Shown: piece after piece, positions 1-64,000 of the stretch | Layout: each line of letters opens with the position of its first letter | How positions within the stretch are numbered: the stretch's first letter is position 1 | Source of the DNA: Vicia villosa | Taxonomy: Eukaryota > Streptophyta > Magnoliopsida > Fabales > Fabaceae | Length of the DNA: 64,000 nucleotides | NCBI RefSeq assembly: GCF_029867415.1 | Contig: NC_081181.1 | Coordinates: forward strand, 122,279,183 to 122,343,182 | Direction: 5' to 3' | The notes under the pieces: generated by a model | What the model was told of the DNA's origin: nothing | What the model saw: the letters and a program-made list of their open reading frames with translations, nothing else | Databases searched by the model: none | Program-made: the position numbers and the translations under genes

Positions 1-819
1 CATTGTGTTACCGAATTGACGAGATTTATGCCGAGAGATTGATGAAAACACCATACAAATTGGTGACCGATCAATCCCAATGTTAAACTTTCCTCTTCTG
101 ATGGAGTTCCACTTGATGACTCCTCTTCCTACAGAAAGCTAATTGGGCGTCTATTATATCTCACAAACACGAGGCCTGATATTTCTTATTCAGTTCAGCA
201 TCTTAGTCAGTATGTGGCTAATCCTTTTGTTTCTCATTACCAGGCTGCTACTAGAATATTAAGATACTTGAAGGTCTTCCCTGCTCAGGGTATTTTGTTC
301 AGCAGCTCCAGTCAGCTTCGACTCCATGGTTTTGCCGATTCTGATTGGGCCCGGTGTCCAGACACACGGAAATCTGTCACTGGCTACTGCGTGCTCCTTA
401 GAAACTCTCTCATTTCCTGGCGTTCGAAGAAGCAAAATACAGTGTCCCGATCATCTGCTGAAGCGGAGTACCGAGTTCTCGCGTCTCTAACTTGTGAAAT
501 TCAATGGCTGAAATATCTGTTTGATGATTTTCGTATTTTCTTCTCTGCACCTGCCTCATTGTATTGTGACAGCAAGTCTGCGATTTACCTTGCTCACAAT
601 CCCACGTTTCACGAACGAAGCAAACATATAGAGCTGGACTGTCATGTCATCCGTGAAAAGCTACATTCCAAACTCATTCACCTTCTCCCTGTTCCCTCCA
701 GCTCCCAACTTGCTGATGTGTTGACCAAACCACTCCATGCTCCTCTATTCTTGTCACTTCTGTCCAAGTTAGGTCTATGTAATATCCATAGTCCAACTTG
801 TGGGGAGGTATCAGGATAA
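1..819 (+). pseudogene. Ty1/copia polyprotein 3' end (RT C-terminus and RNase H), partial
   Basis: This is the tail of a copia polyprotein that would copy element RNA into DNA. From about base 67 the frame is open and reads NVKLSSSDG, then YRKLIGRLLYLTNTRPDISY (end of the RT domain), then the RNase H stretch with GFADSDWARC, SRSSAEAEYR, LYCDSKSAIYLAHN and the typical ending LADVLTKPL. The frame stops at 819. Bases 1-66 contain stops in this frame and do not give the expected upstream RT residues, so the left part is broken or deleted, and the element also leaves the window. The conserved RNase H acidic residues look present. No intact element is supported here. The family assignment is secure from the motifs; activity is very unlikely. 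Confidence 0.9.
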
Positions 820-1000
820 TACAAATATATCTATTACTTAGCCTAAGTTAGACACACTTAGCATACTATATATTAGTAGTTAGTGGAGTTAGTTACATAG
901 ATGAATGTATATATATAAACAGTTCTATGTACATTTGTTTACCAATAATGAATGATGAATTCTTTTACTCTTATTTCTCATCTCTGTTGCGATATTATCA
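809..1000 (+). mobile_element. Probable 3' LTR of the copia remnant
   Basis: A purine-rich tract (tggggagg, 801-808) directly follows the RNase H end, as expected for a polypurine tract. The segment after it has a TATA-like tatatataaa near 908-917 and ends near gatattatca. The start is TA rather than the canonical TG, so the boundaries are approximate. No second LTR is in the window. Confidence 0.5.
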
Positions 1001-3393
1001 ATAGGGTACAACTATATGTAATTACTATCCTTAGACTTATGTGGATATCGTATGACCTAAAATTTAAAACTCATTAGTATAGTCACTATCCAAAGACTTA
1101 TAGACATGAGTAAGTCTTATGATATTTTGGGTTAATTGGAGTTTATCAATAACATTTTCATATGATTGGGTAATTCTTTAATAACATATTACTCTTAATT
1201 TAAATATGTTCCACTAAGTTCATCATTCTTTATATAAGTTGTAAGTCTTTAACATGAATGATTTGTTTTCCATGTCGGAAATTTTGTTTGCAACGTTGAA
1301 ACTTACTTCTCTTTTAATTGGTTAGTGTTTTGACCATTATTGATATTCTAATATTAAAATTAATACTTTTATAATTAATTATTGTCATCCAAGTGGAATA
1401 CTGTTAGATTAATTATTTAATTAATCAAATATGGATTGAAATAATTAATTATTAACTAATTATATTATGGTCAATTTTTATTAATTGTTGGACTTGGATA
1501 CTCTCTTTCATTTTTCTCTCCTTCCTCTTTATCTCTCTTTTAATCTTACTCTCACTCATCATTAAAAAACAAAATATAATCAAGAGAGAGAATGAAATTA
1601 AGAGAGAGAGATAGAGAGGATGGAGAAGGAAGGAGAGAAAAATGAAGGAGAGGATCCAAAGTGTTGTTATTAAATATTAATTATTAATTATTGATGAATT
1701 GTTTAATTGAATTTTGTGTCTGAATAGACCTTGATGGCTTGGATCATTCACTTAAGTCCAATGAAAGATCATTGTCCTCAACCGTTTAGCTATTTAAACG
1801 TTGTCTCCATTAGACGATTAAAATACTCTAAAACCCTAAACGACAATAAAAATAGAAATTATCTCATATTCACTCTCCGACAACACGTCTCTCGAATCCT
1901 ATAAGATATAGTTTTGTAATTATTATTGATTACTCTATAGTATAATAATATGCTATAATTTGTATCTACCCAATTAAATTAAATTCATCAAATTCTACTT
2001 GAAAGTAGGGATTGTTACCACTATCAACAACTAATAACAAAGATTAAACATAACATTAAATAAAATCACAATATCACTCAAGATTTGTTAACATCATTCA
2101 AAAACAAATTCATCAAACCTTTAGACTTGAATCCATTATCCATCATTAGTAAAATAGTAAGAAGCTTATTTCTATTAATTCTAACATTATGGTAAAGTTT
2201 ATCCATAACCCAAATAAAATTGGTTGTTCATACTCAACATACGATTGGCGACTAGCCCGTAGGTTTTAGGGTGCCTCACCTGGTAATTGCACATGAAGGC
2301 TAATTAACCCCTCATTAATTAATCATAATGATATTTTGGTTAACCAATTTTTTTAATCGGTCTTGATAACGAATACTCTTAAGACACTCTTTAAGCATAC
2401 TAAATAAATAAAGAAAATATTTTTTACAAAAGTCAAAATTTCAATTTCCAATGTATTAAATATACGTATTTTTAAAAATACTTACTATTTTAATCACTTA
2501 AAAAATACCCAAAAACACTGGATAACATTTTTTTTTTTAGTTGATAAGTAGAGTGGAAAAATGGAGCATCAAACCAAAAACACCTGAGACATGCTTGTTT
2601 AGCGTTTACTATACTTTGTGACTATATTTTTCTAATATTGCAACTCTCATTATTCAATCTAATCCCTCATTATTCTATATACGTTTTTCAAAGTTATTAT
2701 GATATTTAATTAATGAATCATAGTTGTTTAATCATTGCTCATTTCAAAGAGTTTAATGGATTGTTCATTACGTGACAATCCAATCTTCAACCAAGTCAAT
2801 TTTTCTAATCCAAAAAAGTTGTACAAAGCTAGTAGAGTTTTTATATTAAGGATAGTTGTTGGAAAGGTTGAAGCTAAGGTGGAAGATCTTCAAAAGAAGA
2901 TACTTTTTCATGATCTAAAAGCTTGAGGATAAGATTAGAGTAAGTTAAAAATTTGGTTTTGAGGTTATGTTTTGATTAAATAATTAGTTAAGATTCTCGT
3001 TTCAGCCTAGTTGGTTGCCAGGAGAGTATATACAGATCAACAACTGTTATGTTATATTGTGTCATTGGATTATATTCTAGCTGGCTTTTAGGGTGGGCAT
3101 GTGTCTCAAATTACTCTTCTTCTTCTTTTTTTTTTTAATTTGGGTATCCAACTTTTTGACTGACTAATTTAAGAGGACCAATTTCACCGTCTATTGGCGG
3201 AGGCCCCGTTTAAAGTCACAACAAAGCTCTGTATGAATTGGCCAATAAAAATTGTTAGCACCTTAAAGAAGCACACTTTCAATCCATTTAAGACGCATTC
3301 TTACGATCGTTGATGTACATTAAACAATTATACATGCTCCACGCTAAATAATATGGAGTCCGTTATAAAAAAAATGTAATTTTGAATCACACT
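1001..3393. other. AT-rich intergenic DNA, no recognised gene
   Basis: No coding similarity was seen apart from a 63-codon open frame at 2735-2926 that I do not recognise and would not call a gene. The stretch contains the inverted repeat listed separately at 1495-1658. Confidence 0.6.
1495..1658. repeat. Imperfect inverted repeat (hairpin/MITE-like)
   Basis: The left arm (about 1495-1543, pyrimidine-rich, containing catttttctctccttcc) is matched by a right arm (about 1597-1658) with the complement ggaaggagagaaaaatg. The loop is about 50 bp. AT-rich flanks with taattaatt words may extend the pairing. No clear target duplication was identified. Confidence 0.65.
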
Positions 3394-3872
3394 TAGGGTC
3401 TGTTTGGTAAAAATAGCGGTTGAGTGATAAGCTAGCTGATAGCTTATAGCTTATGACTGATGGCTGATGGCTGGTGACTTATAGCTTATAGCGGATGGTT
3501 GAGACTGATAGCTTATAAGCTAATTGAAGTGTTTGGTAAAATTAGCGGTTCAATTAATTTATAAATGTAAAATGACATAAAAGATATTTAATATATAATT
3601 ATTTGACTTTAAATTAAAATATTTTATAAGGTTAAAAATGAATTTTAATTAAAATTATAAGGATAAAAAAGGAAGAAAAAATAATAAGCTATAAGACATA
3701 AGCTAAAGCGCAATTTGAAATAACGTCTGGAAAATAAGCTATAAGCTAGTAAAATAAGCTATAAGCTCGTGATGAAAAGACCGTTACCAAACGAGTCTAA
3801 ATTATCACATGAGCTTATAAGACATAAGACATAAGCTATAAACTCGAATACATGTCTTCCAAACAGAGCCTA
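3394..3872. mobile_element. hAT-like MITE
   Basis: The ends are inverted repeats: TAGGGTCTGTTTGG at the left and CCAAACAGAGCCTA at the right. Flanks aatcacact and aatacact look like a decayed 8-bp duplication. The inside is built of ATAAGCTATAAGCT-type words and has a second internal copy of the GTTTGGTAAAA end near 3530, facing ACCAAACGAGTCTAA near 3785. No coding capacity. Confidence 0.7.
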
Positions 3873-4729
3873 AAATACACTTTCTCTAGTATTCATAAGA
3901 GTTTAACCATGTTTATATATTGACTAAAACGTCATATACTATTTACTTTTTTTTCCAGATAGAATCTTCTATCATCAGAAAATGATCGCGACTACATAAA
4001 AAAAATCTTTTATAGCTGTTATCATTAATATTTCATCGATTTTCTATTTTGGTCTATACTTACTTATAGTTGTGTGATTCTCTATTATTAGAGATGTTCA
4101 TGAAGGTTAATTTTCATATTCAATCCATAACCAAATATAATCTAAATATAATCTATAGTATGTTATAACGGATTATTAAAACAAATTGTCATAATATATT
4201 ATTTTTGTAAAATGGTTATAAACCGGTTATATTCATAATGACTTTTATAATTAATTTTTCAAAAACACTACTTTTTTAAAAAATTATTTATAAAAAAATA
4301 GTTTTTAAAAAAGATATTAATTTTTTTTCAATTTTTTTATTAAAACTCATAACTTTTTATGAAAATCGACTAAATTGATTTTTATTTTGGGTATGGATAT
4401 TTAAAATCTAGATTTGTTTAAAACCATGTTAATAATATATTCAAAATATGAAATTGGTTAATGACCCTACGTTATAAATGACAATGACTTCAAAAAATAA
4501 ATAGTAACACTAATTGTAAAAAAAAAAAAAATTGGTGCCAAAACAGCATTTGTTTTGGAAAGGAGAAAGTAGATTACATATCCAAACCACAAACTGTAAT
4601 TGTCTTTTGAGTACTTTGTAGCATTCAAGTACATATCTTTTGAGTAAAAAAATCAAGAGATTCAACATGATTCAAAGTCGAAAAAATAATGCTATTTGAG
4701 TTAACATCACACGTTAAATGACAAAATGC
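3873..4729. other. AT-rich intergenic DNA
   Basis: Long A and T runs; no gene, RNA or repeat signature was recognised. Confidence 0.6.
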
Positions 4730-5696
4730 TAGGGGTGGCAATAAAATCCATTAAAAGAATATCCATCCAATCCATCCATTAAGCAAAAAGAAAATTTAAT
4801 GGATTAGTCCAATCCATCCATGAAACTACATGGATGGATTCAATCCATCCATCACATTTTATAAATCCATTGGTTTTTAGTTTATTATTTATTAAATTAA
4901 TTTTTTACTAAAAAACATGAAAAATCTAAAATTAAACAATTTCTTAACATTTTAATTTCTCATAATATTCACAACCATTTGATTTTATTTCCTGTATCAT
5001 AATATTAAAAAAAAATTGTTGATTGTGACAAAATATGTACGGATGAGGACATAAAACATCAACAACTTGTTTTTTTTATTTACATACTAGTATACTACAG
5101 TACCCACGTACATTTAATTTAATATGCATAGAGTGGTTTATTTTCTGCTTAAAAAAATTAATGATGCTCGGACTTAAATGATTTTGTCTATATTAGTATT
5201 AACATTAAAATTGCTTAATTGTTACGCATTGAATTTATTTAATTTAACATTCACGTTAAATTAGTTTAACTGATATATGCATTGAATTTTAATTTTCTTT
5301 TCCATAGAATAGTTTATGGAGAAGTTAGTTGATTAGAATTAGAAAGTTAATTAAAAAGTAAAGTTAATTAAGATGTTAGTTGATTAGAATTAGATACAAA
5401 TATAAATATTTATAATTTAAAAATTTTTAAAAAAATTTCATAAAAAAATAGTTTTCCTAAAATTAATTGAAAAATTAAAAAAAAAAATTTAAGTTAATTT
5501 TACGGATGGATGAATATCCATCCATTAGAAATACCTTAATAGATGGATTGGATGGATTATATCCCTTGGTGGATGGATTGGATTGGATTTTTCAAAAGAA
5601 AGTTTAGTGGATTGTTAATGGATTAATGGATCGTTTTGATCCATCCATTAACAATTCAATCCAAATTCATCCGATCCATCCATTTTGCCATCCCTA
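4730..5696. mobile_element. hAT-like non-autonomous element with 8-bp target duplication
   Basis: The terminal inverted repeats are TAGGGGTGGCAA and TTGCCATCCCTA. Flanks CAAAATGC (4722-4729) and CAAAATAC (5697-5704) form an 8-bp target duplication with one mismatch, typical of the hAT superfamily. Both subterminal regions are arrays of ATCCATCC and its complement, in inverted orientation, a common arrangement for transposase-binding sites. The 967-bp body is AT-rich with no transposase frame. Confidence 0.82.
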
Positions 5697-6222
5697 CAAA
5701 ATACAACCATATTGCTTATTGTTATCATAAACTCTTGTCAACAAATTTTTAGTTGTTATTACATTATTTTCCTAGAAATTAATGAAATTTCACCATTAAA
5801 GATAAATAAGGAAAATGTCACGTGTTCGAATTTGCACCATGTAATTTTATATTTCTACACAATTACCAATTGAACTGCACTAACAGGACTCTAATACAAT
5901 TTAATTTGACTTACGAGTCTCTTCTAGATCAGTTGTTGAACATCAATAGTTGTCATCTATTGCAAACTAATTTCAAAAAGTTAAGTCAATCTTTGAACCT
6001 TAAATTTCTAGACCAAGGATTTGACAGTCCTATAATTTCTATGCTACTCATCTCTCACCATTCCGGTATGTGTCATTGTCACGAGGGTTGAGAGTGAGAT
6101 AGTTGGGTCCATGACCCTACCTTATGGCTACAATTTGGCAGAACATGATCATGTATTACAAGTTTAAAAACAAGGACAGTAGATAAGAGGGACCAACTCA
6201 TAATGTTCCAAAAAACTCGCAA
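5697..6222. other. Intergenic DNA
   Basis: An 89-codon open frame (5822-6091) is present but resembles no family I know and lacks supporting context. Nothing else was seen. Confidence 0.5.
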
Positions 6223-7008
6223 TTGATTAAGACACAATACATGTCACATAGCCAATAGTGCAACTTGCACCTTAATTAACAAACCATATCACGATGAGCT
6301 TTTAAAGACATCTGGTGAATGGTGACAACACAGTGTGTCCCCCCTCTTCAAATCTACCGGCTCGTGAGTTATGAGCTTGCTGTTACCAATACTTTCAATA
6401 ATGGTGTTTTCTATGTTTCATTTGCTTAATGTTGACATTGACAAACTAGTGTAACTTGTCCTCATTTCGGTTTCGCATTAAAGTCAGAAGGGGACCAAGG
6501 TAATCTAGAATTCTCGACCGAATGTTATGTTTCCATCAGTATTCAAATTCAGATAAAATGTTAATAATAGAAGTATAAGGATTGGAAGAATTCAAAATAA
6601 GATAACTTAATGGAGCATACCAAGAAGCATGGTCAAAACCAAAAGTGGTAAGTTGCTAGAACAAGCATTAAAACTAATAAATCTTTATATTTTTTGTTCT
6701 TTATGTAAACTCTTAGTATGATAAAGAAGTATATGTTCCAACATAAATGGTCTGATTGACAACTGCGGAGATTAATATCCTTTGAGTACATGGGCAGCAA
6801 AGAATCAGATTCGAACTCAAGATAAGCTCAAAGAGACTTGTACAATCTCGTGTTTTCTAGTTTTCGGGACCATATTCTAAACTAAATGAAGGGGTATAAG
6901 AAGAAACAAAACTTGTGCAAACTATTCTTGTGTATACAATAAAATGACTTGCAATCATGCAGAGTCAGTCGGCAAAATAATGTGATGCAGAATTCCATTT
7001 CTATGAAT

Positions 7009-7057
7009 CTAGCCTGTCCCATCTCCTAAGTCAGCTGTAACTTCACCACTAGTTGGC
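7009..7057 (-). pseudogene. Extra copy of the phosphate carrier terminal exon
   Basis: This 49-bp stretch has the same coding sequence as exon 6 of the carrier gene (12215-12263): acceptor TTGCAG, then PTSGEVTADLGDGTG and a TAG stop. It lies about 5.2 kb further downstream in segmental copy A. It keeps the acceptor and reading phase, so splicing to it is possible in principle, but the nearer copy is the more likely terminal exon. Confidence 0.75.
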
Positions 7058-8969
7058 CTGCAAGGTTAAAATAAATAAATAAAATCAGAAAATAAATTAT
7101 ATATCTTAGTTTAATTTAGCACTTCATTTCTTATGTGAAATCTAAATAGGGTGTAGTAGCTTAAATGTAAGCAACAAATGCTCAGATTTCATTAATTTTA
7201 CTGTTGATACTGAGCTTTCCAAATCAAATAGAACACAACATAAAACTACTACTAGACAGCATAAAACTATATAGATAGGTGCAAGCAGATGGTAAAGATG
7301 GTTTGTGTTACATATTCAAGATCCAGACTATTAAGTGTTGAAGAAGTTATAGGGTTTTAGATCAAAAGGGAAGAGAAAGGATAAAAAATTTGGACTAAGA
7401 TGAAAATGGGTTAGCATGATTGACTGTTATGATTTGACACAGACTAAACATTAACCCCTATTTAGATTTCTTAAAATTTAGATTGTGACTAACTCAACCT
7501 CATAAAATAAGATTGTAAGATGAGGGATGTCTCCCACTTATAAACTTTTTTTAAGACCATATCTCATCCAATATGGTACTTTCAACACACACCTGTTATG
7601 TTTTGAAATGACATATCGAGTGCGAACCAATAACAAATAGCGTAACAGAGACTTGAATACCGTCTTAAAATTTAGGTTGAATCTAGCTTAACCCTACAAA
7701 AATGGCCTGGAAGGTAAATGATGTGCCCCACTTACAAATGCTTTTCAGGACATTTAAGGGTAAAGGTTCAATCCTAAGGATCCCCTACTAATATGCATTT
7801 TTGAACCTTTATTGATTCAAAGTTTTGATCTTTGTTTCATCTTCTTCAAGTAGAAATTGTACATAATTTAAGGGTAGAGTTAAGTGGATTTGGAAGCATA
7901 CAGAGAGGGTTTTTTCTCCGTTGCCTCTGCTTATCTTGTTCAGTTGGCGGGTTCCTTGCCATCTATTCTGAGAGAGTAACTTGTTTTAAATGGATCCCAC
8001 AACTGCTAAGAAGATGTTCTTGCTAATGAACTGTTATCCACAGTCACTGCCTTGTCATGCTAATAATTTAATGTGTTATTGATAAAGAGGACAAAGTTTT
8101 GATCTTTGTTTCATCTTCTTCAAGTAGAAATTGTGCACCTTTAAGGGTAAAGGTTGAATCCTAAGCATCCTCTACTAATAGGCATATTGTAACTGAAGTA
8201 CTATTATGTCTGTCAACTTTACAAGTGAAGTCACTTGTGTCATTTACTTCCATAAAGGCACAACCTTTATTGCTTATTTCTTCATCTCACTAGTATTCTC
8301 ATGATTAAACAAAAGTCAATTTTACGACGATCAGTAAAAACTAAATTTTGATCAAATTGATGGACATCCAAACATACACAAAAAAAATATCTTCCATTAT
8401 AATATCAAGATACTACAATATTTTGGTCGAATCTTCTAACAAGAGTCAAAATTGTGATCTTACTTGTCATGACACGCTATTTGGTAGGATTGCAGTGCTT
8501 ATAAGTAGGATCGGTAACAGGAGACAGCTTTCGGCTAGACAATATCAGCATGGTGCTTGATCAGCAATCATTTTGGTGGGTTGAATTCTGCAACATGGTT
8601 ACTAGAAAACCTTTTTTCCCGGATGATAACGAAAGCCCAGACACAAGCATCTCTCCATGTAGTTTCCTCTCTGTCAATTCTAGGCCTGCTCCCCCCTATT
8701 TGTTAAAAACAGTGTTGTGTATTTTCCTATTTGGAGTTGTTAAACTATGAGCTACTACTTAAGTTATGTATTACCTTCTAAAAACCAACTCGCAAATAGA
8801 CCCTAAAGGAATAGATGAGTTGAAGCAATGGAAATGTATCTGAGTCTATAGTTTTCGACATGAATGGGTGAGAGCACACGTCAACTCTAGAATTCGAAGG
8901 ACAATTTTCATAGGATTTCTTGAATCATGGAGGCGGGTTTCTTCTTGGTTTATGGTCACGCTAAACATT

Positions 8970-9952
8970 ACAACAACAATATTCAAGTTTTATCGCACTA
9001 AATGGGGTTGGCTACATAGATCAACTTTTGTTATAATGTTCTATCCAAGACAATACTTTTATCCAAGTCATTAACTTCAAAATCTTTTTTAATAATTTCT
9101 CTTATAGTTTTTCTAGGTCTTCCTCTACTTTTAGTTGTTTGACTTATCTCCGTCTAGTCTACTCTTCTTACCACAGAATCTACAGGTCTTCTCTCTACAT
9201 ACACAAACAATCTAAGTCTATTTTTCACCATCTTTTCTACTATAGGTGCTACCCCAACACTCTATCTAATATTATTATTTCTAATCTTATTTTGTCTAGT
9301 CTTACCACACAACCCAACACAATATCCTCATCTCTACTACACTTATTTTATTCTCATGTTGATTATTAACCGCATAACATTCTATCCCATAAAACATCGC
9401 TGGTCTTACCACAGTCCGATTAAAATTTTTCCTTCAGCTTGAGCGGTACCTTTGTGTCACACAAAGCCCTCGAAGCTCTCTTCCATTTCAGCCACCCAAT
9501 TTGAATTTGATGGTTTACATACCCTTCTATTTCTCCATCGTTTTGTATAACGGAGCCAAGATATTTAAACCGCGTAATAGTCTTAAACTTTCACCTCTAG
9601 GTTAGAAACGTTTCTCCTTTTTTGAACTTACATTCCAGATACTCCGTCTTACTATTGCTTAAGCAAAAGTCATGTGTTTCTAAAGTTAGTCTTCAACCTC
9701 TCATTTAAATCATTTGTTGATTCTCAAAGTAAAACTATATTATCTGCAAAAATCATGCATCTCGGCGCTAGCTCTTAAATGTGTTATGTGAGTACATCGA
9801 AAATTAAAGTTAAAAGGCAAGGGCTTAGGATTGTATTGTGATACAAATCCATTGTAATGGAGAAATCGCCTGTCTCTCCATCTTGTGTCCGCACACTAGT
9901 CAATACCTCTTCATATATATTTTGGATAGCTCGAATATATGCAATCCTAACC
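8970..9952 (-). pseudogene. Dead LINE (non-LTR) reverse transcriptase fragment, copy A
   Basis: Read on the minus strand, this has the C-terminal half of a plant L1-type RT in broken frames: a SVRTQ stretch near 9890, then a [20 protein letters not shown] stretch near 9490, CDTKVPLKL near 9455, FYRTVV and LR-W-like residues, and a (GTT)n-like 3' end near 8970. Frameshifts and stops are frequent. It corresponds to the LINE fragment in copy B and was part of the duplicated block. Confidence 0.75.
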
Positions 9953-9974
9953 ATTGTGTCTTGGATCAGATATA

Positions 9975-11180
9975 ATAACCATTGTGTTTCGCAGGTTGCA
10001 TTTGTTAAGACCCTTTATTAAGCTTCTGATGAGGATCTAGAAACAACTTGTTGCTTCTTACTTTTCTGAAAAATGAGAGATGAGTCAATATAGAAGAAAA
10101 AACTAGTAGTTGGTCGTCTTGTACCATTGCAAGAATCCCAGTATGAATCTATGAATCCTATTATGGTAGTGGAAAAATTGGTCTTGAAAATAAATCATTT
10201 AGAATGGATCTGTTTGATGTATCTTAAGATTCTGAGTGTTGTCTGATAATGTGCGTTTGTTGGTTGTGAACGAAACTGACTCAATCTGCAAACACCGAAA
10301 TTGATGTCAAGCCTAGTATGAGTGAGATATTAAAGCTTACCTATGAGGCTTCTAAAAGAAGTGGGATTGGATAAAATAGTGGTGGAGTTATGGTAGACTT
10401 TTTTATTTAGATCCATGGAAGTGGAAGTAGGTTTTGCACCAAGAAGACCAGCCTTTTGAAGATGTCAATGTTGTATTTGTGTTAACAGAGAGATTCTATG
10501 AGATGATCTTGCAACCTCAAATCCAAAGAAATATTTTAGGTTGCTTAAGTCTTTAATTTAATGGTGAATTCAGTGTATATAACATTCTTCAAATGAGAAA
10601 TTTCAGTCATTATATTTCCTGCAATCATCAAGTTATCAACATAAACTCGAACAACAGTGAAATAATTATTATCATGTTTAGCAAAGAGAGAATAATTAGA
10701 TTTTGATCGAGTTTAACCCAAATAAAGAAGAGTTGTGGTTAATTTTGATTTCCATTGCCCACTAGCTTATTTTAGCCTATAAATAGACTTGTTTAATTTA
10801 TAAAACTAGGTTTTTATTAGAAACTTTTAGTCCAGGAGGAACTTTCATAAAGACTTCTTCTTCCAAGTCCTCGTGTAAAGAGGCTCTATTAATATCTAAT
10901 TGGTGAAGAAACTAATTATTAGAGGCAACAAGGGAAAAAGAAGTCTAATAGTAATTATTTAATTGGTGAAGAAACTAATTATTAGAGGCAACAAGGGAAA
11001 AAGAAGTCTAATAGTAATTATTTTTAGGACATGGCTAAAAGTTTCTAGGCAATCGATACCTTTAGTTAAGCTTTGTAGCTTTCAACAGTTCCATTGTCTA
11101 AATAAATTATTTTAAAAATCTACTTGCTGCCAATAGGCCTTTTGTTAGGCGATAAACGAGTTAAAAACCAAGTGTTATTA
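9975..11180 (-). pseudogene. Decayed Ty1/copia RT/RNase H fragment
   Basis: On the minus strand the order from 11180 down is that of copia pol. First come residues like KRPIGSK, TFSHVLK and RLLFPLVAS, then ASLHEDLEEEVFMKVPPGL near 10850. A YVDNL version of the catalytic YVDDL box lies near 10645, THTRLDINFGV and LRILRYIK near 10200-10320, and SKKQQVVSRSSSEA near 10040-10070. Stops and shifts are scattered, so it is dead. It lies between the two copies of the segmental duplication. No LTRs were seen. Confidence 0.85.
10898..11023. repeat. Exact 63-bp tandem duplication inside the copia remnant
   Basis: Two abutting copies (10898-10960 and 10961-11023), each starting aattggtgaagaaactaatt. They duplicate the RT stretch just upstream of the LHEDLEEEV motif (minus strand). 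The copies appear identical, so the event is recent relative to the decay of the element. Confidence 0.9.
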
Positions 11181-11384
11181 TTAGTGAGGAATTTGAGTTC
11201 ATTATCAACTTTCAGTTTTCCAGTTAGGATCAATAATATCAGATGAATGAGTGGTAGGTTCAGTTATGATAGTTAAATTTATATTAAAACATCTATAATT
11301 AGTAAATAAATTAAAACAATAACATGTTGACCTAAAAACGTAAAATCTATAGAATTTAAATTTTAAATCGCGCTTTTAACAACC

Positions 11385-14348
11385 TTGATTAAGACACAAT
11401 ACATGTCACATAGCCAATAGTGCAACCTGCACCTTAATTAACAAACCATATCACGATGAGCTTTTAAAGTCATCTGGTGAATGGTGACAACACAGTGTGT
11501 CCCCCCTCTTCAAATCTACCGGCTCTGTGAGTTATGAGCTTGCTGTTACCAATACTTTCAATAATGGTGTTTTCTATGTTTCATTTGCTTCATGTTGACA
11601 TTGACAAACTAGTGTAACTTGTCCTCGTATCGGTTTCGCATTAAAGTCAGAAGGGGACCATGGTAATCTAGAATATTCTCAACCGAATGGTATGTACTAT
11701 GTATTATGTAAAGTCTGATCAATAAGTGTTTCCGTCAGTATTCAAATTCAGATAAAATGTTAATTATAGAAGTATGAGGATTGGAAGAATTCAAAATAAA
11801 ATCAAATTTAATGGAGCACGCCAAGAAGCATGGTCAAAACCAAAAGTGTTAAGTTGCTAGCACAAGCATTGCTAATAAATCTTTTATTATTTTGTTCTTT
11901 ATGTAACTCTTAGTATGCTACTGAAGTATATGTTCAAACATAAATGGTCTCATTCGTAACTGCAGAGATTAATCTGTAGTCAGACAAGACTACATGGGTG
12001 GCAAAGAATCAGATTTGAACTTGAGATAAGCTCGAAGAGACTTGTTACTTGTACAATCTCGTGTTTTTTGGTTTTCGGGACCATATTCTAAACTAAATGA
12101 AGGGCTATAAGAAGAAAACAAAACTTCTGCAAACTATTCTAGTGTATACAATAAAATGACTTGCAATCGTGGACCGGCAAAATAATGTGATTGCAGAATT
12201 TCTTTTCTATGAATCTAGCCTGTCCCATCTCCTAAGTCAGCTGTAACTTCACCACTAGTTGGCCTGCAAGGTTTCAAAACAAATAAATAAAATCAGAACA
12301 GATAAATTATATATCTATAAGGTTTAGTTTAGTTTAGCACTTCATTTCCTATGTGAATCCTTAGGGTGTAGTAGCCTAAATGTAAGCAACAAATGCTCAG
12401 ATTTCATTAATTTTACTGTTGATTCTGAGCTTGCCAAATCAAATAGAACACAACATAAAACTACTACTAGATAGCATAAAACTATACAGATAGGTGCAAG
12501 CAAAGATGAATCGACAGAGGAGAAAGATTATGCACATGCCAAAAACACCACATAGTGGAGGATCATTTAAAAACACATTACAAGGATGACACAACAGAGG
12601 AGAGCTTCAAAACACAAACAAATAGAAAACTTGAGACAGGAAAATGTCAGAATGTATGTACACATTGCCGACATGAATAACAGTGTTTTAAAATTTTAGT
12701 AGTTTACGACTTTGTGGAACTCAGAGAAACAGTAATTTGACAAATCGTGGAGGGCGATACGATTATGATACCATATTGAAGTTATAGGGTTTTAGATAAA
12801 GAAGGATAGCAAAGAATAAGAACTTTGAAATCTGAATATGGTTTAACATGATTGATGAATATGACTTGATAAGAAAAGACTAAACCCTAAGTCTAACCCT
12901 TACTTTTAATACAAGACTCAAATCCTAAATGAATAAAGAAACGAGTGGAAAACCATGTCCGTGTCCCAACGCAATCAAGCATGAAAATAATCAGGCAACT
13001 ATTTGGAGCTTTTGAGTCATTGTGGTTCTCCCCCGCAAATTTGGATCAAATTGATGGGCATCCAAACGTACACAAAATATCCTCTATTATAATATCAAAA
13101 TACTATAATATTTTGGTCATATCTTCTAACAATGTCAAAATTGTCACCTTACTTGTCATGACACGTGATTTGGTAGGATCGCAGTGCTTATACGTAGGAT
13201 CGGTAACATCAGACAACTTTCAGCAAGACTATATAAGCATTAGTTCTTGATCAGCAATCATTTTGGTGGGTTGATTTCTGCAGCATGGGGGAGAAAGACA
13301 ATGCAGCGAAGGCAGGTTTCTTCTTGGATTATGGTCACGCTAAACGGTACAACAACAACAACAACTAAGTCTTGTCCCAATAAATGGAGTCGACTACATA
13401 GATCAACTTTTGTTATAATGTTCTATCCATGACCATGTTTCTATCCAAATCGTTAATCTCAAGATTTTTTTTAATAACTTCTCTTATAGTTTTTCTAGGT
13501 CTTCTCTCTACCTTTAGTTGTTTGACTTCTCTCCATCCGATCTACTCTCCTTACCAAAGAATCTACGGGTCTTCTTTCTACATATCCAAACCACCTAAGT
13601 CTATTTTCCACCATCTTTTCTATCATAGGTGCTACCCCAACACTCTCCTTAATATTATTATTTCTAATCTTATCTTATCTAGTCTTACCACACATCTAAC
13701 GCAACATCCCCATATTTACTACACTAACTTTATTCTCGTGTTTATTCTTAACCACCCAACATTCTATCTCGTACAACATTGCAGGTCTTACCACAGTCCG
13801 ATAAAATTTTTCCTTTAACTGAGCGATACCTTTGTGTCACATAAAACCCTTGAAGCCCTTTTTCATTTCAGCCACCCATCTTGTATTCGATGGTTTACAT
13901 CCTCTTCTATTTCACCGTTGCTTAGTATTATAGCGGAACCAAAATATTTAAACTTTGTGGCTTGTGGATGATACGATCTCCAACTTTCACCTCTAGGTTA
14001 CAAACACTTCTCCTTATGCTGAACTTACATTCCATATACACCGTCTTACTTTTTCTTAAGCGAAAGTTATGCGTTTCTAAAGCTAGTCTACAACCTCTCA
14101 TTTAAATCCTCCGTTGACTCTCTAAGTAGGACTATATCATATGCAAAAGGCATGCATCTCGGTGCTAGCTCTTGGATGTGTTACGTGAGTACATCCAAAA
14201 TTAAAATAAAAAGGTGATGGCTTAGAGTTTACCTTGATACAAACCTATTGTAATGGAGAAATCGTCGGTCTCTCCAGCCTGTGTCCGCACACTAGTCGAT
14301 ACTCCTTCATACATATTTTGGATAACTCAAATATATGCAATCCTAACC
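11385..14348. repeat. Segmental duplication, copy B
   Basis: This matches copy A (6223-9952), offset by 5162 bp at the left end. It contains the functional-position exon 6 of the carrier (12215-12263), its 3' flank, and the part of intron 5 with the LINE remnant. The right limit falls inside the LINE remnant, which continues to about 14420. Confidence 0.85.
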
Positions 14349-17132
14349 CCTTTCTTCTCCAAGACTTTCCACAAAATCTCTCTAGACGGAACTTTATCAC
14401 ACACTCTCCAAATCAATAAAATTAATTGCAACACAGCTAGATCTAACTGCAATCAATAGTTAATAATGAGTGTAACACTTTAAGAGTTACACTGGTGTAA
14501 TTTGTCAATTTGTAGGACCTTATGATCCAAGTTACAATCCGACAGTTTACGCTTTCCACTCCCCTTTCCAATCCTAAGTAAAATTTCGATATTGATTATG
14601 TTGCCTCTAACATTAAGGTTTACTTTCAAACTAAATAACCAACATCTCATATCCAGAGACTACAGACTTTATGAGCGGAAATTCATTGAAGTTATTTCAG
14701 ACTAAATTGAATAAAATCATTGATTGCCTATATCTTTATTTAACTTCCTCTTTTCATTCGTTTTTATCCAGAGAAAAATAAATTGTACTTAAATAAAACA
14801 GAAGAATACTACAGAGAAAACTACAAAAGAATAAATATCACTTAAAAGTTTAAGAAGTAATGCACTTACAGTCCACCTAAAACTTTGATTGTATCGTAGA
14901 AAAACCATTGCATAGTTATCGAAGGACCAACCAGCAACATTCTAATAGGAAGGCTCCTGGTAAATAAATTGGCTAGTCCAATTTTTCTGATAGCCTGCCA
15001 TAAAATAAGCGAAACACGTTTAGTACAACGGCTTCAATCTCTGAAGAAAGTATCATAATTCATAAACCAGATGTAAAGAAGACGATACCAGCATAAGACT
15101 ATCAGCTTTTTTGTTATAAAGAGAAGCTACTATATTGTCAGCAGGATTAGAAATAAAGCTACCAACAGATCCAGCGGTATATCCAGCTAAACATGTCACA
15201 CCAAGTTGTTGAGCTTTTGAACATTCCTCCTTTTTTCTTTTGACAACATTACGATACAAAAAATCAACAGAATGCTCGAACGTTGAGAACATAACAATGG
15301 AAACTGTTAGCAAAAAAAAAGCAAGATTTAATATTCAGTTCAATGATGAACAACAGCTGTAACAAATATAGACTTATAGCGTATCATTGAAACTACTCGC
15401 TCAATCACCATGCTAATCCAAAGATATGAATATAGTATTCATATTTTGTTAATGTTTAAATATAAAGGTGTACGCTGCAGCCCTTACTAGTGCAAGATTA
15501 AATAAAGTTTCGAGAGATTATGAAATTACATGGAATGTTTCGACCCAAAAGTGGAGCAAGTCCACGGTAGAATCTGCAAGTAGTACATAAATAGAAGATA
15601 AATAATCATTATCATCTCCTAATTAGACAAATACACATCAAGTAGGAAACTAATATATTGAAACATTTCTTACCCTCGTGCGCCTTCTGATGCATATACC
15701 TTCGGAAATCCGTCTAACATGCCCTTAGCAAAACTAGGTTGTGCTTGAACCCTGACTTTAACAGCTTCAAATGGGCATAAGGCTAAATTGGCAAATACTT
15801 CGGCAGATGCACTACTAAGAAAGAACACGAGACTCCTGTGCTGGTCTACCAATACATTGGAGTAAACCCCCTTGAAATATTCATAGAGACCGAATCTACA
15901 CCCTCCTTGAGCACCGTATCCAAAGAACTTTCCTGTCCAACCTTTCCAGAGAACAGAAGGCCCTTGTTCCCTCAATAACGTAGTAAAGCAAGACGAAATA
16001 CTGTGATACTTAATAGGATGCACCTACATGTAACAACATCATTTCCTCCATTAAATATGATCAAACCAACATCATGATCAATTCTAAACATTAGGGTGAA
16101 AAATCATTGTCATAGTAAGAAATATTCAAATTTTCCAAATTTTGTTTGGTTTTAAAACCCTCTAATTTCTAGGGGAAATGACCAATAATCTGGAATTCGG
16201 CCTCAAATGTAAGTTAAGTTTGGCAAATGAAGGTTCTAGTCAGGACTCAAACTCAGGAAAGGGTCGAAACTCAAGAACTCCCAATTTTTCCACATTATCT
16301 GTTCATTAGTATGAAAATCATTCTAACACATAAAGGGTATCCCAAAAAACTGCTTTTCCATCCCACATAAATTGCTACTAAACATTAGGGTGCAAAATCA
16401 TTCTCATACCAGATCAATCCTCTGTTTTGTGTTCTTAGTTAGGGCAAATTGGAAAAATTCCACAAAACTCCTCCAACGTTTAACTATTTTAAGGGTAAAT
16501 CTGGGTTTTCGCGTTCAAAACAATCCAAACCCGCTCGGGCCGGGAAGCGCTCCGCTCCCACTACCCACTAAACATCAAATAGCGGTCGCTATCTCAAACT
16601 GAGACGCGAACCGCACCTCCGGGCCACTATCTCAGGATAGCGCCGCAATCAATAACTCTGTCTCATATCTAAAAGGTAGCCAAAGTTATTCAATTTTTCC
16701 ACATTTATTGCTCATTAGTGTGAAAAACCATTCTCAGAACATAAAGGATAATCCAAAAAACTGTTTTTCCTTAATGCAAAAAAAAAAAAAACTGTTTTTC
16801 CACACATATTATTACTAATCATTAGGGTTGCAAAATCATACTCATACATAAAAGGGCAGCTTAAAAAATCAATTTTTCCACTTCCCCATTTCTAAAACCT
16901 AATCAAACAAAGTAAAAAACAAGTTATATAATAAACGAAATGCAACCTGCATGTTAACTTTCAACACGTCAAGAGGAGTGGTGACAAGGTGAGTGGTACC
17001 AGCACTGAGCATTCCTCCAACGGTGCAAAGGGCATAATACCTAGCCGTCAATTCTTCCGGAATTCTCCCTTCAACCGCCGCGGGGATTCTTCCTTCAATG
17101 GTCGCAGAGATTCTTCCTTCAATGGCCGCCAT
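12215..17132 (-). CDS. Mitochondrial phosphate carrier (SLC25A3/PHT3 type), six exons
   Basis: This inner-membrane carrier imports phosphate with protons for ATP synthesis. Exons, in coding order: 16947-17132, 15674-16023, 15530-15573, 15089-15303, 14870-14994, 12215-12263. All junctions are GT/AG, and the lengths (186, 350, 44, 215, 125, 49) sum to 969 nt: 322 aa plus stop, a normal family size. The three carrier repeats are visible: PLDVLK (53-58), PFEAVK (146-151) and a degenerate PADNIV (247-252). Other family blocks are GGMLSAGTTHL, YGAQGGCRFGLYEYFK and GPSITMQWFFYDTIKVL. The sequence looks closest to the PHT3;3/MPT1 subgroup. ATG at 17132 is the only sensible start. Oddities are an N-terminal 8-residue repeat, a 2.6-kb last intron holding a dead LINE, and a second copy of exon 6 at 7009-7057. 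Function is inferred from the family; the exon chain is inferred from splice signals and phase. Confidence 0.9.
13350..14420 (-). pseudogene. Dead LINE reverse transcriptase fragment in carrier intron 5
   Basis: Minus-strand reading gives a plant L1-type RT in order: LIDLESVCDKV and REILWKVLEKKGVRIAYI (near 14350-14420), VSTSVRTQAGETDDFSITIG, a FADD-box relic read as AYDIVLL near 14120, GEIEEDVNHRIQDGWLK near 13890, KGKFYRT, NRLRWFGYVERRP near 13580, and the ending GRPRKTIREV. Stops and frameshifts interrupt it. An (AAC)n run at about 13350-13365 marks its 3' end. It lies antisense-neutral within the intron, on the same strand as the host gene. Confidence 0.85.
16060..16895. repeat. Degenerate direct repeats in carrier intron 1
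   Basis: A module reading roughly cattagggtgcaaaatcatt followed by t-rich ttttccaca words occurs near 16090, 16385 and 16810. A larger unit (about 16285-16410) is repeated at about 16690-16840. Between them lies an unusually GC-rich patch (about 16520-16650) with ctcgggccgggaagcgctcc. No coding role was seen. Confidence 0.6.
17055..17132 (-). repeat. 24-bp coding repeat at the carrier N-terminus
   Basis: Residues 2-25 are three 8-residue units, AAIEGRIS, ATIEGRIP and AAVEGRIP, encoded by 24-bp direct repeats. They precede the conserved EELTARYYALCTVGGM start of the carrier fold. Confidence 0.85.
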
Positions 17133-18694
17133 GATCCTGTCGTTAAGTTTTCTTGAGTGTAAAGAAGTTACATTCCAAGAAGCTCCATTTATTCGTTTGC
17201 TGAATTCTCACGTGTTTAGGTTGAGGGAAAGGAACAAAATTAGAGGTTGTTAGAGTGACACAATGCAACAAAACACAACTGAATCTGATTCTACATACCT
17301 CAATAGTCAAAGAATGCACCCATTCTGTTGGAACTTCTTTGGCCTTTCGAATAGCTCTAGTCGAGTCGAATTTATTGCCCCTTAATTTTAAGAATAAAAA
17401 TAAAACTAAATAACAATAATGTAGCAATTACTAAAAACTGGCCCTTAGGCCTGTTTGATTTAGTTTTCAAAAACTTAAAAACAAAAAACTTGGTTGAATT
17501 ATTTGTTTTAAAAACATTTCTCCAAAACTATTTTTAATTTTCCAGTTTTTAAAACTAAAAAACTAAAACAATACAAATATGTTTAGCTTTTCATTTTCTA
17601 GAACCAATAAGTGCCACTTTTCATTAATGGCACAAATATAATTATATTAATCTTCTATACACTTTATTATTTACTAGATTGGTAAATTGCACTGTGCTTC
17701 CATTTTACATTCTATAGTCAATCAATTCTATTGTATTTTTTCTTTTACTATCAATCATCAATTTATTTATATATAATAAAATTTCTGATTCTATTTATAA
17801 AAAAAATTATTTTTTAAATACATTAACTAATGTATCTAGATAATATATAGATCAGATATATTATTTTTTTTAATGAACTTAAAAAATAATTTTTTTTTAT
17901 AAATAAAACTAAAGATAGTATAACATATGATATATTATCTACGATTATAAGACTTGTATTTTTTTTATTTGTTATATAATATATTACAAGTTAACTCATT
18001 ATGTTAATTATTTTATAATAGATTTAATTTATATATAACTTTAATTAATGATTTATATCACTTGGATCTTAAACAAATCTTTACAAGTTAAGGACCTAAT
18101 ATCATTTGGATTAATGAGAGGTTATTAGTTTAAAACTAGTTTTAAGAATGTCATAATGCTAAATCTTTTGAGGAAAAACTTTTAAGTTTTTTGTGGTTCT
18201 CTCCAATTCGAGGTATTAGTCTGTGTAATTGCACACATAAGATACTCGATTTATACTAATAAATCCTTACAAGTTAAGTGGAGGAAATGTTTCCTAACGT
18301 CATTCAAAATACTTGTGTCTCATCGCATCAAATCTCTTCGAAATTATTGTAATCTTAGTTTGTTGTTACACTTAAAAATAATTTAAGTTGTTGGCCGAAA
18401 TGACCTATATCTGAATTAAGAATTAGTTTATGTCCAAATAGTCTAATGAATGAGCGGCAAACAAGTGACAACCGAATACGAGTGAATCAAATCATTCTTA
18501 TGTTCAAATAGTTTCACAAAGATTGTAGACGTACCAGAAATTAGTCAAAGGCATGGTAAAAGATTTTGTAGGCCACATTCTTGGCCAATATGATTAGGAA
18601 TTGTTACTCAGTATATAATACAACTTGTAAATATCTTGGCTAAATACTCTTTTTGGTCTTTTATCTCTACCTCGGTGTCTATTTTGGTCCCTTA
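17133..18694. other. 5' flank of the carrier gene and AT-rich intergenic DNA
   Basis: The first few hundred bases should hold the carrier promoter and 5' leader, but no clear TATA box or element could be assigned. Further right the DNA is AT-rich. A truncated repeat end with tttggtcccttat words lies at about 18640-18694, just before the LTR-like segment. Confidence 0.5.
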
Positions 18695-19850
18695 TGTAAC
18701 ACCCTTTTAAATCCCTACGAAATATTAAATAAATTCAGAGTAAAACATGTGCAAGGGCATTACAACTCCAAAATAATTAAAACATTCAATCATGTCATGC
18801 CTTTCTGAGGAACATAAAACGACATTATTCAGTAAACATGTTTAACACAGCGGAATAGTTTCAAAATCTGAATAACTCAAAACAATTAATATTCATCACC
18901 AAAGAGCCATCGACTCGTAATCCAATCAGAATAAGCTAAACAACTAAAAACAAGAGTTTATGAAAATAACTCTAAATAAAACGTTCTCCAGTGTTACAAG
19001 ACCAGAGCATGACACCGACACGACGTAACTAAAAGGACTACTCTACGAGCTATCCTCACCCGAGCATAGAGCCGCTACTCCTCAATCTGAAAAATGTCAA
19101 CAGTAAGGGTGAATCTCATTCGCAATTAACAAATGTTATGAGTCCATAAATAATAACATATCAGTTTATTATTCACCCAATTGTAATATATTCAGATTTT
19201 CAGAAAAGTATTCATCAACAACAATAACAGATACGTCACCAAAATATAACACTGGAAACCATCCAATCATGTTATAACAATATGCATATGTAATGTACTA
19301 ACACTATGCATGTGTTACCAACATGGGATTAACCCATCTGACCGATCCAAACATCACCAAGATACGGCCCTGCCAGCACAAATTCCACACAATGGGAATT
19401 TAGCTATTTGACAGCATCTCTTCTCCTCCAATTCAAACCACAACATACCAAAACGTATATAATGTCAAAACAGTAATTTACATAATCTAATACATTTCTA
19501 TTATGTTTTGGGGTTGTTTAACATCAAAATCAATCTCAATTCGTTCCAATTCATCAATTTCATCTAATCTACGCCATTTACCCCAAAATCCCAAAACCTA
19601 ACATACATCCCAATTGAATCAAACAATACACAAATTCAATCCTACTATTCATAAACCGATAAAAGATGATAATCGGAAGAGTCCCCCTTACCTTATCCAA
19701 ATTCTTGGATTCTTCCTCTTCCAAAGCTCTTTCACGTTCTCTGCTCCTTCTCTTCTTTGCTATTTTGCTTCTAATTTCCAATTTTCCTCTTTTCCTTATT
19801 TTATAAAAAATAAAAAGTAGTTTCAGTAAGGGCCTAACACTTAGCACCCC
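18695..19850 (-). mobile_element. Possible LTR-type fragment (weak)
   Basis: The segment starts TGTAACACCC and, on the minus strand, would start TGCTAAGTGTTAGGCCC and end GGGTGTTACA, the pattern of some plant gypsy LTRs. The flanks (CCTTA and CCCCC) are not a target duplication, and no element body is attached. A solo or truncated LTR is a guess. Confidence 0.3.
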
Positions 19851-20479
19851 CTTTCACTAAACACGGCACCAAGCCCAATAACATTATTTCCCACTTTTCT
19901 CCAATTAATCCAATAAAATGCCAATTAATTCCAATAAATAATTTAAATTCTAAACCTTAAACCCTAAACCCTTGATTGTTCATTCATAGCATATGTTATT
20001 CAATAAGGCTAGATTGTTACTATATTAATATATATTTTATTATAAAATCGTTAATAACTATACATATTTAAAAATAATTACGTTGCAAATCACGAACATG
20101 ATAAATCTGATATGTTTAATCACTATAAATATCTAAAAATATTACTAATAATTATAAACTAAGCATTGCGGTGATAGTTACCCGTGCAATAATATTATTT
20201 TGACTATTAAAAATAAAACATAAATTAAGCAGATAAAAAATTTAATTAAGGGTTATTCCAAGTCCATGTCAATATGTCAACAACTATTTTAATAGACTGG
20301 ACGAAAATTCGTGACTCTTTCGTGATTAATTTTTTCGGGCTAAACTTTCATATATAATGTAGAAACTTTTTAAATACGATTATTTACAATATTGAGAATT
20401 TAGAGTACCAATAAATATATATATAGCAAATAACCAACATTTTCAAATCCATTATGTTTAATAACTATATAACATTTTC
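19851..20479. other. AT-rich intergenic DNA
   Basis: Nothing recognised apart from telomere-like aaccctaaaccc words near 19958-19972 and short local duplications of caaatccattatg near 20440-20490. Confidence 0.5.
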
Positions 20480-20494
20480 AAATCCATTATGTTT

Positions 20495-21024
20495 TTTTTT
20501 ACTAAATAATATATTCATTCATTCCAATCGATAGAGTACATTGTTGCAATACAAATTAAAAATCGCCAAAAACAAAAAGGATGAATCTACAAAACAAACT
20601 CACAGCATCCATGTTAATAGTATAAAACGGCAAATTGCATATGCCTACGAATATAACTATTACTATATTGAAATGTCTGAAATATTCATGCCTCCAGATC
20701 TGTAGCGTTAATGGCACCAAAGTCATAGATAAGATCTGCACTATATTGAAACTCATCTTTCAACCTGAAACAAATGAACACTGCACACAATGACAGAAAA
20801 ACAAAATACACCGCACAAAGACGGGAAATCAAAACAAACAATGACACACTAAAATGACGAAATCACAAAAAAAAAAACTAAATATATGTGAAAACCACTT
20901 ATTTAACTAATAGAGTAACAAGAACGATTTGGAGGGTGGATTTTGGATCAAAATCGATCCTAAATCACCCCTCTCTAGGGAATACAGAAGAAGAAGAAAA
21001 GTGACGACGGCTAGGGTTAAATGA
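20495..21024 (-). mobile_element. Short poly(A) retro-insertion (LINE-like or retrogene)
   Basis: On the minus strand this 530-bp segment begins AACCCTAGCCGTCGTC, ends AATGAATGAATATATTATTT and finishes in a poly(A) tract (poly-T at 20492-20500). It is flanked by a 15-bp direct repeat AAATCCATTATGTTT (20480-20494 and 21025-21039). That is the structure of a target-primed insertion. The 5' end resembles plant LINE 5' leaders, but no LINE protein is present. Caution: a further copy of the flank word lies at 20445, so the duplication could be local sequence. Confidence 0.6.
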
Positions 21025-21168
21025 AAATCCATTATGTTTAATAATTATAAATATTTATAAATATTATTAATAAATATAAATATTTATAAATAATTTGCTA
21101 ATATAAAATAAAGAAGGTATTGTGATGATAGTGACCTGTAAAATAATGATAGATTTTGATTACACATG

Positions 21169-22125
21169 TGTTTACGGTGATTTCCGGTAAACAACCGCTA
21201 GTCTTCCAAACTATAATAAATATGATTTGGTTACTCGCAGGATCGACTAGATTGATCCTAGGACACATAGTCAAAAAGATTGTTATCAATGGTCATTCGA
21301 ACCATAGTCATGATTCGTCTTCGTTAATAAGAATTGTTTCGAATAAAACGAGTAATCTTGACAATCACTTGGTTATACGTAAGTATAATTTCAGTGAAAG
21401 GATAAGTAAAATAACATATGAAACGAAAGTATTGTTAAAGCGTAAAGAATCTTAAAATGCAGGAATATTAAATACTTCAAAAGTAAATGACATGAAAGTA
21501 AAAATACAGAAATGTAAATGGCAAGAAGTAAATGAAATGCAATAATACTGAAAGATATTTGAAAACGAAAGAGAATACACATGTATTAAAATGGTGGTGT
21601 CATACGTACATTTTCTCAGCGAACTCTTTCTCTTAACACTTGATACTTGAGTAATATGTGAGTGATTTGTACAAAATGAACACACAGAATCCTAACATTA
21701 AGACTCCTATTTATACTAATTTCGACCTTAACGGCCCTACGCTAATCTAATGCCACGTTTCTCATAAGAACTCCAGGGACGCCATCTGTTATTTAGACAG
21801 TTACGAAACCGTCTTCGAATTTCAAATCTTCTCGCCTGAGTCCTTCTTCGACGCGTGGCAGTGTATTTAAAAACACTACGAAAACACGCTAAGTAGTAAT
21901 ACTTGAACATATTTCATAAATTTTGTCTAAGTCCTCGAAGACATACACTTCTACTAGCTTCAGTATTCATTATCTTCATAACGAACTTAGAAGTCTTCAT
22001 TCTCGAAGCATGGCCATCAGGAGCCATTCTTTTATTTTTAAGGGATGGTCATCAGTAACCATCTTTCCTTCGAATTTTTACTTCTTCGAAGAACCAAATT
22101 TGTAAAACGAAATCTTCAGCTAACA
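21169..22125 (-). repeat. 3' LTR of the Tat element
   Basis: 957 bp, TG...CA in element orientation (TGTTAGCTGAAG to CCGTAAACA). It has a TATAAATA box at 21708-21715 (minus). It aligns end to end with 35860-36816. Confidence 0.96.
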
Positions 22126-22138
22126 AATTGCCCCCAAT
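22126..22138 (-). other. Polypurine tract of the Tat element
   Basis: On the minus strand ATTGGGGGCAATT directly abuts the 3' LTR start TGTTAGC. Its position and G-run fit the plus-strand primer. Confidence 0.7.
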
Positions 22139-22402
22139 AAATGCCTGTTTCAAAAATCAAGAGAAATAGGCGTTTCTTGCCATCATAAGATTTCGTCTCT
22201 TATTGATCTTTGAAAGTTCCAAGATTGCTGACTAACGTCATAATCATTGGTGACCCTGTTTCCAAAACGTCTTGTCATTTTCAAAGATGTCTTCTCATAA
22301 CTTACATTCCCACGTTTTTGACCTTACTTCTTGATCATTACTCCTACATACTAGGAGTAAAGCTAATTTATTCGACCGCCGTTGGATTAAATCACTAGCC
22401 GC

Positions 22403-22464
22403 CACGTGTCCCTTGGTTTTTACCCAAAAAGATTTAAAAAGGGTTTCCGTTAAACCTTTAAATA
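22403..22464 (+). promoter_or_regulatory. Promoter region of the PMD cargo gene
   Basis: A G-box core CACGTG (22403-22408) precedes two TATA-like words, TTTAAAAA near 22433 and TTTAAATA at 22457-22464. The second is about 120 bp before the ATG at 22584, leaving an AC/CT-rich leader typical of plant genes. Activity is inferred. Confidence 0.5.
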
Positions 22465-22583
22465 CTTGGTTTTGCACTTTTGTACAACTTTTCATTCCTC
22501 CTTCTTCATCCTCTTCAAAAGGAAAAAAAAACAAACACTCTCAACCTTTTCAAAAAGCTTACTTTTCCAATCAAAACCTCTCC

Positions 22584-25500
22584 ATGGCTTCATCTTCAAA
22601 TGTTCTTCAACCTGTTCTGAAGCTCCAAACAACAACGCGGTCTGGGGAACAAGAACACATTCCAAACCCTAATACCGCAGAAGTGCGCGCTATTTACGCT
22701 TCCCAGGTAATCATTCCCTTTGAACTTTCTGGAAAACCTCTTGCTTTTATGGGTCCATTACCAGATGAAAACAATTCATCTATGAACAATTTCTTCCCCG
22801 CTTATTACAAAACTAGACCCTTAGTTAGTAAGATTAAGATAGATGAAGATGGTCGTTCCCCCTTAGGAAAATCTGCTAATACTGAAGAAACTTCAACTGT
22901 GACCCCTTTGGCTTTGGCGAAAATTAGGTTAAACTATATGACCAACTTTGTAAAAGTGTTTAGGTCAATCCCTTTAGCCAAAGATCCTGATTTGTACTAT
23001 GCCTGGTTAGAAAAAGTAGAGAGAACGAAAGGATCTTTCTGGAAATCGTTAGGCATATATGATTTGATTCAACTGTCAAAAACAAGCTTAGAATATAACC
23101 AACCCATGTTAGTAGCAGCGGTTCACTTTTGGGATGCTTCTCACAACACTTTCCATCTCCCATGTGGGATGGTTACCCCCACTCTCTTTGATATAGCTGC
23201 TATTACGGGACTTCGACCAACCGGGGAGACCTTCGATCCCAATGAGATGGATACTGATACTATTGGTTTTAATGAATCAACAGTTACTTACACTGCATTC
23301 ATCCAGAAGCACCATGACAAAACGCAAGAAGAAGTTTCTGATGAAGAACATATTGCTTTCTTGGCATTATGGCTCTCACGATGTGCCTTCTGCTCAAGAT
23401 CCATACAGGTTGCAAAGAGATACCTTTGCATGGCTAATCAGCTACATGCTGGAAAAAAGCTCAACCTAAGCCAGTTACTTTTAGGATCTCTTTATGAAAA
23501 TCTTAGCAAAGCCTCGAACCTTACCAAAAACTACAAAACTGGCACTCTGCTTTTTGCTGGTCCTTTCTGGCTACTGCAACTGTGGCTTAATGCTACGTTC
23601 GAAACTCATCTTCCTTTCCGAGGCAATGTCAACGAAGAAGATAACAAAATTAAGAATCGAACTATAGAAGGAACCAGGTTGGCTTACCTAACTCCAAAAG
23701 AAGAAACTGGGAAGCTTCGTGAACATTTTCTAGCATATTCAATGATGTTCGCCCAGCGCAATCAGTTCGATCCTTCTATGGCTCCGTTCGTACACAGAAC
23801 AATTGGTCCTGAATGGTTTACTCGAAGGTTCCCATCAACATCTCAGGATCAACAAACTGAGTCTATGGAAATTTGGGAGGCCTTTCTGACCCCAAGGTTG
23901 TTTTCTCATCGCCTTTGACCATCAAAAGGTCAATGTGTCCTTGTGTGCTACCAACCAAATCTGGTTTCGAGACAGTTTGGGTTGGTTCAAGTAAAACCCA
24001 AGTGTTTATATGAGAAAAGGAACCATATGTGTTTCCATACCTTGTACCTGACTGAAGAAGAATGTGAATCAAAAATCAACAAATACGTTGGCGTCACCAA
24101 TCTTTCTCCTATTCCTTTCGAACCTGATTTTTATACTACACCAGACTTTCACCAGTGGTGGACGGATTACTATACTTCTCAAATCTTTGATGCCGATAGT
24201 CTTACTCAAGAACTAACTGCAGCTTTTGCTGATGTGTAGGAGAATTTTCAAAAAGGTACTTCGACTCACATTAAAGAAATCCAAGCTTTTCAAAAATTCT
24301 TTGAAACTATCTACAGGCCTGATGATCTTAGTCGGACCGTTCGTGAGGCTGCAGTCATTTTGCGCGAAAAGTTTTCCGCCAAACTGGATAAGTTGAAATT
24401 GCCCTCGTATGTTCGACCAGAACTACATTATGAAGTGGCTTTCAAACTTAACCCTCCAAAATTCCCTCCACTGCCAAGTGCGGATTTTGGTGTGGCTCTG
24501 AGCCCCCCTCTTCCAAATTGGTTTGTGTGTGGCAACGTTTTAAGAGATCTTCAAGAAAGTACTAAAAAACGTGCTGAACGAGTGGTTCCGACTAAGCATA
24601 CCTTGGATACTTTCAAAGGACATCTTCATATAGATCTTGAACATGTTCGTGTCTTGACTCCAATACCTGAAGGTTTGGATTCAGACAATTTTTCGACTGA
24701 CTTTTCTTTTCTTTGCTGATATACTGATTTCAGTTTCAACTACAGCTGTTGCTCGAAGGAGGAAGATTAAAGAAGCTCCTACCCAAAAGGATTCTGGGGC
24801 ATCTAAAAGCAACAAACCAAGTGAGAGTGACTCCATTGTTACTGACAAGAAGCCCACGGTACATACCCACTTTATATTCTTAATCTTGTATAATCTGTGA
24901 GCAGTACTCATTTTGCTTAATATATATATTTTCCAGAGCTCGAAACCCCCAACAGGTTCGAAACGGAAAGTCTCTTCAACAGTTGTCTCAGATGATGACG
25001 ATAAATCTCCTCCTCGTACCAGACAAGGACATAGAAAGAGACAAAAAGCTGTTACCCCTTCAGGAAAAGAGAAAGGGGTAAGTTCCTCCAAAGTTGCTTC
25101 TCCTGGCGACAAGGCATCTTCTGAAGAATCTCCTCTGAAAACCGCCAGTAATGCTTCCGTTGTCGAAAGCCATAATTCAAGTCCAGACAATATCCCAACC
25201 AAGGTATTTGGGTTTCAACCCACATACTATCTTGTAATTTTAACTAAAAGATTAAACCGACATCTTACCTTGTTATTGCAGGATGATGCTGGCACTGCCA
25301 CTTCAGGTCTTAAGGCTTATGACCTCACTATTAATGTTGATAAACTTCACGGTAATCGTAACTCTTTCACTTCCGTCGATAAACTCCTCAAAGCCTTATT
25401 CTTATGACTAATTCTGGTTTGTTTAACACAGATATCTCTCAAAACAAAACTCATGTTCTCTCACCAGTCTTCGAAGATGCTAGGCCACTCACCACCATAT

Positions 25501-26510
25501 TGCCTAATGAACCAGTCGAAGAAAGCCAATCTACTGACGAATCCCCACCTACTCATCAAGACAAAAATTTGGAAGAAGATCATCCATTCTCAGGCAGCGA
25601 CAATGTGAATCCACAACCACATGACAACGAAGACACTGCATCGGAACAAGATGCTATGGAGGAAACTTCTAAACCAGAAAAACACAATCCTCAAGAAACT
25701 TCAGCCCTAGACACAGAAACCACTCCTGGGACAACTTCGAAGCCTGCCCCTGCGAAGCCTACTCCTTTGGAACTGGAACAGCTTAAGCAAACTGATCCTC
25801 TTAGTTTTCTAAAGGCTATTATGAATGTGAATACTTCTTCGCCTTCAGAACTTGATGTCTCTCCAGCTGTCGTTATAGAATCTGGTGACAAGGAAGACAT
25901 TCCCAACCTCCTTCGACAGATAAAAGAAAAGTTCTTTGGGGTCAATCTCGTGGATATTCTTAGCCGGGAACCTATTAAGAGTCACAACTTAAATCAACTC
26001 TTAAAGAAAGTGGATTTGTTTCAAGTCTCAACAAAAGTTTCAGAGATAATTGTTTTGCTAGGTTCTCTAGTTGAACAGCTCGAGGCCAACATTCTTCGAA
26101 AGCAAAATGTCGAAAAGGAACTATCTGAGAAAATGGCCTCTCATGACTCTTCATGGAATTCTGCTGTGGATGCAACGAAACAAGGTGAGGCCCTCAAGCT
26201 TAAACATTCAGAAAATCAGAAGGCTTTTGATGATTACGAGAAGAACATCAACTCCTGGAAGCAAGAGATAAAGGCCCTCGAAGAAAAGATAAAGGAAGCT
26301 GAACATTGTCAGGCAGCCATACAAAAAGCCAACCAACAGGATTTGCTCGAAGTGGTGCAATCGGGAATTAAACATTTCGAAACTGCGCAGAAATTAGTGC
26401 CAGAGATTGAAAGATTGAAGAAACATCGGGCGTTACTTGAGCTTCGTATGTCTTCGTGGGAAACTCAATATTTGAAGATCAAAAATAGCCTCCCTGAGGA
26501 CTTTAACTAG
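22584..26510 (+). pseudogene. Plant mobile domain (PMD) protein with coiled-coil tail, retrotransposon cargo, two in-frame stops
   Basis: PMD proteins include MAIN and MAIL1 (nuclear, gene silencing and genome stability) and many transposon-borne relatives. Exons inferred: 22584-24672, 24734-24858, 24937-25203, 25282-25306, 25432-26510; all junctions GT/AG. They sum to 3585 nt (1195 codons) with phase kept throughout. PMD blocks lie at about residues 157-217 (VAAVHFWDASHNTFHLPCG, AAITGLRPTGETF), 252-306 (ALWLSRCAFC, LLLGSLYENL) and 320-344 (FAGPFWLLQLWL). A low-complexity Ser/Pro/acidic linker follows, and the last 140 or so residues look coiled-coil. In-frame TGA (23916) and TAG (24237) interrupt an otherwise well-kept frame, with recognisable family sequence after each. 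ATG 22584 (tccATGGCT) is preferred over upstream codons. It runs antisense to gag-pol. The first intron (61 bp) is the least certain. Confidence 0.8.
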
Positions 26511-26960
26511 CTGTTTCCAATCCTGTATTTTGTTGCATTTTCGTTTTGTAATCGAACTTTTTGTAGAAACATCTATCTGTATGCTTGACTTCTATTTTCA
26601 TTCCGCCTATGTTTCTAATATTCGCAAGCACTATCTTTTAGCAAATCTTTCAAGTTCTGCCAGAATATATCTTTAGATTTTCCATAGTGATTTTATTTAA
26701 TGCAACATGTAGACCCTGACTATCCTTCGCAGCATCCTTGCCTTTAGACTTGACGTTTCCACTTCTCTAGCCATAATCATTATTTAAACAATGACGTCAC
26801 TCTCTTCAAAAACGTCTATTTGAGACGTGCGTGCGTCAGTTTCATGATTACTTCTCAACTTCCAAGGGCGGGAAACGGCGGAAGCCTTAACTCCCTTTTT
26901 GGAAAACCAAATGCAGTCTAATCAATCATCAACATTTAAACCGACCTTCAGTATCCCAGG
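26511..26960 (+). promoter_or_regulatory. Spacer between the two cargo genes with promoter-like sites
   Basis: After the PMD stop comes a T-rich 3' flank with TTTGTAATC words. Further on, a palindromic bZIP-type TGACGTCA (26792-26799) and an E2F-like GGCGGGAAA (26867-26875) precede the TATA box of the next gene. Binding is inferred from consensus only. Confidence 0.5.
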
Positions 26961-26962
26961 TC

Positions 26963-26970
26963 TATATAAA
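26963..26970 (+). promoter_or_regulatory. TATA box of the second cargo gene
   Basis: TATATAAA, about 100 bp before the ATG at 27069. The spacing allows a start near 26995 and a CA-rich leader of about 75 nt. Confidence 0.7.
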
Positions 26971-27068
26971 GGGTCTAATATTACTTTCACTTCTTCATTC
27001 ATGTGCTTTCTCACATACTAACAACAGAAAAGAAAAACCAACTTCTTTCTCCAAACCCTTTTTCTGAA

Positions 27069-27803
27069 ATGGCTGCACCTCTTTCTTTCAACAACATAAA
27101 AGCTCTTATCAAGAAAGAATTCAAACTTTCTGAAAATGAACTTGATAACAACTTCATCAGCCTCGAAAACCTCTTTGTCAACCAAGAACTGGACTTCTAC
27201 TTTGGAGAAATCCTGGAGGGTCCTGTCTACCCCAACATGTTGGCAGATTTCTGGATGTTTGCGTCTCTACGCATAGATCCTGAAGGTAGGACCACCATTG
27301 TTTCTGAGGTTCGACATGCTCATATCAGCATCACTCCCACCACCATTGCTAACCTAATGAGATGCAATAATTCTGGGGAAACTTTTGATGATAACAGCTT
27401 CAACATGACTACTCATCTCATGTTGAGGACTCTCATGGACAACGACCCCTTCAGTGCCAAGGTTATCAGGATCTGGCATCAACTGCTTGTGGGTAACTTC
27501 CATCCTCGGAGGCTTGATGAAAACAGCATAATGGTTGAAGATTTGGAGTTTATTCTCTGTGGTCTTCGAGGGAAGAAGATTAACTTTCCTTTGATGATTT
27601 TCAAAGGACTTGTTAAGGCTGTTTCCATAGGTGTCACACGTCAAGGGACTGTGTCCTGGCTTCCCTATGGGAGACTCCTCTCTTACATTTTCCTTAAGAA
27701 AGGTGTAGTGAGGAGGATGCACAATTCTGGATCCATAGACATGTTCGAAGCCGAAAGCTTGCCTGTGCTGTCCTTGGAGGGTTTAGACCAAAGGATTAAT
27801 TAG
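27069..27803 (+). CDS. Second cargo gene, 244-aa protein of unknown function
   Basis: An intact intronless frame antisense to pol, inside the Tat element. ATG 27069 (gaaATGGCT) fits the leader and TATA spacing better than the upstream alternative at 27003. The protein is soluble-looking, with no signal peptide or membrane segment. The blocks VYPNMLADFWMFASLRID, VRHAHISITPTTIANLMRC and the C-terminal LPYGRLLSYIFLKKG recall proteins annotated in plants as putative transposon or envelope-like proteins, but I cannot prove this by search and assign no function. It ends 243 bp from the 3' end of pol, so the two are transcribed towards each other. Unlike its PMD neighbour it has no internal stop, which suggests younger origin or selection. 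Confidence 0.75.
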   Translation: MAAPLSFNNIKALIKKEFKLSENELDNNFISLENLFVNQELDFYFGEILEGPVYPNMLADFWMFASLRIDPEGRTTIVSEVRHAHISITPTTIANLMRCNNSGETFDDNSFNMTTHLMLRTLMDNDPFSAKVIRIWHQLLVGNFHPRRLDENSIMVEDLEFILCGLRGKKINFPLMIFKGLVKAVSIGVTRQGTVSWLPYGRLLSYIFLKKGVVRRMHNSGSIDMFEAESLPVLSLEGLDQRIN

Positions 27804-28046
27804 CAAGAGTTTGCCTTAGGTTTTTATGCTTTCTTTTTGTAATCTCAGAAGTTTCTAGATCATGTTCTTTGGATCCTTTTTGTAATGCATGTACTTCTGT
27901 ATTTGAATGAAATTTTTTTGGTGTTTTCTTTGACTCTTTTCCTTTAATTTATCAACCCATTCTGATTGTAAAGTCATTTTGATCAATGCAACGCATATGT
28001 TTTGATACATGCTTGACCATTTTGGCTTTCGTAGTACCCTGAATGT
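27804..28046. other. Convergent spacer between cargo gene 2 and pol
   Basis: T-rich sequence with TTTTTGTAATG and GAATGAAA words (27885-27915), resembling plant 3'-end signals for the plus-strand gene. Confidence 0.5.
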
Positions 28047-31000
28047 CTACGTTTTTGCAATCTTTACTTCGTACATGCTTGGTTTATATCTCTTCAAATA
28101 TTTCCCGTTTACTCTCAAGATCCTACGATCTTCTGCCAACTCTTCAATTTCGTAAGCATTGTTCGAAAATACCTTTAAGATTCGAAAGGGTCCTTCCCAG
28201 TGTGGGGACCATTTACCAAGTGCCTGATTCTTTCGATCTATAGGTAAAATAACTTTCCAAACTAGGTCATTATTAATAAATGTTTTACCTTTCACCTTTT
28301 TGTTGTATGCTCTGGACACTCTTTCCTTTTGTCTTTTTATCATTTCCAGAAGTCTGTCTTCATCCAAATCTACCAACTCATTCATCATTAACTCCCAGTA
28401 TACGTTGGGAGGAATATCTGCTTGTCTTTGTATCCTTACTGATTGCAAATATATCTCAATTGGAAGTACTGCATCATGTCCAAACGTCAACTGGAAAGGA
28501 GTTGTGTTTGTAGCTTCTTTTGGAGATGTTTGACAAGCCCAAAGTGCTTGGTCCAAAGTCTTATGCCAATTCTTGGGTTTCTTTCCCACATGTTTTTTAA
28601 TAAGGCCAATTATTATTTTGTTTGCTGCTTCAACTTGTCCATTTGCTTGAGCATAGTAAGGTGTAGAAGTAAATAACTTGAAACCTATTTCTTTGGCAAA
28701 GTCTTGCATTTTTCGTCCAGTAAAGACTGATCCTTGATCAGTCGTTATACTTTCTGGGATTCCAAACCTATATATAATATGTTTCTGAATAAACTCAATC
28801 ACGGCCTCTTGATCCACATTCGCCAGTGGTATAACTTCGACCCATTTCGTGAAATAGTCTATCCCTACTAATATGTACCTTTGACCTTTAGACGACTTGG
28901 GGTGAATTTCTCCAATCAAATCTAATGCCCATCCCCTAAAAGGCCAAGGTTTTACTATTGTACTTAATTCGTTTGCTGGAGCGTGTTGGATACCTGCATG
29001 TTCTTGGCACTCTTGACACCCTTTCGCAAACTCTATGCAATCTTTTAACATCGAAGGCCAGTACATCCCATAACGAAACAAAAGCCATTTCATTTTGTGC
29101 CCTGCTTGATGTGCACCACATGCTCCACTGTGTACGTTCGACAGGGCCAGGTATGCTTCTGCTTCACCCAAGCATTTCAATAATACCCCTTCAGGAGTTT
29201 TCTTGAACAATTCATTTCCCATCAGGAAATATGACAGGGCTCTATACTTGATTTTCCTGTCTATATCCGTCGAAGGATTTTTTATATAGTTTATTATTGG
29301 ACTCCTCCAATCTGTATCTGCCAATGAGTCTATGTTTAATACTTCGAATTCTTCTTTGTTGGCATAACCCAATTGTGAATTCTCTAGGTCACTTGGGGAA
29401 AGTTTAGTAGACATTGCTCTCCCTCTTACTTCAATCAATTCCTCTAACTTCTCTTTTGATACTTTGTATCCTGAAGCTAATTGTGCCAAGTCGTTTGCTT
29501 CTTGGTTATTTATCCTTGATATGTGTTTTGATTCCACATATTCGAATTTCTTGAGTAACCTATTTGCTATGACAAAATACATGATCAAATTTTCTTTGAT
29601 GCACTTGTATTCCTTTGTCAATTGTTTAATGACCAATTCGGAGTCTCCTTTAATTTTGACTCTGGTTGCCCCCAATTCTAACAAAGCTTCAAGTCCAGCA
29701 ATTAATGCTTCGTATTCAGATTCGTTGTTGGAGCATAATGGACCTTCGATTTTATACTTGAGCTTTGTTGGAATTCCATCAGGAGAAATTATCAACATTC
29801 CAACTCCAGTTCCTTCTCTATGCGTTGAACCATCGAAGTATAACTTCCAGGGTTTTAAACCCACATACTGTTGATGACTCTCAACTACTGCATGGTCGAC
29901 AATGAAATCTGACACAATTTGACCTTTCATTGCCTTGAGAGGCTGAAATATTAATGAATATTCAATAAGGGCTAAAGCCCACTTACCAATTCTACTATGT
30001 AGTATTGGCTTGGATAACACATGTTTAATAACATCACAATGAGATGAAACATAGACATCAACTGGCTTTATATAATACTTAAGTTTGATACAAGAGAAAT
30101 ACAAGCAAAGGCAGAGCTTTTCTATAGCAGTATATCTAGTCTCTGCATCATTGAGTACTCTACTTAAGTAATAAATGGCTCTTTTGATGCCATTCTCATC
30201 TTCTTGCGCCAGCATGCTGCCTATTGTTTTATCCGACGCTGAAATGTATAGGCGCATGTGCTTCTTCCCATTTGGGGGAGATAAGATTGGTGGACAAGTC
30301 AAGTATTGCTTGATCTGATCGAAAGCTTCTTGATGTTCAGCACGCCATTCAAATTTTCCTTGCTTAAGCCGTAGTAGAGGTGAGAAAGCTTGCGTGCGTC
30401 CACTCAAATTAGAGATAAATCTCCTTAAGAAATTTATCTTTCCCAATAATGATTGTAGTTCTTTCTTTGTGGACGGAGACTTGGTTTCCATTATGGCTTT
30501 CGTCTTGTTCTGGTTAATTTCTATTCCTTTTTTGTGGACTACGAAACCCAAGAAATCACCTGCCTGCACAAAGAAAGCACATTTGAGGGGGTTCATCTTC
30601 AAGCCATGTTTCCTCATTCTTTCGAATGATTGGCTCAAATGATCGAGATGACTCATACCCGAGGTAGATTTTACCACAATGTCATCTATATATACTTGCA
30701 TGAATTTTTCTATAAAGTCATGGAATATAGAATTCATTGCTTTTTGATAAGTTGCCCCAGCATTTTTTAAACCAAAAGGCATTACAACCCATTCGTAAGT
30801 GCCTATTGCCCCTGGGCAACGAAATGCTGTTTTGGATACATCATCCTCTGCAATAAAGATCTGATTGTATCCAGAATATCCATCCAACATGCTCAAATAC
30901 TCGAAGCCTGCGGCTGAGTCTACTAGCATTTCTGCTACAGGCATGGGATATTCGTCTTTAGGAGTGGCTGCATTAAGATCACGAAAGTCTATGCATACTC

Positions 31001-31754
31001 TTAATGAACCATTCTTTTTAATTGCAGGTACTATATTAGCAATCCATTCAACATACCTTGTAGTTCGGATAAACTTGCAACGTAGAAGCCTTTCGACCTC
31101 TGCTTTAATCTTCGAATGAATCTCTGGCGCGAATCTCCTGGGAGTTTGCTTTACAGGCTTCTTCCCTTCTTTTATTGGTAGTTTCAATTCGACCAAGTCT
31201 CTTCCTAGACCAGGCATCTCATCATAATCCCAAGCAAAACAATCTCTATTTTCTTTCAACATTTTGATGACCGTTGCTTTTAGTTCTGGTTCTAGTTTCG
31301 CGCTGATGTATGTTATTCTTTTTCGATCCTTGTCTCCAAGATTTACTTCTTCAAGTGGATCCTGAGCCAACATCTTTATGTTCGACGCCATTGGGTCTTT
31401 TTCAAATCCCAAAGGTTCTTCGTCGTAAATTGCGTCTAACCTTTGACTCGATTCTTCTCTCACGATCTTTTCGACTTGAACCGGGTCTTCAGAGAATTCG
31501 AAACTCGTATGTATCTCTAACTCTGTTACTCCGTTTTTGGTTAGAACTGCGTCCATCTTTGCATTTGATAGTTCGGCTTCGAGAGCCGCCTTCCTTTTGT
31601 TCTCGGCCACGTAAGCCGAAATCTTTTCGAAGAACGAAGACTCAGACATTATTAATGTCATCGTCCCAGCCTGTTGGCCGTACTGCTGGATAATTCTCCA
31701 ATGGTGCTGTATCTGCTGGACCATCCATGATCTCTCTATCCCACTGGAATCCAT
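28047..31754 (-). CDS. pol: Tat-lineage Pol: RT, RNase H, second RNase H, integrase
   Basis: A 1235-aa open frame that copies and integrates the element. RT spans about residues 220-400 with [29 protein letters not shown] and the catalytic YIDD (355-358). The first RNase H is at about 495-610. The second, of the type that marks Tat elements, is at about 636-760, with [10 protein letters not shown] and [15 protein letters not shown]. Integrase has a zinc region (H875, H882 or H886, C913, C916) and the DDE residues D945, D1006 and E1042, then a C-terminal [10 protein letters not shown] module. All catalytic residues are present and there is no internal stop. The frame overlaps the gag-pro end by 113 bp and lies in +1 phase to it, so it needs frameshifting, splicing or internal initiation. 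Met 1 is only a formal start. Confidence 0.95.
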
Positions 31755-34700
31755 TTGGGTGTAAAGTTAAATAGTACAATGCATTCTTATTTGGGGCATA
31801 CATCTCTTTTGCAGCATGACAAGGACTTATGTTTGCCAGGTTCCTATCGAAGTTGGTTTTATTCACCTGGTTAACTTCAGCCATATAGTAACTCTGATCT
31901 CCTTCGATATTCTCCACTATACCATCTTCCCTCCAAATTGTCACCCATTGATGCATTGTCGAGGGCACAACTGCCACCCCATGAATCCATTCCCTACCAA
32001 GCAAAAGGTTGTAATTTGCTTTTGCTGGTATAACCATGAACATAGTTGCCCTTGTGACTGAGCCCACTGTCAAATTGACCTGAACGACTCCCAATGTTTG
32101 TCCTATCTTGCCTTCATAGTTAGATAAGACCATGTTATGTGGCCTTATATCAGTATCGAACATACCAATTCTCTTTAGCATGTATTGAGGCATTAGGTTC
32201 ACCGCTGCTCCCCCATCAACTATGACTTTATTAATGCCAACATTCTCAATTTTAGCCCTGATATAGAGTGGCTTCAAATGATTTCGCATACCCTCATCAG
32301 GCCTTTCGAAGAAAGCGTTCTGTTCTTCAACTGCACCATTATTCAACACATAATAACACACAGGCCTGTGCTTCGCCATTTCCTCGATATCAGCCTCTTC
32401 GCAGTCTTCAACTTCAGTCTCCTGATTAAACTCATGAGGGAGTACGGATACAACGTTGCAATTGAGGTTTATAGACGACACTCCATCAGAATCGAAATCA
32501 TTTGTCATTCTATCCTCTTCTTTCCAGGAATTGGAGCGCATCTTTTCTTCTTCTTCTAAAATGTTTTCAGCTTCGAAGAGCCTGCGTTCCACCGGAGGTT
32601 TGTTTGACTTTGCCCCCTGGTGTGGGACTTGGTTGCTACTAGAATCTCCAACTTCTCTTGGTCTGTATTCCTTTTGAGCCTTTTTTATCCTCTGATGCCT
32701 TCTCCACTGGGATCGGGACATAGGATTTTTTCCTTTGTAATTCTCCAATCGATACGCCTCTCGATTTGGTTTTTGAAATTGCTTCCTATATGCCATTGCA
32801 GTTCTTCCTCCTTGGTCCCAACTTCGCCATTTATTGTTTCTTGCATTAGCTTGCACCCATCTATCCCTGGGTGCATCTGCAGGGACTTTGAATGTTACCC
32901 TTCGAGCTCTGGGGTGTGGGCTATCAGGCCTCTTCGTTGGAGTCCATATGTCGAAACCGTATAGGTTAGGACGCAACCCCTGAGTTTCTCGACCCATGTA
33001 ACAGTACACACGTTCGAATGATCTTGCCAGCATTTCATCATAGACTGCCCCACATCTGGGGCATAGTGCAACTTCAGTGTTCCCTTTGTGGCACCTGACC
33101 AAAAATCCTACTAAGCTTTCCTCCATCCTTGGGTACACTTGTAGTAGGGGATTTGGTTCTCTCCCTGGGTGTTCCCATCTTTCGCGTCGAGCCCTTTCGA
33201 AGTTAGCTTCGACCCTTCGATTCAGCATGATTGAACACCTTGGACACATCCATTGTTTTCCACCATTCCTCTCATGGCAATTCCAAAGGTAGTCTTTGAG
33301 GCTTTCACCTTTTGGAGGAGCTTCGATGCCCCCATTTTGCCTCGTCAGCCATGTCTCTAATTCGCCAAATTCAGACACTGGACGTCTGGCACTGACCATG
33401 TTAACAACTGCTGGAGGAACTTCAGAGATTTGGATTTTCTGGAGTTTCATTCTGAGGTCTTCAGTGGCCTCACTGTTGTCTCCCTTCGACCCTTCAGGTA
33501 TCTCTGTCTTGGAAGATTCTTCAACATCAATATTGAAGACTATATCATTATTTAGGCTTTCAGTAGCCTGCTTTCCATTGAACATTGTTTTGGTTTCCGC
33601 AACTTCGACTTTAGATGCCTCCACCATGTTGATATCTTCTAGCTCACAGAGGCTAGCGTCAGCAATGTTCAGGGGATTGGTATCGACCTTCATGTGACTC
33701 TTGGTCTTGTCAGCAAACTTCAACCTTCCATCTTTGATAGCATTTTGAATTAGATCCCTGAAAAGAAAACATTGTGAAGTTTTATGGCCTAAAAAACCAT
33801 GATATTTACAAAAACCTCTTTTCTTCCGTTGTTCCAATGGAGGAATTTTGGAATTTGGAGGCAGTATCATTTGGCCATCTTTTACCAGTAAATCAAATAT
33901 TTCATCACACTTGGTAACGTCGAATGTATAAGTTTTCTTAGGGAACCTATCATTCTTATCGTTTTCTACTGGATTTTTTCCATTTGCAGGGTTTAGCAAT
34001 TTGCAGGCATAAGGTGGCGCTTCTTTCAACTCAGCTAAATCTATTTCGACTTCTTCAGGGTTATACGAGTCATTGAAAGACTCATCATCATCGTCTTCGG
34101 CTTCGACGTACGCTACCCTTTCCTTTTTATAACTTTTATTTGCTCTAACCTTTTCTGCCTTCAAGCGTTCGACCTGTCGAACCCTATCTGCCAACTGGGC
34201 CATATCCCTAAGGTATTGGGTATCTAGTTTCTTTCTAATTGAATAATCTAGACCACCCGCAGCCATTTCGACTAGTTCATGCTCTGGGACTGTTGTAAAA
34301 CACCTTGATTTCAACAGACGGAACCTATTCAAGTAATCATCAATTGGTTCTGTGAACTTTCTTTTAATACTGGCCAATTCTTTCAGACTTATCTTAGTTT
34401 GGCCTATGTATAATTGTTCATGGAACAGCCTTTCTAAGTGTGCCCATGCATCTATTGAATTTGGTGGCAGGGTAGTGAACCAAATGAAAGCATTCTTTGT
34501 TAGCGAACTAGGGAAATATTTGATCCTTAGATCTTCGTTTCCTGCTAAGTCCCCTGCTTCTGTCAAATATTTAGCAATATGTTCCACCGTTGACTCGTTA
34601 GTTTCGCCTGAAAACTTTGTAAATTTGGGTACCTTAGTGCCCCTAGGCAATTCTGTCTGCATGATATAATCTGATATGGGGGATGTATAATTTGGACGTC

Positions 34701-35775
34701 GAAGTCCAGTACTAAGGCCATTATTGGCCATAACCCTTTCTATCATGGCAGTTAAGTTATTTTCTGTAGCCAGATTTTCTCTTCTGACTCTTTGGACAAT
34801 CTCATCTGGATGCTCATCCCTACCCACGATCCTTAATCTGGGTCTCTCTTCTTCCGTTTCCTGTCGAACGGGAACGGTTCTTTGATTTGAAGCCTCTAAG
34901 TTAATTACTGGAGTTCCTTCGGTCATCTCTGTTCTTCGTGAGGGGCCTACATCTCTAGTGGCCGTCCTAGATGGTGGAACCACATCTTGTATACGTTCCA
35001 AAATGGGCCTCTCTTCTTGATTCGAAGGCTGTTTGTCTTTCCTTCTTGGTTGTGGCACTCCCATGAAATCTGCCATTCGATTCGTTTGGGATGATATCTT
35101 TTGGAAAGTTTCCATATTATCCCGATTTGTATTAGCAATATTTGTCGCTAGTGGGTTCAAAATTGAAGCCAATTCTTTGGCCAAGACCCCTAACATATCA
35201 TGGTTGCTTGCATCCATTTCTTGCCGAAATGCTGCTTGGTTATTTGTGGTAAAATGGGGCATCTGGGTAGAAAAACTAGTGTTGTGTGGACTTCGACCCA
35301 CTGAACCAACATTCGGTGAAAACGTCGCATTGTTAGTTGTGGCATATGTGGGCCCTGCCCCTCGTACGCCTGTTCCAAATGGATATGGCATTCCGTATGG
35401 ATTATTTGGCATCCACTCGAAAGTAGAATTCGTGCCGTGACCAAACAAGTTATTTGCAGCATTTGTCGAGGAAAACGGTATTTCCTCTGCGCTTGTGGAT
35501 GAAGGTGCGGTTGTCGATTCTGAGACTGGAATAGTCCCTGAAGGTCCTGTATTATTTTCAGGCATAGCCTGGGAATTATCTGCAGGTCTCGATCCATTTG
35601 GACCCGGTGTATCCCGTGTTCCCTGACTAGAAGTCGAATTTGCCGCTCCTGATCCTGAACCTTGTGGGGGACCTTGGTCACCCCCTGCACTGGCCGTAAC
35701 GACCATTTTCTTGTTGTACCTTCGTTTGGGAATCGGTTGTGCACTGTTCGTTAACTTACCGTTCCTAAGGTTCAT
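31642..35775 (-). CDS. gag: Tat-lineage Gag and aspartic protease
   Basis: A 1377-aa open frame. The N-terminal ~340 residues are low-complexity (Ser, Thr, Asn, Pro). The retrotransposon Gag domain lies at about 375-545 ([35 protein letters not shown]). A zinc knuckle of CX2HX4HX4C form is at C656-C669. Two related CH-x(8-9)-CPRC modules follow at 833-847 and 895-908. The protease has [10 protein letters not shown] with its aspartate near 1187; DGG in place of D(S/T)G is usual in this lineage. ATG 35775 lies 64-81 bp downstream of the primer-binding site and is the natural start. The particle protein and processing enzyme are made here. The frame is intact. Its last 113 bp overlap pol. Confidence 0.93.
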
Positions 35776-35838
35776 ACAAGGTCTTGATATTGTCTAGACA
35801 AAAATAAAACAATTGATTAAAATAATCTGTTTGACACA

Positions 35839-35856
35839 GTCCCACTGGGCGTGCCA
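35839..35856 (-). other. Primer-binding site of the Tat element
   Basis: On the minus strand TGGCACGCCCAGTGGGAC begins 3 nt after the 5' LTR end. It starts with TGG, the complement of a tRNA CCA end. I cannot name the tRNA without a search. Confidence 0.75.
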
Positions 35857-35859
35857 ATT

Positions 35860-36816
35860 TGTTTACGGTGATTTTCGGTAAACAACCGCTAGTCTTCCAA
35901 ACTATAATAAATATGATTTGGTTACTCGCAGGATCGACTAGATTGATCCTAGGACACATAGTCAAAAAGATTGTTATCAATGGTCATTCGAACCATAGTC
36001 ATGATTCGTCTTCGTTAATAAGAATTGTTTCGAATAAAACGAGTAATCTTGACAATCACTTGGTAATACGTAAGTATAATTTCAGTGAAAGGATAAGTAA
36101 AATAACATATGAAACGAAAGTATTGTTAAAGCGTAAAGAATCTTAAAATGCAGGAATATTAAATACTTCAAAAGTAAATGACATGAAAGTAAAAATACAG
36201 AAATGTAAATGGCAAGAAGTAAATGAAATGCAATAATACTGAAAGATATTTGAAAACGAAAGAGAATACACATGTATTAAAATGGTGGTGTCATACGTAC
36301 ATTTTCTCAGCGAACTCTTTCTCTTAACACTTGATACTTGAGTAATATGTGAGTGATTTGTACAAAATGAACACACAGAATCCTAACATTAAGACTCCTA
36401 TTTATACTAATTTCGACCTTAACGGCCCTACGCTAATCTAATGCCACGTTTCTCATAAGAACTCCAGGGACGCCATCTGTTATTTAGACAGTTACGAAAC
36501 CGTCTTCGAATTTCAAATCTTCCCGCCTGAGTCATTCTTCGACGCGTGGCAGTGTATTTAAAAACACTACGAAAACACGCTAAGTAGTAATACTTGAACA
36601 TATTTCATAAATTTTGTCTAAGTCCTCGAAGACATACACTTCTACTAGCTTCAGTATTCATTATCTTCATAACGAACTTAGAAGTCTTCATTCTCGAAGC
36701 ATGGCCATCAGGAGCCATTCTTTTATTTTTAAGGGATGGTCATCAGTAACCATCTTTCCTTCGAATTTTTACTTCTTCGAAGAACCAAATTTGTAAAACG
36801 AAATCTTCAGCTAACA
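35860..36816 (-). repeat. 5' LTR of the Tat element
   Basis: 957 bp, nearly identical to 21169-22125. The promoter-like TATAAATA is at 36399-36406 (minus), about 540 bp before the inner LTR end. The outer end abuts ACATG (36817-36821), matching the left flank. Confidence 0.96.
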
Positions 36817-37425
36817 ACATGTAAATTTGAAATTTAAAATGAATTAATTCATCATAAAATAAATGATAATTATATAATTTTATTTTATTAAATAATTAAA
36901 GAAGGAGAGATAAAAAGAAGTGTGAGAATGAGAGGATAGAAGTGAGTTGGAAGGAAAAGAAAAAGTTTTAAACCTATGTTATGGTTTTACCCCATGGGTA
37001 AAGGAGTGTTCCAACAAAATTTGAAAAAGATGGTGCCACTTGGATGAAAGTAATATTTTGATTGGTTAGTACAATTTTATTTAGTCAATTACCATAAAGG
37101 GTTTTTTGTAGTGTAAATTATTTTTTAGTGAAAAAATATATTAGGGAGAGACTAAGCATGTCTCATTCTTAGATAGATAGTTGATGACATTTTTATGATT
37201 TATCATGTCCTAGAACTCTACAACAAAATGGAGTTTTAAAAAGGATCTTCAAGAGATGATTAGGACCAAGATCATTGAGAAAAATATAATTAAGTATTCA
37301 AAAGTCATGATTAATTTTAAATTTATTACTAAAAAATAGCATATTATGTTAGTACAGTTAAAACATAGATAACAGTAGAAAAAGGAAAGACAGAAAATTA
37401 AGGAAAGTAAATAGAGAGTTAAGAT

Positions 37426-37544
37426 ACAAATTTAGAATTTATTGAGGTTCGGGCCGATCTCTTTGCCTACTCCTCTTCTCAAGAAACAAATTTAGAATTT
37501 ATTGAGGTTCGGCCGATCTCTTTGCCTACTCCTCTTCTCAAGAA
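37426..37544. repeat. 60-bp tandem duplication
   Basis: Two units starting acaaatttagaatttattga (37426-37485 and 37486-37544), differing by one G, then the first bases of a third. The sequence looks like an old retroelement leader or LTR piece, but this is not certain. Confidence 0.85.
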
Positions 37545-39171
37545 ACAAATTTCTTGAGAGTTCCGATAATAAAATCTTTTGAGATTTTTCTAGGTTATTC
37601 CCATGAACCATATTACAATCAAATGAGAGATTTTAATAGGATGATTCCACAAACCAAGTGGAGCTTTTCATAGGCTAAGCTCATCAACTAAAAACGAGAT
37701 TTTGACCGACTAATCTCGAAAAACCAAATTGATGTTTTGCAAGGATAACCTCCACAATAAACCAAGAGAAACTTCAAGAGAATCACACTCTTGATAAAAT
37801 AGCTCAACATCAGTACAACTAAAATTTCACTAATGTATTTCACTCACAAAGGAACTAAGACAACTTTTAATGAGAGAAGAATGATTTAAAATTGAATTCT
37901 ACTAAGAAGAATGGTAAGAGATATGCTTATATACATATGAATTTTTTTCTTTGGTTTCTTCCATGTATTATGAACATTGTAGCAACTGTTTCTATTGGAT
38001 GATATGTTGAGTTATTTAGTTATTGAAGAAACCTATTTGATGGCTTGATGATACCTTGATTCTCATGTTAGGTAGACATCAAATACTTAAAAAAAGAAAT
38101 AAGAATAGAAAGAAGTTCGATCATGAGTAACATATAATGTTCTATGTGTAATTGTCCTAAGCCGGTTCATCTGCTTTTGATCAAAACAAGCAGATACAAA
38201 AAGCATGTTCAGTAAAGCAACCAAAAGTTGAAGCTTTAATGATTCATAGTTGCAAAGAAATAAAAAGAGTAGTTGCCTATAAAGTATATTCTATTGAATG
38301 GAAAAGGAAAGGGTCTTTAAATAAGAATTTAAGGTGGATCAAGAACACATGCATCCAGATTGATTGGTATATTATATCCTGCCTTCGTGCCTGCACTATG
38401 TAGGATTGAATCTGTCATATCTTGTTAAATTTGAAGGAGATAAAAAGGCTATTCTACAATTATGCTAGTTATTCATTTTATTTTTACTCTTTCCATCTTT
38501 GTATATATCGTTCTTATAACATTAGCATAGGTGGAAACAACACGATTTATGTTCATGTACCAGAGCTAAAAATGTAAGAGAAAAAAAAGGAAAATGGAAG
38601 GGAAATACTACCTTACATGGTCCACTATACACACATGTGGTAAATTGAATGCACTATATTTTTCTGTTTTAGTTTTATTAACTATTGACTTAATTTAAAG
38701 TTATATATCGGATGAATATAGTTCTGTTAATTATTGGTTATGTATCGGTACTTCTCAATTGTGTAAGGCTTCTGTTGGTTAATATGAATACAGTTTCCAA
38801 AATATGAATATTGATGCTTTTCATTTGTTTCTTATACAATTGTATCATGCATGGTATCTGATTTACTCTGTTTCATGTTGTGTATTGTTTTATTAGTCTG
38901 CTACTTCATATGTTGTTGAGCACTTGTGAGTGTGCAATTTATTCATATGTTTTTTCTTATATTGAAAAAGATGATAGAGATTTCCATAGTTAATGTCTCA
39001 ATAGTTTGCAAATTTTTAATGTCTCCATAATAATTTCATTTTTTTTACTACACTTGCCTTTTTTTAATTTTATAACTATGTTACGCATTAACCTCTATTA
39101 TAGAATTTAAAAGGCAATATCTCAACCCACCATCTGATAGTCTTAGGCACCTAGCACAATTTCAGTTATGT

Positions 39172-39367
39172 CCTCTGCTTCCGAAGATACATATCAGGAA
39201 GTACCTTTTTTTTGTCAAAATTTGGTTTTTTTCTGGAGGTGCATCTACAGAAATGTTTTAAACTGAGAAAACTTCAAAATAATTCAACATTTCGTAGATG
39301 CACTTCCGAAAAAACTAAATTTTGGCCAAAAAAAGGTGTTTCCTGATGTGTATCTCTGAAAGCAGAG
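39172..39367. repeat. Palindromic MITE-like element
   Basis: The left arm (39172-39255) contains tacatatcaggaagtacc and ggaggtgcatctac. The right arm (39288-39367) contains their near-complements gtagatgcacttcc and ggtgtttcctgatgtgta. The arms are about 80 bp with a 32-bp loop. No coding capacity; no target duplication was resolved. Confidence 0.8.
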
Positions 39368-39980
39368 ATATTTTTAGAAGCGAACATGGTATCTAAGAAC
39401 CCCAACGGGTGGGGTAAGATTTTCTCTTTAAAAGACCTTGCAATTTTATATCTACATAAACTAAATTTTAAGCTTAAAATTTTTCTTTTCTTTATTTTGC
39501 AGCTTGTAGGGATCATGTGAAATATAAAATTTTGAATGAACATCTCTATTTGATGGCAACAACAATTTGCATTGAGAATAAAATTCTTGCCAATTGAAGT
39601 AGATGCACATGAAGTAGGGAAGAGAAATAATACACTGGTTACGAATTTAAGCCCTTAAGTTAAGATCAATTAAATATTGAATATCTCTTGTTTCTATTCT
39701 ACAATATGAGGACAATTATGTTGAGTTCTTGTAGTGTGAATTTGTGTTGGAATGAACCATGCATTGTTACATTGCTCTAAATATTGACAAATTTGTAAGT
39801 ATTCCTCATAAGTAGAATGGGAAAGAAAAAAAAACGACTAATATAGTTTCCTTTTTGTATATATTATATGATCAACACATTCATTTGATATAGCTTCATT
39901 TTTATAAATTTGGTCAAATTAGTGAGTATTCCTCGTAAGTAAAAGGGAAAAGTAAAAAATATATAGAAATACATCTTACT

Positions 39981-40167
39981 TGTTATGAAACTGAATAAAA
40001 TAATATAAGAGAGAAAGAGAAGAAGAGAATATATTCAATTATTTATATTCTAAGTGTGTGAGATTCTAATACAATATGAGTCATATTTATAGGACATATG
40101 TAATAAATGGAAAATCAACCTGAAATCTCCTAATTGATGGACATCCATAATCATATCATTTATAACA
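39981..40167 (-). repeat. 3' LTR of a decayed copia element
   Basis: The 187-bp segment is bounded by TGTTATGAAA and TTTATAACA, giving TG...CA with inverted ends. On the minus strand the purine tract AAGGAGGAG (40168-40176) abuts it, as a polypurine tract should. Confidence 0.75.
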
Positions 40168-40459
40168 CTCCTCCTTGGATGTTTATTAGAAAAAACCCAG
40201 TGGAAAAAATTCTAGTGAAGGAAAAAGACTACAACATTCTTTTTGAAAGAACTACCTCGTTACTAATCAATACATATTATTACAAATAAGAAAGAAAATT
40301 ATAGGGAGACAATAATCCATTATTCATAATAGTCCTCCTTGATGTTTGTTCAGGATATGCCTCGTTAAAACCTTACTAGAAAAAACTCAGTGGAAAAAAA
40401 TCTAGTGAAGGAAAAAGAGTACAATATCCAATTAAGAAAAAATAATTTCTCCCCCTCAG

Positions 40460-41704
40460 CTGAACAATTTTTTCTTTGACGATGAAGACCGATCTTTTTG
40501 CACTGAAAGATTTGCAAGATTATCACATGAACAAATTTGTTGGAACTTATATCACCACTTTTCTAAAGATAAAGAGTGAAAAGAACTTTGTAGAGATGTG
40601 TTTTGTTCAGTCTCATTTAATGTAACGATCTTTCAATTGAGCGATGCATGTCGTAATATCTTCATATATGATCATTGTATTTGTTTTTCCAGAAGACAAA
40701 CCACGAGTATTTTGTATGTGTTGGATTAAGGATATCAACCAAACACATTCTCAACTTGTCTCATGTAGTGCTAAAATTTCTGCATGATTAGATGAAGTTG
40801 CGGATATTGTTTGTTTCACCAATCTTCATGAAATAGTTGTACCACCACGTGTAAATAAACAAATAACCTGTTTTTGATCTACCATTGTGCGGATCTGACA
40901 AGTAACTTGCATCTGCATAACTTGTTAATTCGAGTTTGGATACTTTGGTATAAAATAAACCCATGTCTAATGTACCTCTAAGATAACAAAGTATACGTTT
41001 GATCTTGCTCCAATGTCTTCGTGTAGGTGAAGAACTGTATCTTGCTAATAGATTATTAGAAATTAATATATCATGGTCTATATAATTAGCAAGATAGATT
41101 AGTGCTTGAATGACACTTAGATATGGTACTTCAGGACCAATTAGTTTTTATCCTCTTTTCGATGTCAAAAAGAATCTTCTACACATTCAATGATCTAACA
41201 TCATCAAGATACACAATATATGGGATTTGTCCATATACGAACATATGATCACCTTTGCCTTTTCTATTGTCCAAATGCTTAATTTATAAATCTAGACATA
41301 ACTTTGTCTTTTCTATGTCCTTTATCACAAACTGTTTCTTTAAGAGATTTATAGCTTTTGGAATCTCTTCAGGAGTTCCAATAATTTTATGTGATACACG
41401 TAGATAACTATTATAGAAAATTATTTTCTAGATCTTTTCTTAAAAAGACAAGGACATATGGACTTGTTTGTATATCTCTCCCTTAGAAAATATTCATTGA
41501 GACAATTATACCACAAGTGTTCATGTTGTTTTAACCCATAGAGATACTTATTCAATTTGATGGACTAACTCTCTCGAGATCAAAATTATGTATCTATGAT
41601 ATATTAAACCACTTTAGAGAGTTTCGAAATATCACTATCAAGTGAGTCACGCTAATAAGTTGTTACCATATCCACCATGTTCAAATTAAGTCTTTCATGC
41701 ACTA
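40460..41704 (-). pseudogene. Decayed Ty1/copia RT/RNase H, truncated by Ogre
   Basis: On the minus strand the order is that of copia pol: PYLSVIQALIYLANYI near 41110, LLARYSSSPTRRHWSKIKR near 41030, LRGTLDMGLFYTKVSKLEL near 40960, YADASYLSDPHNGRSKTGY near 40890, then SATSSNHAEILALHE near 40780 and a relic of the domain end near 40690-40480. Stops and shifts occur, for example in the TSW box, so it is not functional. The upstream half is missing. The Ogre LTR begins at 41705, so this copia was probably cut by that insertion; the rest would lie beyond the right edge of the window. Its 3' LTR is at 39981-40167. Confidence 0.85.
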
Positions 41705-42397
41705 TGTAATACGGTGAACTGACTTTAATTTGAAATGTCGCGGTTAAGCATGAGTCGCCACCGACTTTTATTTTATCCAAACTAAATCGGAAAGGCTAAA
41801 AGAAACAGAAAAAAACCTTTTAAAGAAATCTAAGTTCGGGGGGTAATTTATGCAAAGGGAAGGTGTAAGGCACCCTTTGCATCCATGGTTTTCCATGGGC
41901 TCTTAATTGCTTTGCTTGCTCGTTTTCAGAAAATGTAGATGAAAGAGGAAAATGGACTTTAGCTCGTAAATGAGCGTAGCCAGTTTTTGAAGAATTTTGA
42001 GAAAGAATATAGAAAATAGAGCATGGCAAGGCAATTAGGGGCAATTACCTTAAACTCAGATGATAGGTCTCTTTTTAGCCTTTCAGAATGAAAGGGTAAA
42101 TCCTTGCCATAAGAGGGCAGGAAGCCTTTCGTTTGGAGGTAGAAGGGTCGTCGAGTTATCGTTCGCCCAAAGACTGACCCATGCCATAGAGAGGCAGGTA
42201 GTCTAAGAGGAAGGATCAGAATAGCCTTTGTTTGTAGGCAACCAGAAGATACCTCAGCCTTTTCCGTAGGCAACTTCCGAGGGTCGAGGTCATGTTAGTG
42301 TATCGAAGGCAGCATCATTAGGGACCATGACCTTTAATCGAGGCAACATGGCTGAGGTATCCTCGTATTCGAGGGACTGGCTATTCTGCACTAAATA

Positions 42398-42461
42398 CAA
42401 GGCAACAAGGCAACAGGCAACAGGGCAACAGGCAACAAGGCAACAGGCAACAAGGCAACAG
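42398..42461. repeat. CAAGGCAACAGG minisatellite in the Ogre LTR
   Basis: About eight 7-8 bp units of the caaggcaa/caggcaa type. The same array occurs in the other LTR at 62901-62964 with no visible change in copy number. Confidence 0.85.
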
Positions 42462-43683
42462 AGAGGTTACCCAAAAGTGTGCGTGTGTGCATCAATCACG
42501 TGATCATATTCGAATATATTATCTTGTAAATTAGCGATTCTAAATTCAATTCAAAGGTTGCACTCCCTAGGATTACTAACCACGCATTTAAATAATATAA
42601 CCAAAACAGATATGGGGGAGGGAAATTGTAACCAGCGGATCCCTTAATAGGGTTTGACATAAGTAATAATTAAAAGCCATAAAATAAAATAGGGTTTAGG
42701 GTTACCAACGACGTAACTTTGGCATTTGACAAACCCTGAAAAGGAAAAAGAAGAGACAGAAAACAGAGAGTGAGTGCATTATCGGCTCGAAGGCGAACTT
42801 TATTAACCACAAAAGTAAAAAGAATAATGAAATTAAAAGTAAAATAGAGAAAGGACACTTAGCTTCGAATTTGATCTGATATGGTTGGCGGGAAGCCTCG
42901 GGGTAACCCTGAAAAAGGCAAGGCAGAAACAGTGAAGGCAAGACAAACCCCTGATTTTAAAAGAAATTAAAATATGCTTTAAAGATAAGGTACTTAGCTC
43001 TGGGTTTTTGATCAGGCGCGTTATCGGAGTGAACCACGTTGATAACCCTGAAAAGGCAAGGCACAAAAGAAAAGATTTTTTAGTGTAGACTCATTCTTGT
43101 AAACCCTGATTTGGGCGTTTAAATAAGATAAATGCTCGATTTATTTAATTATTGGTTTTGCAACCTAATTAATTAAATCGAGAACAAGAAAATAATTTAA
43201 TTAGTCAATAAATATTTTTTTTTATGAATTTTTGTGAATGAAAATAAAGTAAATATGATTTTTATAAAGATATATAAATAACATCTCTAATTAAAATAAA
43301 TAAATATATAATATTAAGAAAATAAATAATTTAAATAAAATAAATATTATTAATTATTATAAATAAATAAATATAAAAAGAAAAGTTTTTAGAATATAAT
43401 TTTTAGAAGTAAAAGAAAAAAAACAAATAATAAAAACACATATATAAATATATAAATGAAATTAAATATATATATATAAAAAAAAATTGAAAAGAACTTA
43501 GCTTGATTCAGTGTGGTGTGCTTGAAGAGTCTATGGTAGACTTGCATATTTGAGCCTTTTGATCTGGCTTTGATGTGAATCTCATGGCCCAGAATTGAAG
43601 GTGCTCCGTAGGCGCGATGGAGGTGAGCGCGTTGGATCTGCAAAAGAGAAAAACAAGGGGAAGAAAAATATGTGTCTTCGCAG

Positions 43684-43747
43684 GCAAGTGTTGAACCCAC
43701 GCACTGCACTTCATAGTGAACGCCCTTACCACTACACCAACTTTGCT
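43684..43747 (-). other. tRNA-like sequence in the Ogre LTR
   Basis: On the minus strand GTTGGTGTAGTGGTAAGGGC resembles a pol III A box and GTGGGTTCAACACTTGCC a B box, 26-30 nt apart, as in tRNA genes. Acceptor-stem pairing is not convincing, so it is probably a tRNA-derived relic. Confidence 0.5.
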
Positions 43748-45189
43748 TCGTTGTTTACGTATTAACCATCACGTAATATATAAAAAAAACATTCAGAATT
43801 TAAAATAAAAGAAACGCGCCTTTTACTGTTCACCATCGTCCCCAATTCCCTTCACACGAACCAGGTTTTTACCCACGCTTTTTCCGTCGTAGCCATAGCC
43901 TTTTGTGATTCAATCCTGCAAATTATCAACAAAAAACACAAAGAAACAACCCAGATCGAGTATATATCCCCTCACGGATTGAATGATGTCATTTATGGGA
44001 TCTAATTTTGCTTAGAACAGAAAACCCTAATTCAAAGTTTTTTACCCCATTCATGGCAAAAACTCAAACCTGCACTCAAAACACATACTAACAACCCAGA
44101 AGGCTTGCAAATATAACCAAGAACACATATATGCCATAATAATGCGTTTATGATTCGTGAATTAATGCAATCGACTCTTGAAAGAATAAGACAAACCGTG
44201 AGCTATTGAGGATGATTCTGGACGCGGCAACCTTGGAGATTGATCGGGATTGCTTCAAAAGTAAGCCAAGAACGTGTTGGAGTACCTTAAATGGCTTGAA
44301 TCGAACTGTAATGTGGAAACCGAGTTTGGTTGCTTCTAGGATTTTGGAGGTGTGACGCGAGTTCTTAGGCTGCCAAAAAAATCTCTCCTTCTGAGCGTGA
44401 TTTCTAAATATATATATGGCAGGGTTTTAGGGTTGATAAATTTGAAGAGAATCAATCAAATATTTGATTTGGTGGAAAGATCTTTGATAGAAAATATCAT
44501 ATGAATGTTCCTATTCTTGACTCAATCTCCCTCCCATGATTTCCATTAAATTTGAATAAATTTCTCAATAAGTATAATCCCACCAATTAAATCAAAATCT
44601 TTGATTGTTTCCAACAATTATTTTTAAATTGAATTTTTATGAACAAAAACTCAATATAAAAATAATAATGTAATAAAAATAATAAAAATGAAAGAATTGG
44701 ATTATGAGCTTATTAGATGATTTAAAAATGCTCCTTTAATTTATTCTACTATTTTGTGATTTCTTTCAATTCATTTTTATTTTTATTTTTTTTTAATGAA
44801 TAAAAATTCAAATAAATCAAATGAATGGCACAAAAATATGAGAACAAGTTTATGGACCCTTATTGAACTCATGATCATGTGTAGAAACTTCAACTTAGGC
44901 CTGTTAGTCGAAATAAACAATTTTGTTCAAGTTGACTTTTAGGTCAACCCAGTCGACTGTTGACTTTCTTGAGCAATTGAGTGATCAATCTTTTGAATTG
45001 AGGCCTGAAATTTGTCATGGAGGTAGTATGCCATATGAGGTGCCTTAGAACCCTTGATCCATTGATTTTCTTCAGAAGATAAAAACCCTAATACTTTGAG
45101 CCATTGTTTAGGAGGGATGTCTTTGAGCCTTGAACTTTGATTTGAACTCGAACAAGAGAAATAGGATGGGCAAATTTTGGGGTATGACA

Positions 45190-45200
45190 GCTGCCCCTGT
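45190..45200 (-). other. Polypurine tract of the Ogre element
   Basis: On the minus strand ACAGGGGCAGC directly abuts the LTR start TGTCATACC. Confidence 0.75.
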
Positions 45201-45449
45201 TCAATTTTCTTATATCTGAAGATGTAGACTGGCATGTGTGTCTGTCGGAGTCTGAAGGTAGAAGAGAATTGAACACTAGAATACCCAGAAATTTGCCCTA
45301 GCTGAAGTAGGGACTCTTGTCAGAGATGGGCTTGAAGATGCCATCGGGCTTGATAGAATTGAGAACCAGGATTCATCGTACGTTAGATCATTTCCGGAGA
45401 ATAGATTGAGTCATGTGTTTGACTGAGTTTAGTTTGCATCAGCAGATGA

Positions 45450-45697
45450 TGTCTGGAAAACCATATGTTAGGTCGGAGGATATGTCGTACGTTAGATCAA
45501 ATCCGATTTGCATCCTTAGATGTCTGGAAGACCGTGCGTTAGGTCGAAGAATAAATCATGCGTTAGACTAATCTCAATTTCATCCTCAGATGTATGGAAA
45601 ACCGTGCGTTAGGTCGAAGGATGAGTCGTGCGTTAGACTATATCCAATTTGCATCCGTAGATGTCTGGAAAACCGTGCGTTAGGTTGAATCTGAGCT
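45450..45697. repeat. Minisatellite 1, 70-71 bp period
   Basis: About 3.5 units starting near 45450, 45521, 45591 and 45662. Each holds tgtctggaaaaccgtgcgtt followed by a tcgtgcgttagac word. Confidence 0.85.
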
Positions 45698-45775
45698 TAG
45701 TATGTTGAGAAATGTTTGTTGGAGATTGATCGTGTCAGCACTGTTCGTAGTAAATGATTTAGACTTGGGAAGGGT

Positions 45776-46320
45776 GATTATTTCTGAACTATCTCTGGAG
45801 GAAACCCAAAATTAAGTATCAGAATTAAATCTTCGTCTTGATTATTTCTGAACTATCTTTGGAGGAAACCCAAAATTAAGTATCAGAATTAAATCTTCGT
45901 CTTGATTATTTATGAACTATCTCTGGAGGAAACCCAAAATTAAGTATCAGAATTAAATCTTCGTCTTGATTATATCTGAACTATCTCTGGAGGAAACCCA
46001 AAATTAAGTATCAGAATTAAATCTTTGTCTTGATTATATCTGAGCTATCTTTGGAAGAAATCCAAAATTAAGTATCAGAATTAAATCTTCGTCTTGATTA
46101 TATCTGAACCATCTTTGGAAGATATCCAAAATTAAGTATCAAAATTAAATCTTCGTCTTGATAATTTCTGAACTATCTCTGGAGAATATCCAGAATTAAG
46201 TATCAGAATTAAATCTCTGTATTGATTATCTCTGAGCTATCTTTGGAAGATATCCAAAATTAAGTGTCAGAAGTAAATCTCTGTATTGAATGAGTGTCAG
46301 AATTAAATCGTTGAATTGAT
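45776..46320. repeat. Minisatellite 2, 64-bp period
   Basis: Eight units starting every 64 bp from 45776 to 46224, each with gattatttctgaactatc and aattaagtatcagaatt, then degenerate partial units. Units 1-4 are closest to each other; later ones diverge. Confidence 0.92.
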
Positions 46321-46545
46321 TATATTTGCACTATATCTAGAAGATGTATAAGTAGACTGCAAAAGAAACATTAGTTTTATGCAATGTCGTGATGCATGTA
46401 TTGTAATGTTTATGAATGGGAATGTTATGCATATGCAATAAGGCGTATGTATGTTATGTATGAATTTACTATGATACATGATATATGAACATGATTTATG
46501 CTATTTGGAGTGTTGATCGTTACGGAACTGCTTTTGGATTTTGAA

Positions 46546-46912
46546 AAGTTGATTGTTTAAGGAATCGTCTGAGATATCGACTTAAATCTGAAGGTAGATT
46601 GTTAAGGAACCGTCCAAGGCATCGACTTAACTCTGAGGGTGGATCATTAAGGAACCGTCCAAGGTATCGACTTAGATCTAAAGGTTGATTGTTAAGGAAC
46701 CGTCCAAGGTATCGACTTAACTCTGAAGGTGGATCATTAAGGAACCGTCCAAGGTATCGACTTAACTCCAAAGGTAGATCATTAAGGAACCGTCAAAGGT
46801 ATCGACTTAAATCTGTAAGAGGTCATTAAGGAACCGTCAAAGGTATCGACTTAAACCTGAAGATAGATTGTTAAGGAACCGTCCAAGGTATCGACTTAAC
46901 TCTGAAGATAGA
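46546..46912. repeat. Minisatellite 3, 45-bp period
   Basis: About eight units of 44-45 bp, each with ttaaggaaccgtccaaggta followed by tcgacttaa. Because the period is a multiple of three, the minus strand shows an 83-codon frame of RYLGRFLN repeats, which I read as a by-product. Confidence 0.92.
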
Positions 46913-47436
46913 TGATGTTTATTTTTTACTGCAGTAGTAACCTGAAAAAGGTAAAGTTAGTTTTCTTTATGCCATGTCATGATGCATGCAATGCGTTTGT
47001 GTGACGGGATTCTCAAAATAAATGAGAACCTCGCATGTTATGTATGCACTTATCGTGATGCTTTATGTATTACGTATGAACGTGTATGCAATTGTATGAA
47101 TATGTTTATGATTTATGATGTATGAATATGATTTATGTTGTCTTGATTGAGAAAATAAATCTCTATGCCTTTGTGATTTTGATGTCTGAACTTGTTTTGA
47201 AGATGCTCAGCTGGGGGTTTATGATTTCTGCTTGGGGATGATCAGTAACTTGATGTTCCCTGATTGGGGATTAGAGATATTAATAAACCATGTTGGAGAA
47301 GAGCAAAGTGTTGGAGAACCGGTAGTGTAAACTCTGTTGGGGAGCCATGTCTTTGTCGGGAGCGTTTATAGATATCTTCTTAATGATTACTCTGTGGGGA
47401 TATGATCTTGTGAACCCGGCTCTGTGGGGAGACATG

Positions 47437-50400
47437 TGTCATACCCCAATTTTTGACCTAAGATACCACCTCATATCATCTGCATATGCATCATTTGCAT
47501 CTCTAACAAATTGCATAGCTTGTGTTTGCTACTTGTGACTCAGCAGGATTTAATCAGGAAATCACTCATCAATACAAGTAACAATCAATTAGGGTTTTGT
47601 TCTCCCTTCATTTCAAATGAATCATCTTCATCAACAATTAACATTTGGTCCTCAGAGATTCATTTCAACAAGCTCAAAGACTTTGAATCGACTGAATTAG
47701 GGTTTTGACTGAAGACAGCATACTCCTGACTTTTGCTCAGAATTTGACCTAATGACTTGGGACATGACCTCAAGGCCCCAAGTACATCACTTTGACCTAA
47801 TCCATTGGCTCATAACATCTTCTGCACAAAGATTGATCAGACAAATCCTCAGATCAGGGTTTTGAACTATCAGGGACTGAAATCAGGGATCACATTTGGG
47901 AAACCCTAAAAACCCCCAGGAAGTCAATCAAAGGTTTCAATCATCCTCAAATAATCCCTATGACAATATCCAATGGAGATTACATCTCAATTCAAGATCC
48001 ACAGTCATCAATTTCATCAGGTCGACAATTAGGGTTTTTGACCTAATTCACTGAACAACTGACTTTTTAATCAGGACATGGTGTCACAACTCAAACCATG
48101 GCTCAATATCCTCTAATGCTTCAATGTGATCCATTCATACCATTCATTTGATGAGGATAGCCTGTTTCATTTGAAATCTCCAGAAACGCGATTCGTCTGA
48201 AAAAGTCAACTGTACAAGATCACCATTGACTTTTGGGGAATTTTGGTCAACCATGACTTTTGAAGTTTTAAATCATCAATATATGATATGAGAAGTCATT
48301 TGATCAAGAAATATCAAGAAAATCAATCAAGGATCAAAAAGTCAAAGTTTGACTTTTCATACTTAGAAATTTTTCTAAGTGTTTTTCATGGTTTTTTCCA
48401 AACTTTGAAAGGGAATTTCTCAAAATTTCACCTACAAACTGAAAAAAACTTCCAACATGAAAGTTGTAGATTTTGATCCAATGAACAACTTTGTCACATA
48501 TAAATTTTTTCCATAAGATCAACCATTTAAGAGATATGGTGCTTCAAAGTTGGTACTTTTTGAAAGTTTCACTTGAAATCTCATTTTCTTCAAAGTTCAT
48601 GGATCTTTTTCACCCACTTCCTTAAGGATCTTGAAGAAACTTTCAACTAAGCTTTTGAAGTGTGTAACATGAGCTTTCCAAAATGTCCAAGAGCATGAAA
48701 AAATATGGAGTGTAGCTATGGTTTTGAATTATGCATTTAGTGATCATTTTCACTTGAATTTTCACCATTTTTCACTAAGTTTCAAGACTACATGACCTAT
48801 AATTCAAGCAATGATGCAAAGAAGCAATGATTGAGAGATATTTTCTGATTTGAAGATCAGAATGGAAGAGGATAGGAAGCTTGGAATTTAACCATGGTTT
48901 AGTAACTTTAACCATTTGCATTTAATGTGAAAGATTCCATTTTATCTCTTAAGCCAAATCATCATTCTTGAAGCAACTTGCAAGAGCTCTTCATTCAGAA
49001 TCCTTGGCCTATAAATAGAGGTTCAAATCATCTTCAAACTCACACCAAAACCTCACAATTATAGGTTTTCTCTCTTCTTTCTTGAATTGCAAGTTTCATA
49101 GTTTTCAAAGAGGTAGAAAACTCAACCTCCAAACCCTTTGAGTTATGGCCAAAGTGATGGTTCTAACATCTCATAAACATCAAATATGATGTGTTTGATC
49201 CACTCACACACCCCAAATCACCCTAAATCTCATAATCACTCTTCAACCACCATGTTTGCATAAAATGAGCCTTAACATATCAATTCTCATACCAGGCCAT
49301 ATCTGTCCAATCTAACCATCCAAACACACTCCATATACTTCATATGAACTGTTCCAACCATTATCCATGATCTGAAACATCAAAATCAGCTAGCTTGATC
49401 CTCACTTGAACCATACTGCAGATCGAGTACCATGGATTGATCAAGAGGTTTTCAAATTGCTCCAGGCATCCAAACATGTTCCATAAGGTCCACTGAAGGT
49501 GTTCAGATCAAGAAACAACAACTGGAACTCTTCATTTGCAGAATTCGATTCTCAGTTTTGCCATTTTTAAGGTAAGTGCTCATGAACTTCAAACTCTATC
49601 ATACATGCATCATAAATGAAAAACTAAGTTACCATCTTGTTTCTGCACCATCACTGAATAATAACCCTCAATCAATTGCATCATATCATGATCATACACG
49701 ATTTCACATTGAATTTCAGTTTTAGGGTTCTTCGTGTTCATCACAAAATTGACCCCCTTAGAGTAAAAATAAATGAATTATAAGACCACCATCATGTTCC
49801 TCGTGAAAAACCGAGTGAGATAGACCCTTTGATTGATCAAAACAACTCAGTTTTCAGAAAATTCAAAATCAAGTTAGGGATGTGTTCTTGGCGCCATTTT
49901 TTTGTTCAGAAATTCAAATAGTTCGTTTTAAAATATAATTAAATGGAAGCGTGTTATTTACAAGCTGCGCGCGCAGCTCAGTTGGCAAGTGTTTTGGTTG
50001 GTAACCTCCAGGTCGTGGGTTCAAACCCTTGTGAGACCAAACCCTCTTTTTTAACACTATTTTCTTTCATTTTCTTTTACAACTTCATTCAATTATTTAA
50101 TACATCAAATTAACTTATTTTTTCTTCATTTTTTAAACACCTCTTATTTAATATATATATTTTGACAATATCAAAAAAAATCACAAAAAAATATTTATTT
50201 GATACATTTTTAATTGGTTTTAAAATGACTTGTTTTTAAGTAATTTTAATACTTTTAAATATTATTTTTCATTTGATTTTCAAATTTAATCACTTGTAAA
50301 TATTTTTTTGAAGCAAACCCTAATCATCTAAATGTTATTTGAAGACAATCTTCTTGTTTATCTTGATTAAATTGATTTCTTTCAAAATTCAAATCGTTTT

Positions 50401-51759
50401 AAAAACGAGCGATCACGATTCTTTTCAAAAACGGTAAACCATTTCTTTTTGATTTTCAAAGGAAACTATTGATTAAATCCTTTTAATTGATCAATTGATT
50501 TTCAAAACGATGTGGGGCCTCTCGAATATTAGAGAGTATAAGTCCCTTTCGTCTTTCTTTGTACAGTTTTTGTTTTAACAGAAAACTTTTTTCCAAATAA
50601 ACTTCCAAACAGTTTTTTTTAACAAACAAATCTTTCAACTCTTTTTTAAACCATCCACCATGTTTTATGAAAATAAAACATGGGCCTCTCGAATATTAGA
50701 GAGTATAAGTCCCTTTCCTTTTTCTTTATACAGTTTTTCTTTGTACAGAAAACTCTTTCAAAACAAATCTTCAAACCGTTTTTTCAAACAACGCGTCTGT
50801 AAATAAACAGTCAACCATGTTTTGTAAATAAAACACGGGCCTCCACGTAGGTATAAGTCCCAAGCCCTTTTGTACATACCCACTCTAGTACATGAAATTA
50901 GGTATTTCATTGTACGCCTTTTGTATATATCTCAATCAATGTGTTTTTTAACTTTGAATAACAAACCAAAAATGAAGGTTTTCTTTAAATCTTCCCAAAA
51001 ATATACCATGGGCCTCCATGTAGGTATAAGTCCCGAGCCCCTTTGTAAATACCTGTTTACATAGCTTTGAATAAACTCAAATGGACCTCTCCTCGAGTGT
51101 GAGTCCCGAGCCCTGTGTATACAAATGGATCATGCTTACAGGTATATTTCCTTCATAAACTCCATTATATACACACACTTTGTCATATATGTATAACTGT
51201 TCATATTTGTTCATGTACTTGTTAATGTTTGTTCATACTTGTTCATACTTGTGATTGTTATATATGCTTGTTCAACTTAGTACAACACTAGGTTCCCCAT
51301 AGCCTCCTATTGGGCTTCGTGCAAAGAATCTCCACTAGTTTAGGTTATGACATAGAGTATGGTTTCTCGGTGAAATCGCTCTAAGAGCTCAAACCAACTA
51401 TACCATGCCTCCCCTTGGGCTTTGTACAAACGAGTGACCCTCCCATAGCCTCCTCTTGGGCTTACAATGCAAGGACCCCGGATTGTCCCTCCCATAGCCT
51501 CCTCTTGGGCTTACAATGCAAGGACCCTCGGATAGCCTCCTCTTGGGCTTCGTACAAGGACCCACGGGCTTCTTATAAGCATCCCCAATATCCAAATCAA
51601 ATACCCTAGGAGATTAGACATTTTTCATCTCTATGCTAGGAGTATCTCTTATATATCATCACAAACAATCAATCAATCAAACTTCTTTTTGCCACAAGGC
51701 TGGCTAATCAATCCAACTTTCTTTTTGCCACAAGGCTGGCTAATCAATCAAACCGTTTT
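47437..51759 (+). repeat. 5' LTR of the nested element, truncated by the gap
   Basis: It aligns without gaps to 53358-57680 at an offset of 5921 bp. The last 823 bp of the LTR (counterpart 57681-58503) are missing. TATAAATA is at 49010-49017. It holds a tRNA-like segment and arrays of gggcctctcgaatattagag (50515, 50692) and catagcctcctcttgggct (51400-51550) words. Confidence 0.94.
49969..50039 (+). other. tRNA-like sequence (Thr-GGT-like) in the 5' LTR
   Basis: 71 nt with an A-box-like GCGCAGCTCAGTTGGCAAG, an anticodon-arm-like GGTTGGTAACC whose loop would read GGT, and an excellent B box GGGTTCAAACCC. A T-run (ctcttttttt) follows, like a pol III stop. Acceptor-stem pairing is poor, so it is likely a tRNA-derived relic. 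Confidence 0.55.
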
Positions 51760-51859
51760 NNNNNNNNNNNNNNNNNNNNNNNNNNNNNNNNNNNNNNNNN
51801 NNNNNNNNNNNNNNNNNNNNNNNNNNNNNNNNNNNNNNNNNNNNNNNNNNNNNNNNNNN
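51760..51859. other. Assembly gap (100 N)
   Basis: The round number suggests a placeholder, not a measured gap. It falls where the 5' LTR of the nested element must continue for at least 823 bp, followed by its primer-binding site. Confidence 0.98.
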
Positions 51860-53357
51860 CATCAGCAGTCGTCTCCATAGGACAAACAAAAAGGATTCTC
51901 CCGAAAAAAATTGTTGAGACAACGGTATTCTTGTCCCAGAAAAGAATTCTTGAAGCAATTACCCCTCGAGGTAAAGAAGCTCTTCTATCCCCAGTGAAGA
52001 AGGTCTTTTATCCCCAATGAAGAAGATCTCCAATCTCCAGTGAAGAGGTTCTTTCATCTCAATGAGAAAAGATGCTCATCTTCCCCAGAGAAGTTTAAAG
52101 CACGCAACACCATTCATCACCTGTGTTATCTACACCGTGTTGAAAAACATTTGCCAAGTATCTGGTTGTATTGCGACGTTGGTCCTTCTCCAGTATATAC
52201 TTCTTTGTCTGTCAGTATTGTCAGCATGCATGCGACATTCATGACATTCATTATTCATACATATTTGCATCATTTATGCATTCTTGCATTTTTCATGTTT
52301 GCTTAAAAAATCACTTGTTCAGGATATATCTATCCTCGAAAGAAAAAAAGAAGAGAAAAAAAAAAAAAGAAACAAATATGGGCGTGTCATCTCTCCAAGT
52401 AGGTTGTCACCCATAAGCAGAAAGAACATTTTGTTTCTCCAGTTCCCCACTGAGATCATTCCTTGTGGAAGAAGGTTGCTTTAGTTTCTCCTCTCCAAAA
52501 CAAAGGAGAAAATCCCCATTCGAGTTCATTCCTCATGGGTACAAAGTCTTGATTGGCTGTTTCTTTCCAATTCATTCGTGGTTAGAACCTTGTCTTTACC
52601 AGAGATTCAAATTCCGATTCCCCAAACAGAGTCGTGAAAAACAGACAATAAGCAATAGCCTCATCCTCTGAGCAGCTTATGTCTCTTTCAAAAGCTTTTT
52701 CCTCTCAAGGAAATCAATCATGAAGACCACTTGACAATCAGGGCCTTATTACTGTTCACAAGGCTGAATAACCAGTAATTCCCCTAAGCAAAGTCTCCAG
52801 AATCATTTTATCACTTGGCTGATAATTGATCATGTCTTCAAAACCACTATCACAAGGCTGGTAGTCGGTAACCTTTTGTTCTGGTTATATTATTAAACAT
52901 GTCTATCCCAATGCTGATAGTCGATAATATTAACCGAACCTTTGAAACTCTTTTTACCTTGTCAAGTCTATCACCATGCTGATAGTCGGTAATACAGTTT
53001 CATACCTTTCACCTTCGCATTATTAAACAAGTCTATCCCTGTGATGATAGTCGGTAATGTCGATAGGTAAGCTTTTCTTACAAAGCTATCATTCCCCGGT
53101 GGAGCATACACTTGCTTTCCCGAAAAGACAAAACGGATTCTCTTCCTAAAACGAATTGAGACATCCTTCCCGATCTCTTTTCCCCAGCGGAGTCAGTTCT
53201 TGATATCCCCTCGGTAAAGATATCCTTGCATCATTCGCAATTTTGGTATCTTAGGTCCAAAATTCGCGTCTTCTGATATTTAAGTCTCTTCCACCCTATC
53301 AAAACGAAGATTTTCAATCTTCATGTCTCAGGTTGAAGAAACTTAAATAGGGGCATC
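51860..53357 (+). other. 3' interior of the nested element
   Basis: Non-coding. Repeated words include tccccagtgaagaaggt (51985-52040) and an array of about 70-bp units with ccatgctgatagtcggtaat (52840-53060). It ends with the purine tract AATAGGGGCATC abutting the 3' LTR. Confidence 0.75.
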
Positions 53358-56300
53358 TGTCATACCCCAATTTTTGACCTAAGATACCACCTCATATCAT
53401 CTGCATATGCATCATTTGCATCTCTAACAAATTGCATAGCTTGTGTTTGCTACTTGTGACTCAGCAGGATTTAATCAGGAAATCACTCATCAATACAAGT
53501 AACAATCAATTAGGGTTTTGTTCTCCCTTCATTTCAAATGAATCATCTTCATCAACAATTAACATTTGGTCCTCAGAGATTCATTTCAACAAGCTCAAAG
53601 ACTTTGAATCGACTGAATTAGGGTTTTGACTGAAGACAGCATACTCCTGACTTTTGCTCAGAATTTGACCTAATGACTTGGGACATGACCTCAAGGCCCC
53701 AAGTACATCACTTTGACCTAATCCATTGGCTCATAACATCTTCTGCACAAAGATTGATCAGACAAATCCTCAGATCAGGGTTTTGAACTATCAGGGACTG
53801 AAATCAGGGATCACATTTGGGAAACCCTAAAAACCCCCAGGAAGTCAATCAAAGGTTTCAATCATCCTCAAATAATCCCTATGACAATATCCAATGGAGA
53901 TTACATCTCAATTCAAGATCCACAGTCATCAATTTCATCAGGTCGACAATTAGGGTTTTTGACCTAATTCACTGAACAACTGACTTTTTAATCAGGACAT
54001 GGTGTCACAACTCAAACCATGGCTCAATATCCTCTAATGCTTCAATGTGATCCATTCATACCATTCATTTGATGAGGATAGCCTGTTTCATTTGAAATCT
54101 CCAGAAACGCGATTCGTCTGAAAAAGTCAACTGTACAAGATCACCATTGACTTTTGGGGAATTTTGGTCAACCATGACTTTTGAAGTTTTAAATCATCAA
54201 TATATGATATGAGAAGTCATTTGATCAAGAAAAATCAAGAAAATCAATCAAGGATCAAAAAGTCAAAGTTTGACTTTTCATACTTAGAAATTTTTCTAAG
54301 TGTTTTTCATGGTTTTTTCCAAACTTTGAAAGGGAATTTCTCAAAATTTCACCTACAAACTGAAAAAAACTTCCAACATAAAAGTTGTAGATTTTGATCC
54401 AATGAACAACTTTGTCACATATAAATTTTTTCCATAAGATCAACCATTTAAGAGATATGGTGCTTCAAAGTTGGTACTTTTTGAAAGTTTCACTTGAAAT
54501 CTCATTTTCTTCAAAGTTCATGGATCTTTTTCACCCACTTCCTTAAGGATCTTGAAGAAACTTTCAACTAAGCTTTTGAAGTGTGTAACATGAGCTTTCC
54601 AAAATGTCCAAGAGCATGAAAAAATACGGAGTGTAGCTATGGTTTTGAATTATGCATTTAGTGATCATTTTCACTTGAATTTTCACCATTTTTCACTAAG
54701 TTTCAAGACTACATGACCTATAATTCAAGCAATGATGCAAAGAAGCAATGATTGAGAGATATTTTCTGATTTGAAGATCAGAATGGAAGAGGATAGGAAG
54801 CTTGGAATTTAACCATGGTTTAGTAACTTTAACCATTTGCATTTAATGTGAAAGATTCCATTTTATCTCTTAAGCCAAATCATCATTCTTGAAGCAACTT
54901 GCAAGAGCTCTTCATTCAGAATCCTTGGCCTATAAATAGAGGTTCAAATCATCTTCAAACTCACACCAAAACCTCACAATTATAGGTTTTCTCTCTTCTT
55001 TCTTGAATTGCAAGTTTCATAGTTTTCAAAGAGGTAGAAAACTCAACCTCCAAACCCTTTGAGTTATGGCCAAAGTGATGGTTCTAACATCTCATAAACA
55101 TCAAATATGATGTGTTTGATCCACTCACATACCCCAAATCACCCTAAATCTCATAATCACTCTTCAACCACCATGTTTGCATAAAATGAGCCTTAACATA
55201 TCAATTCTCATACCAGGCCATATCTGTCCAATCTAACCATCCAAACACACTCCATATACTTCATATGAACTGTTCCAACCATTATCCATGATCTGAAACA
55301 TCAAAATCAGCTAGCTTGATCCTCACTTGAACCATACTGCAGATCGAGTACCATGGATTGATCAAGAGGTTTTCAAATTGCTCCAGGCATCCAAACATGT
55401 TCCATAAGGTCCACTGAAGGTGTTCAGATCAAGAAACAACAACTGGAACTCTTCATTTGCAGAATTCGATTCTCAGTTTTGCCATTTTTAAGGTAAGTGC
55501 TCATGAACTTCAAACTCTATCATACATGCATCATAAATGAAAAACTAAGTTACCATCTTGTTTCTGCACCATCACTGAATAATAACCCTCAATCAATTGC
55601 ATCATATCATGATCATACACGATTTCACATTGAATTTCAGTTTTAGGGTTCTTCGTGTTCATCACAAAATTGACCCCCTTAGAGTAAAAATAAATGAATT
55701 ATAAGACCACCATCATGTTCCTCGTGAAAAACCGAGTGAGATAGACCCTTTGATTGATCAAAACAACTCAGTTTTCAGAAAATTCAAAATCAAGTTAGGG
55801 ATGTGTTCTTGGCGCCATTTTTTTGTTCAGAAATTCAAATAGTTCGTTTTAAAATATAATTAAATGGAAGCGTGTTATTTACAAGCTGCGCGCGCAGCTC
55901 AGTTGGCAAGTGTTTTGGTTGGTAACCTCCAGGTCGTGGGTTCAAACCCTTGTGAGACCAAACCCTCTTTTTTAACACTATTTTCTTTCATTTTCTTTTA
56001 CAACTTCATTCAATTATTTAATACATCAAATTAACTTATTTTTTCTTCATTTTTTAAACACCTCTTATTTAATATATATATTTTGACAATATCAAAAAAA
56101 ATCACAAAAAAATATTTATTTGATACATTTTTAATTGGTTTTAAAATGACTTGTTTTTAAGTAATTTTAATACTTTTAAATATTATTTTTCATTTGATTT
56201 TCAAATTTAATCACTTGTAAATATTTTTTTGAAGCAAACCCTAATCATCTAAATGTTATTTGAAGACAATCTTCTTGTTTATCTTGATTAAATTGATTTC

Positions 56301-58503
56301 TTTCAAAATTCAAATCGTTTTAAAAACGAGCGATCACGATTCTTTTCAAAAACGGTAAACCATTTCTTTTTGATTTTCAAAGGAAACTATTGATTAAATC
56401 CTTTTAATTGATCAATTGATTTTCAAAACGATGTGGGGCCTCTCGAATATTAGAGAGTATAAGTCCCTTTCGTCTTTCTTTGTACAGTTTTTGTTTTAAC
56501 AGAAAACTTTTTTCCAAATAAACTTCCAAACAGTTTTTTTTAACAAACAAATCTTTCAACTCTTTTTTAAACCATCCACCATGTTTTATGAAAATAAAAC
56601 ATGGGCCTCTCGAATATTAGAGAGTATAAGTCCCTTTCCTTTTTCTTTATACAGTTTTTCTTTGTACAGAAAACTCTTTCAAAACAAATCTTCAAACCGT
56701 TTTTTCAAACAACGCGTCTGTAAATAAACAGTCAACCATGTTTTGTAAATAAAACACGGGCCTCCACGTAGGTATAAGTCCCAAGCCCTTTTGTACATAC
56801 CCACTCTAGTACATGAAATTAGGTATTTCATTGTACGCCTTTTGTATATATCTCAATCAATGTGTTTTTTAACTTTGAATAACAAACCAAAAATGAAGGT
56901 TTTCTTTAAATCTTCCCAAAAATATACCATGGGCCTCCATGTAGGTATAAGTCCCGAGCCCCTTTGTAAATACCTGTTTACATAGCTTTGAATAAACTCA
57001 AATGGACCTCTCCTCGAGTGTGAGTCCCGAGCCCTGTGTATACAAATGGATCATGCTTACAGGTATATTTCCTTCATAAACTCCATTATATACACACACT
57101 TTGTCATATATGTATAACTGTTCATATTTGTTCATGTACTTGTTAATGTTTGTTCATACTTGTTCATACTTGTGATTGTTATATATGCTTGTTCAACTTA
57201 GTACAACACTAGGTTCCCCATAGCCTCCTATTGGGCTTCGTGCAAAGAATCTCCACTAGTTTAGGTTAGGACATAGAGTATGGTTTCTCGGTGAAATCGC
57301 TCTAAGAGCTCAAACCAACTATACCATGCCTCCCCTTGGGCTTTGTACAAACGAGTGACCCTCCCATAGCCTCCTCTTGGGCTTACAATGCAAGGACCCC
57401 GGATTGTCCCTCCCATAGCCTCCTCTTGGGCTTACAATGCAAGGACCCTCGGATAGCCTCCTCTTGGGCTTCGTACAAGGACCCACGGGCTTCTTATAAG
57501 CATCCCCAATATCCAAATCAAATACCCTAGGAGATTAGACATTTTTCATCTCTATGCTAGGAGTATCTCTTATATATCATCACAAACAATCAATCAATCA
57601 AACTTCTTTTTGCCACAAGGCTGGCTAATCAATCCAACTTTCTTTTTGCCACAAGGCTGGCTAATCAATCAAACCGTTTTACCACCATACTGGATGATTA
57701 ATCAAAGTTTTTGTCACAAGGCTGACTTCATTGAAACTTTTTCCACAAGGCTGGCTGATTAATCAAAGTTTTTGTCACAAGGCTGACTTCATTGAAACTT
57801 TTGCCACAAGGCTGGTTAAACAAAAACATCTTTATCATTCTAAGCACCCTAAGTGGCATGGCCCCGGGCTTATAATGAAAAGATTTTTAAACAAAATCAA
57901 ACAGATGTATGTGATGATATAGATTAGATACATCTAGCATTTAGACGACATTTGTCTATTTTTCTTTGCTTCCACTAGCATAAGTGGGAACTACGATTGC
58001 TCTGACTTTCTCAACATCCCTTTGAGAATACGTAGGCACAAGGTCGATCCTTGGCGAGCAAAACAAAACAAAAAAAAACCATTCAAACCTTAGCACCCGT
58101 AGACCCCGAGCTACAGATGCTCTGATTCCCTCTAAGGGATATGTATGCAGAGGATCGCGATGATCTTTGCGAGCATAATCAAACAAACACCTTAGGTCCC
58201 ACCTATTTCACAAGAACCTCCACCACAACAAGAATGGAATAAAACATAACAAAGAAACCTATAGAGTACTATAGATACGTTGGGTGCTAATACCTTCCCT
58301 TCGTATAACCAACCCTCTTACCCAAAGATCTCTCCCCCCACTTTTAGGTTATTGCAGCTTTTTTCCTTTTCCTCCTTTGGAAATAATAAAAAGTTTGGTC
58401 GGTACAAAAGAAAAATCATTTTTTTGAGCACTCGAGCCCAAAGAAGGCATCAGGTGTCTCATCCACAAAAAAGAGGAAACAAAACGATTTTTCGCCCGCG
58501 ACA
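53358..58503 (+). repeat. 3' LTR of the nested element, complete
   Basis: 5146 bp, from TGTCATACCCC to CCCGCGACA. TATAAATA is at 54931-54938. The last 0.9 kb has caaggctggctgattaatca repeats (57610-57815) and the ggtgctaataccttccc word seen in related form near the Ogre LTR end. Confidence 0.95.
55890..55960 (+). other. tRNA-like sequence (Thr-GGT-like) in the 3' LTR
   Basis: Identical to 49969-50039 at the LTR offset, including the B box and the following T-run. Confidence 0.55.
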
Positions 58504-60189
58504 ACATGGGTGTCTTGAAAGCTGCCCCCAGTATTATAGTAACTACCATTATTGATCAGTGATCAAGATGTCAAACTGAACTTGCATAGATTTGCCCCTG
58601 CTAGTAGGGACTTTGGAAAGATTCGCCTCGCGAGGACTTTATGAGATGTGCACTATGGGCGTCATACCCCTAGTAAACATAGGCCCAGGACAATGCCCCA
58701 TGTTGATTGGAAAATAACTTCAGATTTACTTGGATGCATGCCCCTGATTGTTTTTGACATCCTTGAGAGATTTCTCGGAATATTGACTTGATTGCCCCAG
58801 ATTGATTGGGAAAACGTGTCGTGCCCCTTGTATTGCTTCTGAAGTGGTCTTGTCTGTCGGGATGACTTTCAGTCATTAGTTGTACCCTGTGCAAGTTCTT
58901 TCTGATGCTAACATTTGAGATTATGTAGCAAAATATGTTTAATAATGAATTCATGAGATGCAATGCATACGTCTGTCTTGAGTCTTTGGAAAACATTAAA
59001 ACAAAAGGTGTAAAAGCATGATATTTGTAAAAACATGCTATTCGTAATAATGTGATGTTTATAAAAACAGGATATCAACTTAATGTTTGTAGTAAACCTT
59101 AAGGAGTCGGGATACCTTTTTGGTGACAGTATGCTTTTGAACTAACCATGCTTCAATTAGGACTTTCAAGGGTTGTAACGTGGCTTGGTTCACGGTTTAA
59201 GAAACAAAGGATAAAGGCTCAAAATTTGATTGTACCCACCCCTCTTCGTGATGATCTTCAATCCTAAGCTTAGTTGACTCAGCTTATGCATTCAGGTTCC
59301 AAGAGACCTTTGGATTTGCACCTTTGATAATGATGATGGTTCACAAGCGGAGAGAACTTTTGAGATGGCGGTCACTTCTTCCTTTTGGTAGTCACAACTT
59401 TGAGTTGTTCAAGAATTTATTGACTTCTTTTTTCATCTTTTTGATATCCCTAACTTTTGCCTGAACTGTCTCTTTTGAGCTTACAGTCAGCGGGATGCCT
59501 TGATTTTTGCCTAAGTCATCTTTTTGATGTTGATTTAGCAGGCTTTTCTTTGTATATACGTTTTGTCATCATTCTTTTTCTTTTTGAAAGGTTATTGACT
59601 GCCTTGTTTGATGATTAATGAACCATCATTGTCTTTTGATTGGCATCTCCAACACTTCTTTGATGTGTGCGGATGAACGCTTGTGATTGAAACCTTTGAA
59701 AGGTGTACTGAATGATTCTCTTAAAATAGAATGCACAGCCAAATTAACTGAGAACTACCCTGCCCCAGGTTATGATTAAGGGTTTTAATTAATACAAGAA
59801 AGAAACTTCTACTTATTAGGCTCAAAGGGGTTGACGAGGGATTAACATCCTTATATCTCCACTGTTTAGGAATTGAAACAATGCCTGTACATCGTCAGCA
59901 TAGTCCGTTCGAAAGCATATTGTGTGAGGTTGCGGTATCGTTTTCGTCATCCTCCCTCAAAAGGTATACAACTTTAGCAGGACTTGAGTATCACAAAAAC
60001 ATATGCAGAATAAAGACATAATTTAAAATGAGTGATAACGAAATAATTTATTCAAGACAATTATATGCAATGCACTGATGATGATTATTAAAACAGATAA
60101 TGTCTATCATAATTTGAATGTTTAAACAAACAGAATAGAAATTGCACATGAAAGTAAATCTAAAGATCTAAAGTTCATCCACTATGACA
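58504..60189 (-). other. Ogre interior between nested insertion and gag
   Basis: Joined across the nested element, ctctgtggggag continues into acatgggtgtcttgaaagctg. No coding similarity was found. This is where protease and pol would lie in a complete Ogre. Confidence 0.7.
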
Positions 60190-61020
60190 TTAATCAGTCT
60201 TGTCGTGATTGTGCATGGGAGCAATGATCACTACAGGAGTCTTGGGATGAGGGAATTCAATTTCACCAGCATCAATCATATCTTGAATCTTGTTCCTCAA
60301 TGTCCAGCAATTGTCGGTGTCATGTCCAGGACTATTAGAGTGATATGCACACCTTGCATTAGGATTATAACGAGAAGAAGAAGTACTAGGGTTCCTCGGG
60401 GGGTCCTTCAAAGCAATCAACTTTGACTTCAACAAGTGTCGTAATGCCTGAGCCAGCGTCATATTGATCTTTGTGAATTGACGCCTAGGTGTATCTGACT
60501 TGCGTCTTTGTTGTGGAACTGGTGTAGAGATCAGAATTGTCCCCACAAATTGGTTAGGTTCATTGTGACCTTTCGGGTTGTGCATAATATTAGCCATAGG
60601 AGGTTTCTCAGGTGAATTGAAAACAATGATCTTTTCATCAATTAAGTCTTGAATCTTGTGTTTCAACGGTCCACAATCCTTTGTATCATGACCAGGACTA
60701 TTCGAATGATAAGCACATCTCGCATGGTACTTATATCCAGGAGCAGGATTTGTAGGAATTGAATATGAAGGTAATAAGGTTATCAAGTTCTGACTGAGCA
60801 GTTGTTGCAGAACTTGAGACAGCGGCATGGGTAACAGAGAAAATGATCGCTTAGGCTTGGATCTCTGATTATCTTGGCCACCTTGATGCTTATGTTGATC
60901 CTTCTCCTTTTCGATCAGAAGTGCCTTTAATTCTTCTTGCCCCTTGGCCAAGTTAAATATCATCTCTTGGAATTGGTTGTTCTGAGCTTGGAGATTTTTG
61001 ACAGATTGTTCAAGGTCCAT
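60190..61020 (-). CDS. gag: Shortened Ogre Gag with duplicated zinc knuckle
   Basis: A 276-aa frame from ATG 61020 (MDLEQSVKNLQ); the frame is open upstream to 61221, but that part is non-Gag-like. The N-terminal 40 residues are a Gln/Glu-rich helix typical of Ogre Gag. The central capsid domain is missing: after a basic stretch the frame goes directly to two copies of a C-terminal module, each with a LxQxLxxLLxxxLI helix and a CX2HX5HX4C knuckle (CAYHSNSPGHDTKDC, CAYHSNSPGHDTDNC) followed by KIQDxID. Such a protein could bind RNA but probably not build a particle by itself. The frame is intact, which is notable for an element without pol. Confidence 0.8.
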   Translation of the reverse strand: MDLEQSVKNLQAQNNQFQEMIFNLAKGQEELKALLIEKEKDQHKHQGGQDNQRSKPKRSFSLLPMPLSQVLQQLLSQNLITLLPSYSIPTNPAPGYKYHARCAYHSNSPGHDTKDCGPLKHKIQDLIDEKIIVFNSPEKPPMANIMHNPKGHNEPNQFVGTILISTPVPQQRRKSDTPRRQFTKINMTLAQALRHLLKSKLIALKDPPRNPSTSSSRYNPNARCAYHSNSPGHDTDNCWTLRNKIQDMIDAGEIEFPHPKTPVVIIAPMHNHDKTD

Positions 61021-62186
61021 GATGCTGAAATAAACAGCGAGGGAGGATGAGAGACCTATTGTAAGAAACCTGTTATGCGATGTTATGAATGCGAATGCAA
61101 TATTTTCAAGGATCTTTAGGCTTTTAGTTAGCAACATTAGAAAATGATTTGGTCGCGCCTTTGTCTGAAGAAATCTGAACTTTGTCTTTGAACGTCTTTC
61201 TTTGAGAATCAAGCTCACCATACCGAGTGGGTCATCGCCTCTGATTCGGGATACCTCTGAATTTGAAAGTATATGGCTAGAGGAAAATAAATCCTCTTGC
61301 CCCTTGATAGGTATCGAGTCTCTGAATCGGAAGGTATGCGGTCAGAGAAAAATAAATCCTCTTGCCCCTTGATAGGAATTCAGTTTTTGACAAAGGCACC
61401 TGAAATTGTGCGTCCTAAATTCCTAAGATCCTTGAAAGGGTTAGTTAAATCATGTTATGCTTATGATGTCATGATGTCATGAGAATGAAGTTAATTAGGC
61501 ATAGTGTGAGATAATAAGGACAAGTGAGTCCTTTCAACAAAACCTGCGAGGAACGAAGGTTAGTAGCAAACAGAAACAAGTCACACAAGTCACGCAAGTC
61601 ACACAATTTTTGGCTTAAGGCTTTCATGGAGTCTGATCAGGTGTCCTTCCCAAGGGTATTTCTATGGATAAGGAGATTTCAGCAACGGGTTCTACCAAGT
61701 AACTCAGAATTGTCAGTCCCCTCTAAAGCACCCTCGCACATGGTACATGCATACCACGCAATGATACTTTAGGAAGAAACCTATCTGAGCTGTAGTATCG
61801 GGTAGCGACCATAACTTGGCATGCACCAAGAATAGCCCTCCCACTACGTTCTTAAAAGTCAGGATGGGTTAAAGGTGACTAAAGGTCCTTGAGCTTCGAC
61901 GCACCCAAAGATACATGCATAAACCTCTCTCATGCAAAAGAGGTACACAATAACCAGTGGAGGCCTAACTCAAGCGCGAACTTCATTTTGACCAACCCCA
62001 AGCATGCACAAGGGGGGTCTCCATGACTATGCCGCTCCTAATCTTAAGTGTTCTTAAATCCGGGAATAGGATTCGTCCTTCAATTTTCCCAAAACAACCC
62101 TGAAAAATAAAACAAGCAAAGCAAACAATAGAAAACATTTAAGTGATTCCTAAACTTTTAAGGTAACCCCACTTTTAATCGAAAAA
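61021..62186 (-). other. Ogre 5' untranslated region
   Basis: Between the primer-binding site and gag. A direct repeat with cttgccccttgataggaatt words occurs near 61296 and 61359, and acaagtcacgcaagtcacac near 61580. The separate ORF1 that I expect upstream of gag in full Ogre elements was not seen. Confidence 0.6.
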
Positions 62187-62204
62187 TCCCCAGCAGAGTC
62201 GCCA
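62187..62204 (-). other. Ogre primer-binding site
   Basis: TGGCGACTCTGCTGGGGA on the minus strand, 4 nt from the 5' LTR end. I associate this site with a tRNA-Arg primer in legume Ogre elements. Confidence 0.88.
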
Positions 62205-62208
62205 GTTC

Positions 62209-64000
62209 TGTAATACGGTGAACTGACTTTAATTTGAAATGTCGCGGTTAAGCATGAGTCGCCACCGACTTTTATTTTATCCAAACTAAATCGGAAAGGC
62301 TAAAAGAAACAGAAAAAACCTTTTAAAGAAATCTAAGTTCGGGGGGTAATTTATGCAAAGGGAAGGTGTAAGGCACCCTTTGCATCCATGGTTTTCCATG
62401 GGCTCTTAATTGCTTTGCTTGCTCGTTTTCAGAAAATGTAGATGAAAGAGGAAAATGGACTTTAGCTCGTAAATGAGCGTAGCCAGTTTTTGAAGAATTT
62501 TGAGAAAGAATATAGAAAATAGAGCATGGCAAGGCAATTAGGGGCAATTACCTTAAACTCAGATGATAGGTCTCTTTTTAGCCTTTCAGAATGAAAGGGT
62601 CAATCCTTGCCATAAGAGGGCAGGAAGCCTTTCGTTTGGAGGTAGAAGGGTCGTCGAGTTATCGTTCGCCCAAAGACTGACCCATGCCATAGAGAGGCAG
62701 GTAGTCTAAGAGGAAGGATCAGAATAGCCTTTGTTTGTAGGCAACCAGAAGATACCTCAGCCTTTTCCGTAGGCAACTTCCGAGGGTCGAGGTCATGTTA
62801 GTGTATCGAAGGCAGCATCATTAGGGACCATGACCTTTAATCGAGGCAACATGGCTGAGGTATCCTCGTATTCGAGGGACTGGCTATTCTGCACTAAATA
62901 CAAGGCAACAAGGCAACAGGCAACAGGGCAACAGGCAACAAGGCAACAGGCAACAAGGCAACAGAGAGGTTACCCAAAAGTGTGCGTGTGTGCATCAATC
63001 ACGTGATCATATTCGAATATATTATCTTGTAAATTAGCGATTCTAAATTCAATTCAAAGGTTGCACTCCCTAGGATTACTAACCACGCATTTAAATAATA
63101 TAACCAAAACAGATATGGGGGAGGGAAATTGTAACCAGCGGATCCCTTAATAGGGTTTGACATAAGTAATAATTAAAAGCCATAAAATAAAATAGGGTTT
63201 AGGGTTACCAACGACGTAACTTTGGCATTTGACAAACCCTGAAAAGGAAAAAGAAGAGACAGAAAACAGAGAGTGAGTGCATTATCGGCTCGAAGGCGAA
63301 CTTTATTAACCACAAAAGTAAAAAGAATAATGAAATTAAAAGTAAAATAGAGAAAGGACACTTAGCTTCGAATTTGATCTGATATGGTTGGCGGGAAGCC
63401 TCGGGGTAACCCTGAAAAAGGCAAGGCAGAAACAGTGAAGGCAAGACAAACCCCTGATTTTAAAAGAAATTAAAATATGCTTTAAAGATAAGGTACTTAG
63501 CTCTGGGTTTTTGATCAGGCGCGTTATCGGAGTGAACCACGTTGATAACCCTGAAAAGGCAAGGCACAAAAGAAAAGATTTTTTAGTGTAGACTCATTCT
63601 TGTAAACCCTGATTTGGGCGTTTAAATAAGATAAATGCTCGATTTGTTTAATTATTGGTTTTGCAACCTAATTAATTAAATCGAGAACAAGAAAATAATT
63701 TAATTAGTCAAGAAATATTTTTTTTATGAATTTTTGTGAATGAAAATAAAGTAAATATGATTTTTATAAAGATATATAAATAACATCTCTAATTAAAATA
63801 AATAAATATATAATATTAAGAAAATAAATAATTTAAATAAAATAAATATTATTAATTATTATAAATAAATAAATATAAAAAGAAAAGTTTTTAGAATATA
63901 ATTTTTAGAAGTAAAAGAAAAAAACAAATAATAAAAACACATATATAAATATATAAATGAAATTAAATATATATATAAAAAAAAATTGAAAAGAACTTAG
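62209..64000 (-). repeat. 5' LTR of the Ogre element, partial
   Basis: It aligns with the left LTR from 41705 to about 43500 with a few substitutions and homopolymer indels, and continues past the window. If its partner's length holds, it ends about 1.7 kb outside. Confidence 0.94.

Follow-up and report, generated by a model that had tools for sequence, protein, structure and literature searches.

A constrained antisense two-gene module in a Tat-type retrotransposon family of Vicia villosa

A family of Vicia villosa retrotransposons carries, between pol and the 3' LTR, a constrained accessory module written antisense to gag-pol and composed of a PMD gene with a long tail and conserved intron-like GT-AG stretches (gene 1) and a 244-aa, Transposase_32-like gene (gene 2). 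The copy described here lies in a window of 64,000 nucleotides, i.e., the whole stretch of contig NC_081181.1 that was analysed, and all coordinates refer to this window.

The element and its cargo

The vetch element is a young Tat-type Ty3/gypsy retrotransposon. As the earlier note had claimed, it is complete, with both LTRs (957 bp each, TG..CA ends), a target site duplication (TSD) and open gag-pro and pol on the minus strand. The youth and Tat type that it had also proposed are borne out by the LTRs, which have 4 differences (953/957 identical), and by the domain order of pol, where a Pfam scan places RT_RNaseH at 497-599, RVT_3 at 640-759 and rve at 938-1034. We take RVT_3 to be aRH, the second RNase H, and, read in this way, the vetch pol bears the Tat-clade mark of an aRH between RH and integrase. 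The second RNase H characterizes the Tat clade (OTA, Ty3/gypsy) and in angiosperm forms lies between RH and INT (PMC6317226).

21164-21168: TSD ACATG, left, matching the right copy
21169-22125, minus strand: 3' LTR, 957 bp, from comparison of the LTR pair
22126-28046, plus strand: cargo
28047-31754, minus strand: pol (RT, RNase H, RVT_3, integrase), open, 1235 aa, from ORF and Pfam scan
31642-35775, minus strand: gag-pro, open, 1377 aa, overlapping pol by 113 nt
35839-35856, minus strand: putative primer binding site TGGCACGCCCAGTGGGAC, matched exactly at 2200 genome sites (0 for the reversed control)
35860-36816, minus strand: 5' LTR, 957 bp, from the same comparison
36817-36821: TSD ACATG, right, matching the left copy

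The cargo, described previously as two plus-strand genes antisense to gag-pol, is real, with corrections to the gene details. It was found in many copies and adjoins pol at the same place in those examined, also in diverged subfamilies, and therefore both a single-copy cargo and a late nested insertion are ruled out. Across the loci compared (29 short, 6 long and 6 further ones), the gene order next to pol does not change. Among the family copies, dN/dS in the true frames of the cargo genes is 0.09-0.22, i.e., purifying selection acts on gene 1 as well as on gene 2, with constraint somewhat weaker than on pol, and the copy comparison supports a pairing of the two genes that is conserved across subfamilies. 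Searches for relatives in viral_contigs and genome_contigs confirmed none, and an Rfam scan gave no match at gathering score.

Structure of the two genes

The domain of the PMD gene noted earlier stands (PF10536, E 1.9e-31, 109.9 bits against a gathering score of 34.9, in the open part of gene 1), but its one-ORF structure does not, as the comparison with relatives yields five exons and, in this copy, two in-frame stops. The 244-aa gene was found as claimed, intact with its ATG at 27069.

22584-24672, plus strand: gene 1 exon 1 with PMD (PF10536), from the Pfam match and relative P0001; its 3' end is the least certain boundary of the gene
23916-23918, plus strand: in-frame stop of this copy, absent from 10/10 other copies read there
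24237-24239, plus strand: second in-frame stop of this copy, from comparison with relatives
24673-24745, plus strand: gene 1 intron 1, 73 nt, the less secure of the introns; L039, L042, L043 and L044 preserve its GT..AG ends and the frame
24746-24858, plus strand: gene 1 exon 2, from comparison with relatives
24859-24936, plus strand: gene 1 intron 2, 78 nt, skipped by P0012, P0109 and P0110; GT..AG in 4/4 copies
24937-25203, plus strand: gene 1 exon 3; dN/dS 0.15-0.19 in L042-L044
25204-25281, plus strand: gene 1 intron 3, 78 nt, skipped by P0093, P0109 and P0110; GT..AG in 4/4 copies
25282-25351, plus strand: gene 1 exon 4, from comparison with relatives
25352-25431, plus strand: gene 1 intron 4, 80 nt, skipped by P0093, P0109 and P0110; GT..AG in 4/4 copies
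25432-26510, plus strand: gene 1 exon 5 (tail, termed coiled-coil in the earlier note); dN/dS 0.15-0.21 in L040-L044
27069-27803, plus strand: gene 2, 244 aa, Transposase_32-like, ORF with copies compared; PF20167 below threshold

Relative P0001, compared with exon 1, is 88% identical and matches PF10536 at 127.9 bits; by projection from it, the PMD region was placed at about 23052-24161. P0001, P0002 and P0012 lack the stops at 23916 and 24237 and their frames continue, and gene 1 is considered broken in the present copy because of these two stops; other copies with a broken gene 1 have spread. P0109 uses the acceptor side of intron 1, whereas P0012 continues through this intron, P0002 runs into it, and P0001 and P0005 end there. 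The P0012 model also continues into intron 3. Gene 2 scores 31.1 bits against PF20167 in the window and 37-40 bits in three relatives, below the curated cut-off of 45, and its predicted fold (pLDDT 35) is unusable. Homology between gene 2 and PMD, prompted by look-alike motifs, was dropped at an hhalign probability of 0.15% (shallow profile).

Upstream regions

That each gene has its own TATA region, as the earlier note held, finds strong cross-copy conservation for gene 1, whereas for gene 2 it is weaker and confined to the box and short stretches rather than the entire upstream region. The comparison thus supports promoter-like conservation of unequal strength.

22271-22390: conserved non-coding block upstream of gene 1, from copy comparison
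22338-22360: perfect palindrome inside the block, 9-bp arms and 5-bp centre
22455-22465, plus strand: TATA-like CCTTTAAATAC of gene 1, conserved in 5/5 copies and also in 10/11 rows (window counted)
26963-26970, plus strand: TATA box TATATAAA of gene 2, core GTCTATATAA conserved in 7/7

Within the block, the 100 nt at 22276-22375 show 0-1 differences in each of L041, L043 and L044 and are strongly conserved in 10 more copies; these were picked via the palindrome, so its invariance among them is an effect of locus choice and the flanking conservation alone counts. With up to 2 mismatches allowed, the palindrome has 2276 matches in the genome and its reversed control has 0; as an RNA hairpin it reaches z -1.74, and a hairpin is not claimed. 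The TATA-like box of gene 1 is followed by a diverged leader.

Related systems

The pairing, suggested before to be perhaps undescribed, was indeed absent from the main-text literature searched as an antisense combination of a PMD gene with a Transposase_32-like gene, but most of its ingredients are already published: PMD in Tat elements, antisense ORFs and an own antisense promoter. PMD occurs in 57% of Ogre elements (Neumann 2019, PMC6317226), and Ikeda 2017 (PMC5418596) gives Gypsy-only PMD-A clades A1/A2. The vetch element resembles these angiosperm Tat-type elements in having a PMD gene outside gag-pol; the vetch gene is antisense, intron-split, long-tailed and accompanied by a second antisense gene, and the gag-pro/pol overlap differs from the mean gap of 274 bp, which is typical of Ogre rather than strictly defining (PMC6317226).

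Antisense genes in plant LTR retrotransposons have, according to references in PMC7264820, been described since 1997-1999, and their function is called unknown in the literature surveyed. All Retand clusters surveyed carry antisense ORFs (104 ORFs, 63 clusters), with TRP28 (PF04195) in 97% of clusters and some ORFs of Smc type, as stated in the available text of Vicient 2025 (PMC11963269), which mentions neither introns nor PMD for them. The Retand mark of antisense ORF(s) between pol and the 3' LTR is present in the vetch element, with PMD and Transposase_32-like genes in place of Transposase_28; PF04195 had no match in the five cargo ORFs at E 0.1, nor in the relatives scanned. Similarly placed is gene23 of maize Grande, which according to PMC7264820 is antisense, has a promoter of its own and encodes a nuclear protein; its domain, in the text consulted, is not PMD, and its expression is demonstrated, whereas the vetch genes are known from sequence. 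In sunflower Athila, a PF20167-type domain also occurs in an additional Gypsy ORF, but there it is an ORF(+), in contrast to the antisense gene 2 of a Tat-type element with its sub-threshold score (PMC11728184).

Possible functions of the module

The predicted fold of the gene 1 PMD matches the VANC21 chain given in PDB 9lnj as solved with DNA, over 333/362 residues. VANC21 of Arabidopsis VANDAL21 (PMC5735166) is likewise a transposon gene product, its gene lying next to the mobility genes of that transposon, and trans action is likely in vetch too. The differences are that VANDAL21 is a DNA transposon, that VANC21 belongs to the DUF1985 family with sequence similarity to the vetch PMD undetectable, and that DNA binding and demethylation are demonstrated for it (PMC5735166), whereas gene 1 is known from its sequence and predicted fold. 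DUF1985 was absent from Pfam scans of the cargo ORFs and relatives, searching BFVD with the PMD model returned no hit at E below 0.001, and Foldseek with VIA listed no other PDB family for PMD, an absence that proves nothing. A k-mer scan for VANC-like motif clusters in the element left a weak signal after multiple testing and is not claimed.

Our preferred reading, held tentatively and somewhat short of probable, is that gene 1 encodes a VANC21-like trans-acting anti-silencing protein of the element family, with gene 2 aiding it and both having their own antisense promoters. RNA polymerase II would transcribe the two genes from these promoters and the gene 1 transcript would be spliced; the introns would survive retrotransposition because genomic RNA is the other strand, where they would go unrecognised. 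The product, VANC21-like in its fold, would bind DNA in the nucleus and act in trans on the non-coding DNA of the family, with the palindromic block ahead of gene 1 as the candidate site, and copies would stay transcribable despite host silencing. Gene 2 may serve the same end by a route left unspecified, and copies with a broken gene 1, the present one included, would be served by intact ones.

It is rather unlikely, though the strongest of the alternatives, that both genes encode retrovirus-like accessory proteins that aid the life cycle of the element itself (import of the pre-integration complex into the nucleus, choice of target or LTR transcription) and do not counter silencing. PMC7264820 and PMC11963269 propose such a role for antisense ORFs, and it agrees with the constraint on both genes, even if this is somewhat less than on pol, but the protein that the PMD fold matches is a DNA binder that counters silencing; the spread of broken copies does not decide, because trans-acting accessory proteins would allow it too. 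Less plausible still is a decoy that joins or displaces host PMD complexes of MAIN/MAIL1 type and blocks silencing without binding element DNA. Element and host have the PMD family in common, MAIN/MAIL1 function in silencing (PMC5418596) and transposon PMDs have been suggested as counter-silencing (PMC8616336); however, Ikeda et al. put Gypsy PMDs in the separate clades A1/A2, and the modelled VANC21 match suggests direct DNA binding. We consider it very improbable that antisense RNA is the working product, regulating genomic RNA via interference or dsRNA with the ORFs minor: PMC7264820 raises the possibility and copies conserve the block ahead of gene 1, but dN/dS in the true frames shows that the protein is under selection, which disfavours RNA as sole function. 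Passive carriage of captured host cargo or a nested insertion is scarcely credible, even if hosts have PMD genes too, since constant order beside pol and purifying selection refute a recent, albeit not an ancient, capture.

Extending the anti-silencing reading, we consider it possible, albeit doubtful, that the antisense module is an anti-silencing system, that retrotransposon PMD, VANC and MAIN/MAIL1 form one transposon-born DNA-binding superfamily with opposite uses, and that the antisense strand is a niche keeping an intron-bearing regulatory gene through reverse transcription. The VANC-PMD link was not found in our literature search. If true, VANC anti-silencing and PMD silencing factors would join one protein superfamily. 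The fold link gives a precise and testable form to an idea earlier based on phylogeny (PMC8616336), namely that a VANC-like PMD protein counters silencing in trans and in a sequence-specific way. The conserved introns, moreover, suggest that antisense orientation allows a retroelement to carry a spliced gene, a natural arrangement akin to the antisense-intron reporter used in the laboratory (PMC12786077).

A young Tat element with an antisense cargo

Self-comparison of the window revealed an LTR pair delimiting an element at 21169-36816, whose parts, together with the cargo between pol and the 3' LTR, are as follows.

21169-22125 and 35860-36816: LTRs (TG..CA ends), 957 bp each, 4 differences
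both element ends: flanking 5-bp target duplication, ACATG
minus strand: putative primer site, preceding gag-pro
minus strand: gag-pro, 1377 aa, open
minus strand: pol, 1235 aa, open
22584-24672, plus strand: gene 1 exon 1 (proposed)
24746-24858, plus strand: gene 1 exon 2 (proposed)
24937-25203, plus strand: gene 1 exon 3 (proposed)
25282-25351, plus strand: gene 1 exon 4 (proposed)
25432-26510, plus strand: gene 1 exon 5 (proposed)
27069-27803, plus strand: gene 2, 244-aa ORF

The earlier note had described a complete, young Tat element, and this holds by its LTR pair, ACATG duplication, open gag-pro and pol, and low LTR-LTR divergence (K = 0.0042), which at substitution rates of 0.7-2e-8 corresponds to ca. 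0.1-0.3 million years. Its pol also has the Tat domain order (RT, RNase H, a second RNase H-like domain (RVT_3), integrase), the same as that given for angiosperm Tat elements in the consulted part of PMC6317226. TAATACT, the core of the reverse complement of the motif of VANC21 (the anti-silencing DNA-binding protein of Arabidopsis VANDAL21), occurs eight times on the plus strand of the element (four of them inside the two LTRs) and never on the minus strand, a bias that may be chance.

The plus-strand PMD gene proposed earlier (gene 1) is present, but it is proposed to be split over five exons, and it is broken by stops in the window copy. Its model comes from aligning six predicted V. villosa proteins to the cargo: P0001 and P0002 align to exon 1 alone, in P0012 and P0093 PMD parts are joined with the gene 1 tail, and P0109 and P0110 chiefly cover the tail, the ORFs at 22413-23918, 24360-24719, 24913-25407 and 25404-26510 being fragments of this single gene. 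The exons are separated by four frame-keeping stretches of 73-80 nt, starting with GT and ending with AG. Each of introns 2, 3 and 4 is left out by three of the six protein models, although P0012 enters intron 3 at its own end. Intron 1 is less well supported than these: its acceptor side matches P0109, but P0012 continues across it, P0002 extends into it, and both P0001 and a further protein, P0005, stop at its place, so that a shorter PMD product is possible. Gene 1 of this copy has in-frame stops at 23916 and at 24237, both at places where P0001, P0002 and P0012 are open, and is thus broken; exon 1 is open in other copies. Among the matches listed, 96 rows (6766 first-look candidates) gave 95 PMD places in the genome, 52 of which, as read off the match table, had an open frame of at least 690 codons and no stop in the matched part.

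Gene 2 scored 31.1 bits against PF20167 and three relatives 37-40 bits, under the cut-off of 45; this domain has been reported in a sunflower Athila ORF and termed related to Athila ORF1 (PMC11728184, in part). There were 13 protein matches (full length at 243-244 aa in five and 270 aa in one) and 20 matches in total in the profile search. The best 150 of 10662 candidate genome matches all reached at least 84%, and the matched part was free of stops in 128 of them (read off the table), a share biased upward because these are the best-scoring copies.

The two genes as a family trait

Searching the genome with the cargo proteins returned many copies with both genes next to an antisense pol. The order gene 1 exon 5, gene 2, pol end was seen at 29/29 short loci (window copy excluded). 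Six long copies, picked by us to span 84-98% gene 2 identity, all had gene 2 and exon 5 with pol antisense to both; an LTR was found in five, and the PMD exon was whole in three (0, 3 and 3 stops), partial in two and not found in one. Among the matches listed, at least 48 of the 95 PMD places had a same-strand gene 2 start 3.8-5.7 kb away (median 4.48 kb), 12 more had one 6-60 kb off, 35 had none in the list, and no other arrangement of the two within 6 kb was seen. Ten sites of a palindrome found upstream of gene 1, chosen for their absence from the PMD and gene 2 match lists, each preceded the start of a PMD gene with 69-97% identity to the N-terminal part of P0001. All six loci traced further had gene 2 with pol antisense to it, 77-85% identical to the window gene 2 (one cut by the stretch end) and with a stop in two of the six.

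Purifying selection, which the earlier note had suggested looking for as dN/dS below 1, was seen in both cargo genes (Nei-Gojobori, window copy against the genomic copies L040-L044): 0.093, 0.087, 0.093, 0.103 and 0.221 for gene 2, 0.173, 0.209, 0.135 and 0.160 for exon 1 (L041-L044; L040 lacks it), 0.147, 0.208, 0.189, 0.183 and 0.185 for exon 5, and 0.150-0.194 for exon 3 (L042-L044). All bootstrap upper limits were below 0.42; the comparisons are not independent, as they have one common reference and L041-L043 are mutually close. The close copy L039 (0.24-0.97, wide limits) is too near the window copy to decide, and 29 close copies gave ratios of means of 0.44 (gene 2) and 0.28 (exon 5). 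As a control all six frames were compared, and gene 2, exon 1, exon 5 and pol (0.07-0.10) each had their lowest value in the true frame. A low value was likewise found in the mirror antisense frame (0.15-0.36), which is to be expected because third positions are shared; pseudo-frames gave 0.46-0.93 (intergenic) and 0.34-1.80 (LTR). Third-position divergence of L042, L043 and L044 from the window was 0.14-0.23 in gene 1 versus 0.21-0.31 in gene 2, a gap hinting at recombination between subfamilies.

Promoter-like regions and a palindrome

The claim that each gene has its own TATA region stands insofar as a conserved box precedes each: GTCTATATAA before gene 2 is intact in 7/7 copies, and CCTTTAAATAC upstream of gene 1 is kept in 10/11 rows, the window copy included. 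The leader after the gene 2 box differs by 13-22% in subfamily copies (three with a 36-nt insertion), and the remaining intergenic region varies about as much as introns (9-19%), so that for gene 2 the promoter case is limited to the box plus short stretches. In front of gene 1, positions 22276-22375 show 0-1 differences per 100 in L041, L043 and L044; for comparison, introns of L042-L044 differ by 12-16% and third positions by 14-31%. This block contains a perfect palindrome with 9-bp arms, of which the genome contains 2276 matches when up to 2 mismatches are allowed (reversed control, 0). It is also kept in ten more copies whose leader falls to 30-39% identity, although only the flanking conservation is informative here, the copies having been selected by the palindrome. 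Such a pattern could reflect an antisense promoter, protein binding, or a role for the sense 3' end close to the polypurine tract.

Other features of the window

A 4327-bp direct repeat (47433-51759 / 53354-57680, 99.86% identical, 1.6 kb apart) has a left copy that adjoins an N run, and is therefore either an assembly-gap false duplication or a non-autonomous element's very long LTR. It is enclosed by a second one (41705-43501 / 62209-64000, 99.6%, TG at the start, continuing past the window), which has the appearance of one LTR element nested inside another. The window also holds a 64-nt tandem array at 45403-46916 (a family of 8 overlapping copies, plus related repeats), collinear diverged repeats at 6223-7287 / 11385-12502 (87%) and 8931-9952 / 13310-14348 (83%), perhaps an old tandem duplication, and a minus-strand mitochondrial carrier gene fragment (PF00153) at 15670-16023.

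Putative antisense introns and possible action in trans

PMD domains in Gypsy elements have been published (PMC6317226; PMC5418596 and PMC9289625, both in part), as have antisense ORFs in all Retand clusters, TRP28 being in 97% (PMC11963269, in part), and an antisense gene that has a promoter of its own (PMC7264820, in part). The main texts searched yielded no antisense pair of PMD and Transposase_32-like genes (Neumann's Additional file 4 may contain examples), no conserved introns in such an antisense gene and no link of PMD to the VANC21 fold; no relevant VANC structure paper was among the matches listed. The term "intron" does not occur in the portions consulted of PMC7264820 and PMC11963269.

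In the four copies with the region (L039, L042, L043 and L044), intron GT and AG are intact at 16/16 sites, with differences at up to 17/68 intron positions and 1-4-nt indels in three of the four. Splicing would not remove these introns from the genomic RNA, which is the opposite strand, and their survival across subfamilies would be expected from the antisense orientation.

Seven (L045-L051) of eight copies with a short PMD frame share a stop at window position 24069, which is absent from both long-frame copies and likewise from the window copy, while the first gene 1 stop of the window copy recurs in none of ten others. Judging by this common stop, a lineage with truncated gene 1 has probably multiplied. 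Only 0.16 new stops are expected in exon 1 of the window copy since its LTR age (P = 0.012 for two), making it unlikely that both arose after insertion. A gene 1 product supplied in trans would fit both the multiplied truncated lineage and the improbability that the two stops are new.
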